From Albidovulum marisflavi (GTDB lineage Bacteria; Pseudomonadota; Alphaproteobacteria; Rhodobacterales; Rhodobacteraceae): a DNA stretch of 64,000 nucleotides. The position numbers and the translations under genes were made by a program. The notes below the pieces were generated by a model that was not told the DNA's origin, ran no database searches, and was given only the letters and a program-made list of their open reading frames with translations. The first letter of the stretch is position 1. Every line of letters begins with the position of its first letter. Positions 1 to 64,000 of the stretch are shown piece by piece. The stretch lies in assembly GCF_025751435.1 (NCBI RefSeq), contig NZ_JAOWKY010000001.1, positions 673,001 to 737,000 on the forward strand. The letters run 5' to 3'.

Positions 1-2
1 GC

Positions 3-632
3 AAGGCGGTCAGGGACGGCACGCCCTTCGACACCTGGACATCGGGCGCGATCATCGTTGGCTACGCGATCCCGGGCTTTCTTTTCGCCGTCATGCTGAT
101 CGTCCTGTTCGCCGGCGGCAGCTACTGGCGCATCTTCCCGCTTCGGGGCCTGACCTCTGACAACTGGGAGGACCTGACCCTGATCGGCAAGGCGATCGAC
201 TATTTCTGGCACATCGCTCTGCCGGTCTTCGCCTCCACCATCTCGGGCTTCGCGACGCTCACGCTTCTGACCAAGAACAGCTTCCTGGACGAGATCAACA
301 AGCAGTACGTCCTGACGGCGCGCGCCAAGGGTCTGACCGAGGGCAGGGTGCTTTACGGTCACGTCTTCCGCAACGCGATGCTGATCGTGATCGCGGGCTT
401 CCCCGCGCTTTTCCTGGCGGTTCTGTTCGGCGGCGGCCTGCTGATCGAGATCATATTCTCGCTCGATGGGCTTGGGCGCATGGGGTATGAGGCCGCGCTG
501 CAACGCGACTACCCGGTCGTCTTCGGCACGCTTTACGCCTTTGGGTTGATGGGGCTCGTGATCGGGATCGTGTCGGACATGATGTATGTCTTCGTCGACC
601 CCCGGATCGACTTCGAGCGGAGGGTGGGCTGA
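3..632 (+). CDS. yejB: Oligopeptide ABC transporter permease YejB (5' truncated by window edge)
   Basis: Inner-membrane permease of a YejABEF-type peptide importer. The frame is already open at base 3 and continues past the first internal ATG (93), so the gene begins outside the window; about 209 C-terminal residues are visible. The part seen contains several hydrophobic segments and the binding-protein-dependent permease loop ([20 protein letters not shown], around 305-365), the EAA-type motif that contacts the ATPase. It overlaps yejE by one base, which indicates translational coupling. Family and operon order (B-E-F) are established for this transporter; the substrate (oligopeptides, microcin-C-like peptides) is inferred. 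Confidence 0.9.
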
Positions 633-1735
633 TGCGCCTTTCGCCGCTGAACCAGCGCCGCTGGCGCAACTTCAAGGCCAACCGCCGGGCCTTCTGGTCC
701 CTGTGGATCTTCGCCGCGCTGTTCGGGCTTTCGCTGTTTGCCGAGGTTCTGGCCAACGACAAGCCGATCGTCGTCAACTACCGGGGCGACCTGTTCTTCC
801 CGATCTACAAGTTCTATCCCGAAACCGCGTTTGGCGGCGACTTCAGGACCGAGGCGATCTACCGCGACCCCGAGGTGCAGTGCCTGATCAGAACCGGCGG
901 GATCGTCGATTGCTTCGATGATCCGGAGGGCGTGATGGAAGACGCCGCCGACGGCGAATTCGCGGGCGAGACGGTCGAAGCGGGCTGGATGATCTGGCCG
1001 CCGGTCCCCTACAGCTACAACACGATCAACAACGTGGGCACCGCGCCTTCGGCGCCCGACGGGGATCACTGGCTGGGCACGGACGACACCACCCGCGACG
1101 TGCTGGCGCGGATCATCTACGGGTTCCGCCTGTCGATCCTGTTCGCGATCATCGTCTCGGTCGGCGCAAGCGTGCTGGGCATCATGGCTGGCGCAGTGCA
1201 GGGGTATTTCGGCGGGCGCACCGACCTGATCTTCCAGCGTGTGATCGAGATCTGGGGCGGCACGCCCTCGCTCTATATCATCATCATCCTGTTCGCGATT
1301 CTTGGCCGAAGCTTCTGGCTGCTGGTGGCCGTCTCGATCCTTTTCGGCTGGCCCGCGCTGGTCGGCGTGGTCCGGGCCGAGTTTCTTCGCGCGCGCAACT
1401 TCGAATATGTCCGCGCGGCGCGTGCACTTGGCGTTCCCGACCGGGTGATCATGTTCCGCCACATCCTGCCCAATGCGATGGTCGCGACCGTCACGCTGCT
1501 GCCCTTCATCGTCACCGGCGCGATCGGGGGGCTGGCCTCGCTCGACTTCCTGGGCTTCGGCCTGCCGTCGTCCGCACCCTCGCTGGGCGAACTCAGCCTT
1601 CAGGCCAAGCAGAACCTGCAGGCGCCGTGGCTGGGCTTCACCGCGTTCTTCACCTTCGCCATCATGCTGTCGCTCCTGGTCTTCATCTTCGAAGGCGTCC
1701 GCGATGCCTTCGACCCGAGGAAGACCTTCCAATGA
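632..1735 (+). CDS. yejE: Oligopeptide ABC transporter permease YejE
   Basis: Second permease of the Yej importer, 367 aa. One N-terminal membrane segment (residues about 17-45) is followed by a roughly 110-residue periplasmic insertion, then five or so membrane helices with the EAA-type loop near ARNFEYVRAARALGVPDRVI (residues about 250-270). This N-terminal periplasmic extension is typical of the DppC/YejE subgroup. The start overlaps the yejB stop and the stop overlaps the yejF start (ATGA at 1732), so the three genes form one operon. Length and topology fit the family; no defect seen. Confidence 0.93.
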   Translation: MRLSPLNQRRWRNFKANRRAFWSLWIFAALFGLSLFAEVLANDKPIVVNYRGDLFFPIYKFYPETAFGGDFRTEAIYRDPEVQCLIRTGGIVDCFDDPEGVMEDAADGEFAGETVEAGWMIWPPVPYSYNTINNVGTAPSAPDGDHWLGTDDTTRDVLARIIYGFRLSILFAIIVSVGASVLGIMAGAVQGYFGGRTDLIFQRVIEIWGGTPSLYIIIILFAILGRSFWLLVAVSILFGWPALVGVVRAEFLRARNFEYVRAARALGVPDRVIMFRHILPNAMVATVTLLPFIVTGAIGGLASLDFLGFGLPSSAPSLGELSLQAKQNLQAPWLGFTAFFTFAIMLSLLVFIFEGVRDAFDPRKTFQ

Positions 1736-3318
1736 CCGAAGTGCTGAAGGTGCGCGACCTGTCCGTGCGGTTCCGCCAGGACGGCCGGATGATCGAGGCG
1801 GTGAAGGGCGTCAGCTTCGTCATTCGCAAGGGCGAAACCGTCGCGCTGGTCGGCGAAAGCGGTTCGGGCAAGTCCGTCACGGCGCTGTCTACGGTGGATT
1901 TGCTCAGCGGCAGCGCGACCATTTCCGGTTCCATCACCTATCTGGGGCAGGAAATGGTCGGCGCGCCCGAGCCGCTGCTGCGCAAGGTGCGCGGCAATGA
2001 CATCAGCTTCATCTTCCAGGAGCCGATGACATCGCTCAATCCGCTGCACACGCTGGAAAAGCAGATCGGGGAAAGCCTTCTTCTGCACCAGGGCCTGAGC
2101 GGTGCGCCGGCTGAGGCGCGCATGATCAAGCTTCTGGACGAAGTCGGCATCGACAATCCTGAAAGCCGGCTCAAGGACTACCCGCATCAGCTTTCGGGCG
2201 GGCAGCGTCAGCGCGTGATGATTGCCATGGCGCTGGCCAACGGGCCGGAGCTGCTGATCGCGGATGAACCCACGACCGCGCTGGACGTGACGATCCAGGC
2301 GCAGATACTCGAGCTTCTGGCGGATCTGAAACGCAAGGAGGGGCTGAGCCTTCTGTTCATCTCGCACGACCTGAACATCGTGCGGCGCATCGCCGACCGC
2401 GTCTGCGTGATGCAGGGCGGCGAGATCGTGGAGCAGGGGCCGGTGGCGGACATCTTCGCCAGCCCCCAGCATCCCTACACGCGAAAGCTGCTTGCCGCCG
2501 AACCGAAGGGCCGCCCGGACCCGGTCCCCGAGGGCGCGGAAGAGATCATCCGGACCGAGGGGCTGCGCGTCTGGTTCCCGATCCAGCGCGGGTTCCTGCG
2601 CCGGACCGTGGGCCACGTCAAGGCGGTCAATGACGCGACGATTTCCGTGCGCGCGGGGGAAACGCTGGGTATCGTCGGTGAAAGCGGATCGGGCAAGACC
2701 ACGCTGGCGCTTGGCATCATGCGGCTGATCCAGGCCGACGGGCCGGTGATCTACCAGGGCCGGGACATTTCCGGCTGGAAGGCGGGCGAACTGCGGCGTC
2801 TGAGGCGTGACATGCAGATCGTGTTTCAGGATCCGTTCGGCAGCCTCAGCCCGCGCATGACCGCGGAAGAGATAATCGCCGAAGGCCTGGGCGTGCACGG
2901 GGTCGAGCCCGGCCGCAACCGGACCGAGATGGTCGCCGAGATCATGTCCGAAGTCGGGTTGGATCCCGCTACCATGGGGCGTTACCCGCACGAGTTTTCC
3001 GGCGGGCAGCGTCAAAGGATCGCCATCGCGCGGGCGATGATCCTGCGTCCAAAGGTGGTGGTGCTGGACGAGCCGACCTCGGCGCTGGACATGACCGTGC
3101 AGGTGCAGATCGTCGAATTGTTGCGCGCCTTGCAGCGGAAATACGGGCTGGCCTATCTGTTCATCAGCCACGATCTGCGCGTCGTGCGTGCGCTATCGCA
3201 CAAGATCATCGTCATGCGGCGCGGCGATATCGTCGAATCCGGCACCGGCGACAAGATATTCGAAAGACCCGAGACGGAATATACGCGCGAACTTATGGCG
3301 GCCGCGTTCGGGGGCTGA
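1732..3318 (+). CDS. yejF: Oligopeptide ABC transporter ATP-binding protein YejF (two NBDs fused)
   Basis: Cytoplasmic ATPase subunit, 528 aa, with two complete nucleotide-binding domains in tandem. NBD1 has Walker A GESGSGKS (about residues 43-50), signature LSGGQRQR and Walker [12 protein letters not shown]2 has GESGSGKT, signature FSGGQRQR and VVVLDEPT, each followed by an ISHDL switch region. I chose the ATG at 1732, which overlaps the yejE stop as ATGA; the longer open frame from 1627 has no family similarity. Each NBD carries an oligopeptide_CTP-like tail ([18 protein letters not shown]). Powers the YejB/YejE channel. Confidence 0.95.
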
Positions 3319-3323
3319 TCCCC

Positions 3324-4553
3324 TTGAGGATCCTTTTCATCCACCAGAACTTTCCGGGGCAGTTCCTGCACCTGGCCCCGGCACTTGCCGGGCGGGGGCA
3401 CGATGTGCTGGCGCTGACGGATGCGGGCAACACCCGCCCGCGAATCGTCCGGACCCTCTGCTATCCCAGCCCGGACCGACCGGAGGTTTCGGGATTGGCG
3501 CGCACCTATGCCCGCGCATGTGACCGCGGGCTTCGGGTCGCGCGCGCCTGCGCGGCGCTGGACGCGCGGGGCTACAGGCCGGACGTGATCTTCGCCCACG
3601 GCGGGTGGGGGGAGCCGTTGTTCCTGCGCGACGTCTGGCCCGGCGTCCGCATCCTGACATATGCGGAATTCCTTTACCGTTCGACGGGACTCGATGCCGG
3701 GTTCGATGCCGAATTCCAGACCGCCGACCTGTCCGCGCGCAACGCCACCACGGCGCGCAAGGCGCATCTTCTTATGGCGTTGCAGGACGCCGACGCCGCG
3801 GTGTCGCCCACCGAATTTCAGGCATCGACTTTCCCGAAACCCTTGCGATCGCGGATCACGGTGATCCATGACGGCGTGGACACGGATGTTCTGCGGCCGG
3901 ACCCCGGTGCGCGGTTCGACCTGCCCGGCGGTCGCGTCTTGCGTCCAGGGGATGAGGTGCTGAGCCTCGTCGCGCGAAAGCTGGAGCCCTACAGGGGATA
4001 CCATGTGTTCATGCGGGCGCTGCCCGCTGTCATGGCCGCGCGGCCCGAGGCGCAGGTCGTCATCGTCGGCGCCGAGGGGCAAAGCTATGGCGGCCCGCCC
4101 GCGACTGGAACATGGAAGGACCGGTTCCTGGCTGAGGTTCGGGATCGGATCGACCCGTCGCGCCTGCATTTCGCGGGACGGATCCCCTATCCGAAATTCA
4201 CGGCGCTGATGCAGGTCACGCGGGCCCATGCCTACCTCACCTATCCCTTCGTCCTGTCGTGGTCGATGATCGAGGCGATGGCGGCCGGCGCGCTTGTCGT
4301 CGGCTCTGCGACCCCCCCGGTCGAAGAGGTGATCCGCAACGACGTCAACGGGAGGCTGGTGCCGTTCTTCGATGTCGAAGGCTGGTCGCGAAGCCTGATC
4401 TCGGCTCTGGCTGATCCGGCCGGGCATCTGCCCCTGCGCCGGGCCGCGCGGGAAACGGCGGTTGCCAGGTTCGATCTGAGGACCGTGTGCCTGCCCCGGC
4501 TGGTTGCGTTCGTCGAGGGCGCAAATCGACCGGCGCGAGAGCAGGAATATTGA
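3324..4553 (+). CDS. Glycosyltransferase family 4 (GT-B fold), acceptor unknown
   Basis: Predicted retaining glycosyltransferase of 409 aa using a TTG start at 3324, five bases after yejF. The N-terminal domain opens with MRILFIHQNFPGQF, the usual first Rossmann strand and donor loop. The C-terminal domain has VARKLEPYRGYHVFMRAL (about residues 215-232) and the sugar-nucleotide-binding region SWSMIEAMAAGALVVGS followed by VEEVIRNDVNGRLVPFFD, the GT4 E-x7-E-like element. Substrate and acceptor cannot be read from sequence; exopolysaccharide or LPS decoration is a guess. Close spacing suggests co-transcription with yej, although no functional link is obvious. Confidence 0.82.
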   Translation: MRILFIHQNFPGQFLHLAPALAGRGHDVLALTDAGNTRPRIVRTLCYPSPDRPEVSGLARTYARACDRGLRVARACAALDARGYRPDVIFAHGGWGEPLFLRDVWPGVRILTYAEFLYRSTGLDAGFDAEFQTADLSARNATTARKAHLLMALQDADAAVSPTEFQASTFPKPLRSRITVIHDGVDTDVLRPDPGARFDLPGGRVLRPGDEVLSLVARKLEPYRGYHVFMRALPAVMAARPEAQVVIVGAEGQSYGGPPATGTWKDRFLAEVRDRIDPSRLHFAGRIPYPKFTALMQVTRAHAYLTYPFVLSWSMIEAMAAGALVVGSATPPVEEVIRNDVNGRLVPFFDVEGWSRSLISALADPAGHLPLRRAARETAVARFDLRTVCLPRLVAFVEGANRPAREQEY

Positions 4554-4593
4554 TTGCCCTTGCACCGGCCGATCGCGGCTGCGTCGCGCCTGG

Positions 4594-5949
4594 TCAGACG
4601 GCCGAACTGTGACCGGCCTTGGAAAGGTCGTAGGCGTCGAAGGCGCGGGCGATCATCCGGGTCAGCGGGCGCGCGCGTTCGGGTATCGCAAAGCCGGCAT
4701 CGTTGACCTCGACCATGCCTCCGAATTCGTTTGCGGGCGCAGAGAAGAGCTGCGCAAGTCTTTCCGGGCTGGTGCCGAAACGGCCGCAGATTTCCCGGCT
4801 GTCGATTCGGAAATCGCACATGAGCGCTTCGATCATGCGGGCGCGCAGCAGATCCTCGCGGTCAAAGGCGTGCCCTTTCGCGGTTGCGAATTGGCCGGCG
4901 CGGATCGCCTTGATATATGCCGACGTCGAGGGCGCGTTCTGGGCGTATCCCTGCGGCATCCGGGAGATCGCCGAGGCGCCCAGGCCGATCAGCGCTTCCG
5001 CAGTGTCGTCGGTATAGCCCTGGAAGTTGCGGTGAAGCCTGCCCTCGCGCGCGGCGACCGCCAGACCGTCATCGGGTTTGGCGAAGTGGTCGATGCCGAT
5101 TTCCTCGTAACCGGCCTCGAGGAACAGATCCCGCGCGGTTTCGAAAAGGCCCAGCCTTTCCTCGGGCTTGGGCATGGCGTCGGACGGAATCATCACCTGG
5201 CGGCGCGCCATCCAGGGCACATGCGCATAGCCGTAAAGGGCGACCCGGTCGGGCGAAAGCGACAGGAGCTTGCGCACACTGTCGTTGATCCGCTCGTCGG
5301 ACTGGTGCGGCAGGCCATACAGGATATCCGCGTTCAGGGACCGGATGCCGCGCGCCCGTATCATCTCGGCGGCCCGTTTCGTGATCTCGTAGCTCTGGTC
5401 GCGCCCGATGGTCTTCTGAATCAGCGGATCGAAGTCCTGCACCCCGATCGAGGCCCGGTTCATGCCCGCCGCAGACAGGGCGTCGAGGCGCGCGTCGTCG
5501 ATCTCGTTCGGATCGATCTCGACCGAAAACTCCGCGTCCTCGCCCAACGGAGCGACCTCGAAGATCGCCCTGGAAAGCGATTCGATCTCATCGGCGGGCA
5601 AGAGCGTGGGCGTTCCCCCGCCCCAATGCAGCCGCGACAGCGTGACGCCGCCGGGCAGCTGCGCCTTCAGAAGTTGCAGTTCGGCGCGCAAAACCTCGGC
5701 GTAGGCCCGCACCGGCTCTTCCGATCGTGTGCCCTGGGTGCGGCAGGCGCAAAACCAGCAAAGCCTGCGACAGAAAGGCACATGAAGATAAAGCGAGATT
5801 CGCGAGCCTTCCGGGATCGCCCCGATCCAGTCGGAAAAATCTTTGGGTGTCACCGCATTAGAAAAATGCGGCGCGGTCGGATAGCTGGTGTAGCGGGGCA
5901 CGCGCGCATCGAAAAGACCGAGCCGCGCAAGTTCGGAAATGGGTTTCAT
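4594..5949 (-). CDS. hemN: Oxygen-independent coproporphyrinogen III oxidase (radical SAM)
   Basis: 451 aa, converts coproporphyrinogen III to protoporphyrinogen IX without oxygen in haem (and possibly bacteriochlorophyll) synthesis. The radical-SAM cluster motif C-x3-C-x2-C is visible in PFCRRLCWFCAC (residues about 57-68), followed by the glycine-rich SAM motif LHWGGGTPTLL (about 107-117). Length matches the HemN family rather than the shorter HemW. It is convergent with the glycosyltransferase and divergent from fnrL. The intergenic FNR box at 5985-5998 lies 36 bases upstream of its start, so anaerobic induction by FnrL is very likely. The aerobic counterpart hemF lies at 22 kb. Confidence 0.95.
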   Translation of the reverse strand: MKPISELARLGLFDARVPRYTSYPTAPHFSNAVTPKDFSDWIGAIPEGSRISLYLHVPFCRRLCWFCACRTQGTRSEEPVRAYAEVLRAELQLLKAQLPGGVTLSRLHWGGGTPTLLPADEIESLSRAIFEVAPLGEDAEFSVEIDPNEIDDARLDALSAAGMNRASIGVQDFDPLIQKTIGRDQSYEITKRAAEMIRARGIRSLNADILYGLPHQSDERINDSVRKLLSLSPDRVALYGYAHVPWMARRQVMIPSDAMPKPEERLGLFETARDLFLEAGYEEIGIDHFAKPDDGLAVAAREGRLHRNFQGYTDDTAEALIGLGASAISRMPQGYAQNAPSTSAYIKAIRAGQFATAKGHAFDREDLLRARMIEALMCDFRIDSREICGRFGTSPERLAQLFSAPANEFGGMVEVNDAGFAIPERARPLTRMIARAFDAYDLSKAGHSSAV

Positions 5950-5984
5950 GTCCCCACGGTTAGGCGCTATGATGCCCGCAATCC

Positions 5985-5998
5985 TTGACGCAGATCAA
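5985..5998. promoter_or_regulatory. FNR box between hemN and fnrL
   Basis: TTGACGCAGATCAA matches the FNR consensus TTGAT-N4-ATCAA with one deviation. It sits between the divergent hemN start (5949) and the fnrL start (6015), so it could serve hemN activation and fnrL autoregulation. The identical 14-mer occurs again upstream of ccoN. Confidence 0.85.
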
Positions 5999-6014
5999 AG
6001 ATACGCGCGAACAC

Positions 6015-6761
6015 ATGAGCCTTCACCAGATACCGAACGTCGCGCCCCAGTGCGGCGACTGTCCCATCAGGCATCGCGCGGTTTGTGCCCGCTGCGAGGT
6101 TGACGAACTCGCCCAACTCGACTCGATCAAGTACTATCGAAGCTTCGATCCCGGCCAGACCGTCGTCTGGGCGGGGGACCGTATGGATTTCGTGGCCTCT
6201 GTCGTCACCGGCGTCGCCACGCTGACCCAGACGCTCGAGGATGGCCGGACGCAGATGGTCGGGTTGCTGCTGCCCTCGGATTTCGTGGGCCGCCCTGGGC
6301 GCGCGAACGCGCCCTACAACGTGACGGCGACCACCGACCTTCTGATGTGCTGTTTCCGCAAGAAGCCGTTCGAGGATCTGATGGGCAAGACGCCCCACAT
6401 CGCGCAACGGCTTCTGGAAATGACTTTGGACGAACTGGACGCGGCGCGGGAATGGATGCTGCTTCTGGGGCGCAAGACGGCGCGCGAAAAAATCGCGAGC
6501 CTTCTGGCGATCGTCGCGCGGCGCGACGCCAGCCTGAACCTGCGGGCAACTTCGGGCCGTATGGTCTTCGACCTGGCGCTGACGCGCGAGGCGATGGCAG
6601 ATTACCTTGGGCTCACGCTTGAAACCGTCAGCCGGCAGATGTCCGCGCTCAAGCGTGACGGCGTGATCGAACTTGAGGGCAAGCGCCACGTCATCGTTCC
6701 CGACTATGACATCCTTCTGGACGAAGCGGGCGACGACTCGGATGGCGGTTACCTGACCTGA
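6015..6761 (+). CDS. fnrL: Crp/Fnr-family oxygen-sensing regulator FnrL
   Basis: 248 aa transcription factor. The N-terminal cysteines in CGDCPIRHRAVCARC (residues about 12-26) plus the absence of a further N-terminal extension fit the FnrL/FixK-type [4Fe-4S] oxygen sensor. A cyclic-nucleotide-binding-fold domain follows (about 40-140), and the C-terminal helix-turn-helix reads LTREAMADYLGLTLETVSRQ with the FNR-type E-x2-SR recognition helix that reads TTGAT. I start at ATG 6015, because the upstream TTG (5985) is itself the first base triplet of an FNR box. The neighbours hemN, usp and cco are classic FnrL targets, which supports the assignment. Confidence 0.93.
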   Translation: MSLHQIPNVAPQCGDCPIRHRAVCARCEVDELAQLDSIKYYRSFDPGQTVVWAGDRMDFVASVVTGVATLTQTLEDGRTQMVGLLLPSDFVGRPGRANAPYNVTATTDLLMCCFRKKPFEDLMGKTPHIAQRLLEMTLDELDAAREWMLLLGRKTAREKIASLLAIVARRDASLNLRATSGRMVFDLALTREAMADYLGLTLETVSRQMSALKRDGVIELEGKRHVIVPDYDILLDEAGDDSDGGYLT

Positions 6762-6769
6762 CGGCGCAA

Positions 6770-6789
6770 CGCGGCACCCGAATGCCGCG
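6770..6789. terminator. Hairpin between convergent fnrL and usp genes
   Basis: CGCGGCA and TGCCGCG form a perfect 7-bp stem with a 6-base loop, nine bases after the fnrL stop and between two convergent genes. There is no T-run, so terminator function is only plausible. Confidence 0.4.
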
Positions 6790-6824
6790 AAGCGTGGCGC
6801 CGCAACGGGCCGCGCCCAAAATGT

Positions 6825-7664
6825 TCAGTGCGCCATCAGGACCGGCAACTCCGCGACCTCAAGCATGTCGCGGGTCGCGCCGCCCAGGATCGCCTCGCGG
6901 AAGCGCGAATGCCCGTAGCCGCCCATGACGATCATGTCGGCGTCGATGTCGCGGGCGTGTCGGCACAGGACTTCGGATACGCGCGGTAGCGTCTTGGCCA
7001 GGACCGAAACCTCGGTCTTCACGCCATGGCGGGCAAGGAACTGCGACAGAAGCCCCCCGGCATCGGACCTTTCGGGGCCATGGCTGGGCGGGTCGATGAC
7101 GGTTATGTCGACGATCGAAGCCGCCTTGAGGATCGGAAGCGCCGCGCGTATCGCGATCAGCGCCTCATCACTCTGGTTCCAGGCGATGACGACGCGCTTG
7201 GGCGTGCTGGGCTTCAGCCCGCTTGCCGGCAGCACCAGGACAGGGCTTCGTCCGTCGAAAAGTGCCGCCTCAAGCACCGCTTCGAGATCGTGATTGTCCT
7301 TGCCGCCGTAGGGCTTGGGCAGCACGACCAGATCGGAGAACCGGGCCTGGACCGCCACCGGTTCGGTCAGGGTCGCGATCTGCGTGACGACGGTTTCGAT
7401 TGCCCAGCGGACGTCTTCCGACGTCATGCGCGCACGCACGGCCGCTTCGATATCCGCCGCTTCGGCGCGGGCGTACTCGAAGGTTTCCTGATGGATCGCC
7501 GCGGTCGCGCCCGCGTAATAATATCCGGTCTGCGTGCGATCTATGCCAAGGCAAAGGATATCGAGATGCGCATCCTCGCGCCGCGCAAGCGCGATGGCCG
7601 CATCCATCTGGGCCGCCGAAAGCTGCGGATCGGTGACGATGGTAAGGATCGATTTGTAGCCCAT
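6825..7664 (-). CDS. Universal stress protein with two tandem Usp domains
   Basis: 279 aa. The first domain starts MGYKSILTIVTDPQ and the second begins near residue 152 with PKRVVIAWNQSDEA; both are characteristic UspA first strands. The second domain ends MIVMGGYGHSRFREAILGG, the ATP-binding G-x2-G-x9-G(S/T)-like signature. Divergent from ccoN, with a consensus FNR box (7723-7736) 58 bases upstream of its start, so low-oxygen induction is expected. In related phototrophs an Usp gene in this position is associated with the cco locus. Biochemical role unknown; probably ATP-binding stress or redox adaptation. Confidence 0.88.
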   Translation of the reverse strand: MGYKSILTIVTDPQLSAAQMDAAIALARREDAHLDILCLGIDRTQTGYYYAGATAAIHQETFEYARAEAADIEAAVRARMTSEDVRWAIETVVTQIATLTEPVAVQARFSDLVVLPKPYGGKDNHDLEAVLEAALFDGRSPVLVLPASGLKPSTPKRVVIAWNQSDEALIAIRAALPILKAASIVDITVIDPPSHGPERSDAGGLLSQFLARHGVKTEVSVLAKTLPRVSEVLCRHARDIDADMIVMGGYGHSRFREAILGGATRDMLEVAELPVLMAH

Positions 7665-7722
7665 GTCCGGCCTCCCGTGAGCGAATATGCCGCCAACCTA
7701 GGCAAGCCTATCCTGCATCGCC

Positions 7723-7736
7723 TTGATTCGGATCAA
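7723..7736. promoter_or_regulatory. Consensus FNR box, usp-proximal
   Basis: TTGATTCGGATCAA is an exact TTGAT-N4-ATCAA palindrome. It lies 58 bases from the usp start and 259 bases from ccoN, so it most likely controls usp. It is one of two FNR boxes in the 331-base usp-ccoN intergenic region (7665-7995), which otherwise shows no gene. Confidence 0.88.
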
Positions 7737-7888
7737 TACAATCGATCGCGGCAGAACCCCAACGTCAGGGCCCTGGCGCCTGTTCCGGCACGATCGCGGC
7801 ACGCAGCTCTGCCTTGTCAGGCTTGGCCTTGCCGCCTCCGTGTTTGCCGTGCAACCGTTGCGTCTGACGAAAAGCCGGTCACGGACAT

Positions 7889-7902
7889 TTGACGCAGATC
7901 AA
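7889..7902. promoter_or_regulatory. FNR box upstream of ccoN
   Basis: TTGACGCAGATCAA, identical to the hemN/fnrL box, lies 93 bases before the ccoN start. This places the expected class II promoter start about 50 bases before the ATG. It should make the cbb3 operon FnrL-activated. Confidence 0.87.
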
Positions 7903-7995
7903 GGTAAGCTGACCTCCGCCGGGTCAAATGACCGGCATCCGGAAACCGTCCGACTGCGCGAGTCGGACGGGCATGGATGAACGAAGGGACATAGC

Positions 7996-9597
7996 ATGTG
8001 GGATTACATCAAGCTCGCCGTGCTTGGCGCCATCGCGGTTTTCGCCGCGATCGCTGCCAACTACGCGCGCGATCTGGCATACATGGTCAACGCGTTGACC
8101 GTGATGCTGGCTGCGGCCATCACATTCGTATGGGTTCTGCGTCGTATCGATACGCCGCGGCCCCAGGATTCAAACGAATATCTTGACGGCGTCGTGCGCG
8201 CCGGGGTTATCGCGACCGCCTTCTGGGGCGTCGTGGGCTTTCTGGTGGGCGTGACCGTCGCCTTTCAGCTGGCATTTCCGGCGCTGAACCTGTCGGAACT
8301 GGCGCATGGTTACCTGAACTTCGGCAAGCTCAGACCGCTGCACACTTCGGCGGTGATCTTCGCCTTTGGCGGTAACGCGCTGATCATGTCCTCATTCTAT
8401 GTCGTCCAGCGGACCTCGGCTGCGCGTCTATGGGGCGGCAACCTGGCCTGGTTCGTGTTCTGGGGCTACCAGCTGGTCATCGTGCTTGCGGCGACTGGCT
8501 ACATCCTCGGCGCGACCCAGTCCAAGGAATACGCAGAACCCGAATGGTACGTCGACTGGTGGCTGACCATCGTCTGGGTCGCCTACCTGGCCGTGTTTCT
8601 CGGCACGATCATCAAGCGCAAGGAACCCCACATCTACGTGGCCAACTGGTTCTACCTTTCGTTCATCGTGACGATCGCGATGCTTCACGTCGTCAACAAC
8701 CTTGCCATTCCGGTTTCTGTCTTCGGCTCGAAGTCCGTGCAGGTCTTTGCGGGCGTGCAGGACGCGATGACGCAATGGTGGTACGGCCACAACGCGGTGG
8801 GCTTCTTCCTGACCGCGGGCTTCCTGGGCATGATGTACTACTTCGTCCCGAAGCAGGCCGAACGTCCGGTGTTCAGCTACAAGCTGTCGATCATCCACTT
8901 CTGGGCGCTGATCTTCCTTTATATCTGGGCCGGTCCGCACCACCTGCACTACACCGCGCTGCCCGAATGGGCCTCGACCCTGGGCATGGTGTTCTCGATC
9001 ATCCTGTGGATGCCTTCGTGGGGCGGCATGATCAACGGCCTGATGACGCTCTCGGGCGCCTGGGACAAGATCCGCACCGACCCGGTGATCCGCATGATGG
9101 TGATCTCGATCGGCTTCTACGGCATGTCGACCTTCGAGGGTCCGATGATGTCGATCAAGGCGGTGAACTCCCTGTCGCACTACACCGACTGGACCATCGG
9201 CCACGTCCACTCTGGCGCGCTTGGCTGGAACGGCATGATCACCTTCGGCGCGCTCTACTTCCTGGTGCCGCGTCTTTGGAACCGTGGCGGACTCTACAGC
9301 CTCAAGCTCGTGTCCTGGCACTTCTGGCTGGCAACGATCGGCATCGTGCTCTACGCCGCCTCGATGTGGGTGACGGGAATCATGGAAGGCCTGATGTGGC
9401 GTGAAGTGGACGCGAACGGCTTCCTCGTGAACGCCTTTGCCGACACCGTTTCCGCGAAGTTCCCGATGTACGTCGTGCGGGGTCTGGGCGGGGTTATGTA
9501 CCTGACCGGTGCGATCATCATGGTCTACAACCTCTGGGCAACCGTCGCAAAGCAGTCGGCCACGGCCACTGCTAGCGCCGCGGTCCCGGCCGAATGA
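7996..9597 (+). CDS. ccoN: cbb3-type cytochrome c oxidase subunit I
   Basis: 533 aa, catalytic membrane subunit that reduces O2 at a haem b3-CuB centre with high oxygen affinity. About twelve membrane helices are seen. Metal-ligand regions are present: [14 protein letters not shown] (low-spin haem His), [15 protein letters not shown] (CuB His and the cross-linked Tyr region), [12 protein letters not shown] (the HH CuB pair) and [13 protein letters not shown] (haem ligands). ATG 7996 has AAGGGA eight bases upstream. First gene of ccoNOQP; FNR-controlled. Length is somewhat longer than the roughly 480 aa minimum because of an N-terminal helix pair, which is normal in this group. Confidence 0.97.
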
Positions 9598-9610
9598 GAG
9601 GGGGCCAGAA

Positions 9611-10336
9611 ATGTCCATCCTAGAAAAGCACAAGTTCCTTGAAACCAACGCCACGGCGCTTCTGGTGGGATCGTTCCTGGTGGTGACCATCGGAGGGATC
9701 GTGGAAATCGCCCCCCTGTTCTACCTGGAGAACACGATCGAGAAGGTGGAAGGGGTGCGGCCCTATTCGCCGCTCGAATTGACGGGACGCGACGTGTACA
9801 TCCGCGAAGGCTGCTACGTCTGCCACAGCCAGATGATCCGCCCGATGCGGGACGAGGTCGAGCGCTACGGGCACTATTCGCTGGCGGCGGAGTCGATGTA
9901 CGACCACCCGTTCCAGTGGGGCTCAAAGCGCACCGGGCCGGATCTGGCCCGGGTGGGTGGGCGCTATTCGAACGAATGGCATGTCGATCACCTGACCGAT
10001 CCGCAGTCGGTGGTGCCGGAATCCGTGATGCCCAAGTACGGCTTTCTTGCCGACCGGCTGATCGAGCCCGAGCACATCGAGGACCGCCTGGCGACCGACG
10101 CGATGGTCGGCGTGCCCTACACGTCCGAGATGATCGAGCTGGCCAAGGCGGACTTCGCCGCGCAAGCCGATCCCAACGCGGATACCGACGGTTTGCTTGA
10201 GCGCTATGCCGGTGCCAACGTGGCCAACTTCGACGGGCAGGCAGGCATTTCGGAGATGGACGCGCTGATCGCCTATCTTCAGGTGCTGGGCACGATGGTC
10301 GACTTCTCGACCTTCGAACCCGATCCGACCCGATAG
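9611..10336 (+). CDS. ccoO: cbb3-type cytochrome c oxidase mono-haem subunit II
   Basis: 241 aa, membrane-anchored c-type cytochrome that passes electrons to CcoN. One N-terminal transmembrane helix ([18 protein letters not shown], about residues 14-31) and a single CxxCH haem site, [12 protein letters not shown] (about 70-81), with an axial-ligand methionine candidate further on (SVMPKYGFL). ATG 9611 is chosen, preceded by GAGAGGGGG; the upstream in-frame ATG at 9509 lies inside ccoN. It is 13 bases after ccoN and 9 before ccoQ. Confidence 0.97.
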
Positions 10337-10345
10337 GAGGAGCGG

Positions 10346-10552
10346 ATGGACGTCTATTCGCTTTTCCGGGAATTCGCCGACAGCTGGGCGCTTCTGGCGC
10401 TGGTGCTGGTCTTCGTGGGCGTCGTGATCTGGGCCTTCCGGCCCGGATCGCGGAAAATCCACGACGACGTGGCGAACATTCCCTTCCGGCATGAGGACAG
10501 GCCCGCCCCCTCCGGTTCGACCGGCGCGCGGGGTCAAGGAGGCGCAAAATGA
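10346..10552 (+). CDS. ccoQ: cbb3 oxidase small subunit CcoQ
   Basis: 68 aa single-span membrane protein ([18 protein letters not shown], residues about 13-30) with a short basic cytoplasmic tail. CcoQ stabilises the interaction of CcoP with the CcoNO core and in Rhodobacter is involved in redox signalling. A strong AGGAGG precedes the ATG, and its stop overlaps the ccoP start (ATGA). Identified by position and size, since sequence conservation in this family is low. Confidence 0.92.
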
Positions 10553-11418
10553 GCAAGAAACCGACACCGACCGAATCCCAGGTCGAAACGACCGGCCATT
10601 CCTGGGACGGGATCGAGGAATACAACAATCCGCTGCCGCGCTGGTGGCTATGGACCTTCTACCTGACCATCGTCTGGGGGTTGATCTATACGATCCTCTA
10701 CCCGGCCTGGCCGCTTGTGGAGGGGGCGACCCAGGGGCTTTGGGGCGGCAACCCGCGTGAGCGCGTCGAAGTCGAGATCCAGCGCTTCGATGACGCGAAC
10801 GCCGGGATCGAGGCAAGGCTCGTGGCGGCCGACCTGACCGCGATCCCCTCGGACCAGGAGCTTGCGAGCTTTGCCACCAACGCAGGTGCCGCGGTGTTTC
10901 GCACCTGGTGCGCCCAGTGCCACGGCTCGGGCGCGGCTGGTGCCAAGGGCTATCCCAACCTGATCGACAACGACTGGCTCTGGGGTGGCTCGATCGAGGA
11001 CATTCACACCACGATCCAGCACGGCATCCGCAACACCGAGGACCCCGACGCGCGCTATTCCGAGATGCCGCGGTTCGGCGCGGACGAACTTCTCGAGCCC
11101 GAGCAGATCGATCAGGTCGTGCAATATGTCCTGCAGATCTCGGGACAGGAGCATGACGCGGGCCTGGCATCGGAAGGCGCAATGGTCTTTGCCGACAACT
11201 GTTCGTCCTGCCACGGCGAAAACGGCATGGGTGACCGCACGCTGGGTGCGCCGAACCTGACCGATGCCATATGGCTGTACGGCGGGGATGAGGCGGCGCT
11301 GACGGAAACGGTGATGAACGCCCGCTTCGGCGTGATGCCCGCCTGGTCCGGCCGCCTGAGCGAAGCCGACATCCGTGCGGTCGCGACCTGGGTCCACAGC
11401 CGCGGCGGCGGCGAGTAA
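10549..11418 (+). CDS. ccoP: cbb3-type cytochrome c oxidase di-haem subunit III
   Basis: 289 aa. The N-terminal FixP_N segment contains [19 protein letters not shown] and one membrane helix (about residues 30-52). Two cytochrome c domains carry CxxCH sites at WCAQCHGSG (about 121-129) and [12 protein letters not shown] (about 219-230). It is the electron entry point from soluble cytochrome c to CcoO. Last gene of ccoNOQP, followed by two hairpins, the second a good intrinsic terminator. Confidence 0.97.
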
Positions 11419-11452
11419 GAGAATCCGGAGGGGCCACGCCCCGACGGTGAAG

Positions 11453-11498
11453 GCATCGGCGCCCCGTCCTGTTCGCGCGTTTCCTGGGGCGCCGATGC
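11453..11498 (+). other. 13-bp perfect inverted repeat after ccoP
   Basis: GCATCGGCGCCCC at 11453-11465 is the exact reverse complement of GGGGCGCCGATGC at 11486-11498, with a 20-base loop. It lies 34 bases after the ccoP stop and just before a U-tailed terminator. It may protect the ccoNOQP mRNA 3' end from exonucleases, or be the first of a tandem terminator pair. Confidence 0.6.
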
Positions 11499-11510
11499 TC
11501 CAAAACCTTG

Positions 11511-11537
11511 GGCGTGTCTTCGGGCACGCCTTTTTTT
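11511..11537 (+). terminator. Intrinsic terminator of ccoNOQP
   Basis: GGCGTGTC and GGCACGCC pair (7 Watson-Crick pairs plus one wobble) around a TTCG tetraloop, followed directly by seven T residues. This is a textbook rho-independent terminator, separating ccoNOQP from ccoGHIS. Confidence 0.88.
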
Positions 11538-11640
11538 GCTTTCCAGCCCCAGCGTGCAAGGACCGGTTCGGCGCAAGGTTTCCTACCAGACTAGCCTGCG
11601 ACCATTTGGACTTCAATTCGGGGGGTGCGCTTCACTACCA

Positions 11641-11654
11641 TTGACCTATATCAA
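11641..11654. promoter_or_regulatory. FNR box upstream of ccoG
   Basis: TTGACCTATATCAA fits TTGAT-N4-ATCAA with one mismatch and lies 69 bases before the ccoG ATG, downstream of the ccoP terminator. It gives ccoGHIS its own oxygen-responsive promoter. The whole 11419-11722 gap holds only the two hairpins and this site. Confidence 0.82.
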
Positions 11655-11722
11655 AGCCAGGAGTCGGGGTGGTGCCCTAATAGTCCGACGCGAACGGACG
11701 AAAAACATTCAGGAATTTGAAG

Positions 11723-13150
11723 ATGAGTTCCAGCGAAACGCCTCCGGCGCTCTACGCGGCGCGGGAGCCGGTTTTCCCCCGCAGAGTGAAGGGAAACTTC
11801 CGCTCCCTGAAATGGGTGATCATGGTGGTGACCCTGGGGATCTACTACGTCACGCCCTGGCTGCGCTGGGACCGCGGCCCCAGTCTGCCCGACCAGGCGG
11901 TTCTGGTGGATCTGGCCAACCGCCGCTTCTTCTTCTTCATGATCGAGATCTGGCCGGACGAATTCTACTTCATCGCCGGTCTGCTGATCATGGCCGGCCT
12001 GGGGCTGTTTCTGTTCACCTCGGCGCTTGGCCGGGTGTGGTGCGGCTATACCTGTCCGCAGACCGTCTGGACCGACCTTTTCATTCTTGTCGAACGCTGG
12101 GTCGAGGGCGACCGCAACGCGCGGGTACGCCTGTGGAACCAGAAATGGAACTTCCGCAAGTTCCGTCTGCGGATGACGAAGTGGGTCATCTGGCTTCTGA
12201 TCGGCCTTGCGACCGGCGGGGCCTGGGTCTTCTACTTCACCGATGCACCGACACTGGCGCGTGACCTTGTCACGCTTGACGCCCATCCCGTTGCCTACTG
12301 GACCATGGGCATCCTGACCTTCACGACCTTCTTCTTCGGCGGTTTCGCGCGCGAACAGATCTGCATCTATGCCTGCCCCTGGCCGCGCATTCAGGCCGCG
12401 ATGATGGACGAGGACACGCTGGTCGTCGCCTACCGCGAATGGCGCGGGGAACCCCGCGGCAAGTTGAAAAAGGGCGAGCTGGACCCGGCGCAGGGCGATT
12501 GCATCGACTGCATGGCCTGCGTCAACGTCTGCCCTGTGGGCATCGACATCCGCAACGGTCAGCAGCTTGAATGCATCACCTGCGCGCTGTGCATCGATGC
12601 CTGCGACGAGGTCATGGACCGGATCGGCAAGCCGCGCGGGCTGATCGGCTACATGGCGTTGAAGGACGAAGCGGTAGAGCGCGCCGGCGGGCATCCGAAG
12701 AAGCTATGGAAACACATCTTCCGTCCCCGCACGATTCTCTATACCGCGCTCTGGTCCGCGGTTGGCATCGCGATGATCGTCGCGCTCTTCCTGCGCTCGC
12801 CCATCGACTTCAACGTCACCCCGGAACGCAACCCGATATTCGTCACGCTTTCCGACGGATCGATCCGCAATGCCTATGAAATCCGGCTGCGCAACAAACA
12901 TCCCGAGGCGCGCCCCTTCCTGCTGTCGCTGACCTCGGATGCGCCGCTTGCGCTTTCGCTTGAAGGCCGGGACAGCTATGTTGTCACCGTGCCCGCAGAC
13001 GAAACGCTGACCCAGCGTGTCTATGTAACCGCACCTCCGGGCAGCCGAGCAGCCGTGGCAGACCGTACCTCGATCCGTCTGTGGATCGTCGACCAGGTGA
13101 ACCAGGACCGCGTCTACGAAAACACGGTCTTCAACGGGAAGGACCAGTAA
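11723..13150 (+). CDS. ccoG: cbb3 oxidase accessory iron-sulphur membrane protein CcoG (RdxA/FixG)
   Basis: 475 aa, needed for cbb3 biogenesis; the family acts as a membrane cupric reductase that delivers Cu(I). Several N-terminal helices include WCGYTCPQTVWTDLF (a conserved CxxxCP motif), followed by two [4Fe-4S] ferredoxin motifs, CIDCMACVNVCPVGIDI and CITCALCIDACDEVM (residues about 257-300), then a periplasmic Ig-like C-terminal domain. ATG 11723 has AGGA eight bases upstream and is preferred to the in-frame TTG at 11717. First gene of ccoGHIS. Confidence 0.94.
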   Translation: MSSSETPPALYAAREPVFPRRVKGNFRSLKWVIMVVTLGIYYVTPWLRWDRGPSLPDQAVLVDLANRRFFFFMIEIWPDEFYFIAGLLIMAGLGLFLFTSALGRVWCGYTCPQTVWTDLFILVERWVEGDRNARVRLWNQKWNFRKFRLRMTKWVIWLLIGLATGGAWVFYFTDAPTLARDLVTLDAHPVAYWTMGILTFTTFFFGGFAREQICIYACPWPRIQAAMMDEDTLVVAYREWRGEPRGKLKKGELDPAQGDCIDCMACVNVCPVGIDIRNGQQLECITCALCIDACDEVMDRIGKPRGLIGYMALKDEAVERAGGHPKKLWKHIFRPRTILYTALWSAVGIAMIVALFLRSPIDFNVTPERNPIFVTLSDGSIRNAYEIRLRNKHPEARPFLLSLTSDAPLALSLEGRDSYVVTVPADETLTQRVYVTAPPGSRAAVADRTSIRLWIVDQVNQDRVYENTVFNGKDQ

Positions 13151-13151
13151 C

Positions 13152-13607
13152 ATGGGTCGGGAACTGACGGGACGGAAGGTCTTTGCGATCACGGCTTCGG
13201 CCTTCGCCGTCATCATCGCGGTGAACATCTACATGGCGGTGCAGGCGGTTGGCACGTTCCCGGGGCTTGAGGTCCGGAACTCCTACGTCGCCTCGCAGAA
13301 CTTCGATCGTGAGCGCAAGGCGCAAGAGGCGCTTGGCTGGACCCTGATCGACACCTACGAATCGGGCGAGCTGCGGCTGGCGTTCCGTGACAGCGCCGGC
13401 CTGCCGGTCGAGCTTGGCGATATCGCGGCCACCGTCGGGCGCACGACCGAGGCCGCCGATGACCAGACCCCCGCGTTCGTCCGCGAGGGCGGGGACTATG
13501 TCGCGGCGCTGGATCTGGCGCCGGGGCGCTGGATGGTGCTTCTGGAAGCGCGTGCCCAGGATGGAACCCGGTTTCACAAGCGCCTAGATATATCCGTGAC
13601 GGAGTAG
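13152..13607 (+). CDS. ccoH: cbb3 oxidase assembly protein CcoH (FixH)
   Basis: 151 aa, single N-terminal membrane anchor (VFAITASAFAVIIAVNIYMAV, about residues 10-30) followed by a periplasmic FixH domain that includes NSYVASQNFDRERKAQEALGW. Needed to stabilise late cbb3 assembly intermediates. It starts one base after the ccoG stop and lies four bases before ccoI. Length and position are typical. Confidence 0.93.
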   Translation: MGRELTGRKVFAITASAFAVIIAVNIYMAVQAVGTFPGLEVRNSYVASQNFDRERKAQEALGWTLIDTYESGELRLAFRDSAGLPVELGDIAATVGRTTEAADDQTPAFVREGGDYVAALDLAPGRWMVLLEARAQDGTRFHKRLDISVTE

Positions 13608-13611
13608 AATC

Positions 13612-15795
13612 GTGTCGGCGACGTCCATCTCGGCCTGCCCCGCCTGCGTCGCAGCGCCTTCGGCAGAGACGCTTGCCGCCGCGCGCGCCGAAAAGGCCTC
13701 GGGGTTGGTTTTGTCGCTGCCGACGGCCCATTGCGCGGCCTGCATTTCGGACGTCGAGCGGGAACTGACCGGGATGCCGGGCGTGCGCTCGGCGCGCGTC
13801 AACCTGACGCTCAAACGGGTCAGCGTCGAGGCAGCGCCCGAGATCACGCCCGAAGCGCTGATCGCGCGGCTGTCCGATATCGGATACGAGGCGCATGAGC
13901 TTGATCCGGGGCTGCTCTCGGTGACCGAGACCGACCGGCGCGGCCGCGACCTTCTGATGCGGCTGGGCGTCGCGGGCTTTGCCATGATGAACGTCATGCT
14001 GCTGTCCGTGGCCGTGTGGTCCGGCGCCGAGGCCGCGACGCGCGACCTTTTCCACTGGATCAGCGCGGCGATCGCGCTGCCCACCCTGGTCTTCGCGGGT
14101 CAGCCCTTTTTCAGCGCGGCCTGGACTTCGCTGAAGGCGCGCCGGCTTGGGATGGACGTGCCGATTTCGCTGGCGCTGATCCTGTCCTCCGCCATCTCGC
14201 TTTACGAGACATTCCAGGGGGGCGAGCATGCCTATTTCGACGCGGCTGTGTCGCTGTGCTTCTTTCTTTTGGCCGGGCGCTACCTCGACTACCGTTCGCG
14301 CGCCATCGCGCGTTCCGCGGCCGAGGAGCTCGCGGCGCTGGAGGTCCCCCGCGCTAACCGGATCGGGACGGAAGGCGACGAGGTCGTTCCGATCGCGGAG
14401 CTGGTGGCCGGCGATCTGGTGCGGGTCAAGCCCGGCGCACGGATGCCGGTCGACGGTGTCGTCACCGAAGGCGCGTCCGAACTTGACCGCTCGCTGCTGA
14501 CGGGGGAAACGCTGCCCGTGCGCGTGGACGCCGGTATGGCCGTCAGCGCGGGCGAAGTGAACCTGACCGGGCCGCTGGTCGTGCGCGTGACTGCGGCTGG
14601 GCGCGATTCCTCACTTCACCGCATGGCCGATCTGGTCGCGGTCGCCGAAAGTGCGCGCAACCGCTACACCTCGCTTGCCGACCGGATGGCGCGGGCCTAT
14701 TCGCCCAGCGTGCACCTGCTGGCGTTGGCCGCGTTCATCGGCTGGATGATTCAGTCCGGGGGCGATGTCCGGCTTGCGGTCAACGTCGCCTCTGCGGTTC
14801 TGATCATCACCTGCCCCTGCGCGCTCGCGCTGGCCGTGCCGGCGGTGGTCACCGCCGCTTCTGGCAGGCTGTTCCGCCGGGGCCTGTTGATCAAGGACGG
14901 AACTGCCTTGGAGCGGCTGGCCGAGATCGACACGGTCGTCTTCGACAAGACCGGGACGCTGACCATGGGGACCCCGCGTCCCATCGGGCTGGACGAGCAC
15001 GACGCGACCGACCTTTCGATCGTGGCGGCACTTGCGGCGGGATCGGCCCATCCGTTGTCTGCCGCCCTGTCCGCGGCCTTGCGCGGCATGGGTGCGCAGC
15101 CGGCAGAGATCGAGGCAGTGCAAGAGGTTCCGGGCGAGGGCGTCGAAGGCATCCACCATGGACGGCGCGTCAGGCTGGGGCGCGCAGATTGGACCGGCGC
15201 CGCGGCCCGCGACATGACAGCAACCTATCTGGATGCCGGCGACGGCAAGGCGCCGCGCGCCTTCGTCTTCGCCGACCAGCTGCGCCCGGGCGCGGCCAAG
15301 GCGGTGGCGGCGCTGAAAGCGGCTGGGAAGCAGGTGGTGCTGCTGTCGGGCGACGCGGAAGCCCCCGTGGCGCTTCTGGCTCAGGAGCTTGGCATCGACG
15401 AATGGCAGTCGGGCGCACGGCCCGATCAGAAGGCTGCGCGCGTTTCCGATCTGTCGGCGGCCGGGCGGCGCGTCCTTATGGTGGGCGACGGGCTGAATGA
15501 CACAGCGGCCCTTGCCGGTTCGCATGTGTCGGTTTCCCCGGCAAGCGCGCTGGATGCCGCGCGCGTTGCTTCGGACATCGTGCTGCTTGGGCAGGATCTT
15601 GAACCTATCGCCGAGGCCGCGTCCCTTGCGGTTATAGCGCGCCGTCGGATCAAGCAGAACTTTGCGCTTTCGCTGGCCTACAACGCGATCGCGGTTCCTG
15701 TGGCCCTGGTCGGTCTGGCCACGCCGCTGATCGCGGCACTGGCGATGTCGGCGTCCTCGATCACCGTATCGCTGAACGCACTCAGGCTGAGGTGA
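13612..15795 (+). CDS. ccoI: Cu+-exporting P1B-type ATPase for cbb3 maturation (CcoI/FixI)
   Basis: 727 aa, GTG start. One heavy-metal-associated domain with AHCAACISDVERELTGMPGV (about residues 42-61), eight predicted membrane helices, the CPC metal-path motif TCPCALALAVPAV, phosphorylation site DKTGTLTMGTP, HP element GSAHPLSAALS and hinge GDGLNDTAAL. FixI-type ATPases move copper slowly to the periplasm for CuB insertion, unlike the detoxifying CopA found at 32.6-35.0 kb. An N-terminal CPAC pair upstream of the HMA domain is an additional possible metal ligand. Overlap-level spacing with ccoH and ccoS supports a single operon. Confidence 0.95.
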   Translation: MSATSISACPACVAAPSAETLAAARAEKASGLVLSLPTAHCAACISDVERELTGMPGVRSARVNLTLKRVSVEAAPEITPEALIARLSDIGYEAHELDPGLLSVTETDRRGRDLLMRLGVAGFAMMNVMLLSVAVWSGAEAATRDLFHWISAAIALPTLVFAGQPFFSAAWTSLKARRLGMDVPISLALILSSAISLYETFQGGEHAYFDAAVSLCFFLLAGRYLDYRSRAIARSAAEELAALEVPRANRIGTEGDEVVPIAELVAGDLVRVKPGARMPVDGVVTEGASELDRSLLTGETLPVRVDAGMAVSAGEVNLTGPLVVRVTAAGRDSSLHRMADLVAVAESARNRYTSLADRMARAYSPSVHLLALAAFIGWMIQSGGDVRLAVNVASAVLIITCPCALALAVPAVVTAASGRLFRRGLLIKDGTALERLAEIDTVVFDKTGTLTMGTPRPIGLDEHDATDLSIVAALAAGSAHPLSAALSAALRGMGAQPAEIEAVQEVPGEGVEGIHHGRRVRLGRADWTGAAARDMTATYLDAGDGKAPRAFVFADQLRPGAAKAVAALKAAGKQVVLLSGDAEAPVALLAQELGIDEWQSGARPDQKAARVSDLSAAGRRVLMVGDGLNDTAALAGSHVSVSPASALDAARVASDIVLLGQDLEPIAEAASLAVIARRRIKQNFALSLAYNAIAVPVALVGLATPLIAALAMSASSITVSLNALRLR

Positions 15796-15799
15796 TCGG

Positions 15800-15958
15800 A
15801 TGGAGATGCTCGTATACCTGATCCCGGCGTCGCTGCTGTTGGGCGCGGTCGGGCTGATCGCCTTCCTTTGGGCGCTTCGAAACCGTCAGTTCGAAGACCC
15901 CGAAGGCGACGGCCAGCGCTTCCTGTCGGACGACTGGGACGACCACCCCAAGCCCTAG
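15800..15958 (+). CDS. ccoS: cbb3 oxidase maturation protein CcoS
   Basis: A 52-residue protein found by reading the frame after ccoI. It starts at ATG 15800, four bases past the ccoI stop, and begins MEMLVYLIPASLLLGAVGL with one membrane helix, followed by the family hallmark F-W-A-L-R-x-x-Q-F-E/D-D (here FLWALRNRQFEDPEGD) and an acidic tail ending at TAG 15956-15958. CcoS is needed for cofactor insertion into cbb3. Its presence completes ccoGHIS. Confidence 0.92.
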   Translation: MEMLVYLIPASLLLGAVGLIAFLWALRNRQFEDPEGDGQRFLSDDWDDHPKP

Positions 15959-15984
15959 GGCATTGGGGCCGGCTTCGCCTTCGG

Positions 15985-17847
15985 TTACGGAGCTACCACC
16001 GCGCAATTGGCGTTCCGGGCGGAAAGCCTGCGGCACGCCAGTTGCGCCGTTTCCTCGGTCAGGCCGACGAAGTTCGCGTCAAAGCCCCCGCGCGCCGGCA
16101 CGACCTTGCGCAGCGCCTCGTCCAACGTGTTCATCTCCATCAGCGCGGTCTGCAGCAATCGCCGCTCGGCCTCGTAGCGGCTGGGGTAGTTGCCGACGTT
16201 GATCGCCCACTGGCGCCCGCCCGAGGTCGAAACGCGCGTGACGATTTCAAGCGGCTGATCGCTGGCCTCGGCCGGGACTTCTGCGGCGGCAAGGATCACC
16301 TGCTCGGGCTGTGTCCTGGGGATCGGTGTCATCGCCGCCTCCGCCTCGACCTCCGCCTCGACGGGCGCGGCCAGGGCCACGGCTGTGGCGACGGGTTCGT
16401 CGATGGCGACGACGGCCGGCTCCGGTTCGGGCTGTGCTTCGGGCTCGGGCTGTGCTTCGGGCTCGGCTGCGGCGACCTCGACCGTTGCCTGTTGCGCGGC
16501 CTCTTCGGACGCCGGACGCGCGACGGGCCGCAGGACATCGTCGCTCAGCGCGGCGGCCTGCACGACGGGTGCTTCCGGCTCTGTCGCCGCGGCATCCGTG
16601 ACTGCGACCTCATCGCTTGCGGGCGCTTCCGCTTGGGCCACCGCGACCTCCTCGGCGACCTTTTCGGGCCGCGCGACCGGCTGGGGTGCCTCGGCGGGAA
16701 TCGGCGCCGCCTGGGCCGCGCCAAGTGCCGCGACAGCCGCCAGCGCGATGTCCGATGCGTCGGGGTTCGGTGCGGTGGCCGGCGCTTCGCCGGATTGAAC
16801 GGCCTCAAGCACCGAATCGATGTTTTCCTGCATTGCCAGCAGCAACTCTTCCGGGGGCGCGGCGGGCGCGGCACCGGGCAGGGGACGCGCGACGGGCTTT
16901 TGCGCGGTTTTCACGGCGCCTGAAACGCGGACGATCTTGCCGGCGCCGCCGGGTTCGCCCCCGTCGGCGACGGTGTAGTTCGGTGCGGCGGGTTTCTGCA
17001 CCACGGCACGGTTCGGTGCCTTGCCGAAGCCCACGTCCAGAAGCTGTGCGACGCGTTCGTTGCGCCACGCGGTCGATGTGCCGCCGAAGACTGTGGCTAT
17101 GATGCGCTTGTTCCCGCGCTGCGCCGAGGCGACGAGATTGAACCCTGCGGCGACGGTGTATCCGGTCTTGATGCCGTCGGCGCCTTCGTAGGCGTCCAGA
17201 AACCGGCGGTTGGTCGAGGCGACCTTGGCCACGCCCGCATCCGCCCAGCGACGGGAAAACAGGTTGTAGTACTGGGGATAGTCATAGAACAGGTGACGCC
17301 CGAGCATCGTCATGTCGCGCGCCGTGGAAAGGTGCCCCTCGGCAGTCAGACCGTTCGCGTTTCGGAACGTCGTCTTCGTCATTCCAAGCGCCTTGGCGGT
17401 CCGTGTCATGCGCTTGGCGAACGCGGGTTCGGACCCTTCGATCGCTTCGCCGATCGCGGTCGCGGCGTCGTTGGCCGACTTGATGGCCGCCGCGCGGATC
17501 AGGTAGCGCAAGGCGATCTTCTGGCCCGCCCTGAGCCCGAGCTTGGACGGCGGCTGCGATGCGGCGTGCTTGGACACCGTCACCTTGGTGTCGAGCGAAA
17601 TCTCCCCGCGTTCGATCGCCTCGAACGCGATGTAGAGCGTCATCATCTTGGTCAGCGACGCTGGATGCAGACGCGCCTCGGAGTTCTTTTCGTGCAGAAC
17701 CTCACCTGTCCGCGCGTCGACCACGTAATCCGCGTAGGGCGCGGCCATCGACGCGACCGGCATCACGGCCAGCGCAACAAGCACGACGATTTGACGGATA
17801 ATGATGATCGTCCGCGCCCCGATGGGGGAGGAGTGTTTACTGCCCAT
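15985..17847 (-). CDS. D-alanyl-D-alanine carboxypeptidase (PBP5/DacF type) with SPOR domain
   Basis: 620 aa penicillin-binding protein that trims peptidoglycan pentapeptides. ATG 17847 has GAGG upstream; the signal peptide ends AVMPVASMAAP. Active-site motifs of peptidase S11 are SLTK (ASLTKMM), SAN (SANDAA) and KTG (GIKTGYTV). A roughly 200-residue Ala/Pro/Glu-rich linker with three PVARP copies (residues about 300-540) leads to a C-terminal SPOR-like domain (WAINVGNYPSRYEAERRLL) expected to bind denuded septal glycan. The linker makes it much longer than the usual 380-400 aa. Convergent with ccoS. Confidence 0.9.
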   Translation of the reverse strand: MGSKHSSPIGARTIIIIRQIVVLVALAVMPVASMAAPYADYVVDARTGEVLHEKNSEARLHPASLTKMMTLYIAFEAIERGEISLDTKVTVSKHAASQPPSKLGLRAGQKIALRYLIRAAAIKSANDAATAIGEAIEGSEPAFAKRMTRTAKALGMTKTTFRNANGLTAEGHLSTARDMTMLGRHLFYDYPQYYNLFSRRWADAGVAKVASTNRRFLDAYEGADGIKTGYTVAAGFNLVASAQRGNKRIIATVFGGTSTAWRNERVAQLLDVGFGKAPNRAVVQKPAAPNYTVADGGEPGGAGKIVRVSGAVKTAQKPVARPLPGAAPAAPPEELLLAMQENIDSVLEAVQSGEAPATAPNPDASDIALAAVAALGAAQAAPIPAEAPQPVARPEKVAEEVAVAQAEAPASDEVAVTDAAATEPEAPVVQAAALSDDVLRPVARPASEEAAQQATVEVAAAEPEAQPEPEAQPEPEPAVVAIDEPVATAVALAAPVEAEVEAEAAMTPIPRTQPEQVILAAAEVPAEASDQPLEIVTRVSTSGGRQWAINVGNYPSRYEAERRLLQTALMEMNTLDEALRKVVPARGGFDANFVGLTEETAQLACRRLSARNANCAVVAP

Positions 17848-18011
17848 GTTCTGCCTCGGTGCCCCGGTTTTTATGGTGGGGCTACTGCTTCGCGTTGACG
17901 ATAGCACAGGGATTCCCATCCGCAAAAGGCTAATTCCAAGGCTTTTTCGCCTGTTGCGGCCGGTTCTTCCGGTTTGTGGCCCGGTCGCGGCCGAGTGTCC
18001 CCGCCGCCGCG

Positions 18012-18713
18012 TCATGCGGCGATCTCTTCCAGGAGATCCGGCAAGGCGCCCAGATCCGCGATTTCGCGGAATCGCGGATGGCCCTCGGGCGCGTCGGCGT
18101 GTTCCAACGCCCAGGTCAGGCCGTGGGGCACATAGACGCCCCAGCCGCCGGCCTCGATCATCGGCACCACATCGGACTTCATGGAGTTGCCCACCATCAC
18201 CGCGCTGCCCGCCGCGACGCCGTGCCTTCTGAAGATCGCGTCGTAGACCTCCGGCGTCTTCTGCGACACGATCTCGACCGCGTCGAACAGGTCGCCCAGA
18301 CCGGATTGCGCCAGCTTGCGCTCCTGGTCCAGAAGGTCGCCCTTGGTCACCAGAAGTATGCGATAGCGGCTGGAAAGCGATGTCACCGTTTCCCGTGCAT
18401 GGGGCAGCAGTTCGATCGGATGGGCCAGCATGTCCTGACCAGCCGCGATGATCTCGCGGATGACGCTTGCGGGCACGCGCTCTTCGGTCACCTCGATTGC
18501 GGTTTCGATCATCGACAGCGTGAAACCCTTGATGCCGAAGCCGTAGCGCCCGACGTTGCGCCGCTCGGCGTCAAGCAGGCGTTCGTCCAGATGGCTGGGG
18601 TCGGCGAAATCCTCCAGCAGCGCGGCAAAGCGTTCCTGGGTCAGCCGAAAGAAGCGTTCGTTGTGCCAGAGCGTGTCGTCGGCGTCGAAGGCCACGGTGG
18701 TGATGGTCGGCAT
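18012..18713 (-). CDS. HAD-superfamily hydrolase
   Basis: 233 aa, probable phosphatase. Motif I is [16 protein letters not shown] (nucleophile and acid/base Asp), motif II sits at LLVTKGDL, a Lys region at [12 protein letters not shown], and motif IV is [26 protein letters not shown] precedes the ATG at 18713. The squash/cap region lies between motifs I and II as in subclass I HADs. Substrate unknown. Divergent from clpS. Confidence 0.88.
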
Positions 18714-18850
18714 CGGGTCCTCCTGCCGGATTTGATAGCGCGAGGGCACAGATCGATGCAATCGGGCCGTTTGCGGACTTTTTTCCGGAGCCCTCACCGA
18801 TTATATTGCGGCGCGAACCCTTTGAACCCGAATCCATCAGGAGATGGCCC

Positions 18851-19192
18851 GTGACCCTTCGTCCCTTCATCATGTCCGACCAAGACGGCGGCCGCGATGG
18901 CGAGACCTCGGTAGTCACGAAAACCAAGCCAAAGACGCAGCGCCCGCCGATGTACAAGGTGCTGCTGCTCAACGACGACTACACGCCGATGGAATTCGTC
19001 GTGCATGTGCTGGAACGCTTCTTCGGGATGAGCCATTCTCACGCGTTCGAAATCATGCTGACGGTGCACAAGCGCGGCCTTGCCGTCGTGGGTGTCTTTT
19101 CCTTCGAGGTGGCGGAGACCAAGGTTGCGCAGGTGATGGATTTCTCGCGCCGCCACCAGCATCCGCTGCAATGCACGATGGAAAAGGAATAG
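18851..19192 (+). CDS. clpS: ATP-dependent Clp protease adaptor ClpS
   Basis: 113 aa N-end-rule adaptor that hands substrates with bulky hydrophobic N-termini to ClpA. Core motifs are [20 protein letters not shown] (with the Asn-Asp pair that binds the substrate N-terminus) and [21 protein letters not shown] (His and Met pocket residues). A disordered N-terminus precedes the core. GTG 18851 has AGGAG at ideal spacing; ATG 18872 is an alternative. clpA is not adjacent. Confidence 0.93.
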
Positions 19193-19210
19193 GGCAAGCG
19201 CCCGCGAACC

Positions 19211-20212
19211 ATGAGCCAGTCACGCCTTTCCCTTGCGCTTGATGGCGCCGATCTGCCTGTCGAAGGCACCATTCTGGTGGTGGGCGCGCGCGCCGATGCC
19301 GATCTTTCGGCGCTTCCCAAGGAACGCGTCCGGATCGTGCAGCGGTTTCGTCCCGACCACGACGCGCTGAAGGCGCGCGGGTTTTCGGTGTCGCCCGATC
19401 TGACGGACACGCATGCCGCCGCCGTCCTTTTCCTGCCGCGCTCTCGGTCTGCCGCCCGGGCCATCGTCGCCTCCGTCATGGATCACTTGGCGCCCGGCGC
19501 GCCTGTCTGGGTTGACGGCCAGAAGACCGACGGGGTGGACAGCGCGCTGAAGGATATCCGGGCGCGGTCCGAGGTGTCAGACGTGATGTCCAAGGCGCAC
19601 GGCAAGGTCTTTCGGTTCGCAGCACCTACGGATCAGCGGTTTGACGACTGGCGGGCGGCGGAAACGGAGCCCGCGCCGGGGTTCGTCACGCTGCCCGGCG
19701 TCTTTTCGGCGGACGGCATCGACAAGGGTTCGGCCGCACTGGCTGACGCGCTTTCCGCCGATCTGCACGGCGTCGTGGCCGATCTGGGCGCGGGATGGGG
19801 CTGGCTGTCGGCCGAGATCCTCAGGCGCCCCGCCGTGCGCGAGCTGCACCTGATCGAGGCGGACAGCAGCGCGCTGGACTGCGCGCGGCGCAATATTGCG
19901 GACCCTCGCGCGCGGTTCCACTGGGCCGACGCCCAGGCGTTCCAGCCAGAGCGGCGTTTCGATGTCATCGTGACCAACCCGCCATTTCACACGGAACGTT
20001 CGGCCGATCCCGCCCTGGGGGTCGCCTTCATTTCCGCCGCCGCCAGGATGCTGACACCCTCCGGGCAGCTTTGGCTGGTGGCGAACCGGCACCTTCCTTA
20101 CGAAAAGGCCATGGCGGCATTGTTTCGCGACGTGGAGGAAGTTGGCGGCACGACCGGCTTCAAGGTGCTCAAGGCGTCGCGTCCCGTGACCTCGCCTCGC
20201 TCCAAGCGGTGA
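19211..20212 (+). CDS. RsmC-like class I SAM-dependent RNA (guanine-N2) methyltransferase
   Basis: 333 aa with two MTS-type domains. The N-terminal half is a non-catalytic relative, and the C-terminal half holds the SAM motif VADLGAGWGWLSAEIL (about residues 196-211) and the catalytic NPPFH tetrapeptide (VTNPPFHTERS), followed by LWLVANRHLPYE. This architecture is that of 16S rRNA m2G1207 methyltransferase RsmC and its sister RlmG. Which guanine is modified cannot be decided here. It follows clpS by 18 bases. Confidence 0.85.
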   Translation: MSQSRLSLALDGADLPVEGTILVVGARADADLSALPKERVRIVQRFRPDHDALKARGFSVSPDLTDTHAAAVLFLPRSRSAARAIVASVMDHLAPGAPVWVDGQKTDGVDSALKDIRARSEVSDVMSKAHGKVFRFAAPTDQRFDDWRAAETEPAPGFVTLPGVFSADGIDKGSAALADALSADLHGVVADLGAGWGWLSAEILRRPAVRELHLIEADSSALDCARRNIADPRARFHWADAQAFQPERRFDVIVTNPPFHTERSADPALGVAFISAAARMLTPSGQLWLVANRHLPYEKAMAALFRDVEEVGGTTGFKVLKASRPVTSPRSKR

Positions 20213-20254
20213 TTTCCGATAGTCTGACCCCCAGAATCAAGCACAGGACATGAC

Positions 20255-21064
20255 ATGACCCTTTCCATCGCCGGAAAGACCGCGATCGTTACCGGCTCTG
20301 CCAAGGGGATCGGCCTGGCCATCGCCCGGCACTTCGTCGCGCTTGGCGCGAACGTCATGTTCGCGGATATCGACGAGGCGCGACTGGAAGCGGAACTGGG
20401 CGACGAGGCCGAAAGCGAAGGTTCCCTGCGCTACTTCGCCGGCGACCTGAGCCAGAAGCTGACGGCTGCCAACCTGCTTTCGGCGACGATCGACGCCTTT
20501 GATCGGATCGACATCCTGGTCAACGCGAACCGGGATTTCGCCTTGACGGACCCGCTGAACCCGGACGATGGCGCGTTCGAGATGCTTGTCCGCCAGAACC
20601 TGATGTGCGCGGTCCGGCTCAGCCAGCTTGTGGCGCGGCGCATGATCACGCAGGCCGAACGCGAAGGTCAGGACCAGGGCCAGATCGGCTCGATCATCAA
20701 CGTTTCCACGCTGGCATCGCGCCTTGCTCATCCAGAGCTTCTGGGTGTCTCGATCTCGAACGCGGCGCTGGAACAGGCGACGCGCTCGCTTGCGGTGGCA
20801 TACGCGCCGCACCGTATCCGCGTGAATGGCGTTGCCTTCGCCAGCGTGCTGAGCGCGAGCCTTCAGGCCGCCCTGCGCGAAAACGGCGACTGGCGCGGCC
20901 GCATCATCGATGCGACACCGCTGGGCCGGATCGCCGCGCCGTCAGAGATCGCCGAGGCCGCGCTGTACCTTGCCTCCGACGCCTCGGGGTTCGTGACCGG
21001 GCAGATCCTGACGCTGGACGGCGGTCGCAGCCTGATCGACCCGGCCGGCGTGCCGGCGTATTGA
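20255..21064 (+). CDS. SDR-family protein with degenerate catalytic motif
   Basis: 269 aa Rossmann protein. The cofactor motif TGSAKGIG (residues about 13-20) and the D of VMFADIDEAR are intact, and the terminal GGRSLIDPAGVP matches classical SDRs. However, where Y-S-A-S-K is expected the sequence reads V-S-I-S-N (in LLGVSISNAALEQ), so both the catalytic Tyr and Lys are missing, and the NNAG motif is NANR. The protein may bind NAD(P) without reducing substrates, or use other residues. Reading frame and codon pattern look functional. Confidence 0.8.
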   Translation: MTLSIAGKTAIVTGSAKGIGLAIARHFVALGANVMFADIDEARLEAELGDEAESEGSLRYFAGDLSQKLTAANLLSATIDAFDRIDILVNANRDFALTDPLNPDDGAFEMLVRQNLMCAVRLSQLVARRMITQAEREGQDQGQIGSIINVSTLASRLAHPELLGVSISNAALEQATRSLAVAYAPHRIRVNGVAFASVLSASLQAALRENGDWRGRIIDATPLGRIAAPSEIAEAALYLASDASGFVTGQILTLDGGRSLIDPAGVPAY

Positions 21065-21065
21065 C

Positions 21066-21458
21066 CTACTCGGGATAAAGCCGGCGGCATTCCTGGACCG
21101 CGGCCATCGCCGTGTCGGCCAACGCGGCGCGGCGCGATTGCAGCGCGGCCAGCTTGCGCGACTCGGCCGCGGGATCGATGGCGACGGGCTTTCGGACGAC
21201 AGCGGTGTAGGGCTCCCAGCAGCGCGACAACCTGCGCGGGTATTCTGGATCGTAGGGGCCGTCATAGCAGCGCACCCAGGCCCAGCGGGTGACCTCCCGC
21301 TCTTCATAGGCGTAGCCACGCGCGATATTGGCCCCGGTCTCCTCGATCAGCGCATCAAGCGCCCGTATGTCCCGGGTCGCCGTGCGGATGCAGCTGTCCT
21401 GGGCGGAACATGCCGTCAGGGCGAAGGCGAGGATCAGTGTGGTTGCAAGGGGGCGCAT
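21066..21458 (-). CDS. Small predicted lipoprotein, paralogue of the next gene
   Basis: 130 aa. Signal peptide MRPLATTLILAFALTACSAQ with lipobox LTAC (Cys 16 lipidated). The mature part is rich in Arg/Ala with scattered cysteines and ends KLAALQSRRAALADTAMAAV, which looks helical. ATG 21458 is chosen because it places the signal sequence at the N-terminus. It shares patterns RDIRALDALIEETGANIARGY and VAIDPAAESRKL with the gene immediately upstream. No known domain recognised. Convergent with the SDR gene by one base. Confidence 0.72.
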   Translation of the reverse strand: MRPLATTLILAFALTACSAQDSCIRTATRDIRALDALIEETGANIARGYAYEEREVTRWAWVRCYDGPYDPEYPRRLSRCWEPYTAVVRKPVAIDPAAESRKLAALQSRRAALADTAMAAVQECRRLYPE

Positions 21459-21468
21459 GGCGGTTCCT

Positions 21469-21831
21469 TCATTCGGCTGCTGGGCAGGCCGGATCGGCGG
21501 CAAGCAGCTCTGCACGCCGGTCGCGCAGGCCCGAAAGCTTGCGCGCCTCGACCTCGGGGTCGATCGCGACCGCACGTGTGCGGTTCGCGCCGTCCGTGCA
21601 GAAGCTGAGGCCGACATTGTTGCGCGACGACCCAAAGCAGAGATTCAAGCCGCTTCGCGCCGGGGCCCGCTCGGTCCGGAAACCGGTTTGCATGTTGCGC
21701 TCGGTTTCAGCGATCAGCATGTCGATCGTGCGCAATTCGCGCGCTATGACGCGATCACAGGCCGGGGGGCGCGGCTCGGAGCAGGCGGCCACCGTCAGTG
21801 CGAGGCACAGGGGCAGAAGGGTGCGGGTCAT
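21469..21831 (-). CDS. Small predicted lipoprotein, tandem paralogue
   Basis: 120 aa. Signal peptide MTRTLLPLCLALTVAACSEP with lipobox VAAC. It contains RELRTIDMLIAETERNMQTGF and VAIDPEVEARKLSGLRDRR, matching the downstream gene at corresponding positions, so the pair arose by duplication. ATG 21831 is chosen for the signal sequence; ATG 21843 is equally possible by ribosome-binding-site strength. Ten bases separate the two genes, and the pair is divergent from hemF. Function unknown. Confidence 0.7.
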   Translation of the reverse strand: MTRTLLPLCLALTVAACSEPRPPACDRVIARELRTIDMLIAETERNMQTGFRTERAPARSGLNLCFGSSRNNVGLSFCTDGANRTRAVAIDPEVEARKLSGLRDRRAELLAADPACPAAE

Positions 21832-21968
21832 GCGGCGACTCATCCTTTCGCAGCCCCTAGGATAGCCCATGGGACGGCAAGACCAAGGGCCGCATGCGCG
21901 ACCCGCCGCGCCAACTGGCAGCGCGGATGCAAAGCTGATAGGCACACCGCGAAAGGGAGGGCCGGTAC

Positions 21969-22829
21969 ATGGTGGACTTCGACAAACGCAAGGCGCGAGC
22001 CTCGGCCTGGTTCAGGACGCTGCGGGACGACATCGTGGCGGCGTTCGAAGCCCTTGAGCAGGCTCGGGCCGATGGGTCGCCGGTCCGCTTCGACGTGACC
22101 GAAACCCGCCGGGGCGAGGACGGTGGCGGCGGGCTGATGAGCGTCATGCGCGGCGGCGCGGTGTTCGAAAAGGTCGGCGTCAACGTCTCGACCGTCCACG
22201 GGATGCTGGGAGATCGGGCGCAGAAGGCGATGGCCGCGCGCGGCGTGCCCGGCATGGCCGAGGATCCGCGATTCTGGGCGTCCGGCATCAGCCTGGTCGC
22301 GCATATGCAGAACCCGCACACGCCGGCTGTGCACATGAACACCCGGATGTTCTGGACCCCCCATGCCTGGTGGTTCGGCGGCGGCGCGGACCTGAATCCC
22401 TGTATCGAATATGCCGAGGACACGGCACATTTCCACGCCAAGCTTCGGGCTGCCTGCGATGCCCATGATCCGGATTACTACGTGCGCTTCAGGGCCTGGG
22501 CGGACGAATACTTCTTTGTTCCCCATCGCGGTCGCGCGCGCGGCGTGGGCGGGATCTTCTACGACGATCTGAACACCGGTGACTGGGACGCGGATTTCGC
22601 CTTTACCCAGTCGGTGGGGCAGGCGTTCCTGCCCGCGTTCCTGCCGGTGACCGAACGCCGGCTGGACGTCGCTGCAACCGAAGCCGACCGGGAAACCCAG
22701 TTGGTGCACCGCGGCCTTTATGCCGAATACAACCTGGTTTACGACCGTGGCACCAAGTTCGGCCTTGAAACCGGGCACGACGCCAATGCCGTGCTGATGA
22801 GCCTGCCGCCGATCGCCAAGTGGCCCTGA
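21969..22829 (+). CDS. hemF: Oxygen-dependent coproporphyrinogen III oxidase
   Basis: 286 aa, the aerobic route for the same haem step as hemN. Conserved blocks are GGGGLMSVMRGGAVFEKVGV-like (about residues 50-75), HMNTRMFWTP with metal-site histidines, WWFGGGADLNP, and RGVGGIFYDDLNTGDW near residue 195. Length is near the 300 aa norm. Divergent from the lipoprotein pair and convergent with hemE, ten bases apart. The cell therefore has both O2-dependent and O2-independent enzymes. Confidence 0.95.
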   Translation: MVDFDKRKARASAWFRTLRDDIVAAFEALEQARADGSPVRFDVTETRRGEDGGGGLMSVMRGGAVFEKVGVNVSTVHGMLGDRAQKAMAARGVPGMAEDPRFWASGISLVAHMQNPHTPAVHMNTRMFWTPHAWWFGGGADLNPCIEYAEDTAHFHAKLRAACDAHDPDYYVRFRAWADEYFFVPHRGRARGVGGIFYDDLNTGDWDADFAFTQSVGQAFLPAFLPVTERRLDVAATEADRETQLVHRGLYAEYNLVYDRGTKFGLETGHDANAVLMSLPPIAKWP

Positions 22830-22839
22830 GCGGGGCCGC

Positions 22840-23868
22840 CTAGGCGCCCCTCACCGCCTCGATCATCCGCGCCACGTTGTCGGGATCCGCGTTCGGCGTG
22901 ATCCCATGCCCAAGGTTGAAGATGTGCGGCCCGCCGGAAAAGGCGCGGACGACGCGGCGGGTTTCCTCGATCAGCGTCTGGCCGCCGCTGACCAGAAGCG
23001 CGGGGTCGAGGTTGCCCTGCACGCAGCTGTCCTTCTGCACGTGCTCCGCCGCCCATTCCGCCGAGACGGAGTTGTCGATGGCCACGCAGTCCGCGCCGGT
23101 CGCGTGCGCAAAGCCGATGTAGCGTTCCCCGGCCTCGCGCGGGAAGGCGATTATGGGCAGGTCCGGGTGGCGGTCCTTCAGTGCGGCGATGATGCGGCGC
23201 GCGGGTTCAAGCGCGAATTCGGTGAAGTCCTGTCCCTTCAGCGACCCGGCCCAGCTGTCGAACAGCTTGATGACCTCGGCCCCGGCGCTGACCTGGGCGG
23301 ACAGGTACTCGATGGTCGACTCCGTGAGCAGGTCGATCAGCGCCGAGAATGTCGCCCGGTCCGCAGCTTTAAGCGCGTGGGCCGGACCCTGGTCGGGCGT
23401 TCCGCGGCCTGCGATCATGTAGGTGGCGACGGTCCAGGGCGCGCCCGCGAAGCCGATCAGCGTGGTTTCGCGCGGCAATTCGCGCGACAGGATGCGCACG
23501 GTTTCATAGACCGGCGACAGGCGTTCGTGGATGTCGTCCTTGCCGCCCAGGCGTCCAAGATCGGCGGCCGACGTGGTGGTCGAAAGCCGCGGCCCCTCGC
23601 CGGTTTCGAACCACAGGTCGGCCCCAAGTGCCTGCGGCAGAAGCAGGATGTCCGCGAAAAGGATCGCCGCGTCGAAGCCGTAGCGGCGAATTGGCTGAAG
23701 CGTGACCTCGGCCGCCAGATCGGGCGCGTAGCACAGCGACAGGAAGTCCCCGGCCCGCGCCCGCGTGGCACGGTATTCCGGCAGGTAGCGGCCCGCCTGG
23801 CGCATCATCCAGATCGGGGGAACGGCCTGGGTTTCGCCTGCCAGTGCCTTGAGGATCGTCTTGGTCAT
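22840..23868 (-). CDS. hemE: Uroporphyrinogen decarboxylase
   Basis: 342 aa, decarboxylates the four acetate chains of uroporphyrinogen III. The N-terminal signature [20 protein letters not shown] includes the substrate-binding arginines, and [18 protein letters not shown] is the second signature. ATG 23868 has AAGGAG upstream; the longer frame from 23892 is not needed. Divergent from hemC with about 105 bases between the starts, so the two probably share a control region. Confidence 0.96.
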
Positions 23869-23972
23869 GGGGCTCTCCTTCGCCCCCTTCATCGCCGCCT
23901 GCGGCGGGATGTCAAGGCGAAGTCAGGAGAAGCCCCATTGCGCGGCCAATGTGTCGCGGCTATGCCGGTCGC

Positions 23973-24929
23973 ATGATACAGCCCACCGCACATTCCCCGC
24001 TGAAGATCGGAACCCGCGGCTCGCCGCTTGCCCTGGCGCAGGCATTCGAGACGCGCCGCCGCCTGATGCAGCGTCACGGCCTGTCCGAAGACGCCTTCGA
24101 GATCGTGATCATCAAGACCACGGGCGACGACCGGGCCATGATCGAGGCAGACCGCCCCTTGAAGGAGGTCGGCGGCAAGGGACTGTTCACGAAGGAAATC
24201 GAAGAGGCGCTGCTGTCGGGCAGGATCGACATCGCCGTGCATTCGATGAAGGACATGCCGGTCGCCCAGCCCGAGGGGCTTGTTCTGGACTGCTACCTGC
24301 CGCGCGAGGATGTGCGTGATGCCTTCGTGTCGCGCGACCATGGCTCGATTGCCGATCTGCCCGAGGGCGCCGTCGTCGGGTCGTCCAGCCTGCGCCGGCG
24401 CGCGCAACTGGCCAACCGCAGGCCCGACCTGAAGCTGGTGCAGTTTCGCGGCAACGTGCAAACGCGGCTCAAGAAGCTCGACGAAGGCGTGGCGACGGCC
24501 ACCTTCCTTGCGATGGCGGGGCTGAACAGGTTGGGAATGGCGCGCGTCGCACGTTCCGCGATCGCGCCCGAAGACATGCTGCCTGCCGTCGCGCAGGGCG
24601 CGATCGGGATCGAGCGGCGTCTGGACGACGGCGCCGCGCGCGATCTGCTGTCCGCCATCCACGATGGCCCGACCGGCGAAAGGCTTGGGGCGGAACGCGC
24701 CTTCCTTGCAGCCCTTGATGGGTCCTGCGAAACGCCGATCGCCGGGCTTGCGGTCCATGACGGTGACGCGCTTTGGCTGCGGGGCGAAATCCTCAGGCCC
24801 GACGGGTCCGAGGCGATCGCGGGCGAGCGTCGCTGTGCGGTGTCGGACGCGGCCGAGGCGGGACAGGACCTGGCGCGCGAGCTTCTGGCCCAGGCGGGCG
24901 CGGGCTTTTTCGACTGGCGTCAGGCCTGA
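23973..24929 (+). CDS. hemC: Hydroxymethylbilane synthase (porphobilinogen deaminase)
   Basis: 318 aa, polymerises four porphobilinogens. Recognised by LKIGTRGSPLALAQA at the N-terminus, VHSMKDMP with the catalytic Asp, SSLRRRAQL, FRGNVQTRL and the dipyrromethane-attachment Cys in LDGSCETPIAG (about residue 252). ATG 23973 is preferred; an in-frame ATG at 23949 would add eight residues. With hemE and hemF this makes a three-gene haem cluster. Confidence 0.95.
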   Translation: MIQPTAHSPLKIGTRGSPLALAQAFETRRRLMQRHGLSEDAFEIVIIKTTGDDRAMIEADRPLKEVGGKGLFTKEIEEALLSGRIDIAVHSMKDMPVAQPEGLVLDCYLPREDVRDAFVSRDHGSIADLPEGAVVGSSSLRRRAQLANRRPDLKLVQFRGNVQTRLKKLDEGVATATFLAMAGLNRLGMARVARSAIAPEDMLPAVAQGAIGIERRLDDGAARDLLSAIHDGPTGERLGAERAFLAALDGSCETPIAGLAVHDGDALWLRGEILRPDGSEAIAGERRCAVSDAAEAGQDLARELLAQAGAGFFDWRQA

Positions 24930-24996
24930 GGGGCGGGACGCCGGGCGCTGCGATCCGCCTTCCTGGCCGACTTCGCAGGATCTAGGCCTGCGCGGG

Positions 24997-26406
24997 CTAG
25001 GGAATGACCTTGCCCGGGTTCATGATGTTCCCCGGATCCAGCGCCTGCTTGATCGCGCGCATCACATCCAGCGCGACCGGGTCCTTGCGTCGGCGCATGG
25101 ACCCCAGCTTCGACAGGCCCACGCCATGTTCGGCAGAAAAGCTGCCGCCCAGCTCCTGAACCGTATCCTCGACCGCGCGGATCATCGCCTCGATCAGTCC
25201 GGGATCGTCGCGGGTCGGGAAGACGGCGAAATGCACGTTGCCGTCACCCAGATGCGCGACGCAATGCGGGAAGGCGTTTGCGTCAAGCGCGGCGATGCGT
25301 TTCCCGGCCAGGGAAAGGAACCTTGCGACCCGGTCCAGCGGCACGCAGACATCGGTGTCGACCATCGGCCCCGAGATCGGCGTCCCGATTTCCGCCGCGG
25401 CCTCTCGCCGCGCCCAAAGTGCGCGGCGCTGCGCCTCGGAGGACGCAATCACCGCGTCGGTCACAAGCCCTTCCTCCATCATCGCGCCCAAGGTGCCTTC
25501 CAGAAGCGCGGCCAGGGGCAGGACGCCATCCGGTCCCGGCGTGCAGTCGCGCGGTGTGGTGGCGCCAAGCTCGACCAGGATGGTGACGTCGTGGATGCGA
25601 TCGAAGGGCAGCCCCAGATCGGGCCTGCGAGCGACAAGCAGCTCCTGGTAGCTGCGCGGCATGTATTCGAAGGCCTCGACAAGGCCGCCTGAGTCGGCCT
25701 GAAGCCGGTTCAGCAATGCGAGCGCGGCATCGAGCGAGGACATGGCCAACATCGCGGTCGCGTGGGCGCGCGGGGCGGGGACCAGCTTCATCACCGCCGC
25801 CGTGATGACGCCAAGCGTGCCTTCGGCGCCGATGAACAGGTCCTTGAGGTCGTACCCGGAATTGTCCTTGTGCAGCTCGCTCATCAGGTTCAGGACCCGG
25901 CCGTCGGCCAGCACGACCTCAAGCCCAAGGCACAGCGCGCGGGTCGATCCGTATCGCAGGACGTTCGAGCCGCCCGCGTTGGTCGAAAGCGCGCCCCCGA
26001 TCATGGCCGAGCCCCGCGCCCCGAACCAGAGCGGAAAATGAAGCTCGTGTTCGGCCGCCGCATCGTGCAGGCGCGACAGCACCACGCCGGGCTCGACGAT
26101 GGCAATGCGCGCCGCGGGCCGGATTTCCCGGATGCGGTTCATCCGTTCCAAGGACAGCATGAGACGCCCCTGCGCCTCGGTTCCGCCGACAAGGCCGGTG
26201 CGCCCGCCCGACGGCACCACCGGCGTGCCCGTTTCAGAGGCGATCCTGAGGATGCCCGCGACCTCGTCCCGGTTGGCGGGGCGCAGGACCGCGATCGGCT
26301 GCCAGTGGTACTTGCCCAGCCATTCGGATGTGTAGGGATCGCAGTCACGGCCGGTCAGCACGTGGGCGGGTCCCAGAAGCGCGGTCAGGCGGTCTAGAAG
26401 TGTCAT
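24997..26406 (-). CDS. FAD-linked oxidase (D-lactate / 2-hydroxyacid dehydrogenase type)
   Basis: 469 aa. The FAD_binding_4 (PCMH) domain shows PVVPSGGRTGLVGG (about residues 55-68), GGALSTNAGGSNVLRYG and DLKDLFIGAEGTLGVITAA. The FAD-oxidase C domain ends LSKLGSMRRRKDPVALDVM and ALDPGNIMNPGKVIP, the family's usual close. Probable flavoenzyme oxidising a D-2-hydroxyacid (D-lactate, D-2-hydroxyglutarate or glycolate); which one cannot be told. ATG 26406 follows GGAGG. The frame stays open far upstream on this strand (to 27729), but that part is antisense to the next gene. Confidence 0.9.
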   Translation of the reverse strand: MTLLDRLTALLGPAHVLTGRDCDPYTSEWLGKYHWQPIAVLRPANRDEVAGILRIASETGTPVVPSGGRTGLVGGTEAQGRLMLSLERMNRIREIRPAARIAIVEPGVVLSRLHDAAAEHELHFPLWFGARGSAMIGGALSTNAGGSNVLRYGSTRALCLGLEVVLADGRVLNLMSELHKDNSGYDLKDLFIGAEGTLGVITAAVMKLVPAPRAHATAMLAMSSLDAALALLNRLQADSGGLVEAFEYMPRSYQELLVARRPDLGLPFDRIHDVTILVELGATTPRDCTPGPDGVLPLAALLEGTLGAMMEEGLVTDAVIASSEAQRRALWARREAAAEIGTPISGPMVDTDVCVPLDRVARFLSLAGKRIAALDANAFPHCVAHLGDGNVHFAVFPTRDDPGLIEAMIRAVEDTVQELGGSFSAEHGVGLSKLGSMRRRKDPVALDVMRAIKQALDPGNIMNPGKVIP

Positions 26407-26502
26407 GAAGCCTCCGATGTGACGCGCAGTTTCCATTTCCTGACGCGAATTGACCAGAGGTCTTGGCAAGCTGCGCAGAGGTTGGCGACCGGAGGTACCC
26501 GA

Positions 26503-28539
26503 ATGTCCAACGATCCCCTTTTGCAGCCCTATCGGCTGAAGCACCTTGTCCTGAAGAACCGGGTGATGTCCACCTCGCATGAGCCGTCCTACGCCGAGGA
26601 TGGCATGCCGCTTGAGCGCTACAGGCTCTATCATCGCGAAAAGGCGAAGGGGGGAATCGCGCTGACCATGACAGCTGGATCGGCCCTGGTCAGCGCCGAC
26701 AGCCCGGCGGCATTCGGCAACCTTCATGCCTACAAGGATGAGATCGTCGCGCCGCTGAAGGCGCTGGTGGACGACGTGCATGAACACGGCGCGGCGGCGA
26801 TGATCCAGTTGACGCACCTTGGGCGCCGCACGGGCTGGAACAAGGCTGACTGGCTGCCTGTGCTGTCGGCCTCCCCTGTCCGGGAACCCGCGCACCGCGC
26901 CTTCCCCAAGGAGGCCGAGGACTGGGACATCGAAAGAATCGTGGCGGACTATGCCGCTGCGGCCGAACGGATGAAGGCCGCCGGCTTTGACGGCATCGAG
27001 TTCGAGGCCTGGGGCCACCTGATGGACGCCTTCTGGTCGCCCGCGACGAACCGGCGGCAAGACGAATGGGGCGGGTCGCTGGACAATCGCCTGCGCTTCA
27101 CCTGGTCGGTGGTCGACGCGGTTCGGGCGGTGGTCGGTCCAGAGTTCATCGTGGGCATACGCATGGTCGCGGACGAGGACTGGGACAAGGGGCTGAGCCG
27201 CGAGGAGGGTGTCGAGATCGCGCGGCGCATGGCCACCTCTGGCAAGATCGACTTCCTGAACCTGATCCGGGGACACATCGAAACCGACGCCGCGCTGGCC
27301 GACGTGATCCCGATCCAGGGCATGCGCAGCGCACCGCACTTGGACTTCGCGGGCGAGGTGCGCGCGGCCACGAAGTTCCCGGTCTTTCACGCCGGACGCG
27401 TGCAGGACGTGGCGACCGCGCGGCACGCCATCGCCGCGGGCAAGCTGGACATGGTCGGGATGACACGCGCGCATATCGCTGATCCCCACATTGTCGCCAA
27501 GGTGATGGCGGGGCAGGAGGATCGGATCCGCCCCTGCGTGGGCGCCACCTACTGCCTGGACCGCATCTATGAAGGCGGTGAGACGCTTTGCATCCACAAT
27601 GCTGCGACCGGGCGAGAGGCGCGCATGCCCCACACGATCGAGCGGGCGCCGACTTCGCGCCGCGTCGTCATCGTGGGGGCCGGGCCCGCGGGGCTTGAGG
27701 CCGCGCGCGTCGCGGGCGAGCGCGGGCACAGCGTGACGGTGCTTGAAGCATCCGATCGCGCGGGCGGTCAGGTCAACGTGCTGGCCGCGAACCCGCGCCG
27801 GCGCGAGATGATCGGGGTTATCGACTGGCGCGTCGCCGAACTGGAACGGCTGGGCGTCGAGGTCCGCTACAACACCTTCGCGGACGGGCAGGACGTCCTG
27901 TCGCTGGACCCCGACGTGGTGGTGATCGCCACCGGCGGCCTGCCGCAGGCGCCTGAGATGGCGGGTGAGGATCTGGTGACATCAAGCTGGGACATCATCA
28001 CCGGAGAGGTGAAGGCAGCCGGTCGCGTGCTGGTCTACGACGATGGCGGCGGGCATGCCGGCATGACCGCGGCAGAAGTCGCGGCGCGGGCCGGTGCCCA
28101 GGTCGAACTGGTGACGCCCGAGCGCATCCTTGCGCCCGAGATGGGCGGCATGAACCATGTCCCCTACATGCGCGCATTCCACGAAACCGGGACGAAGATC
28201 ACGATCAACATGCGCCTCAACGGCGTTCGGCGTGAAGGAAACGAACTGGTCGCGACCTTCGGCTCGGATTTTTCGCCGGGCTGGTCAGAGGAGCGGCGCG
28301 TGGACCGCGTCGTCGTCGAGCACGCGACACGGCCGCTTGACGAGATCTATTTCGATCTCAAGCCGCAAAGCCGCAATCTGGGTGTCGTCGACTACGCCGC
28401 CCTTCGGGGGACCGGGCCGATCTTCCCCGAGAAGAACGCACAAGGCAGCTTCGTCCTTTACCGGATCGGCGACGCCGTTGCCGCCCGCAACATCCATGCG
28501 GGGATCTACGACGCGCTTCGCACCGGGATCCGCTGGTAG
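26503..28539 (+). CDS. Old Yellow Enzyme-type FMN/Fe-S/FAD oxidoreductase (N-methyl demethylase-like)
   Basis: 678 aa three-domain flavoprotein of the trimethylamine dehydrogenase / dienoyl-CoA reductase / dimethylglycine demethylase family. An N-terminal FMN TIM barrel (residues 1 to about 340) is followed by a cysteine cluster, PCVGATYCLDRIYEGGETLC, and a C-terminal Rossmann part starting RRVVIVGAGPAGLEAARVAGE. The Fe-S motif has C-x5-C-x11-C where the family usually has C-x2-C-x2-C-x11/12-C; the second cysteine is Ala. Related proteins demethylate N-methylproline or dimethylglycine; substrate here unproven. GGAGG precedes ATG 26503. Divergent from the FAD oxidase. Confidence 0.87.
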   Translation: MSNDPLLQPYRLKHLVLKNRVMSTSHEPSYAEDGMPLERYRLYHREKAKGGIALTMTAGSALVSADSPAAFGNLHAYKDEIVAPLKALVDDVHEHGAAAMIQLTHLGRRTGWNKADWLPVLSASPVREPAHRAFPKEAEDWDIERIVADYAAAAERMKAAGFDGIEFEAWGHLMDAFWSPATNRRQDEWGGSLDNRLRFTWSVVDAVRAVVGPEFIVGIRMVADEDWDKGLSREEGVEIARRMATSGKIDFLNLIRGHIETDAALADVIPIQGMRSAPHLDFAGEVRAATKFPVFHAGRVQDVATARHAIAAGKLDMVGMTRAHIADPHIVAKVMAGQEDRIRPCVGATYCLDRIYEGGETLCIHNAATGREARMPHTIERAPTSRRVVIVGAGPAGLEAARVAGERGHSVTVLEASDRAGGQVNVLAANPRRREMIGVIDWRVAELERLGVEVRYNTFADGQDVLSLDPDVVVIATGGLPQAPEMAGEDLVTSSWDIITGEVKAAGRVLVYDDGGGHAGMTAAEVAARAGAQVELVTPERILAPEMGGMNHVPYMRAFHETGTKITINMRLNGVRREGNELVATFGSDFSPGWSEERRVDRVVVEHATRPLDEIYFDLKPQSRNLGVVDYAALRGTGPIFPEKNAQGSFVLYRIGDAVAARNIHAGIYDALRTGIRW

Positions 28540-28592
28540 GTGCAGGGCCGCGGCGGGCGCGTCGGAACTCCGCGCGCCGCATGAACTCAGTG

Positions 28593-28620
28593 GCCGCCCC
28601 CCCATGCAGCGGGGGGCGGC
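28593..28620. terminator. Bidirectional hairpin between convergent genes
   Basis: GCCGCCCCCC and GGGGGGCGGC form a perfect 10-bp stem with an 8-base loop, between the oxidoreductase stop (28539) and the arylesterase stop (28620). No U-tail, but position and stability favour termination or mRNA end protection for both genes. Confidence 0.6.
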
Positions 28621-29315
28621 TATCGCGCCTTTTCGATAAGCGCCAGGACCTCGGGGCCCAGAGCATCGACGATCAGCGCCACGCCCGCGCGGCTTGGGTG
28701 CAGGCCATCGGGTTGCATGTATTCGCGAAGCGCCGTGTCGCGGTCTTCCTCTTCCATGATGGGTGCCAGGAAGGGCGGTGCGAGCCGCGCGCCATGCGCG
28801 TTGGCCAGATCGGGATAGATCGCGTCGAACTCCGCCTTGTAGTCGGGTCCGTAGTTCCCGGGCGCGATCATGGGCACCAGCAAGACCGGCAATCCGCGCG
28901 CGTCGGTCTTCTTAAGGATGGCATCAAGGTTGGCGCGCGATTCCCCGGGTGGCAGGCCGCGCAGCAGGTCGTTGCCACCCAGCGTCACGATCACGGCATC
29001 GGTTTCGGGGACAAGCGCCCAGTCGGTTCGGGCAAGCCCGCCCGCCGTCGTGTCGCCAGAGACGCCCGCATTGATGACGCTCGCATCCGCACCTCTGGCG
29101 TCAAGCCAGTCCTGAAGCTGGGCGACGAAGCCTTCTTCGGGCGCAAGGCCATAGCCCGCGGTCAGGCTGTCGCCCAGGGCAACGACGGTCACGGGTTCGG
29201 CCGAGGTGGGAACCGCTGAAAGAAAGATCAGGCCCAGTGTCGCCGCCAGGTTGCACCGGGCGGTCCTGTGCCCATATCGATAGACGAAGCGGAACAGGCG
29301 GAAACGGGCGGACAT
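28620..29315 (-). CDS. tesA: SGNH/GDSL arylesterase (TesA-like)
   Basis: 231 aa secreted or periplasmic esterase/lysophospholipase. Block I is ALGDSLTAGYGL (nucleophile Ser), block III is TLGGNDLLRGLP, and block V is DGLHPSRAGVALI with the catalytic Asp-His. A basic N-terminus plus hydrophobic run ending PTSAEP is a signal peptide. Its ATG (29313-29315) overlaps the divergent ybbA ATG (29314-29316) as CATG. Divergent tesA/ybbA-ybbP order is conserved in many proteobacteria. Confidence 0.9.
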   Translation of the reverse strand: MSARFRLFRFVYRYGHRTARCNLAATLGLIFLSAVPTSAEPVTVVALGDSLTAGYGLAPEEGFVAQLQDWLDARGADASVINAGVSGDTTAGGLARTDWALVPETDAVIVTLGGNDLLRGLPPGESRANLDAILKKTDARGLPVLLVPMIAPGNYGPDYKAEFDAIYPDLANAHGARLAPPFLAPIMEEEDRDTALREYMQPDGLHPSRAGVALIVDALGPEVLALIEKAR

Positions 29316-30054
29316 GGACAAGGTTATGAGCCTTGAGGCGGCACGGCTGACACTTGCGGGCAACGCCGGACCGGTCGAGATCCTGAAGGGCATCACCCTG
29401 TCGGTCGCTCGGGGCGAAAGTCTGGGGCTGATCGGGCCGTCTGGGTCGGGCAAGTCCTCGCTCCTCATGCTTATGGGCGGGCTAGAGCGTGCCACCTCCG
29501 GCCGGGTCGAGGCGTTGGGCCAGGACTTGACGGCGATGGGCGAAGACGCGCTTGCCCGGTTTCGCCGCGCCAATATGGGCATCGTGTTCCAGAGCTTCCA
29601 CCTGATTCCGACGATGACCGCGCTTGAAAACGTGGCGATCCCGCTGGAACTGGCCGGGGCGGCGGACGCGATGGACCGCGCGCGGCAGGAACTTGAGGCC
29701 ATGGGGCTGGGCGGTCGCCTTGGCCATTACCCGGCCGAGTTGTCGGGCGGAGAGCAGCAGCGTGTGGCGCTCGCGCGCGCCGCCGCCCCCAGGCCGGCGA
29801 TCTTTCTGGCCGACGAGCCGACCGGCAATCTCGACAGCCGCACCGGGGGGGCGATCATGGAATTGCTGTTCGGCCTCAGGGACCGCCATGGGGCGACGCT
29901 GGTGCTGGTTACCCATGCGCCGGAACTGGCCGAGCGCTGCGACCGCATCGTCCGGTTGGCCGATGGCGCGATCGTGACCGAGGCCCCGACCGAGATGCAG
30001 ACCGAGATGCAGACCGGGACCCTGACCGGAACCCCGACCGAGGCTTCGGCGTGA
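29314..30054 (+). CDS. ybbA: ABC transporter ATP-binding protein YbbA-like
   Basis: 246 aa LolD/MacB-type ATPase. Walker A is GPSGSGKSS, the signature LSGGEQQR and Walker B AIFLADEPTGNLD. It energises the FtsX-like membrane protein encoded next, with an ATGA/GTGA-type overlap at 30051-30054. The start is ATG 29314 or ATG 29326 (MSLEAARL); the second has AAGG nearby. The C-terminal 25 residues are a Thr/Glu/Met/Gln repeat encoded by 12-base tandem units and are absent from family norms. Substrate unknown; proposed roles concern hydrophobic compound or lipoprotein export. Confidence 0.9.
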   Translation: MDKVMSLEAARLTLAGNAGPVEILKGITLSVARGESLGLIGPSGSGKSSLLMLMGGLERATSGRVEALGQDLTAMGEDALARFRRANMGIVFQSFHLIPTMTALENVAIPLELAGAADAMDRARQELEAMGLGGRLGHYPAELSGGEQQRVALARAAAPRPAIFLADEPTGNLDSRTGGAIMELLFGLRDRHGATLVLVTHAPELAERCDRIVRLADGAIVTEAPTEMQTEMQTGTLTGTPTEASA

Positions 30055-32579
30055 ACCCCGCCGTCGCTTGGCGCATCGCGCGGCGCGATCTGCGCGGGGG
30101 GCTGCGCGGGTTCGCCGTATTCTTGGCCTGCCTGATCCTCGGGGTCGCCGCCATTGCGGCCGTGGGCACCGTCCGCAGCGCCATCTCTGAGGCGCTTTCG
30201 CGCGAAGGGGCGGCGCTTCTGGGGGGCGACGCCCAGATGTCGTTCACCTATCGCTTCGCCAGCGAGGAAGAGCGCGCATTCATGCGCGACCGGGCGGACG
30301 CCGTGTCCGAGATCGTCGATTTCCGTTCGATGGCGGTGGTCGGCGAAGGGCAGGCGGCGGAACGCGCGCTGACCCAGGTCAAGGCTGTGGATGACGCCTA
30401 TCCGTTGGTAGGGGCGCTTGCGCTGGAACCGTCCTTGCCCCTCGACTCGGCGTTTGAACCGCGCGACGGCGCGCCGGGCGCGGTGATGGACGGCGTGCTT
30501 GCCGACAGGCTTGGGCTTGACGTGGGCGACCGGTTCCGCCTTGGCCTTGCAGAGTTCCGGCTTGGCGCTCGGCTGGTCCGTGAACCGGACGGGGCGATGG
30601 GTGGCATGCTGCTGGGTCCAAGGACGATCGTCCTGACGCGCGATCTTCAAGGTTCGGGCCTGCTGGAGCCGGGCAGCGTGTTCGACACGCGCTACCGGCT
30701 GCGCCTGCCGGCCGGGACCGATCTTGCCCAGCTTCAGCGCGAGGCCGAGGCGGCGTTCATGGACACCGGGATGCGCTGGCGCGATGCCCGCCGCGGCGCG
30801 CCGGGGGCAGAGCGCTTCGTGGATCGGATGGGGTCTTTCCTGGTCCTTGTCGGGCTTGCGGGCCTTGCGGTGGGGGGCATCGGCATCGCCTCGGCGGTGC
30901 GCGCCTACCTAGAGGGCAAGACCGGCACCATCGCCGCGCTGAAAGCAGTGGGCGCGGACACAAGCACGATCTTTCTGGCCTATGCCCTCCAGATCGGCGG
31001 GATGACCGCCCTGGGGATCCTGCTGGGGTTGCTTCTGGGGATCGCCCTGCCGGTGGCGGCGGCGCCGGTCGTGGCGGATCTTCTGCCCATCCCGGTGCAG
31101 GTGGCTCCATCCTTCCGCCCCGCGGCAGAGGCAGCGCTCTATGGTGTGCTGACTGCCGCGCTTTTTACGCTTTGGCCGCTTGCGCGCGTGCGCGATGTTC
31201 GGGCCGCCGCACTGTTTCGCGATCTGGGCGCTGGGCGGCGGCGCTGGCCCGGCCGCCGATTTGGCGCTGCGCTGACGGCGATCCTGACGCTTTTCGTAGC
31301 CGTCGTTCTGGTCCTGGCCGCGATGCCGACACTTGCCTTGGCGACGCTTGGCGGCATCGCGGGGGCGCTGGCGCTGCTGGCCGGCGCCGCCTGGGTCCTG
31401 AGGCAGATCGCGCGCAGGCTGTCGCACCGGGTCGAGGGGCGGCCGGGGCTGCGCCTGGCGCTTGCCGCCGTCGCCGGCCCCCGGGAAGAGGCCAGCGCCG
31501 TCGTCCTTGCGCTGGGTCTTGGCTTGTCCGTGCTTGCCGCCGTCGGGCAGATCGACGCCAACCTGCGGGCGGCGATCGACCGCGACCTGCCCGAAGTCGC
31601 GCCGTCCTTCTTCTTCGTCGACATCCAGAATGACCAGCTCGACGGGTTCCGCGACAGCCTGGCCGCCGAGGAGGGCGTGAGCAAGGTCGATACGGCGCCC
31701 ATGCTTCGCGCGGTCGTGACACGCATCAACGGCCGCGACGCCCGCGAGGTGTCGGGTGATCACTGGGTGCTTCGCGGGGACCGCGGGCTGACCTATGCAG
31801 CGCTTCCGCCCGAAGGGACAAAGATCGTCGCCGGAAGCTGGTGGCCCGAGGATTACGCGGGCCCGCCTCAGATGAGCTTCGCGGCAGAAGAGGCCGCCGA
31901 GCTTGGGCTTGACCTGGGGGACAAGGTGACGGTCAACGTGCTGGGGCGCGACATCGAGGCCGAGATCACATCTTTCCGGGAGGTCGACTTTTCCACTGCG
32001 GGGATCGGCTTCGTGATGCTGATGAACCCCGCCGCCCTGGGCGGAGCGCCGCATACCCACATCGCGACCGTCTACGCCGATCCCGCGTCTGACTCGCGCA
32101 TCCTGCGCGAGGTCGCGGGGGCCTATCCCAACATCACCGCCATCCCCGTGCGGGAGGTCGTGGATCGCGTGTCCGAGATTCTTGGCGCGATCGCGCGGGC
32201 GACCGCCATCGCCGCGGGCGTGACGCTGCTGACGGGTGTGGTGGTTCTGATCGGGGCGGCGGCATCGGGCCAAAGAGCGCGCGTCTACGAGGCCGCAGTG
32301 CTCAAGGTCCTGGGGGCGACGCGGGGCAGGATCCTGGCAAGCTTCGCGCTGCGCTCGGCGCTGATGGGGGCTGCGGCGGGGCTGGTGGCCATCGCCTTCG
32401 GCGGAGTGGCCGGCTTCGCTGTCATGCACTTCGTCATGGACGCGCCGTACCGGTTCGAGCCCACCACGGCCCTGGCCATCGTCTCGGGCGGCATTACGGC
32501 GACGCTGGTCGCGGGCCTGCTGTTCGCCCTGCCGGTCCTGGGCGCGCGCCCGGCGCGCATACTGCGCGGCGCCGAATAG
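30051..32579 (+). CDS. ybbP: FtsX-family ABC transporter permease YbbP-like
   Basis: 842 aa with GTG start overlapping ybbA. Topology is about ten membrane helices in two FtsX blocks (near residues 265-400 and 700-840) separated by a large periplasmic region. Conserved segments include GGIGIASAVRAYLEGKTGTIA with the coupling-helix-like KAVGAD, and the matching AVLKVLGATRGRIL in the second block, which contact the ATPase. Forms a complex with YbbA. Confidence 0.9.
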   Translation: MNPAVAWRIARRDLRGGLRGFAVFLACLILGVAAIAAVGTVRSAISEALSREGAALLGGDAQMSFTYRFASEEERAFMRDRADAVSEIVDFRSMAVVGEGQAAERALTQVKAVDDAYPLVGALALEPSLPLDSAFEPRDGAPGAVMDGVLADRLGLDVGDRFRLGLAEFRLGARLVREPDGAMGGMLLGPRTIVLTRDLQGSGLLEPGSVFDTRYRLRLPAGTDLAQLQREAEAAFMDTGMRWRDARRGAPGAERFVDRMGSFLVLVGLAGLAVGGIGIASAVRAYLEGKTGTIAALKAVGADTSTIFLAYALQIGGMTALGILLGLLLGIALPVAAAPVVADLLPIPVQVAPSFRPAAEAALYGVLTAALFTLWPLARVRDVRAAALFRDLGAGRRRWPGRRFGAALTAILTLFVAVVLVLAAMPTLALATLGGIAGALALLAGAAWVLRQIARRLSHRVEGRPGLRLALAAVAGPREEASAVVLALGLGLSVLAAVGQIDANLRAAIDRDLPEVAPSFFFVDIQNDQLDGFRDSLAAEEGVSKVDTAPMLRAVVTRINGRDAREVSGDHWVLRGDRGLTYAALPPEGTKIVAGSWWPEDYAGPPQMSFAAEEAAELGLDLGDKVTVNVLGRDIEAEITSFREVDFSTAGIGFVMLMNPAALGGAPHTHIATVYADPASDSRILREVAGAYPNITAIPVREVVDRVSEILGAIARATAIAAGVTLLTGVVVLIGAAASGQRARVYEAAVLKVLGATRGRILASFALRSALMGAAAGLVAIAFGGVAGFAVMHFVMDAPYRFEPTTALAIVSGGITATLVAGLLFALPVLGARPARILRGAE

Positions 32580-32590
32580 GCGCACGGGTC

Positions 32591-35017
<2,427 letters not shown>

Positions 35018-35118
35018 GGTCGGGGGCTCCTTTCGCGCCTAGATGGCTATGCGCCTGCCGGTTTGTCAAACGCCTGGCGGCCCTTCCGTCAGCCAGGCTG
35101 CCGGGGTAAGAGGGCGCC

Positions 35119-36183
35119 ATGCCCCTGACGCTCTCGTCCCTTCTTGATCTTGACCGGCTCGGTTTCGACTCCGTGATCGATGTCCGCTCGCCCTCGGAAT
35201 TCGCCGAGGATCACCTGCCCGGCGCGATCAACCTGCCGGTGCTCGATGATGCAGAACGGGCGCGCGTCGGCACGATCTACAAGCAGCAGTCGCCTTTCCT
35301 TGCGCGCAAGATCGGGGCCGCGCTGGTGGCGCGCAACGCCGCCACCCATCTTGAAGGCGCTCTGGCCGGCATGGGCGGGGGCTGGCGCCCGCTGGTCTAC
35401 TGCTGGCGCGGGGGGCAAAGGTCGGGATCCTTCGCCACGATTCTGTCCCAGGTCGGATGGCGGGTCGAACTGGTCCAGGGCGGCTACAAGTCCTGGCGAC
35501 GGCTTGTGGTCGAAGAACTGCACGACCGGGAGGTTCGATCCCCCGTCGTGATCCTGGACGGCAACACCGGATCCGCCAAGACCGAGATCCTCGGGCTGCT
35601 CGCGGGGCGGGACGTCCAGGTGATCGACCTGGAAGGCCTGGCAAACCATCGCGGCTCGCTTTTCGGGCACCGCGCGGGCGGCCAGCCCTCGCAGAAGGCG
35701 TTCGAAGGACGCCTGGCGATGGCGCTTGCCGCGCTTGACCCCTCGCGGCCCGTCGTTGTCGAGGCCGAGAGTTCAAAGGTCGGGAACCTTGCCCTACCGA
35801 AGAAACTCTGGGCGGCGATGGGCGAAGCGCCCCGCATCCGTATCGCGGCCCCGGTCGCGGCGCGGGCGGCCTACCTGGCGCGCGCCTACGCGGACCTGAC
35901 CGAGGATCGCGACCGCCTGGACGCGACGATTGCGCTCTTGCGCCATCTGCATCCGGCCGACGTGATCGAGACCTGGCATGCGCTTGCCGCCGCCGGCGAC
36001 CATGTCGCGCTGGCCGAGGATCTGATGCGGCGCCACTACGACCCGCGCTATGAAAAGCACCGCGCCCGCTTCGACGACGCGCCCGGAGCGGTGATCGCGA
36101 CGGACAGCCTGATGCCCGAGGCGCTGGACGCGCTGGCCGCAAGGGTGGTGGCGGCGATAGAACGCGTGTCGGGCCGGGTTTAG
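35119..36183 (+). CDS. mnmH: tRNA 2-selenouridine synthase (MnmH/SelU)
   Basis: 354 aa. An N-terminal rhodanese domain with active Cys in VYCWRGGQRSGS (about residues 94-105) is followed by a P-loop-like motif GNTGSAKTE (about 152-160). It replaces sulphur by selenium at the wobble 2-thiouridine of Lys, Glu and Gln tRNAs through a geranylated intermediate, using selenophosphate. Convergent with selD with a 4-base overlap, so donor and user genes are side by side. No selA/selB seen in the window. Confidence 0.93.
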   Translation: MPLTLSSLLDLDRLGFDSVIDVRSPSEFAEDHLPGAINLPVLDDAERARVGTIYKQQSPFLARKIGAALVARNAATHLEGALAGMGGGWRPLVYCWRGGQRSGSFATILSQVGWRVELVQGGYKSWRRLVVEELHDREVRSPVVILDGNTGSAKTEILGLLAGRDVQVIDLEGLANHRGSLFGHRAGGQPSQKAFEGRLAMALAALDPSRPVVVEAESSKVGNLALPKKLWAAMGEAPRIRIAAPVAARAAYLARAYADLTEDRDRLDATIALLRHLHPADVIETWHALAAAGDHVALAEDLMRRHYDPRYEKHRARFDDAPGAVIATDSLMPEALDALAARVVAAIERVSGRV

Positions 36184-38351
36184 CCTTCGACCGTCAGGAA
36201 CGGGACGCCGTCGGTGACAGTTCCGATCACGGCCGCACGCTCGCCGCTGTCTGCGAGCCGGGCCAGAACGTCCGCCACCCGGTCCGCAGGCACCGAGGCC
36301 AGCAGCCCGCCCGCCGTCTGCGGGTCGAACAGCAGATCGGCGCGTGCGCCTTCGGTCAGGAACATCCTCGCCATGACCTGCCGGTTCGCGGGCAGCAGCG
36401 TCGAGCCGTGCCCGGCGGCTGACAGCGCCTCGGCCCCCGCAAGGACGGGAACAGCGGCAAGATCAAGCGTCGCGGCGACGCCCGAAGCCTCGAGCAGTCC
36501 CATCAGGTGTCCGGCCAGGCCGAAGCCCGTAACGTCGGTCATGGCATGGGCATGGGGAGCAAGCGCACGCGCCGCCAATCCCTGGGGGCGCGCCATCGAC
36601 GCCAGCGCCGCTGCGACGACCCCGCCCGGCGCGGCCTTCGCCATTTCAGCCGCAAGGATAACACCGGTCCCGATGGGTTTGGTCAAAATCAGCGCGTCAC
36701 CAGCACGCGCGCCCGCCTGCGTGATGGGGGCTTCGTCGCAAAGACCGGTCACGGTGTAGCCGACTGTCAGCTCGGCCCCCAGGCTGGTGTGGCCACCGAC
36801 GACGTCCGCCCCCTCGGCGCCGAAGACCTCCGCCGCGGCGGCCATGATTTCCCGCAGGGTCTCCGTCTGCAGCCGGGGCGACATGCGCGGCAGGATGACC
36901 TGGATCAGAGCGGCCTGAGGACGGGCGCCCATGGACCAGACGTCGCCAAGCGCGTGTACCGCCGTGATCCTCGCCAGAAGCCACGGGTCCTCTGTGAAGG
37001 CGCGCACATGGTCGGTTGTCAGAACCTGCGCGCCGGTTCCATGTTTCAGGATCGCCGAGTCGTCGCCCGCGCCCCAGATCACGTCCGACCGCCGGGGCGG
37101 CGGCAGCTCGGCCAGCGCGGCAGAAAGATCCGCGCGCCCCACCTTGGCCCCGCAGCCGCCACACAGCGGCTTTCCGCGGCCCAGTTCCTCGGCCACGCCG
37201 GCGGCGACCGGGTCCGGCAGGGCCGGACGTGGCATCGCCGGAAGCGGGTCGAACCTGGCCATGAACTTGCGGTCGATCCGATCCTTCCAGCGCCAGAGCC
37301 AGGCGCCATCCAGCGGCAAACCCCATTTGTCCGCGACGGCGTGGCCCGCCCCAGCCGACACCAGCTTCAGGTAGTCGCGCTGCGGACGGTATGGCCTGAA
37401 AGCGCCGCTGCCCGTTGCCGCGACGGTCAGGTTGTGCAGCAGAACCGGGGCCTCCCGCACGGCGAAGACGCCCGCCTTGGGGCGCGGCGCATGCGTCAGG
37501 TGCGCGATGTCGCCGCTGGCGAAGACGGCCGGATCGGTGAGCGAGCGCAGGTATTCGTCGACCCTGACGAAGCCATCGTGCAGCGAAAGCCCGGTGTCGC
37601 CCAGCCATCCCTGCGCCCGTGTCGCCGCGGCGCCAAGCGTGAAGTCCGACGGTACCATGTGCCCGTCGTCCAGCCGCACGCCGTGCTGTTCGACCGCGGC
37701 CACGGCGACCCCTTCCAGAAGGGCGATTCCCGCCCGCCGCAGATGCCGCAAAAGCGCGCGCCGCGCGCCCTGTCCGACGGCGGACAATGCTGTGCCGGCC
37801 TCGATCAGCGTGATCTGCGCCTGCGGACCCAGCCGCTGAGCGGCGGCAAGGGCAAGCTCGACGCCGGCGACGCCACCACCGATGACCGCCAGCTTCGCGC
37901 CGGCGGCGGCCGTGTCTGCGAAGGCCTCCCAACGATCGGCGAAGGCATCCAGCGGCTTGGCGGGGACCGCGTGTTCCGCGAACCCCGGCAGCGAGGGCAT
38001 TTCCGACGAGATTCCGATGTCGAGCGACAGAACGTCATAGGCCACGGCGGGGTGCGCGTCGATCTGGACGCGGCGCGCCGCACGGTCGATGCCGGTTGCC
38101 CGGCCCAGTATCAGCCGAGCGCCGGCGTGGCGGGCAAGTTTCACAAGGTCGATCTGCAGCGCCGCGCGCGGGTAATGCCCCGCGACATGGCCCGGCAGCA
38201 TCCCCGAATAGGCGGCCGTCGGATCGGGGCTGATCAAGGTCAGACGCGCGCCCGGAAGGGGTTTCATGCCCCACATCCGCAGGACAAGCGCATGGGCATG
38301 TCCGCCGCCGACGAAGACGATATCGCGGGTCAGGGGTATCTGTGGCTGCAT
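36180..38351 (-). CDS. selD: Selenide,water dikinase fused to N-terminal NAD(P)/FAD-dependent oxidoreductase
   Basis: 723 aa fusion. Residues about 1-370 are an NDH-2-like flavoprotein (DIVFVGGGHAHALVL; second dinucleotide motif LAVIGGGVAGVELALAA; FASGDIAHL). Residues about 395-723 are SelD: active-site CGGCGAKVGRADL with catalytic Cys and Lys, GDDSAILK, and the AIRS C-terminal block MTDVTGFGLAGHLMGLLE. SelD makes selenophosphate from selenide and ATP; the fused part may supply selenide redox chemistry. No in-frame UGA, so this SelD uses Cys. ATG 38351 follows GGGAG. Confidence 0.93.
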   Translation of the reverse strand: MQPQIPLTRDIVFVGGGHAHALVLRMWGMKPLPGARLTLISPDPTAAYSGMLPGHVAGHYPRAALQIDLVKLARHAGARLILGRATGIDRAARRVQIDAHPAVAYDVLSLDIGISSEMPSLPGFAEHAVPAKPLDAFADRWEAFADTAAAGAKLAVIGGGVAGVELALAAAQRLGPQAQITLIEAGTALSAVGQGARRALLRHLRRAGIALLEGVAVAAVEQHGVRLDDGHMVPSDFTLGAAATRAQGWLGDTGLSLHDGFVRVDEYLRSLTDPAVFASGDIAHLTHAPRPKAGVFAVREAPVLLHNLTVAATGSGAFRPYRPQRDYLKLVSAGAGHAVADKWGLPLDGAWLWRWKDRIDRKFMARFDPLPAMPRPALPDPVAAGVAEELGRGKPLCGGCGAKVGRADLSAALAELPPPRRSDVIWGAGDDSAILKHGTGAQVLTTDHVRAFTEDPWLLARITAVHALGDVWSMGARPQAALIQVILPRMSPRLQTETLREIMAAAAEVFGAEGADVVGGHTSLGAELTVGYTVTGLCDEAPITQAGARAGDALILTKPIGTGVILAAEMAKAAPGGVVAAALASMARPQGLAARALAPHAHAMTDVTGFGLAGHLMGLLEASGVAATLDLAAVPVLAGAEALSAAGHGSTLLPANRQVMARMFLTEGARADLLFDPQTAGGLLASVPADRVADVLARLADSGERAAVIGTVTDGVPFLTVEG

Positions 38352-38476
38352 GATCGGCTCCCTCGCGATCTTGCTATCCTGCCGGGAACGGAAAGACGAC
38401 CGCAAAGATCGTCGCAGCGAAAGTCGATTTTCGGCTTGACGGCCCGGTCATGCTCGCATACCTACGCGCTCGCTCT

Positions 38477-38553
38477 GGCGGAGTAGCTCAGCTGGTTAGA
38501 GCAGAGGAATCATAATCCTTGTGTCGGGGGTTCAAATCCCTCCTCCGCTACCA
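38477..38553 (+). tRNA. tRNA-Met(CAU), elongator type
   Basis: 77 bases including the encoded CCA. Acceptor GGCGGAG pairs with CTCCGCT (one G-U), the D-arm is GCTCAGCTGGTTAGAGC, the anticodon arm GAGGA-ATCATAA-TCCTT gives CAU, and the T-arm is CGGGGGTTCAAATCCCTC. The sequence lacks initiator features and differs from tRNA-Ile2. From 38503 on, its 3' half belongs to the 69-bp repeat that flanks the genomic island, so the functional 3' half was supplied by the island. Confidence 0.95.
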
Positions 38554-38571
38554 CCCATCCCCTTGATATCG
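38503..38571. repeat. attL: left 69-bp direct repeat within tRNA-Met
   Basis: Identical base for base to 49858-49926. It begins AGAGGAATCATAATCC in the anticodon stem and continues through the tRNA 3' end to GATATCG. Upstream bases differ between the copies, and similarity continues imperfectly for about 39 more bases downstream. Confidence 0.93.
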
Positions 38572-38831
38572 CTGATGGGCCGGTCCGAGTTTTCGGAACG
38601 GTCATCGTCAGTTGGGAGTGCAGTTGGGAAAATTGCTCCTGCTTCATGCGCTTCGCGTTTTCGTATCGCTTGAGCAGCGAGACCTGAGTCACGGCTCAAG
38701 TAGTGTGAGTCAAGGATGCCTTTCACTTCCTTCAGGGCGTGTCCGGTGATCGAAGCGATTTCAGGAGCAGAGCAGCCGGCAAGCGCAAGCCGCGTGACTG
38801 CTGTCCCCCGGAGGTCGTGAACAGGACCAGT
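38532..38831 (-). pseudogene. Tyrosine recombinase (integrase) C-terminal remnant
   Basis: Reading the minus strand from about 38819 gives HDLRGTAVTRLALAG, then EIASITGHALKEVKGILD, then HYLSRDSGLAAQAIRK, i.e. box II His-x2-Arg, the following T-G-H and the catalytic Tyr of phage-type integrases. An in-frame TAG at 38832-38834 lies five codons before the box II His, so the N-terminal two thirds, including box I Arg, are gone. The stop codon (38532) falls inside the tRNA-Met sequence. It must once have catalysed integration here. Confidence 0.85.
38580..38601. terminator. Hairpin following tRNA-Met (island-side copy)
   Basis: CCGGTCCGA and TCGGAACGG pair with one mismatch (8 pairs) around a short T-rich loop, 27 bases past the tRNA CCA. 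A near-identical hairpin follows the right repeat at 49935-49956. It overlaps the 3' coding end of the integrase remnant. Confidence 0.5.
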
Positions 38832-38952
38832 CTAATGATCCTGTCCCCTCCGGCACTCGACCCCTACCGAGTTACCGTGACAACGTCCCCCATGTTTTGC
38901 CCACTCCCAGCTAGCAGAGCCTGGATACGGAAGGGTCAGGCCTCCATCATCG

Positions 38953-39708
38953 TCAGTCTTGCGCAATCCGTGTCGCGTAAGAGGAAAGAACCTCCTGAAC
39001 GCTGCGTGGCTTGCGTGTTTCAAGAAGTGCTCGCCCTGCGACCTGTTCTATATGGTGTTCCATTAGGTCAGCGGCCTGGTCGCCCTGACCTGCAATCAGC
39101 GCCTCGATGATCTGGCGATGCTCGTCGATCCCGCAATCCACCGAATGTGGTCGGCCATAGATCGTCAGCACCAATGAGCAGCGCGATACCGTTTCCCTCA
39201 GGTAGTGGACCAGAAGCTTGTTGCCGGTCATTTCGGCAAGGCGAAGGTGAAACTCACCTGCAAGGCGGATCGCTTCGCGCTCGTCACGCGCACCGGTCAT
39301 TTCCTCATGATCCAGCATCCGCTGCAGTTCGGCAATCTGATCCGCGTTAAGCTGTCCAGCCAGTTGCAGCACCACCATCCGCTCCAGTCCCCGCCGCACC
39401 ACAAAGATGTCGCGCCCCTCGTCCAGGGTTGGGTTGGCGACAAACGCCCCGCGGTTTGGCCTCAGGTCAACCAACCCCTCGACCGACAGGCGCAACAGTG
39501 CCTCACGGGCGATTGTGCGGCTGGTGCCGAACGAGTCGCCGATCATGTCCTCGGGAAGACGCGCACCCGGGCTGAGCTGCTGTTCAATGATCGCTTGGCG
39601 CAATGCCTCATGAACCATTTCCGTGCGGGTTGGCGTCTTCGTCGCCGCGCCCGCCTTGCGTTGTCCGGGTTTTGGCGTGGTCTGGTTGGGATCGTCGGCC
39701 TTGGGCAT
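38953..39708 (-). CDS. GntR-family (FadR/FCD subfamily) transcriptional regulator
   Basis: 251 aa. A basic N-terminal extension precedes the winged helix-turn-helix (EALRQAIIEQQLSPGARLPE to IAREALLRLSVEGLVDLRPNRGAFVA, residues about 34-90), and an all-helical FCD effector domain follows, with metal-ligand-type residues in EFHLRLAEMTGN and HRQIIEALIAG. ATG 39708 follows AAGGAG; the open frame reaching 40572 is antisense. Divergent from the transporter/amidohydrolase operon and almost certainly its ligand-responsive regulator, acting on the GCATGCAAT sites between them. Confidence 0.9.
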   Translation of the reverse strand: MPKADDPNQTTPKPGQRKAGAATKTPTRTEMVHEALRQAIIEQQLSPGARLPEDMIGDSFGTSRTIAREALLRLSVEGLVDLRPNRGAFVANPTLDEGRDIFVVRRGLERMVVLQLAGQLNADQIAELQRMLDHEEMTGARDEREAIRLAGEFHLRLAEMTGNKLLVHYLRETVSRCSLVLTIYGRPHSVDCGIDEHRQIIEALIAGQGDQAADLMEHHIEQVAGRALLETRKPRSVQEVLSSYATRIAQD

Positions 39709-39746
39709 CTCTGGCTCCTTCAGCGGTCGGCAATTGAATAGATCAT

Positions 39747-39756
39747 CGCATGCAAT
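39747..39756. promoter_or_regulatory. Putative GntR operator half-site
   Basis: CGCATGCAAT, the same 10-mer that forms the right arm of the 39885-39922 inverted repeat, lies 39 bases upstream of the GntR start. Suited to autoregulation. Confidence 0.5.
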
Positions 39757-39884
39757 GTCGGGGTCAATGCTTTTCGATAGAGGTCCGGCCTTTCCTCGCC
39801 TGACCCCCAGTCTTGTCTGAAGATCTGACGGAACAGCCTTCAGGAACGGGTCTTCCCTTGTGCACGAAAGGCAGACAACCAAGA

Positions 39885-39922
39885 AGATTGCATGCATAGC
39901 AAAAAAAGATCGCATGCAATCT
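39885..39922. promoter_or_regulatory. Putative GntR operator: 11-bp inverted repeat overlapping a TTGACA box
   Basis: AGATTGCATGC (39885-39895) and GCATGCAATCT (39912-39922) are exact reverse complements, 16 bases apart and spaced across an A-tract. A TTGACA hexamer (39922-39927) abuts the right arm and could be the -35 of the operon promoter, although no convincing -10 was seen. Each arm contains the GCATGC palindrome. Together with 39747-39756 this gives three copies in the regulator-operon gap (39709-39975). Confidence 0.65.
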
Positions 39923-39975
39923 TGACATGGAATTAAATGCAACCGAGGCTGCGAGCACTGGAAAACGAGGATGAG

Positions 39976-41034
39976 ATGACCGATTCTTCCGCTGTCTCCA
40001 TAACAGCCGTCAGCAAAAGCTTTGGCCGGGGGTCCGCCGCCGTCCGGGTTCTGGAAGATGTCTCTGTCGAGATCGGCCAGCGCGAATTCTTCACCCTGCT
40101 TGGTCCGTCTGGCTGCGGAAAAACCACGCTTTTGCGGCTGATTGCCGGTTTTGAGACCGCCGACCAGGGAAGGATCGCGATCGAGGGGCAGGATGTCACA
40201 CAGGCCCCCCCGTTTCGCCGTCCGGTCAATACGGTGTTCCAGAACTACGCACTTTTCCCGCATCTGACGGTGGAGCAGAACGTGGGGTTCGCGCTGGTCG
40301 AACAGCAGATGCCTGCTGCCCAGATCCGCGCACGTGTCGGTGAATCGCTGGAAATGGTTCGCATGCAATCCTATGCGCGCCGCCGCCCGGCCGAGCTTTC
40401 CGGGGGCCAGCAGCAACGGGTGGCTCTTGCGCGGGCGCTGGCCCCACGTCCCAAGGTGCTCTTGCTGGACGAGCCGCTGTCGGCGCTGGATCTGAAGTTG
40501 CGCAAGGAAATGCAGATCGAGCTCAAGTTGTTGCAGGCCGAAGCGGGCATCACCTTCTTGTTCGTCACCCATGATCAGGAAGAAGCGCTGACATTGTCAG
40601 ATCGCGTGGCGGTGATGCAAGGCGGCCGGATCCTGCAAATGGGTGCTCCGCGTGAGATCTACGAAACGCCGACCCACCGCTTCGTCGCCGACTTCATCGG
40701 TGACATCAACCTGATCGAAGCCGAGGCATTGCCGGGCAATACGATCCGCCTGATCGGCGGGGCACAAATCACACATCCGCATCAGGCTCACGGACGGGTC
40801 ACTCTGGCGATCCGTCCGGAACGGGCGCGTATCGTGGCCCTGGACGCAAGCCATTTGCAGGCACGCGTGGTGCACACAGCCTATCTGGGAACGGCCCTGG
40901 TGCACAAACTGGCGTTGGCCGATGGCAGCACCTTCCTGCTGCGGCAATCCGATCTGGATGGCGCCCAGCCCTCCCTTGGCAGCCAGATCGGGCTCAGCCT
41001 TCCTGCCGACAGTCTGCGAGTGCTGGTGCAATGA
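39976..41034 (+). CDS. Polyamine-type ABC transporter ATP-binding protein (PotA family)
   Basis: 352 aa. Walker A is [10 protein letters not shown]-loop [15 protein letters not shown], signature LSGGQQQR, Walker [13 protein letters not shown], switch VTHDQEEAL, followed by a TOBE domain (about residues 270-350). Such ATPases serve spermidine/putrescine, iron, mannopine and other amine-like substrates. ATG 39976 with GAGG is chosen over ATG 39937. First gene of the island operon, with an ATGA overlap to the next gene. Substrate inferred from the operon, not from the ATPase. Confidence 0.92.
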
Positions 41035-41912
41035 CCGGCAGCCCCGCCTTGCGCCGCCTTGGTTTGCTGACCCCTGCGCTGGTGACTATCGCCGTGCTGG
41101 TCGGTGTGCCCCTGACGCTGCTCTTCTGGATATCGCTTTTGCAGAAGGGCGGCAGCAGTGGGGTGGATTGGGCCTCTGTCCCATCCTTGGCCAACTACAT
41201 CCGACTGGTTTGGGAGGAGGATTTTGACGGCACGATGATCCTCAACACCAGTTACCTGGTGATCTTGCTGCGATCGATCCTGCAGGCGGCCGTAACGACC
41301 GGGCTGAGCCTGCTGTTTGGCCTGCCCGTCGCCCTTTGGATGGCCGGGCTGTCGCGCGGGCAGCGTGACCTGATGCTGTTGCTGATCACCATCCCGTTCT
41401 GGACCAACCTTCTGGTGCGCAATTACGCTTGGCTGATCATCCTGCGCGAAGATGGCTGGTTCTCGCAGATGGTCGACTTCATATCGCCAGTGGGGCCGAT
41501 CCAGTTGCTTTACAACGATCTGGCAGTGGTCATCGGCCTGACCTATTCCTTCCTGCCCTTCATGATCCTGCCGCTTTACGCCGTGTTCGAAAAGTTCGAC
41601 TGGCGGTTGCTGGAAGCCGCGCATGATCTGGGCGCCCCGCGATCACGCGCCATCCGTCGGGTCCTGATCCCCATCGCCATGCCCGGAATCGCGGCGGGTT
41701 CGCTGCTCGTGTTCATTCCGTGCCTTGGGGCCTTTGTGACGCCCGCCCTGCTGGGCGGGGGCAAGACCCTGATGCTGGGCAATATCATCCAGATGCAGTT
41801 CGGCGCATCGCGCAACTGGCCGTTTGGAGCGACGCTGGCGGTGGTGCTCCTGTCCCTCATGTTGATCGCGATGGTGACAATGGCCATCTGGCGCAACCGG
41901 AGGGTCAGATGA
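41031..41912 (+). CDS. ABC transporter permease (PotB family)
   Basis: 293 aa, about six membrane helices beginning [19 protein letters not shown]. The EAA loop is visible in [20 protein letters not shown] (residues about 196-215). It starts within the ATPase stop (ATGA) and ends overlapping the next permease, so the three genes are translationally coupled. Confidence 0.92.
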
Positions 41913-42682
41913 ACATCCGCCACTTCCCCATGACGCGCGAGATTTCGTTGCTGGTGCTGGTCTATCTCTATGTGCCCGTCGTGGTTCTGGTCGGCTACAG
42001 CTTCAACGCCAACCGAACCGCAACCGTCTGGTCACATGCGTCCCTGGATTGGTATGCCCGCATCCTTGCCAACCCGTCGATCCAGTCTGCGGCGAAGAAC
42101 TCGCTGGTGCTGGCGCTTTGCGCCGCCACGGCCGCCACGGTCATTGCTCTTCTGGCAGCGTTGGCAACCGCTCGGGCCTTTCCTAGCCGTGACGGCGTCG
42201 AGGCGGTGCTGAAAATGCCTCTGATACTGCCGGAAATCGTGGTCGCAGTGGCAACGCTGATGCTGTTCGTCGCTTTGGGCGTGCAACTGGGACTTGGCGC
42301 CATGATCCTTGCGCACACCGCGTTCTGCATCCCCTTCGCCTATCTGCCCATTCGTGCGCGGATTGAAGGCTTGAACCAAGGCTATGGCGAGGCCGCGCAG
42401 GATCTGTATGCCAATCGCTTTCGCAGTTTCCGGCGCGTGACCTTGCCACTTTTGTGGCCTGGCATCATGGCGGGTTTCACGCTGGCTTTCGTGACCAGCC
42501 TGGACGATTTCCTGACCTCGTTCTTCCTATCCGGCCCCGGCACCACCACGCTGCCGGTTTACATCTTCTCTTCGATCAAGGCGGGCATCACGCCCGAGAT
42601 CAATGCGATTTCCACTGTGATGCTGGTGATCTCGGTCCTGCTTGTATCGCTTTCCTTCTTCCTTGGCCGCCTGCGACGCTGA
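41909..42682 (+). CDS. ABC transporter permease (PotC family)
   Basis: 257 aa, about six helices starting ISLLVLVYLYVPVVVLVGYS. The EAA loop reads YGEAAQDLYANRFRSFRRVTL, followed by the PotC-like TSLDDFLTSFFLSGPGTTTLP segment. ATG 41909 overlaps the previous stop; the longer frame from 41720 is a shadow. Forms the channel with the preceding permease. Confidence 0.92.
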   Translation: MNIRHFPMTREISLLVLVYLYVPVVVLVGYSFNANRTATVWSHASLDWYARILANPSIQSAAKNSLVLALCAATAATVIALLAALATARAFPSRDGVEAVLKMPLILPEIVVAVATLMLFVALGVQLGLGAMILAHTAFCIPFAYLPIRARIEGLNQGYGEAAQDLYANRFRSFRRVTLPLLWPGIMAGFTLAFVTSLDDFLTSFFLSGPGTTTLPVYIFSSIKAGITPEINAISTVMLVISVLLVSLSFFLGRLRR

Positions 42683-42716
42683 TGCCCGAAAAACCACTCA
42701 ACAGAGGAATGACCCA

Positions 42717-43757
42717 ATGAGAAAGATCACAACCGCCTTCGCCCTTGCCGCAATGACGGCACTGCCCGTCTTCGCACAAGAGGAAGAAAAGACGCTCTAC
42801 TTCTACAACTGGACAGATTACTACCCGGTTGAATTACTTGCCAAATTCGAGTCCGAAACAGGCATCAAGGTCATCCTTGACGGCTTCGACAGCAATGACA
42901 CCTTGCTGGCCAAGCTGCAGTCGGGCGGGGCGGCCTATGATGTGATCGTGCCATCGGACTATGTGATCCCGGGCATGATCAAGGACGGCCTTCTCTTGAA
43001 GATCGACACCCCGTCGATGCCGAACTACGTCCACATGAAAGACGCCTTCAAGAACCCCGATTTCGACCCCACCCACGAATACAGCGCCCCCTACCTGTGG
43101 GGTGTCACCGGTCTTGCCTATGACAGCGCCGCGGTCGGCGGGGCCGAGATCGAACACAGCTGGAAGGAACTGTTCGAGCCGCGTCCCGAGTTCGAGGGCA
43201 AGATTGCCGAGCTTGATACCGCAAGCGACGTGATCCTCACGGCCTCGCTTTATCTGGGCATACCGCAATGCACGGAAAGCAACGATGATGCCAAGCGCAT
43301 CCTTGATCTGCTTGAGGCACAGGCGCCCAAGCTGAAGATGTATTCGTCCGACAGCACTGTGGACCGCATGGCTTCGGGCGAAGTGTCGATGTATCATGTC
43401 TGGAACGGCGCGACGGCGCGGGCGACCGCTCAGCGTGACACGATTCGCTTCGTCTATCCCAAGGAAGGCACGCCGATGTTCCGCGACAATTTCGCGGTCC
43501 CGGCCAATGCGCCCCATCCGGAAAACGCCAAGATCTTCATCAACTGGATGATGGCTCCCGAGAATGCGGCGGCGGTATCGAATGCGATTGCCTATGCCAA
43601 TGCGATCAAGTCGGATGAGTTTCTTGATCCAAAGTGGCGCGCCATGGACGCCATCAACATGCCAGAGGAGTATGCCTCCCGTCTGGTTCCGACACTGGAT
43701 TGTGGTCCGGCTGCGCGTGATCTGCGCGACAAGATCTGGACCCGCCTGAAAGGCTGA
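42717..43757 (+). CDS. Polyamine-type periplasmic substrate-binding protein (PotD/PotF family)
   Basis: 346 aa. Signal peptide MRKITTAFALAAMTALPVFA followed by the mature start QEEEKTLYFYNWTDYYP; the YNW-x-DYY pattern is typical of PotD-like proteins, in which aromatic and acidic residues grip an amine. Other conserved parts are YDVIVPSDYVIPGMIKDGLL and NFAVPANAPHPENAKIFINW. Captures the transporter's substrate in the periplasm, probably a cationic or amide-bearing compound. AGAGGA precedes ATG 42717. Confidence 0.9.
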   Translation: MRKITTAFALAAMTALPVFAQEEEKTLYFYNWTDYYPVELLAKFESETGIKVILDGFDSNDTLLAKLQSGGAAYDVIVPSDYVIPGMIKDGLLLKIDTPSMPNYVHMKDAFKNPDFDPTHEYSAPYLWGVTGLAYDSAAVGGAEIEHSWKELFEPRPEFEGKIAELDTASDVILTASLYLGIPQCTESNDDAKRILDLLEAQAPKLKMYSSDSTVDRMASGEVSMYHVWNGATARATAQRDTIRFVYPKEGTPMFRDNFAVPANAPHPENAKIFINWMMAPENAAAVSNAIAYANAIKSDEFLDPKWRAMDAINMPEEYASRLVPTLDCGPAARDLRDKIWTRLKG

Positions 43758-43812
43758 CCATGCTGCGGCCCCCGTCCTCGGGGGCCACACCCCAAAACAG
43801 CGGAGCGGCAGG

Positions 43813-44964
43813 ATGACGACTTACACCAATCTGCGTGATATCGACGGCCAAACCGTCGGAATCCGTTGCAGCGGCGGACTTATCGACGCGGTCGGCCCGG
43901 ATGTCACCGCAGCTGATGCGGTGGATGGGTCGGGGCGGTTGGTTCTGCCAGCCTTCGTCGAACCGCACGTCCATCTGGATAAGACCCTGTGGGGCGAGGC
44001 GTGGCAGCCGGGCAAGCGCACCGCAAGGCTGCGCGACTACATTGAAAACGAACGGCGCGTCCTGTCGGCCAACACCACCCCGCCCGAAGATCGCGCGGCG
44101 CGGTTGCTGGGCCAGATGCTGGCCTGCGGCACCACGGCAGTGCGCTCGCACATCGACATCGCACCCGACATGGGGTTGACCCATGTCGAGGCGATGATGC
44201 GGCTGCGCGACGCTTGGTCTGATCGGGTGGATCTGCAATTTGTGGCCTTCCCGCAGCAGGGCCTGCTCTGCCGGCCGGGCACCGCTGACCTGATCCGTGC
44301 CGCGATGGATATGGGGGTGGAAACCGTTGGCGGGCTTGATCCCGCGGGCATCGACGGTGATCCGAATGGTCAGTTGCGGTTCATCTTTGATCTTGCCGTC
44401 AAAAAAGAAGCGGGAGTCGACATTCATCTGCACGACAAAGGCGATCTCGGTGCTTGGCAGGTCGAGCAGATCATTGACTACACCATAGCCTCGGGCCTGT
44501 CAGGGAAAGTGATGATCTCGCATGCCTACTGCCTCGGCATGATCCCCGCCGACCGGTTGGAGCGGATCGGTCTCAGGCTTGCCGATGCCGGTATTTCCCT
44601 CATGACCTCGGCTCCTGCCGATGTCGCCGTTCCCCCGGTCGAGGAACTGACCGGGATGGGCGTGACGGTCTGTTGCGGGTCAGATGGCATTCGGGACAGC
44701 TGGTCACCTTTCGGCAATGGCGACATGCTGGAGCGCGCCTTTCTGACCGCTTACCGATTTGACTGGAACCGGGACGAGGACTTCGCCCTTGCCCTGAACT
44801 GCGCGACGCACGCGGCGGCCAAGGCGATCGGTCTGAAAGATTACGGCCTCGCAGCCGGAAACCGCGCCGATTTCGTAATGATTGCAGCCAGTTGTGCGGG
44901 CGATGCCCTTTGTCGACGGCCCTTGGACAGGCAAGTGGTGCGGCGCGGAAAACGCGTTGCGTGA
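43813..44964 (+). CDS. Cytosine deaminase-like amidohydrolase
   Basis: 383 aa metal-dependent hydrolase of the CodA/AtzC group. Metal ligands visible: FVEPHVHLDKTLWGE (HxH, residues about 52-66), VDIHLHDKGD, MISHAYCLG and CCGSDGIRDSWSPFGN with the catalytic Asp. The HLDKTLWGE sequence is usual for cytosine and isopropylammelide-type deaminases. Likely hydrolyses an exocyclic or ring C-N bond in an N-heterocycle. 55 bases after the binding protein, same strand. Confidence 0.87.
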   Translation: MTTYTNLRDIDGQTVGIRCSGGLIDAVGPDVTAADAVDGSGRLVLPAFVEPHVHLDKTLWGEAWQPGKRTARLRDYIENERRVLSANTTPPEDRAARLLGQMLACGTTAVRSHIDIAPDMGLTHVEAMMRLRDAWSDRVDLQFVAFPQQGLLCRPGTADLIRAAMDMGVETVGGLDPAGIDGDPNGQLRFIFDLAVKKEAGVDIHLHDKGDLGAWQVEQIIDYTIASGLSGKVMISHAYCLGMIPADRLERIGLRLADAGISLMTSAPADVAVPPVEELTGMGVTVCCGSDGIRDSWSPFGNGDMLERAFLTAYRFDWNRDEDFALALNCATHAAAKAIGLKDYGLAAGNRADFVMIAASCAGDALCRRPLDRQVVRRGKRVA

Positions 44965-44977
44965 CAGGACCAGACTC

Positions 44978-45634
44978 ATGGATTTCGACTTCTCCGCCCT
45001 TTCGGCGCAAGACCGCTATCGCCTGCTCACCAACTTTATCGGTCCCCGCCCAATTGCCCTTGTCGGCACCAAATCACTGGCGGGCCACAACAACGCGGCT
45101 CCGATGAGCTTTTTCAACGTCTTCTCGCAAGAACCTCCGCTGGTGGTTCTGGGCATTCAGAACCGTGGCAATGGCGACGAGAAGGATACCGTCGCGAATA
45201 TCCGGCGAACGGGCGAATTCGTGGTCAATATGGTCGACATGGCCTTGGCCGATGCCATGATCACCTGCAGCGTGAACTTTCCAAACGACGTGGATGAGCT
45301 GGCCTTCGCCGGGTTAACCCCGGTGCCCTGCAAAAGGATTGATGTCGCCCGCATCGGCGAAAGCCCGTGTTCCTTTGAATGCCAGGTGGAGCGGATTCTT
45401 GAATACCCCTCACGGGTTCTGATCGTGGGCGAGGTCCTTGAGATGCACGTCGAAGACCACTGCATGGATGCAGGCCGGCGCTATGTTAACCCGGAAACCT
45501 ATCAACCGATCGCGCGGCTGCATGCCGACAACTACATCACCTCGGACCGACAGTTTGAACTGAAAAAGCCCAAGGCCCTGCTTCCCTATGAACTGGCGCA
45601 GATCACTCCGCGCACAAATGAAGGTGCCGTCTGA
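44978..45634 (+). CDS. Flavin reductase-like (DIM6/NTAB) domain protein
   Basis: 218 aa split-barrel FMN protein. Recognised by NFIGPRPIALVGTKSLAGHNNAAP (residues about 19-42), where PRPIALV is the family's FMN-binding strand, then MSFFNVFSQEPPLVVLGI and DTVANIRRTGEFVVNMV. Such proteins supply reduced flavin to a monooxygenase or act on their own flavin; no monooxygenase is adjacent. ATG 44978 follows the amidohydrolase by 13 bases; its stop overlaps the racemase-like start (TGATG). Confidence 0.85.
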   Translation: MDFDFSALSAQDRYRLLTNFIGPRPIALVGTKSLAGHNNAAPMSFFNVFSQEPPLVVLGIQNRGNGDEKDTVANIRRTGEFVVNMVDMALADAMITCSVNFPNDVDELAFAGLTPVPCKRIDVARIGESPCSFECQVERILEYPSRVLIVGEVLEMHVEDHCMDAGRRYVNPETYQPIARLHADNYITSDRQFELKKPKALLPYELAQITPRTNEGAV

Positions 45635-45969
45635 TGCGCATTCACGTGATCAACCCCAATTCAACCGCCCCCATGACCCGCATGATTGCCGAAGTGGCGC
45701 AGGCTGCGGCCTCGCCCGGCACCGAGTTTGACGCTGACACCGGCCATGGCACCCCCGCCTCGATCGAAGGCTACCGACGCGAGGCGATGGCGGTCCCGGG
45801 CATGCTGGCTGCGATCATGGCCGCCGAAGCGCGAGGGGCGGATGCCCATGTCATCGCCGCCGTCCGTCTGGCCGAAGCTCTGGCAGGTGCGGGCTATCGC
45901 ACCTCGAAACTGGGCGCCTATGCCTATCCGCGTGACAAATCCGCAGACCTGCTACCCGGTGCGGCGTGA
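45634..45969 (+). pseudogene. Asp/Glu/hydantoin racemase-family remnant with internal deletion
   Basis: 111 aa, whereas family members have about 230-250. Residues 1 to about 75 (MRIHVINPNSTAPMTRMI, then a PASIEGYRREA block and GADAHVIA) match the racemase N-terminus, and residues about 77-100 (VRLAEALAGAGYRTSKLGAYAYP) match its very C-terminus; the middle, about 130 residues, is missing with the frame kept. The first catalytic Cys, expected right after VIA, is Ala at the junction, and the second lies in the lost part. It should be inactive. Overlaps both neighbours by a few bases. Confidence 0.8.
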
Positions 45970-47435
45970 TGGGCCTTGACCTGCTGACCATTGGCCAGCG
46001 TCCGAAAGGGCGCACCGCGCTGGCGGCGCGCTGGATCGTCGGGTATGTTGATGGCCGTCACAAGCTCTTGGAGCAGGCAGAGATCGTCTTCGAAGACGAT
46101 CGCGTGATCCATGTCGGCGGCCCCTTTGACGGCCCGGTGGTCCGGCGCCTTGATCTGGGGGATGTGCTGGTTTCGCCCGGTTTCGTCGATCTGGATGCCC
46201 TGTCCGACCTTGATACCACCTTGTTGACGGTGGAAAACGGCCCGGGATGGGCCACCGGCCGCGTCTGGCCGCAATCCTACGTCGATCGTGGCCCCTATGA
46301 GATGTATACGCCCGACGAACTGGCCTTTCAGAAACGCTATGCCTTCGCCCAACTCCTGCGCCATGGCATAACCACGGCCCTGCCGATTGCATCGCTTTTC
46401 TATCGTGAATGGGGAGAAACCACCGCCGAGTTCGAGGCCGCAGCCGAAGCCGCAGCCGATCTTGGGCTGCGGGTCTGGCTTGGCCCCGCTTACCGGTCCG
46501 GGGGAATGGTCTGCACCGCGCCCGGCGTTCTCGAACCCCGATTTGACGAAGCCCGCGGCCTGCGGGGCCTTGCAGATGCCATCGATTTCGCCAGCCGTAT
46601 AGGCGGCAGTCATGGCGGACTGGTGCAGGCCATGCTGGCACCCGACCGGGTCGAGACCTGCACCCTTGAACTGCTGAAGCGCACGATGGCGGCGTCCAGG
46701 GACATGGGTTTGCCTGTCCGTCTGCACATGGCGCAGGGCAAGATGGAAAGGCGAACGGTTCAGGCCCTGCATGGGACGACCGGCCCCCAATGGCTTGCGC
46801 GGCATGGTCTGTTGAATGATCGGCTGATCGCGCCGCATGCTGTCGAGGCAGAGCCAGAGGATCTGGCACTTTACGCCCAGCACAATGTCACCATAGCGCA
46901 TTGCCCGCTGGTCTATGCCCGCGACGGCGAGATGCTGCGTTCCGTCCGGCGCTGTCTCGACATGGGCATCACCATCGGCATGGGCACGGATACGGCCCCT
47001 GCCGATATGGTGCTGAACATGGCAGTAGCCCTCATGATGGGCCGCGCCGCAGAGGGCAATGATCGCGGCCTGACCTCGGCCGAGGTGTTCAATGCCGCCA
47101 CAATAGGCGGCGCCGATGCGCTGAAGCGCCCCGATCTGGGGCGCCTGCAAGCGGGCTCAAAGGCCGACATGGCGATCTTTGACATGGCGGACAGCTATTT
47201 CGCGCCACGCATCGATCCTGTCCAAAGTTTGATCTTTGGGGCGTCGGGGCGGGTGACAAAGGCCGTGTTCGTTGATGGCCGCCTGTCGATGCGTGACGGT
47301 CAGGTGGCTGGAATGGACATGGCGGCCGCCCGCCAGCAGGCACAGAGCCAGTTTGATCGACTGCTGCTGCGCTACCCGGAGCGGAGTTGGGGACAGCCGA
47401 CCTTGGGGACCATGTTCCCCGCCACTTACCCATAA
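45966..47435 (+). CDS. Amidohydrolase-family (chlorohydrolase-like) protein with atypical metal motif
   Basis: 489 aa (GTG 45966; ATG 45969 equally possible), TIM-barrel amidohydrolase. Later ligands look normal: VRLHMAQGKMERRTV, LIAPHAVEAEPEDL, TIAHCPLVYARDGEML and TIGMGTDTAPADM. The usual first-strand HxH is replaced: after LVSPGFVDLDALSDLDTTLL there is no histidine. The active site may bind a single metal or use Asp ligands. Related to guanine-deaminase/SsnA/TrzN-type enzymes; substrate unknown. Last gene of the apparent operon. Confidence 0.82.
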   Translation: MMGLDLLTIGQRPKGRTALAARWIVGYVDGRHKLLEQAEIVFEDDRVIHVGGPFDGPVVRRLDLGDVLVSPGFVDLDALSDLDTTLLTVENGPGWATGRVWPQSYVDRGPYEMYTPDELAFQKRYAFAQLLRHGITTALPIASLFYREWGETTAEFEAAAEAAADLGLRVWLGPAYRSGGMVCTAPGVLEPRFDEARGLRGLADAIDFASRIGGSHGGLVQAMLAPDRVETCTLELLKRTMAASRDMGLPVRLHMAQGKMERRTVQALHGTTGPQWLARHGLLNDRLIAPHAVEAEPEDLALYAQHNVTIAHCPLVYARDGEMLRSVRRCLDMGITIGMGTDTAPADMVLNMAVALMMGRAAEGNDRGLTSAEVFNAATIGGADALKRPDLGRLQAGSKADMAIFDMADSYFAPRIDPVQSLIFGASGRVTKAVFVDGRLSMRDGQVAGMDMAAARQQAQSQFDRLLLRYPERSWGQPTLGTMFPATYP

Positions 47436-48109
47436 GAATGTAGCCGATACGATTCAGGCGGCCGGATCACCGGGGTTCCTGCGGCGGTTGCACCGTGACG
47501 CCCGGCCTGTCTGACTGCCGCCAGCACGCCCCAAGCGGCACATCCTCAGAACCTCCAGCGTGCCCCTGACCACTTGCAGACCTGCTGTCGGGTATGGTCC
47601 GCGATCTGGTGTTTGATGGAATGGGTCCCAACGGGGTCGTGGACTGGCCTGCCGCAGGAATCGTGCGCGCACTTGGAGAAGCGGCAGGTGAGTTGTCGGC
47701 TGATGGCTGGGCACCCGTCTCCGAGGCTGGCAGTTGGGTTGCCGATCGTCATCCCAGTCAGGTCCCCTCGAAATATGGTTGTAGAAGTTGGCGCCAGGTC
47801 ATCCACGAGTCCCGAGGCTGACGTACTGCGGCCCTGAAAGTTGAAGTTTGGTTCCTCGACCATGGGACGCTCTGCCCGGCTCTACGCGGACCTGAAGCCA
47901 TTCCTCGCGGCGACGACCTCCGGCTCTGGATCTGGCGGATCGGCTCCTGTCTGCTTCGCCTTGCCCTCGTTTGCGGCACCCAGCCTTTCTCAGCGGGCGG
48001 GAACGGCGCCTGCCACGCGGGACCAAGCGTCGTCGCTTTTGCGCATGTAGAATTCGGCGCCCGTCTCCGGGCATGCTAGGCTTGTGGAAATGGGGAAGTC
48101 GGAGGGCGC
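47436..48109. other. Gap between operon and panE-like gene: degraded sequence
   Basis: 674 bases without an intact gene. It contains one recognisable domain relic (47594-47821). The minus strand has a short in-frame tail reading CPETGAEFYMRKSDDAWSRV before a stop at about 47990, too short to assign. No terminator or insertion-sequence ends were recognised. It looks like decayed genes. Confidence 0.5.
47594..47821 (+). pseudogene. Relic of an OST-HTH/LOTUS domain (C-terminus of a NYN-type protein)
   Basis: 75-residue open frame. The segment IVRALGEAAGELSADGWAPV followed by SKYGCRSWRQVIHESRG resembles the OST-HTH pattern (LRE...GW-PLSELG...P...YGF-KLSDLIE) found at the end of NYN-domain nucleases. 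The expected final strand (FEV-like) is missing and the frame stops. No NYN domain is upstream. Assignment from pattern memory only. Confidence 0.4.
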
Positions 48110-49075
48110 ATGAAAATCGCAGTGATGGGCGCAGGTGCGCTCGGCGGCTACTTCGGAGGGCGTCTGGCGGCGGCAGGGCAGGAGGTAACGCTCATTGCGC
48201 GCGGGGCGCATCTCGCGGCGATCCGCGAACGGGGTTTGAAAATCCTGAGCCCGCGCGGGAACCTGCACGTGCCTGCGATCCCGGCGACCGATGATCCCGC
48301 AACGGTCGGGCCTGTCGACGTGATCATGTTCATGGTCAAGAACTACGACGTGGAAAGCGGTGCGCGCGCGATTGCACCGATGCTTGGCCCTGAGACGATG
48401 GTGGTGACCTGCCAGAACGGGGTCAGCGCCCATGAGCGTCTCGGCGCGATCATCGGCGCAGGGCGCGTGGTGCCGGGCGTGGCGCGTATCCCGGCGGATG
48501 TGCCAGAGCCCGGCGTCATCAACCATTCGGCCATGTGGGATACGCTCGTGTTCGGCGAGGCGGACGGACAGGTGACGGCGCGCGTCGAAGGGTTCCGCGA
48601 TGCGATCGTGGCGGCAGGCGCGACGGCCGTGCTTCCTGGCAATATCCTGCACGACCTCTGGAGGAAGTTCGTCTCGCAGGCCACTCTCGCGAGCATGACC
48701 GCGCTGACGCGGCTCGATCTCGGCCCGCTGCGGACCAATCCGGACAGCCGGGCGCTTTTTACCGCCGCGATGGAAGAGACCGAGCGGGTTGGCCGGGTGG
48801 CGGTTCCGGACCTGCCCGGAGAACTGGTCCGCAAGGAATGGGAAATCCTCGAAACCCTGCCCGACACGATGCATGCCTCGATGCTCGACGACCTTAACGC
48901 CGGCAAGCGGCTGGAGGTCGACTACCTGAGCGGGGACGTGGTGCGTCTGGGGCGCAAGCACGGGGTTCCGACACCGATCCACGAGGTGTTCCTTGCGGCG
49001 CTCCGGCCGTTCAAGGATGGAGATCCCGCAGGATTGGCGAAGGACGCGGTCCAGGAGTTCAGAACCCGCACCTGA
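48110..49075 (+). CDS. Ketopantoate reductase family protein (PanE/ApbA)
   Basis: 321 aa NADPH-dependent 2-oxoacid reductase. Rossmann motif MGAGALGGYFGGRLAAAG (residues about 6-23), catalytic Lys in LHDLWRKFVSQATLAS (about 180-195) and C-terminal substrate region SMLDDLNAGKRLEVDYLSG with the conserved Glu. GGAGGG precedes the ATG. As an island gene it may be a paralogue acting on a catabolic 2-oxoacid rather than the housekeeping pantothenate enzyme; that is inference. Its end overlaps the convergent small ORF by 17 bases. Confidence 0.88.
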   Translation: MKIAVMGAGALGGYFGGRLAAAGQEVTLIARGAHLAAIRERGLKILSPRGNLHVPAIPATDDPATVGPVDVIMFMVKNYDVESGARAIAPMLGPETMVVTCQNGVSAHERLGAIIGAGRVVPGVARIPADVPEPGVINHSAMWDTLVFGEADGQVTARVEGFRDAIVAAGATAVLPGNILHDLWRKFVSQATLASMTALTRLDLGPLRTNPDSRALFTAAMEETERVGRVAVPDLPGELVRKEWEILETLPDTMHASMLDDLNAGKRLEVDYLSGDVVRLGRKHGVPTPIHEVFLAALRPFKDGDPAGLAKDAVQEFRTRT

Positions 49076-49265
49076 CGCGCCAGCTGGCGTTGCCTTGCCG
49101 CCGCCGTAGCAGCCGCCGGATCAGTTGCACATCCCTGAGCCGTGGCGCCGGATCTTGCCCTGCTGTAACTAGCCGCAGGAAGTCCAACCAAGCCAATTCG
49201 TTCTCTGTCAGGCGACCGGGATCCCTCCTTGCCGTAACGTCACTTCTTGTCCCGGCCTCGGTCAT
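49059..49265 (-). CDS. Small protein of unknown function, partner of the XRE regulator
   Basis: 68 aa. After a polar N-terminus it reads LTENELAWLDFLRLVTAGQD and DVQLIRRLLRRRQ, probably two or three helices, strongly basic at the C-terminus. It starts inside the regulator's stop codon (ATGA, 49262-49265), the strongest reason to call it a gene. Not recognised. Possible roles: regulator partner, or antitoxin/toxin-like small protein. Confidence 0.55.
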   Translation of the reverse strand: MTEAGTRSDVTARRDPGRLTENELAWLDFLRLVTAGQDPAPRLRDVQLIRRLLRRRQGNASWRVRCGF

Positions 49266-49666
49266 TTTCCGAAGATCCCCCTGATCGCCGCCCGCCCCCG
49301 CGAGGTCAAGCTTGGGTCCGTATGACCAGAGGCATCGCGGATCTCATGGGTCCAGGCGGCCTCGTTCTTCGTCGCAACGACGCCAAAGATCTCCTCGATC
49401 GCGCGCTTTGTGGTGTCGCCACCGAGCTGCTCAAGCGCGAGGTTGAAGAGAAACCGGGGATCGCACTCGAGCGCGACAGCGAGGCTCGGCACGCGGTCGA
49501 GGGGCAGCTTGGTCGCACCGCTCTTGAGCATCGCGATCATGTTGGGGTTCACGAAGCCGGCCTGCTCGGCGATCTCGGCCTGAGTCTTGCGGGGCCGGAG
49601 CTCGAGAACGCGCTTCTCGAGGAACTTCGCCAGCCGGGAATCTTCATAGGGCTTTCTTGCCATCAT
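49262..49666 (-). CDS. XRE-family helix-turn-helix regulator
   Basis: 134 aa. The N-terminal HTH is LRPRKTQAEIAEQAGFVNPN plus MIAMLKSGATKLPLDRVPSL (residues about 22-62), a classic Cro/cI-like fold. A C-terminal tail of about 60 residues of unknown role follows. ATG 49666 has AAAGG upstream; a start at 49681 adds five residues. Last gene before the right island repeat; with the small downstream partner it may be a leftover of the island's own control functions. The 191-base gap to attR shows no other gene. Confidence 0.8.
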   Translation of the reverse strand: MMARKPYEDSRLAKFLEKRVLELRPRKTQAEIAEQAGFVNPNMIAMLKSGATKLPLDRVPSLAVALECDPRFLFNLALEQLGGDTTKRAIEEIFGVVATKNEAAWTHEIRDASGHTDPSLTSRGRAAIRGIFGK

Positions 49667-49857
49667 CGTCACCTTTCTCATCGCTCGCAGATCGTTCTGC
49701 TTGCGTGATCTATAGCGACGTAAAGTTGGGGAGATCGTGGGAGCTGGGTGAGAGGCCAGGCATCGTGCCGGTTAGGAAAGCCGAGCTAACCTATTGATCT
49801 TCTTAGACGCGAAATCGACTTGGTTGGGAAAATTCTCATGAGAGTTCAATGTTCCAA

Positions 49858-49926
49858 AGAGGAATCATAATCCTTGTGTCGGGGGTTCAAATCCCTCCTC
49901 CGCTACCACCCATCCCCTTGATATCG
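49858..49926. repeat. attR: right 69-bp direct repeat, partial tRNA-Met
   Basis: Exact copy of 38503-38571, starting in the anticodon stem. It lacks the tRNA 5' half, so it is not a functional tRNA; the preceding bases (AATGTTCCAA) are unrelated to tRNA. Marks the right end of the island. Confidence 0.93.
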
Positions 49927-49934
49927 TAGACGGG

Positions 49935-49956
49935 CCGGTCCGAATTTTCGGAACGG
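49935..49956. terminator. Original tRNA-Met terminator hairpin (chromosomal copy)
   Basis: CCGGTCCGA-ATTT-TCGGAACGG, 8 pairs with one mismatch. It differs from the left copy at one base and presumably terminated the tRNA before island insertion. The remaining bases to 50099 hold only a GGGTCC/GGACCC hairpin (50084-50099) abutting the dgkA stop. Confidence 0.5.
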
Positions 49957-50099
49957 TCGGCGTCATTCTAGGGTCCCTGCCGGGCATGGCTGCGTGGTGC
50001 CGGTATGGCGCGCGCTGAAACCCGCTCCGTCAAGGACGGGACGGGTGCTGCGAATCCCCGTCTTGCAGATATGCGGCCCCGGCGGGTCCGGACGGACCC

Positions 50100-50495
50100 T
50101 CAGAGCAGCCCCGTCATCACCGTTGCAAAGAACCCCGCGAAGACGACCAGCATCAGGCCGACCGCGAGAGAGCCGAGATCCTTTGCATCCTTTGCCATCT
50201 GCGACCACTCGGGCGACACGCGATCGGTCAGAACCTCGATCGCGGTGTTGATCGCCTCGACTGCCAGCACAAGCCCGGCAAGGACGCCCGCGATCAGCCA
50301 GTGCCACGGCTCGACGCCGCGCCACAGGAAGGCCAGGGCAACGACGAATGCGCCCAGAATCTCAAGCCGGGCCGCCGTTTCCGCCCACAGGCGGCGCAGG
50401 CCGTGCAGCGAATAACCGGCGGCATCCACGACATGCATCAGCCCGCCCCTGGGGGGCACCACGGTTCGGGGCGTTTCGCTTTCCGGAGCACTCAT
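50100..50495 (-). CDS. dgkA: Diacylglycerol kinase
   Basis: 131 aa integral membrane kinase that recycles diacylglycerol, a by-product of phosphoethanolamine transfer, to phosphatidic acid. The catalytic/signature region is AVEAINTAIEVLTDRVSPEW with the ExxNTAIE motif and TDR, and three membrane helices are predicted. ATG 50495 overlaps the eptA stop (TGATG) with AAGGG upstream. The pairing with eptA makes biochemical sense, since each EptA turnover on phosphatidylethanolamine releases diacylglycerol. Confidence 0.93.
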   Translation of the reverse strand: MSAPESETPRTVVPPRGGLMHVVDAAGYSLHGLRRLWAETAARLEILGAFVVALAFLWRGVEPWHWLIAGVLAGLVLAVEAINTAIEVLTDRVSPEWSQMAKDAKDLGSLAVGLMLVVFAGFFATVMTGLL

Positions 50496-52144
50496 CAGCT
50501 TGCCCTTTGTTCCTGGCAACCCTGCGTCAGATCGAACCCTGGGTCGCGCGCCGTCGTCGCGACGTCAAGCAGGCCAAGAACGCTGTGGAAGAGGTTGTCC
50601 TGGCTTGCCGGCCGCGCGGCGGCCTTGGCCAGGCAGCCCGCGTCCAGGCCCATGGCCTGCTTGTAGCCGTCATCCAGCCAGAGCACCATGGGAACCTTCG
50701 TCTGCGTCTCGGGCGCCATGAACATCGGGGCGGCGTGAAGGTAGAGCCCGCCTTCGCCAAGCGATTCCCCGTGATCCGACAGATACAGCATCGCGGTCAG
50801 CGCCCGGTCGCTGCCCGACAGCATGTCGATGGTCTGCGACAGGACGTAGTCGGTTTCCAGGATCGCGTTGTCGTAGGCGTTGACGATTTCATCGACGGTG
50901 CAGTCGGCGAACTCCGCCGTCTGGCAGTCGGGCGCAAAGACGGCGCGATCGCGCGGATAGCGCAGGTGATAGGCCGGGCCATGGTTGCCGATCATGTGAA
51001 GCACCAGGACCGTGTTCTGCGTGATCGTGTCCAGCGTCTGCCGGATCAGCGGCAGGAAGGCCTCGTCCGTGCATTCCACCGCGCAGGCGGCGGCGTCCAG
51101 CGCCGCGTCCACCCGATCCCACCCGGTGCGTGCGGCGATATGCTGATCGCCCGTGTTGTTGTCGACCCAGCGGACGGCGAAGCCAGCGCGCGCCAACACG
51201 TCCAACAGGTTTTCCTGCGCCAGAAACTTGTCGCGCGTGTAGTCCACCTGCGACAGGTTTGAGAACATGCAGGGCAGCGACACCGCGGTCGAGGTGCCGC
51301 AGGACGACACGTCCGGGAGGTTGATCACGTCGCGCTCGGCCAGGCCGGGTGTCGTCTGGCGCGCATAGCCGTTCAGGCCAAAGTTCTGTGCGCGCGCGGT
51401 TTCGCCGACGAACAGCACCAGAAGCACGGGCTTGTCCGCCGCGGCCAGGAAGGGGCCGGGTGCCGCATCCGTCGCGATAGCGCGCAGCGCCCCGGCCTCG
51501 GCCTTGAACTGCTGCTTGGCATAGCGCGTCACGGCGGCGATGGTCGCGCCCGGCTGATAGGAGGCCATGAGGTCCTTTCTTTCGCGCAGGACCGCCGAGA
51601 ATGTCTTGAAGTCGGCAAAAAGCCCGCCGACCAGCACCGCAAGGGACAGCGTCACCCCAAGCGGCCAGCGCCAGAGGTGATGCCAGCGCTTCACGCGGGC
51701 GACGCGCGGCCAGAAAAGAAGCGCCGCGGGAAGGACGCCGGTCAGAATGATCGACGACACCGCCCCCATGGTCATCAGGTGGCGCGATTCGGTGACGGTC
51801 GTCTCAAGCACGTTTCGCACCATTTCGCGGTCGATCAGAACGCCGAAGGCCCGTTCATAGTAATGCGCGCTCGCAGACACCAGGATCAGGACCGTGGCGA
51901 CCGGTCTTTGCAGCCGGCCCGGGGCGAGGAATTCAAGCGTCAGGACGGTCAGCGCGAAGATCGAGGTCGCGAACAAGGCGGCCTGAAACGGGCTGTCGCC
52001 GAAGATGTCGATCAGACGGTTCCAGAAACCGGTGTTGAGGATCGCGAGGATGTAGACAGCCACGATCAGGTTCAATGCGGTCTGCCCGATCACCGGGCGA
52101 GGGAGTTTCAGTCGGTTTGCGAAGCACGCGTTCTGCTCGGTCAT
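50495..52144 (-). CDS. eptA: Lipid A phosphoethanolamine transferase (EptA/Mcr family)
   Basis: 549 aa. Five N-terminal membrane helices (to about residue 175) are followed by a periplasmic alkaline-phosphatase-fold domain. Catalytic Thr lies in SSCGTSTAVSLPCMFSN, and the Zn-site motifs are VLFVGETARAQNFGLNGY, HMIGNHGPAYHLRYP and YLSDHGESLGEGGLYLH. Several cysteines are placed for the family's disulphides. Adds phosphoethanolamine to lipid A or core, reducing cationic-peptide binding. Operon with dgkA; divergent from a two-component system that likely controls it. Confidence 0.93.
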   Translation of the reverse strand: MTEQNACFANRLKLPRPVIGQTALNLIVAVYILAILNTGFWNRLIDIFGDSPFQAALFATSIFALTVLTLEFLAPGRLQRPVATVLILVSASAHYYERAFGVLIDREMVRNVLETTVTESRHLMTMGAVSSIILTGVLPAALLFWPRVARVKRWHHLWRWPLGVTLSLAVLVGGLFADFKTFSAVLRERKDLMASYQPGATIAAVTRYAKQQFKAEAGALRAIATDAAPGPFLAAADKPVLLVLFVGETARAQNFGLNGYARQTTPGLAERDVINLPDVSSCGTSTAVSLPCMFSNLSQVDYTRDKFLAQENLLDVLARAGFAVRWVDNNTGDQHIAARTGWDRVDAALDAAACAVECTDEAFLPLIRQTLDTITQNTVLVLHMIGNHGPAYHLRYPRDRAVFAPDCQTAEFADCTVDEIVNAYDNAILETDYVLSQTIDMLSGSDRALTAMLYLSDHGESLGEGGLYLHAAPMFMAPETQTKVPMVLWLDDGYKQAMGLDAGCLAKAAARPASQDNLFHSVLGLLDVATTARDPGFDLTQGCQEQRAS

Positions 52145-52325
52145 CTGTCTTTCTCTGGTGCAGGGCAGGCCCGGCATGAAAAACCGGGGCGGTCATCGGA
52201 CTTGCGGTCCGCGCAAGGCCCTGGCGGGCCTGCGAGACTGCCATTGCAGGGGAACCTTGCGGCAGCCTTACAGAGGCGATGAAACTGCCACTCGCACCAC
52301 CTGCTGGAGCAGGCTACAAGGGGTC

Positions 52326-52979
52326 ATGCGCCTGCTGCTGGTCGAAGACACCGATGAGCTTGCCCAGTCGATCCTGAGGTTTCTCAGGGCCGAGGGACAT
52401 GCCGTCGACCACGCCGCCGATGCCGCAACAGCCGAGGAGGCGATGGCGCTGGCGACCTACGCCTGCGTGATTCTCGACCTTGGCCTGCCCGACGGGTCCG
52501 GGCTGGATGTGCTGAGGGCACGCCGCCGGGCGGGTGACCGGACGCCGGTGCTGATCGCCACCGCGCGCGACCAGATCAGCGACCGGATCGCGGGACTGGA
52601 TGCCGGGGCCGATGACTATGTCGTCAAGCCCTTCGATCTCAGCGAACTGTCGGCCCGCATCCGGGCCCATGCGCGGCGCGGGCAGGGCCTGCCGGAAACC
52701 CGGATCGCCGTCGCGGATCTGGAGGTCGATCGCGCCGCCGCGCGGCTTTGGCGGGACGGCGCGGAAATCAGGCTGACGGCGCGGGAATGGGCGGTGTTCG
52801 ACGCCCTGCTGGGCGCGCGCGGGCGCGTCGTGTCGAAGTCGGTGCTGGAAGATGTGCTGGGCAGTTTCGATACCGCGATCGAAGGCAACGCGGTCGAGGT
52901 CTATGTCTCGCGTCTGCGCAACAAGCTTGGCCCCGCGGTGATAGAGACGCGGCGCGGCCTGGGATACGTCTTGCCATGA
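52326..52979 (+). CDS. OmpR/QseB-type response regulator
   Basis: 217 aa. Receiver domain with phospho-acceptor Asp in ACVILDLGLPDGSGLDVL (about residue 51), acidic pair LLLVEDTDEL, and Lys in DDYVVKPFDLSEL. The winged-helix output is REWAVFDALLGARGRVVSKS and GNAVEVYVSRLRNKLG. ATG 52326 is chosen, as upstream sequence has no receiver similarity. Overlaps the kinase start (ATGA). Resembles PmrA/QseB/BasR regulators of LPS modification, matching the divergent eptA. Confidence 0.92.
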   Translation: MRLLLVEDTDELAQSILRFLRAEGHAVDHAADAATAEEAMALATYACVILDLGLPDGSGLDVLRARRRAGDRTPVLIATARDQISDRIAGLDAGADDYVVKPFDLSELSARIRAHARRGQGLPETRIAVADLEVDRAAARLWRDGAEIRLTAREWAVFDALLGARGRVVSKSVLEDVLGSFDTAIEGNAVEVYVSRLRNKLGPAVIETRRGLGYVLP

Positions 52980-54220
52980 CCGGATCCTTCCGCCCCTGGT
53001 CGCTGCGCAGGAAACTGACGCTTCGGGTTCTGTGGCTGGTTCTGGGCGGCTGGCTTGCGACGATCGCGCTGTCTGCCCTCGTGCTGGACCACGAGATGAA
53101 CGAGATGTTCGACGAGGAACTGCGGGCGCTGGTCGAAACCACGGTTCTCTATCTGGACACCGCGCAGGGTGGGCGAATTCCCCGCACGATCGGCGTGCAG
53201 ACGAACGATGGCGAGCGCGTGCTGCGCATCCTTTCTCCGGAAGGCACCGGTGCGACCGCGCCCTGGCCCGAACTAATCAGCGACGGTTTCCACGACGCGC
53301 CGGGCTGGCGGATCCTGCGCCGCAGCGCCGAAGGCGCCGTGATCGAAGCCGCGCATTCCACCGGGTGGCGCCGCGAAGAGGTGATCGAGGCGGCCTCGGC
53401 GTTCCTGATGCTCGCGCTGCCGCTGGTGCTGCTGATCGTCTGGGGCCTGCGCCGGACCGTGTCCGAGGCGACGGCGCCCGTGGCGCGCCTGGCGGGTTCG
53501 GTATCGGGGAGAAATCCCGACGACCTCTCGCCGGTCGCCGCCGACGGTTTGCCGAAAGAACTGCGGCCACTGGCCGAGGCCTTCAACGGCTATCTTGCGC
53601 GGATAGGTCAGCTGCGCCAGGCAGAGAAGGACTTTGTCGCCAACGCCGCGCACGAGTTGCGCACGCCTCTCGCGGCGCTGCGAGGACGGCTGGAGCTTTC
53701 GTCGGATGCCGACACCGTCGCGGCCGTGGAAACGATCGATGCCCTGACCCGCAGGCTTGAGCGGCTGCTGCAGCTTGCGCGGCTCGACGCCGGGGTCGGC
53801 CTTGGCCGCGGGCCGTCCGATCTGGTCAGGATCATCGGTCTGCTGATCGACGAACTGCGGCCCTTTGCGTCCCACCCGATCCGGTTCGATGATGGCGATC
53901 TGGATGGCCTGACGGTTGCGGCCGATGCCGACGCCATTGCCATCCTGTTGCGCAACCTGATCGAAAATGCGCTTCAGCATGGCACCGGCGAAGTGCGTCT
54001 GCGCCTGTCCCCGAACGGGATCGTGTCCATCGAGAACCCAAGCCTCCGGGACGCGCTGCCCGAAGGGCGTTTTGATCGCGGGCGCGGATCATCCGGACTT
54101 GGGCTTGGGCTGTCCATCGTTGAAGCGCTGGCCAAGGCGATGGGCGTGCAGGTCAGCCGAACCGTTGGTCAGGGCGCGGTGCGGTTCGAACTTCGATTCC
54201 CCTTGCCTCCGGGCGCCTGA
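52976..54220 (+). CDS. Sensor histidine kinase
   Basis: 414 aa. Two membrane helices (about residues 17-38 and 145-165) flank a periplasmic sensor of about 105 residues. The H-box is FVANAAHELRTPLAALRGRL (about residues 220-239), the N-box NLIENALQHG and the G-box GRGSSGLGLGLSIVEALAKA. Pairs with the overlapping regulator gene, forming a PmrAB/QseBC-like system. Signal not deducible; cationic peptides, metals or pH are candidates by analogy. Confidence 0.92.
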   Translation: MTGSFRPWSLRRKLTLRVLWLVLGGWLATIALSALVLDHEMNEMFDEELRALVETTVLYLDTAQGGRIPRTIGVQTNDGERVLRILSPEGTGATAPWPELISDGFHDAPGWRILRRSAEGAVIEAAHSTGWRREEVIEAASAFLMLALPLVLLIVWGLRRTVSEATAPVARLAGSVSGRNPDDLSPVAADGLPKELRPLAEAFNGYLARIGQLRQAEKDFVANAAHELRTPLAALRGRLELSSDADTVAAVETIDALTRRLERLLQLARLDAGVGLGRGPSDLVRIIGLLIDELRPFASHPIRFDDGDLDGLTVAADADAIAILLRNLIENALQHGTGEVRLRLSPNGIVSIENPSLRDALPEGRFDRGRGSSGLGLGLSIVEALAKAMGVQVSRTVGQGAVRFELRFPLPPGA

Positions 54221-54258
54221 TCCGCCAGCAAGGTTGCGGCCCTTGGACCAAGCGCTTT

Positions 54259-54292
54259 TCAGGGTCGCGGACCCGTGGATCCACGACCCTGA
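54259..54292. terminator. Hairpin between convergent kinase and helicase genes
   Basis: TCAGGGTCG and CGACCCTGA are exact complements (9 bp) with a 16-base loop, midway between the kinase stop (54220) and the helicase stop (54306). No T-run, so a bidirectional terminator is only probable. Confidence 0.5.
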
Positions 54293-54305
54293 ACGTCGTT
54301 GCGCC

Positions 54306-55568
54306 TCAGGCCGCGCGGCGGCGGCGCTGACGCCGGCGGTTGCTGTTCGGCGCGCTCTTTTCACCGGCGGCGAAATCCGGCTTCGGGCCGCGATGACGTT
54401 TCGGGCCGGGCTTGCGCGCTGTGCGCTCTGCTGAAAACATCGGGCTTTGACCGCCCGCGACCGGAATTTCGATCTTCATCAGCTTCTGGATGTCGCGCAG
54501 CTGATCGGCCTCGTCCGGGGTGCAGAACGCGATCGCCTCGCCCTCGCGCCCGGCGCGTGCGGTGCGGCCGATGCGGTGGACGTAGTTGTCGGGCACCTCG
54601 GGCAGGTCGTAGTTGATGACATAGGCGACACCCGGAATATCGATGCCGCGCGCGGCGACATCGGTCGCCACGAGGATCGACACCGTGCCGTCACGGAAGG
54701 CCTTGATCGCGCGGTCACGCTGGCCCTGGCTCTTGTTGCCGTGGATCGAGGCGGCGTTGAATCCGTCCGCGACAAGGTCCTTCATCAGCTTTTCCGCGCC
54801 GTGCTTCGTGCGCGAGAAAACCAGCGTCAGTGCGCCAAGGTCGCGCGTCAGGATATCGCGCAGCATGTCGGGCTTGCGCGCACGGTCCAGGAAATAGACC
54901 GACTGCGTGATCTTGTCGGCAGCCTTGCCCGGAGGCGAAACCTGCACGCGCTTGGGGTTGGTCAGGTAGGCGCGGCTCAGTTCTTCCATCTGCTTGGGCA
55001 TGGTGGCGGAAAAGAGCATCGTCTGACGCGGTGTGCCCAGGCGCGGCGCGATCTTGCGCAGGGCGTGGATGAAGCCGAGGTCAAGCATCTGGTCGGCCTC
55101 GTCCAGGACGAGGTGACGCACGGTGGAAAGATCGACCGCGCCGCGATCCATCAGGTCGATCAGGCGGCCGGGCGTCGCGACAAGGATGTCGGCGCCACGC
55201 TTCAGGACCTCGATCTGCTTGTTGATGGACTGGCCGCCGACGACGGTCACGATGCGGACCTTTGTGCCGGTGGTCAGCACCCGCAGGCTGTCGGCGATCT
55301 GGTTCACCAGCTCGCGCGTCGGCGCCAGGATCAGCGCCTTGACCGTCTTGGGCTCGGGCTTGCCGGGCTGCGCCAGAAGCTGATCGATCAGCGGCAGGCC
55401 GAAGGCCAGCGTCTTGCCGGTGCCGGTCTGGGCAAGGCCAAGGATGTCGTCGCCTTGCAGCGCAAGCGGGATCGCCTGATTCTGGATCGGCGTCGGTTGG
55501 GTCAGGCCCGCGCGCTTCACGGCGGCGGTCAGGGTCGGCGCAAGGCCGAGCATGTCAAAGTCGAACAA
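54306..55568 (-). CDS. rhlE: DEAD-box ATP-dependent RNA helicase (RhlE-like)
   Basis: 420 aa. Q motif FDFDMLGLAPTL through PTPIQNQAIPLAL, motif I AQTGTGKT, Ia PTRELVNQ, motif II DEAD, III SAT, and VI HRIGRTARAG. The basic tail KPGPKRHRGPKPDF to RRRQRRRRAA suits RNA binding. TTG 55568 is preferred as start because AAAGGA lies just upstream; ATG 55553 is the alternative. Role in ribosome assembly or RNA decay by family. Confidence 0.92.
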   Translation of the reverse strand: MFDFDMLGLAPTLTAAVKRAGLTQPTPIQNQAIPLALQGDDILGLAQTGTGKTLAFGLPLIDQLLAQPGKPEPKTVKALILAPTRELVNQIADSLRVLTTGTKVRIVTVVGGQSINKQIEVLKRGADILVATPGRLIDLMDRGAVDLSTVRHLVLDEADQMLDLGFIHALRKIAPRLGTPRQTMLFSATMPKQMEELSRAYLTNPKRVQVSPPGKAADKITQSVYFLDRARKPDMLRDILTRDLGALTLVFSRTKHGAEKLMKDLVADGFNAASIHGNKSQGQRDRAIKAFRDGTVSILVATDVAARGIDIPGVAYVINYDLPEVPDNYVHRIGRTARAGREGEAIAFCTPDEADQLRDIQKLMKIEIPVAGGQSPMFSAERTARKPGPKRHRGPKPDFAAGEKSAPNSNRRRQRRRRAA

Positions 55569-55885
55569 GGTATTCCTTTCGGGCCGCGCCAATGCGGGCG
55601 CAGCAACATTGGGGCCACGAAAGTCGTGGCAAGCGAGGGTTTCGCCGGGCTGCCGGACCTGCGCCGCATGCGCCTGTCCTGCCTGACGTTCAGAACCCTG
55701 CGTGATGGGGAACCGGAAGTTGGTGTCGCCGGTGCGCCCGGTTCTTGGGCGCGGCTGTCTCACGCGGCAGCGCAGCGAACACGCGGCACATGCGCGCTCG
55801 GCGCCGTCGTGTCAAGGGTGATCGATGGGAAACCGGGGACTGCGTGGTCGTATTTCCCGAGCTGTGGCAATTCTTGGCCCGTTCC
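55569..55885. other. 317-base gap upstream of rhlE
   Basis: No gene recognised. The open frame that continues upstream of rhlE on the minus strand has no similarity to helicases. The length leaves room for a long 5' leader, as is common for cold-induced DEAD-box helicase mRNAs, but no specific element was identified. Confidence 0.4.
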
Positions 55886-56764
55886 TCAGGCACCCTTCAC
55901 CTGAGCTTTTGGCGCGGGCGCGCGGAAGTGATCCCTCAGGATCTGGAACAGGCGGCGCTGAACGGGGCGGTGGCGCTGGCGCTGGTTGACCCCCACGAAC
56001 ACTGCCTGGGGGATGGGCTGAGCATCGGCCACGCGGCGGCAGACGCCCTCGCCCAACAGGGCGCCGGCGGATTCGCGCAGGACATAGGCGGTGCCGCCCA
56101 TCGTGCGCATCAGGCTGACCATCGCAGCGTTCTGGCCGATCGACAGGGTCGCGGTGGCCAGCGCCGGATGCAGCGCCGCGTGGGCGTGCGGGATCGCGTC
56201 GGAAAAATGCGGCAGGATATAGGTTTCGCGGCGCACCTCCTCTAGCCGGTCGACCTCGGTCGAGACCATTTCGTAGGTGATTTCCCCCAGTGGTTCGAAA
56301 TAGAGGTCCGGATGGAAGCGGGGCGAAAACAGGATGGCAAGGTCTTCGGCCCCCGTCGTCAGGTCCGCGCACATCTGGGCGGAATAGTCGGCTTCGAAGA
56401 AAAAGGACGTGTCGGGAAACGCCGCGCGGAAAGCCCGGATAAGCTCGGAAAAGTGGCCGCCTACAAGATCGTGCTGGATTCCGATGCGAACGGTCGCTGC
56501 GCGGCCCCCGCTTTGGCTGATGGCGTGGCGCGCCTCGGCCCAACCCAGGCGCAGGCTGCGCGCATGCGGCTCGAACCGCATGCCTTGAAGCGTCAGCGAC
56601 GTGCCCGCGCGCGAGCGCAGGAACAGCCGCTGGCCCAAGGCGGTTTCCAGCGCCCGGATGCGGCCGGAAACGGTGGACTGCGTCACCCCCAGCCGTTCGG
56701 CGGTCCGGTTGAAGCTGCGGGTTTCGCACAGGTCCAGGAATGTTTCGATCAGCTCGATCTGCAT
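55886..56764 (-). CDS. LysR-family transcriptional regulator
   Basis: 292 aa. N-terminal HTH is MQIELIETFLDLCETRSFNR and AERLGVTQSTVSGRIRALET; the effector domain starts near TVRIGIQHDLVGGHFSELI. Its start shares one base with the stop of the isochorismatase-like gene (TGATG), so the regulator is the second gene of that operon. A 15-bp palindrome of T-N11-A type lies before the first gene and the divergent dehydrogenase gene, the likely binding site. Confidence 0.92.
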   Translation of the reverse strand: MQIELIETFLDLCETRSFNRTAERLGVTQSTVSGRIRALETALGQRLFLRSRAGTSLTLQGMRFEPHARSLRLGWAEARHAISQSGGRAATVRIGIQHDLVGGHFSELIRAFRAAFPDTSFFFEADYSAQMCADLTTGAEDLAILFSPRFHPDLYFEPLGEITYEMVSTEVDRLEEVRRETYILPHFSDAIPHAHAALHPALATATLSIGQNAAMVSLMRTMGGTAYVLRESAGALLGEGVCRRVADAQPIPQAVFVGVNQRQRHRPVQRRLFQILRDHFRAPAPKAQVKGA

Positions 56765-57342
56765 CAGAGCGTCAGCCCGGCCGGAAGCGTGGTCCCGATC
56801 TGCGCCTTCACACGCGCCAAGGTTTCAAGGTCGCGGACCCATTCGTAGTAGATGCCCTTGACCGTCGAGATATGAACCCCGCCGCCGCGCATCCGCTCAA
56901 GCCCCGCCGCGTGGCATGCGCCGGGCGAACCGGTGGCATCCGACAAAGCGGCGACCCGAAAGCCGGCGCCGATCAGCCCAAGGGCGGACTGCGCCACGCA
57001 AACGTCAGTCTCAAGCCCGGCCAGAACGACGTCGCCGCGGCCCCGCGACGTGAGATCCGCAAGGATGTCCGGCTGCCCGGCAAGCCCGAAGACGCGCTTG
57101 TCGTGAACAAGCGTCCCCTCGGGCAGCGCGGCGGTGATGGGGGGAACCGGCGGCCCGTTCGCGGCGATGTCCTCGGCCATCGCGATGATGGGCACGCCAA
57201 GCGCGTCCGCCGCCCTCACAAGCCAGCAGATGCGACCGACAAGCGGCGTCCGCTCCGCCTCGGGCAACTTGTCCAGAAAGACGGACTGGACGTCGATGAC
57301 CGCAAGAACCGAGGTGTCGCGGGAAAACAGAGGCTCATTCAT
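56764..57342 (-). CDS. Isochorismatase-family cysteine hydrolase
   Basis: 192 aa. Catalytic triad by family pattern: Asp in VLAVIDVQSVFLD, Lys in LVHDKRVFG, Cys in LAGLETDVCVAQSALGL. Members hydrolyse amides such as nicotinamide, carbamoyl sarcosine or biuret, or vinyl ethers; the specific substrate is unknown. Beside methylated-amine dehydrogenases, an N-carbamoylsarcosine-type or similar amidase is conceivable. ATG 57342 follows AAGGAG-like AGGAGCCGCCC. Confidence 0.85.
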   Translation of the reverse strand: MNEPLFSRDTSVLAVIDVQSVFLDKLPEAERTPLVGRICWLVRAADALGVPIIAMAEDIAANGPPVPPITAALPEGTLVHDKRVFGLAGQPDILADLTSRGRGDVVLAGLETDVCVAQSALGLIGAGFRVAALSDATGSPGACHAAGLERMRGGGVHISTVKGIYYEWVRDLETLARVKAQIGTTLPAGLTL

Positions 57343-57354
57343 GGGCGGCTCCTT

Positions 57355-57369
57355 ATCGGAATATCCGAT
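57355..57369. promoter_or_regulatory. LysR-type operator palindrome
   Basis: ATCGGAATATCCGAT is a perfect palindrome (6-bp arms, 3-base centre) that contains T-N11-A, the LysR recognition pattern. It lies 13 bases before the isochorismatase ATG and 81 bases before the divergent dehydrogenase ATG at 57450. Confidence 0.6.
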
Positions 57370-57449
57370 TAATAACCGCGCTACGAGCGAATTGAAAGCG
57401 GCGCGCCAGATCGCGATACTCGCGCCCGACAAGACCTTGGGAGCAAAGC

Positions 57450-59894
57450 ATGAGCGGCATACCTTCGACAGCGCGAGTTGTGATCATCGGCGGAGGCGTT
57501 GTCGGCGTTTCATCGCTTTACCACCTGGCCAAGGCGGGCTGGACGGACTGCGTGCTTCTGGAAAAGAACGAACTGACGGCGGGTTCGACCTGGCACGCGG
57601 CGGGCAACGTACCGACCTTCTCGACCTCGTGGTCGCTGATGAACATGCAGCGCTATTCGACCGAGCTTTATCGCGGGCTTGGCGCGGCGGTCGATTACCC
57701 GATGAACTACCACGTGACCGGATCGATCCGCCTGGCCCATTCGAACGAACGGATGCAGGAATTCGAACGCGCCAAGGGCATGGGCCGCTACCAGGGCATG
57801 AACATCGAGATCCTGGGCGCAGATGAGATCAAGGGCAAGTATCCCTTCATGGAAACCCACGGCCTGAAGGGCGCGCTTTACGATCCGGCCGACGGTGACA
57901 TCGACCCGGCGCAGCTGACCCAGGCGTTGGCCAAGGGCGCGCGCGACATGGGCGCCACGATCCTGCGCTTTACCCCGGCAACGGGCGTCAGCCGAGAGAA
58001 CGGGGAATGGATCGTTCACACCGAAAAGGGCGACATTCGCTGCGAATACGTGGTCAATGCCGCCGGCTACTACGCGCAGCGCGTCGGCGAGTGGTTCAAG
58101 CCCTACGGAGGGCGCACGGTGCCGATGATGGTGATGTCGCACCAGTACCTGCTGTTCGAGGAGGTCGACGCGGTGAAGGACTGGTCGACCTCGGCCGGGC
58201 AAAAGCTGCCGCTGCTGCGCGATGTCGACACCTCCTATTACCTGCGGCAGGAAAAGTACGGCTTCAACCTTGGCCCGTATGAACGCAACTGCAAGGCGCA
58301 CTGGGCCACGCCCAACGACCCGATGCCTGACGACTTCTCGTTCCAGCTGTACCCTGACGACCTGGATCGGCTGGAATTCTACATCGAAGACGCCCTGGCG
58401 CGCGTGCCGGTGCTGGGTGAGGCGGGGGTCAGCAAGGTCATCAACGGCCCCATCCCCTATGCGCCGGACGGAAATCCGCTGATCGGACCCATGCCGGGCG
58501 TGCCGAACGCATTCGAGGCCTGCGTCTTCACCTTCGGCATCGCCCAGGGCGGTGGCGCGGGCAAGGTGCTGGCCGAGTGGATTACTGAGGGCTGCACCGA
58601 GTGGGACATGTGGTCCTGCGACCCGCGCCGCTTCACCGACTACACCGACCCGGAATACTGCGTGGAAAAGGGCAAGGAGGTGTATGGGCACGAATACGCC
58701 ATGCACTTCCCCTGGCACCGCTGGCCCGCAGCGCCGGATCGCAAGCTTTCCCCGGTGCACGACAAGGTCAAGGCACTGGGTGGCCAGTTCGGTCCCTACA
58801 ACGGGTGGGAGCGCGCGAACTGGTTCGCGAAACCGGGCGACGACACCTCCGAGGAGGCGACCCAGACCTGGAACCGCGCGGGCCCGTGGGAGGCCCGCAT
58901 CCGCGAGGAATGCGAGGCGGTCCGCGACGGGGTTGGCGTCTTGAACCTGCCCGGTTTCTCGCGCTTCGACCTGTCCGGTGCGGGCACCGCAGACTGGCTG
59001 CGCGGAATGATCTCGGGCGCGTTGCCCAAGATCGGGCGGATGAACCTTGGCTACTTCCCCGACAAGCGCGGCCGCATCCTGACCGAGATGTCGATCCTGC
59101 GCCACGGCGCGGACGACTTTACCCTGATCACCGCCGCGACCGCGCAGTGGCACGATGGCGAGCATCTGCGCCGAAACCTTGCGCCCGGCCTGTCGCTGAC
59201 GGACCGCACGGTCGAGTTCGACACGCTGATCGTCTCGGGCCCCAAGGCGCGCGATCTTTTCGCCGCGATCGGCGAGGCCGACCTGTCGCTGCCCTGGCTC
59301 TCGATCCAGTCCGCGACCGTCGCGGGGCGGCCTGCGATGCTGGCGCGCGTCAGCTTCGCCGGAGAACTGGGATGGGAGGTTCACGCCAAGGTGGCCGACA
59401 TGCCCGCGATCTACGACGCGGTCCTGGGCGCGGGGGCGAAACCCTTTGGCATGTGGGCGCTGAATTCGCTGCGCCTGGAAAAGGGCTACCGTGCGTGGAA
59501 GGGCGATCTTTCGACGGACTACAGCCTGCTGGAAGGTGGTCTCGAGCGATTCATCAAGTTCGACAAGCCGCAGGATTTCCCGGGCAAGGCGGCATTGCTG
59601 GCAGAAAAGCAGCGCGGTTCGAAAAAGCGCTTCGTGACGCTGGTGGTCGACGCGGGCGAGGCTGACGCGCCTTACATGTCGACGCTCTGGCACGACGGCG
59701 CGGTCGTCGGCGAAACCACCTCGGGCGGATGGGGCTACCGCGTGGGCAAGTCGATCGCGTTCGGGATGGTCCGATCGGACCTTGCGACACCCGGAACCCA
59801 AATCGAGGTCGAAATCTATGGCGAGCGTCGCCGCGCGGTCGTGCAGCCGGATCAACCCCTGTGGGATCCGGAAAATGAGCGGATCCGTGCCTGA
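57450..59894 (+). CDS. FAD-dependent dehydrogenase/aminomethyltransferase (dimethylglycine or sarcosine dehydrogenase-like), copy 1
   Basis: 814 aa. The N-terminal DAO domain has VVIIGGGVVGVSSLYHLAKAG and GSTWHAAGNVP, where the His is the family's covalent FAD attachment residue. A FAO_M segment and a folate-binding GcvT_N/GcvT_C domain (about residues 440-810: GVLNLPGFSRFDLSGAGTAD, SFAGELGWEVHAKV) follow. Oxidatively demethylates an N-methyl amine and passes C1 to tetrahydrofolate. Divergent from the isochorismatase/LysR pair. Same length as the next gene but clearly diverged. Confidence 0.9.
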   Translation: MSGIPSTARVVIIGGGVVGVSSLYHLAKAGWTDCVLLEKNELTAGSTWHAAGNVPTFSTSWSLMNMQRYSTELYRGLGAAVDYPMNYHVTGSIRLAHSNERMQEFERAKGMGRYQGMNIEILGADEIKGKYPFMETHGLKGALYDPADGDIDPAQLTQALAKGARDMGATILRFTPATGVSRENGEWIVHTEKGDIRCEYVVNAAGYYAQRVGEWFKPYGGRTVPMMVMSHQYLLFEEVDAVKDWSTSAGQKLPLLRDVDTSYYLRQEKYGFNLGPYERNCKAHWATPNDPMPDDFSFQLYPDDLDRLEFYIEDALARVPVLGEAGVSKVINGPIPYAPDGNPLIGPMPGVPNAFEACVFTFGIAQGGGAGKVLAEWITEGCTEWDMWSCDPRRFTDYTDPEYCVEKGKEVYGHEYAMHFPWHRWPAAPDRKLSPVHDKVKALGGQFGPYNGWERANWFAKPGDDTSEEATQTWNRAGPWEARIREECEAVRDGVGVLNLPGFSRFDLSGAGTADWLRGMISGALPKIGRMNLGYFPDKRGRILTEMSILRHGADDFTLITAATAQWHDGEHLRRNLAPGLSLTDRTVEFDTLIVSGPKARDLFAAIGEADLSLPWLSIQSATVAGRPAMLARVSFAGELGWEVHAKVADMPAIYDAVLGAGAKPFGMWALNSLRLEKGYRAWKGDLSTDYSLLEGGLERFIKFDKPQDFPGKAALLAEKQRGSKKRFVTLVVDAGEADAPYMSTLWHDGAVVGETTSGGWGYRVGKSIAFGMVRSDLATPGTQIEVEIYGERRRAVVQPDQPLWDPENERIRA

Positions 59895-59910
59895 TCCCGA
59901 TCATCCTAAG

Positions 59911-59929
59911 GCGCGCGCTCGGCGCGCGC
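59911..59929 (+). other. GC-rich hairpin between the two dehydrogenase genes
   Basis: GCGCGCG-CTCGG-CGCGCGC, 7-bp perfect stem, 17 bases after the first gene's stop and about 35 before the second ATG. No T-run. May tune relative expression by mRNA stability, or be chance in GC-rich DNA. Confidence 0.4.
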
Positions 59930-59963
59930 ACGCCACCGTTTCCGCCAGCAAGGAGCCTGTGCA

Positions 59964-62408
59964 ATGACTTCCCTTCCCACCCAGGCGCGTGTCGTCATCA
60001 TCGGCGGCGGCGTCGTCGGATGTTCGGTCGCCTACCATCTGACCAAGCTTGGTTGGAAGGACGTGGTTCTGCTTGAACGCAAGCAGTTGACCTGTGGCAC
60101 GACATGGCACGCCGCAGGGCTGATCGGGCAGTTGCGCGCCTCCGCCAACATGACCCGGCTCGCGAAATATTCCGCCGACCTCTACCGTGGACTTGAGGCC
60201 GAGACGGGGCTGGCCACAGGCGTCAAGACCGTGGGCTCGATCTCGGTCGCGCTGACGGACGCCCGGAAGGAGGAACTGTTCCGCTCCGCCTCGATGGCGC
60301 GCGCCTTCGGCGTTCCGGTCGAGGAGATGTCGCCGCAGGAAGTCAAGGAGCGCTACGCCCATCTGAACATAGAGGGCGTGAAGGCAGGCGTCTGGCTTCC
60401 GACCGACGGGCAGGGCGATCCGGCCAACATCGCGCTTGCGCTGGCCAAGGGCGCACGCCAGCGCGGCGCGCTGGTCGTCGAGGGCGTCAAGGTCACGGGG
60501 ATCGCGGTCGAGGGACGCCGCGCGAAATCGGTGTCCTGGCAACAGGGCGGGGAAAGCGGCACGATCGTGGCCGATCACGTCGTCAACTGCGCCGGCATGT
60601 GGGGCCATGAGGTCGGCCGCATGGCGGGTGTAAACGTGCCGCTGCACGCCTGCGAGCACTTCTACATCGTCACCGAGCCGATCGAGGGCCTCAGCCAGAT
60701 GCCGGTCCTGCGGGTGCCCGACGAATGCGCCTATTACAAGGAGGACGCGGGCAAGTACCTTCTGGGCGCATTCGAGCCGAACGCCAAGCCCTGGGGCATG
60801 AAGGGCATCCCCGAGGACTTCTGCTTCGACCAACTGCCCGAGGACTTCGATCATTTCGAACCGATCCTGGAGCGTGCCGTGAACCGCCTGCCGATGCTGG
60901 CGGAGGCGGGCATCCACACCTTCTTCAATGGACCCGAAAGCTTCACCCCCGACGACGCCTATAACCTTGGCCTGTCGCTTGAGGTGGACAACTGCTGGGT
61001 CGCGGCGGGCTTCAACTCCATCGGCATCCAGTCGGCGGGAGGCGCGGGAATGGCGCTCGCGCAGTGGATGGAGACGGGTGAAAAGCCCTTCGACCTTGGC
61101 GACGTGGACGTGGCGCGCAACCAGCCCTTCCAGGGCAACCGCCACTACCTGTTCGAACGCTCCAAGGAGACGCTGGGCCTGCTTTACGCCGACCACTTCC
61201 CCTATCGCCAGAAGGACACCGCGCGCGGTGTGCGCCGAACGCCCTTCCACACCCATCTGGAAGCCCAGGGCGCGGTCTTCGGAGAAATCGGAGGATGGGA
61301 GCGCGCCAACTGGTTCGCGGCACCGGGCCAGGAGCGCGAATACCGCTACAGCTGGGGTCCGCAGAACTGGTTCTCGAACCAGGCGGCGGAACACAACGCG
61401 GTGCGCACCAATGTCGGCATGTACGACATGTCCTCGTTCGGAAAGATCCGGGTCGAGGGGCGCGACGCGGAGGCCTATCTGAACCTTATCTGCGGCGCTG
61501 ACATGTCGGTCCCGGCGGGCAAGATCGTCTATACCCAGTTCCTGAACGCGGCGGGCGGGATCGAGGCGGACGTGACCGTGACGCGACTAAGCGAAACGGC
61601 TTATCTCGTCGTCACCCCCGCCGTGACCCGACCAAAGGACCAGGCATGGATGCGCCGCAACATCGGTGACTTCAACGTCGTCATCACCGATGTCACGGCG
61701 GCCGAGGGCGTGCTGGCCGTGATGGGGCCGAACGCCCGCAAGCTGATGCAAGCCGTCAGCCCGAACGACTTCTCGAACGCCGCCAATCCCTTCGGCACCG
61801 CGCAGGAGATCGAGATCGGCATGGGATTGGCGCGCGCGCATCGCGTGTCCTACGTCGGCGAGCTGGGATGGGAGATCTACATTTCCTCCGACATGGCGGC
61901 GCATGTCTTCGAAACGCTATGGGATGCGGGCCGGGACTTTGGGCTGAAACTGTGCGGCATGCACATGATGGACAGCTGCCGGATCGAAAAGGCGTTCCGC
62001 CACTTCGGCCACGACATCACATGCGAAGACAACGTGCTCGAGGCGGGGCTGGGCTTCGCGGTCAAGACCACGAAGCCCGGCTTCATCGGCCGCGATGCGG
62101 TGCTGCGCAAGAAGGAGGCCGGGCTTGACCGGCGGATGGTGCAGTTCCGCCTGCTGGAGCCAGAAGTCATGGTCTACCACAACGAACCGGTGATCCGTGA
62201 CGGCCGGATCGTCAGCCACCTTACCTCCGGTGCCTACGGACATCACCTGGGGGGCGCGATCGGCATGGGGTACCTGCCCTGCAAGGGCGAAAGCACCGAC
62301 GAGATCCTGGCCTCTGGCTACGAGATCGAGGTTGCCGGGCGGCGGGTGAAGGCCGAGGTGTCGCTGGCACCGATGTACGATCCCAAGGGCGAACGCGTGC
62401 GGGCCTGA
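59964..62408 (+). CDS. FAD-dependent dehydrogenase/aminomethyltransferase (dimethylglycine dehydrogenase-like), copy 2
   Basis: 814 aa. DAO domain RVVIIGGGVVGCSVAYHLTKLGW, covalent-FAD His in CGTTWHAAGLIGQLRASANM, and GcvT domains (GMYDMSSFGKIRVEGRDAEA, SYVGELGWEIYISS, GFIGRDAVL). It matches dimethylglycine dehydrogenases more closely than copy 1, in my reading. AAGGAG precedes ATG 59964. With copy 1 it could perform successive demethylations, e.g. dimethylglycine to sarcosine to glycine. Confidence 0.9.
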   Translation: MTSLPTQARVVIIGGGVVGCSVAYHLTKLGWKDVVLLERKQLTCGTTWHAAGLIGQLRASANMTRLAKYSADLYRGLEAETGLATGVKTVGSISVALTDARKEELFRSASMARAFGVPVEEMSPQEVKERYAHLNIEGVKAGVWLPTDGQGDPANIALALAKGARQRGALVVEGVKVTGIAVEGRRAKSVSWQQGGESGTIVADHVVNCAGMWGHEVGRMAGVNVPLHACEHFYIVTEPIEGLSQMPVLRVPDECAYYKEDAGKYLLGAFEPNAKPWGMKGIPEDFCFDQLPEDFDHFEPILERAVNRLPMLAEAGIHTFFNGPESFTPDDAYNLGLSLEVDNCWVAAGFNSIGIQSAGGAGMALAQWMETGEKPFDLGDVDVARNQPFQGNRHYLFERSKETLGLLYADHFPYRQKDTARGVRRTPFHTHLEAQGAVFGEIGGWERANWFAAPGQEREYRYSWGPQNWFSNQAAEHNAVRTNVGMYDMSSFGKIRVEGRDAEAYLNLICGADMSVPAGKIVYTQFLNAAGGIEADVTVTRLSETAYLVVTPAVTRPKDQAWMRRNIGDFNVVITDVTAAEGVLAVMGPNARKLMQAVSPNDFSNAANPFGTAQEIEIGMGLARAHRVSYVGELGWEIYISSDMAAHVFETLWDAGRDFGLKLCGMHMMDSCRIEKAFRHFGHDITCEDNVLEAGLGFAVKTTKPGFIGRDAVLRKKEAGLDRRMVQFRLLEPEVMVYHNEPVIRDGRIVSHLTSGAYGHHLGGAIGMGYLPCKGESTDEILASGYEIEVAGRRVKAEVSLAPMYDPKGERVRA

Positions 62409-62485
62409 TACGAGGGACCGGGACAGCCCCGGCCTTCGGAAGACGTGAACCAAAGTGAAAGCAGACCGCTTTCGGGAGAGACAAG

Positions 62486-64000
62486 ATGTCGGATGATGCG
62501 CTGAATTGCGAGCCGCGGCGGGCGGCACGGGCGGGCGGGCGCGAGGCGCGTCGCGCCCTGAGGGCCGCGCCGCTTGCGGAAAACATCCGCCCAGTGCGGG
62601 CGGGGCTTGACGGCGGGCAGTACCGGCCCCTGACCGAAGCCGGGATCGCTCGCATCCACCAGGCTGCGCTTGAGGCGCTTGAGGTCATCGGTCTGGCGAA
62701 CGCCCCCGCATCGGGTGTCGAGGCGATGACACGGGCCGGGGCCATCCTGGGCGACGACGGGCGGCTGCGCTTCCCCCGCGCGCTGGTCGAGGACATGCTG
62801 GCGGTCGCCGCGCGCGACATCACGCTTCACGGGCGCGATCCCCGGCACGACCTGCATCTGTCCGGCACCAAGGTGCATTTCGGCACCGCTGGGGCTGCCG
62901 TTCATATCGTTGACCTCGAGACCAACACCTATCGCGATTCCACCGCGCAGGACCTTTACGACGCGGCGCGGATCACCCATCAGCTTGACAACGTGCACTT
63001 CTTCCAGCGCGCGATGGTCTGCCGCGACGTCCTGGACAACTACGAAATGGACCTGAACACGCTTTATGCCTGCTGTTCGGGGACCACGAAGCATGTCGGC
63101 ACTTCGTTCAGCGACCCCTCCCATGTCGAGGGCTGCATGGAGCTGATCCACATGATCGCCGGCGGAGAAGAGCAGTGGCGCGCGCGCCCGTTCATCTCGA
63201 ACTCGAACTGCTTCGTCGTGCCGCCGATGAAATTCGCCGAGGAAAGCTGCGTCACGATGGAAAAGCTGATCCGCGCGGGCATGCCGGTTCTGCTTCTGTC
63301 GGCGGGGCAGGCGGGGGCGACGGCGCCCGCGCCCATCGCGCTGGCGATCGTGCAGGCGGTGGCCGAATGCCTTGCCGGCGTGGTCTATGTCAACGCGATC
63401 AAGCCGGGGCATCCGGCCGTTTTCGGAACCTGGCCCTTCGTCAGCGACCTGCGCACCGGGGCGATGTCGGGCGGCAGCGCGGAACAGGCGCTTCTTACCG
63501 CAGGCTGCGCGCAGATGCATCGGTTCTACAACCTGCCCGGCGGCGCCGCCGCGGGGATTTCGGACGCGAAGCTGCCCGACATGCAGGCGGGCTGGGAACA
63601 GGCCATCACCAACACGCTGGCCGGCCTGTCGGGCCTGAACATGGTCTACGAATCGGTCGGCATGCACGCCTCGCTGCTGGGGTTCTGCCTGGAATCGCTG
63701 GTGCTGGGCGACGACATCCTGGGCCAGGTCCTGCGCTGCGTGCGCGGCATCGACGTGAACGAGGATTCGACCTCGATCGAGGCGATGAAGGAAGTTTGCC
63801 TGGGCGGGCCGGGCCACTATCTTGGATCGGGCCAGACGCTCAGCCTGATGCAGACGGAGTATGTCTACCCGGCGATCGGCAACCGGATGAGCCCGAAGGA
63901 ATGGGTCGAGGCCGGGCGGCCGATGCTGCTGGACCAGGCGATCCGGCGCAAGAACGAGATCCTGGCGGCCTCGGGATGCCAGATCACGCCCGATCTGGAC
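62486..64000 (+). CDS. Trimethylamine methyltransferase (MttB) family protein, non-pyrrolysine; 3' end outside window
   Basis: 505 residues visible from ATG 62486 (GGGAGAG upstream), still open at the last base; family length is about 510-520, so only a few residues are missing. TIM-barrel methyltransferase of the MttB/MtgB group: GTKVHFGTAGAAVHIVDLET, DYDAARITHQLDN-like entry, KPGHPAVFGTWPFVSDLRTG, SGGSAEQALLTAGCAQMHRF and GWEQAITNTLAGLSGLNMVYES. No in-frame amber codon, so it is a non-Pyl type such as glycine betaine:corrinoid methyltransferase. No corrinoid protein gene is visible. Confidence 0.9.
   Translation, partial: MSDDALNCEPRRAARAGGREARRALRAAPLAENIRPVRAGLDGGQYRPLTEAGIARIHQAALEALEVIGLANAPASGVEAMTRAGAILGDDGRLRFPRALVEDMLAVAARDITLHGRDPRHDLHLSGTKVHFGTAGAAVHIVDLETNTYRDSTAQDLYDAARITHQLDNVHFFQRAMVCRDVLDNYEMDLNTLYACCSGTTKHVGTSFSDPSHVEGCMELIHMIAGGEEQWRARPFISNSNCFVVPPMKFAEESCVTMEKLIRAGMPVLLLSAGQAGATAPAPIALAIVQAVAECLAGVVYVNAIKPGHPAVFGTWPFVSDLRTGAMSGGSAEQALLTAGCAQMHRFYNLPGGAAAGISDAKLPDMQAGWEQAITNTLAGLSGLNMVYESVGMHASLLGFCLESLVLGDDILGQVLRCVRGIDVNEDSTSIEAMKEVCLGGPGHYLGSGQTLSLMQTEYVYPAIGNRMSPKEWVEAGRPMLLDQAIRRKNEILAASGCQITPDLD

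Follow-up and report, generated by a model that had tools for sequence, protein, structure and literature searches.

A tRNA-Met-integrated genomic island with a truncated integrase and a foreign, putatively catabolic operon in Albidovulum marisflavi

The window, that is, the whole analysed stretch of 64,000 nucleotides of the A. marisflavi genome, contains two identical copies of a sequence from a tRNA-Met gene with a set of metabolic genes between them. This raises the question of what kind of element the copies enclose, and whether the genes inside and beside it arrived together. The initial annotation described an island integrated at tRNA-Met, with the repeat as attL and attR, and this description is supported. 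The complete tRNA-Met gene (anticodon CAU; 38477–38553, plus strand), the presumed integration target, is the only tRNA called by ARAGORN in the window. The left copy of the repeat, the attL core (38503–38571, plus strand), completes this tRNA, while no tRNA is called at the right copy, the attR core (49858–49926, plus strand), which is an orphan 3' part of the gene, as had been proposed. The copies are identical over 69 bp and 94% similar over 108 bp (38503–38610 and 49858–49965), at a spacing of 11355. A search of the own genome with 38477–38610 yielded six matches: both copies and four tRNAs at 75–80% (a second CAU tRNA, two tRNA-Thr and one tRNA-Arg). No further copy was found there, and hence the repeat does not belong to a dispersed family.

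The tyrosine recombinase remnant reported at the left end is indeed present, as a reading frame of 95 residues (38532–38819, minus strand), whose last codons are antisense to the 3' end of the tRNA. The remnant begins with HDLRG and retains GH and SHY. Profile searches match it weakly, at E 0.0008 for the PHROG integrase and at E 0.078, below the cut-off, for Pfam PF00589. In an alignment, 58 of 67 residues (87%) coincide with those of an integrase at the same tRNA in Defluviimonas sediminis FT324 (G021, C15), which is longer although decayed too. The DNA similarity to that genome ends at 38819.

Thus the 3' part of the tRNA is repeated at both ends, a site-specific integrase adjoins the tRNA, though only as a remnant, and, as described below, the island is absent from a relative and its operon, as distinct from the panE segment, is foreign. 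Very probably, a mobile element encoding a tyrosine integrase inserted itself by recombination within the 3' portion of tRNA-Met. The anatomy suggests that the tRNA would have been rebuilt at the left because the element brought its own copy of the 3' part, the displaced 3' part becoming the orphan at the right. That the repeat is instead a duplication produced by a chromosomal rearrangement we consider highly improbable: the region is laid out differently in the window genome (G000), in G011 and in G021, as such rearrangement might leave it, but an integrase remnant adjoins the tRNA, G021 shows the same architecture and the composition is foreign, all of which speaks for integration.

In 19 of the 22 genomes of the genus, selD is located at a distance of about 1.4 kb or less from a match to this tRNA-Met. 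An empty site is clear in one relative only, G011, with the gene order selD, tRNA-Met, pqi-like genes, rhlE; the selD–tRNA flank and the flank from rhlE onward match the window. The expected arrangement, selD, a single tRNA-Met with the flank following 49927, and then dgkA, was not seen. The genes beside the tRNA in G011 are unlike those in the window genome and in G021, which we count, together with there being a single clear empty site, against the integration reading. The other 14 genome stretches compared, 2.3–19.9 kb each, contain no second copy of the att sequence.

The same tRNA-Met of D. sediminis FT324 is occupied by a 25-kb island, both of whose ends, the one with the integrase and the one with xre, are related to those of the window island. 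Its partial att copy begins at the same tRNA position (27) as in the window, and an xre gene adjoins it. The interior is unrelated to that of the window island, comprising an arsenite-oxidase-like gene pair, transporter genes and a chromate-transporter-like gene, as named from translations. Since the ends are related and the contents differ at the same tRNA, we infer that the ends are retained through changes of the interior. A literature search on Defluviimonas islands gave nothing on the subject.

Most of the interior is an 8.5-kb operon with the order gntR-potABCD-amidohydrolase-flavin reductase-racemase-amidohydrolase. The GntR/FCD-family regulator (38953–39708, minus strand; PF07729, PF00392) is separated from the other genes by a divergent regulatory region (39709–39981) with three GCATGCAA/TTGCATGC sites at 39748, 39888 and 39912, which we propose as GntR operators; such sites occupy corresponding positions in two of the four compared relatives (L100, L134). 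All further operon genes are on the plus strand. The PotA-type ABC transporter ATPase (39982–41034) exceeds the cut-off of TIGR01187, while the PotB-type permease (41031–41912), the PotC-type permease (41909–42682) and the PotD/PotF-type solute-binding protein (42717–43757) match NCBIfam equivalogs below their cut-offs. Amidohydrolase 1 (43813–44964) is of the cytosine deaminase or N-isopropylammelide hydrolase type (PRK05985 over the cut-off; PDB 6nbo, E 1.3e-87). It is followed by a flavin reductase-like FMN protein (44978–45634; PF01613, PDB 4z85, no NCBIfam match) and an Asp/Glu/hydantoin racemase (45634–45969) with an in-frame internal deletion of 390 nt, leaving 111 aa compared with 241 aa in L100; the shortened racemase is probably dead. 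The last gene (45966–47435) encodes amidohydrolase 2, AH2, of the chlorohydrolase family (PRK06151 over the cut-off; PDB 3hpa, 4v1x and others). Judging by the protein families, the operon most likely serves the PotABCD-type import of a small nitrogen-rich compound and its subsequent breakdown by two metal-dependent amidohydrolases and the FMN protein, and is most likely repressed by the divergent GntR regulator. The resemblance of the two amidohydrolases to the s-triazine degradation genes of the atzB/atzC type is at the family level only. A literature search yielded no paper on the gntR-pot-amidohydrolase combination.

The initial annotation held the whole cargo to be horizontally acquired; this stands for the operon, 38951–47431, which similarity and composition show to be the foreign part, and fails for the panE segment, 47954–49041. 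The similarity to L100, an uncultured Rhodobacteraceae, spans 38951–45858 and 45855–47431 and ends there. The operon proteins are 88–95% identical to those of L100 (79% for the racemase pieces), whereas SelD is just 79% identical to that of G021 from the same genus. In the tree of AH2, whose 29 rows comprise the window and 28 loci out of 37 (L126–L132, L135 and L136 being left out), the window protein clusters with its counterparts in L100, L101 and L134, which belong to other genera (support 100/99), and apart from L107 of D. sediminis, a member of its own genus. Identical cargo in synteny without the tRNA duplication was not encountered: the D. sediminis operon has 58–81% protein identity and lies at a different location. 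Gene order and directions in L100, L134 (Rhodobacter kunshanensis) and L104 (Gemmobacter serpentinus) are those of the window, but there the racemase is full length and the neighbours are other genes.

Composition agrees with this for the most part. The G+C content is 0.616 within the island and 0.611 in the operon, against 0.66–0.69 outside. GC3 is 0.68–0.76 in eight of the nine operon genes, the exception being potB with a host-like 0.823, compared with 0.79–0.85 in 12 flank genes. By codon distance, not every island gene stands apart from the flank genes (0.347 for panE; 0.365 for dgkA and 0.385 for an isochorismatase-like gene in the flank), which, like the GC3 of potB, we count against the integration reading.

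Somewhat more likely than not, the operon did not enter with the integrase and reached an island already in place, through homologous recombination, transduction or a similar route; this is compatible with integration at tRNA-Met, of which it would be the second step. In favour of this, the limits of the similarity to L100 coincide with gene ends of the operon itself, the neighbours of the operon, read from translations, differ in L100, L101, L104 and L134, the panE piece derives from within the clade, and the G021 island has the ends in common and not the interior. On the other hand, the operon is bordered by no recognised repeat or insertion-sequence gene. Among the largest 20 of at least 60 repeat families, no tRNA-end repeat flanks the operon of L101, which lies beside tRNA-Thr. 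A plasmid search with the whole island matched 70 records, none over 80% of the island, the best covering 18%.

The remainder of the island has a different character. The segment 47954–49075 (plus strand) contains a panE-like 2-dehydropantoate 2-reductase gene (48110–49075), and 47954–49041 is 87% identical in DNA to a different location of the G011 genome; hence this piece is native to the clade. At the tRNA-distal end, an xre-like regulator (49262–49681, minus strand; weak HTH_3 match, E 0.00057, below the cut-off) is accompanied by a small ORF (49059–49265, minus strand), as in several relatives. The regulator is 84% identical over residues 31–139 to the gene at the matching end of the G021 island, has a 95% copy on contig C7 of its own genome, and has relatives in Rhizobium phages. 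We tentatively suggest, with considerable doubt, that xre and its small partner are a common end-module of a tRNA-seeking island family in Rhodobacterales, marking the tRNA-distal end of the window island, of the D. sediminis island and of a second island of about 50 kb, at a different CAU tRNA of the same genome. Integrase and interior would change freely in this family, and the module may stem from maintenance genes of plasmids or phages.

Outside the island, the dgkA-eptA-qseBC block (50097–54220) had been taken for a core flank, which did not hold. In both G011 and G021 the block is absent from this place and adjoins an envZ-like sensor-kinase gene near tRNA-Asn, which rules out dgkA as the ancestral neighbour of the island; the window genome lacks the block at its own copy of the sensor-kinase/tRNA-Asn place. 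The right flank is thus a newcomer itself. In the window genome the sensor-kinase stretch today lies next to a regulator stretch (C2:1806731–1811791), while in G011 dgkA-qseBC lies beside the former and panE near the latter, so both pieces may derive from one place. In the relatives G011, G021 and G001, panE and dgkA were not found side by side.

The 57 bp past the tRNA end of the right copy, of which the first 18 lie within the exact repeat, match the island-side flanks at 51 positions (left copy) and 47 (G021 left), and the chromosome-side flanks at 42 (G011) and 36 (G021 right). The right-copy flank is thus closer to the island side. One clean insertion would not lead us to expect this, and we count it against the integration reading. 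It would fit two elements of the same family entering the tRNA in turn, the right copy being the junction and dgkA-eptA-qseBC lying in the remains of the older element, and so would the differing genes ahead of rhlE in the window genome, G011 and G021. We consider such serial insertion unlikely: a third att copy was sought next to rhlE and was found neither in the window, including the qseC–rhlE interval, nor in the rest of the genome, and for dgkA-qseBC a chromosomal place of origin is known from two relatives.

Integration of an element at tRNA-Met, the preferred reading, places the locus in a familiar class. Islands integrated into tRNA genes by tyrosine integrases have the tRNA rebuilt at one end and an orphan 3' end at the other, an integrase by the tRNA, metabolic cargo and a lower G+C content. 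The window island has all these features, and differs from the general class in that its integrase is truncated, its mosaic interior includes a clade-native piece, and its right flank has changed too. Other kinds of elements were considered. No relaxase or type IV secretion match was found by Pfam among the scanned proteins (10 + 6), as would be expected of an integrative and conjugative element, and no transposase, as of a composite transposon; two weak inverted pairs (31 nt at 71%, 21 nt at 86%) lie away from the island ends. An intact prophage is not indicated either, there being no structural or packaging match by Pfam in the scanned proteins or by PHROGs in xre, the small ORF and the integrase piece. 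Prophages of Rhodobacteraceae have been described in tRNA genes (PMC8224337), and the window island differs from those described there in having no recognised phage structural genes. An intact element of its own family was not found.

The locus is hence a tRNA-integrated genomic island, ordinary in kind, with a truncated integrase, and is a mosaic of a foreign operon, a clade-native panE piece and an xre-attR end. In the proposed history, the ends would have been kept through changes of the interior, which in the window consists of the 8.5-kb operon, with its relatives in other genera of Paracoccaceae, and the panE piece. The integrase is reduced to its last 95 residues, and so the island should no longer be able to move by itself.

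At one tRNA-Met site of a Defluviimonas-like genus, the islands of two species are thus related at their ends and unrelated inside, and a seemingly core flank, here dgkA, can be a newcomer itself. The operon, for its part, represents a testable catabolic function that has spread between genera.

The feature at 38503–49926 is a real tRNA-Met island, decayed and ordinary in kind. As initially annotated, the 69-bp stretches 38503–38571 and 49858–49926 are identical, the similarity reaching 108 bp at 94%, and the left copy completes tRNA-Met(CAU) (38477–38553). The right copy is indeed an orphan part of the tRNA: the similarity begins next to the anticodon stem, at position 27 of the tRNA, and ARAGORN calls no tRNA there. 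A search of the own genome (3.82 Mb, 10 contigs) with 134 bases from the tRNA start yielded, besides the two copies, only four further tRNA genes (75–80%), hence six matches in all. In PMC8224337, tRNA genes, among them tRNA-Met, are reported as the location of 35% of the Rhodobacteraceae prophages of high and medium quality. The G+C content of 38572–49857 was checked and is 0.616, versus 0.693 in the left flank and 0.660 in the right one; it is 0.611 in the gntR-potABCD operon and 0.665 in the panE segment.

The integrase remnant (38532–38819, minus strand) comprises 95 residues and ends inside the tRNA. It keeps HDLRG, GH and SHY, which we take to be box II and the catalytic tyrosine. The profile support is weak; 58 of 67 residues are equal to those of the integrase in Defluviimonas sediminis (G021), and the DNA similarity to that gene ends at the H of HDLRG. 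Since only the C-terminal end is left, the integrase should, by its sequence, be inactive. The longest open frame of the D. sediminis integrase has 293 residues, and by reading this gene looks likewise shortened.

By their coordinates, selD and a match to tRNA-Met are at most ~1.4 kb apart in 19 of the 22 genus genomes, own included; in the remaining three (G006, G015, G018) the selD gene is only partly present or divided over contigs. The stretch 3' of the tRNA was compared in 16 of the 18 other genomes with this pair, and ARAGORN called tRNA-Met(cat) in all 16. In the nearest relative, G011 (SelD identity 87%), the island is absent: selD and tRNA-Met are followed by three pqi-like genes (so named after their translations) and rhlE, and the run from rhlE through lysR and an isochorismatase-like gene to two dehydrogenase-like genes matches the window. 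D. sediminis has at this tRNA a decayed integrase, ~25 kb of unlike genes, an xre gene (84% protein identity to that of the window over residues 31–139) and a partial att copy (85% over query positions 27–85). On the DNA level the two islands resemble each other at their left ends, up to 38819 (81%), and at their right ends, over 49119–49916 (79%); beyond these stretches, potA gave a single weak match and the small ORF a second, weaker one. By reading, the 25-kb D. sediminis island (contig C15, L080–L081) holds an arsenite-oxidase-like gene pair and a chromate-transporter-like gene. In the remaining 14 stretches (2.3 to 19.9 kb), neither a second att copy nor the rhlE neighbourhood of the window was detected, save that G010 has a match to rhlE at a distance of 17.5 kb from its tRNA; these stretches hence carry little information on the empty site.

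Over the 57 bp past the tRNA end, the right copy agrees with island-side flanks at 51/57 and 47/57 positions, and with chromosome-side flanks at 42/57 and 36/57. Being nearer to the island side, this flank may reflect serial insertion or conversion at the tRNA-Met site; however, no third att copy was found. A hairpin fold is seen in both flanks (z of −1.9 and −0.8), not clearly better than in shuffles.

The xre gene of the tRNA-Met island encodes a protein with a 95% copy on contig C7 of the same genome. There, a second CAU tRNA lies at C7:55360–55435, and an orphan 30-base tRNA end at C7:4726–4755 agrees with its 3' end at 97%. An integrase domain at C7:53769–54197 shares the strand of this tRNA, which the integrase remnant of the window does not. 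Thus, C7:4726–55435 (L197, L099) is a second island, of ~50 kb, at another CAU tRNA. ARAGORN calls the latter tRNA-Met; its start, GGGCCTGTAGCTCA, would suggest tRNA-Ile2.

Together with the small ORF, xre could be read as the common tRNA-distal end of an island family in the Rhodobacterales. It has a match in 34 of 295 family genomes, own included, and 14 loci (L183–L196), mostly best matches, from 14 of the 33 others were compared. A tRNA gene is situated within 4 kb of xre in nine loci and within 8.1 kb in two more (raw counts); three have none in the stretch. In none of the 14 stretches was a partial tRNA copy detected, which counts against a common end. Among 50,697 phage records, 12 have a relative of xre (10 from Rhizobium), and among 72,556 plasmid records 267 have one; of the plasmid relatives, 265 show less than 60% identity and only 11 cover 80% of the protein. 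They are found near repC in RHEph10, near a replication gene in a Gemmobacter plasmid and near CRISPR genes in a Cereibacter plasmid.

The segment 47954–49041 is 87% identical to G011 contig C66 near 215 kb, and by this match the panE segment is native to the clade. A 31-nt stretch starting at 47954 pairs weakly (71%), in inverted orientation, with 39216–39246. The ~520 bp between the operon and this segment (47432–47953) gave no match in blastn comparisons with relatives, and a Pfam scan of two of the ORFs in it was likewise negative.

While the tRNA-Met island had been recognized correctly in the initial annotation, its view of dgkA as a core flank has to be corrected. The dgkA-eptA-qseBC block (50097–54220) lies elsewhere in G011 and D. 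sediminis, beside an envZ-like gene (by reading) near tRNA-Asn; 50097–54194 matches G011 C66 at 9.3–13.4 kb (79%), and most of it also D. sediminis C11 (74–75%). The corresponding envZ-like place of the own genome (C2:1806731–1809128) is without the block and is 254 bp from 1809382–1811791, whose G011 match adjoins panE. Further, the genes before rhlE differ among the three genomes. Given this variation and the place of the block in the two relatives, the dgkA flank is a newcomer.

The operon (38953–47435) consists of gntR, potABCD, and genes for amidohydrolase 1, a flavin reductase-like protein, a racemase and amidohydrolase 2. Pot-type operons are present in eight of 37 named loci (L100, L101, L103, L104, L105, L107, L108, L134), that of L105 being cut by the contig end. 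An uncultured Rhodobacteraceae locus (L100) matches 38951–47431 at 83–84% on the DNA level, and Rhodobacter kunshanensis (L134) at 80–82%. In the amidohydrolase 2 tree (29 rows) the window joins L100 (98/90), then L101 and L134 (100/99), and D. sediminis (L107), from the same genus, is placed apart from the window. Among the 22 genus genomes, a PotD relative above 45% exists only in the own one and in D. sediminis (77%). The operon neighbours, judged from translations, differ in L100, L101, L104 (Gemmobacter serpentinus) and L134. In L101 (uncultured Pseudorhodobacter), at 2318–2461, the gntR end of the operon is 68 bp past a tRNA-Thr gene; no tRNA-end repeat is among the 20 largest of at least 60 repeat families there.

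The gntR-potA gap contains three GCATGCAA/TTGCATGC sites, with sites at corresponding positions in L100 and L134; exact sites are absent from the gaps of L101 and L104.

The racemase gene (45634–45969) encodes 111 residues, versus 241 in L100, due to an internal in-frame deletion of 390 nt that preserves the overlap with the next gene. The deleted part holds both cysteine motifs of L100, HVIACFDDPG and VLGCAGM, presumably catalytic. Since the operons of L101, L103 and L107, three out of eight, have no racemase gene, the racemase seems to be dispensable.

No paper on the gene combination of the operon was found in a literature search. Among the importer and enzyme proteins, only PotA and the two amidohydrolases pass a curated NCBIfam cut-off. 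By family similarity, amidohydrolase 1 is near cytosine deaminase and N-isopropylammelide hydrolase, and amidohydrolase 2 near chlorohydrolases and deaminases. Judged by these protein families, the operon probably serves import through a PotABCD-type transporter and hydrolysis by the two amidohydrolases, together with a flavin reductase-like protein.
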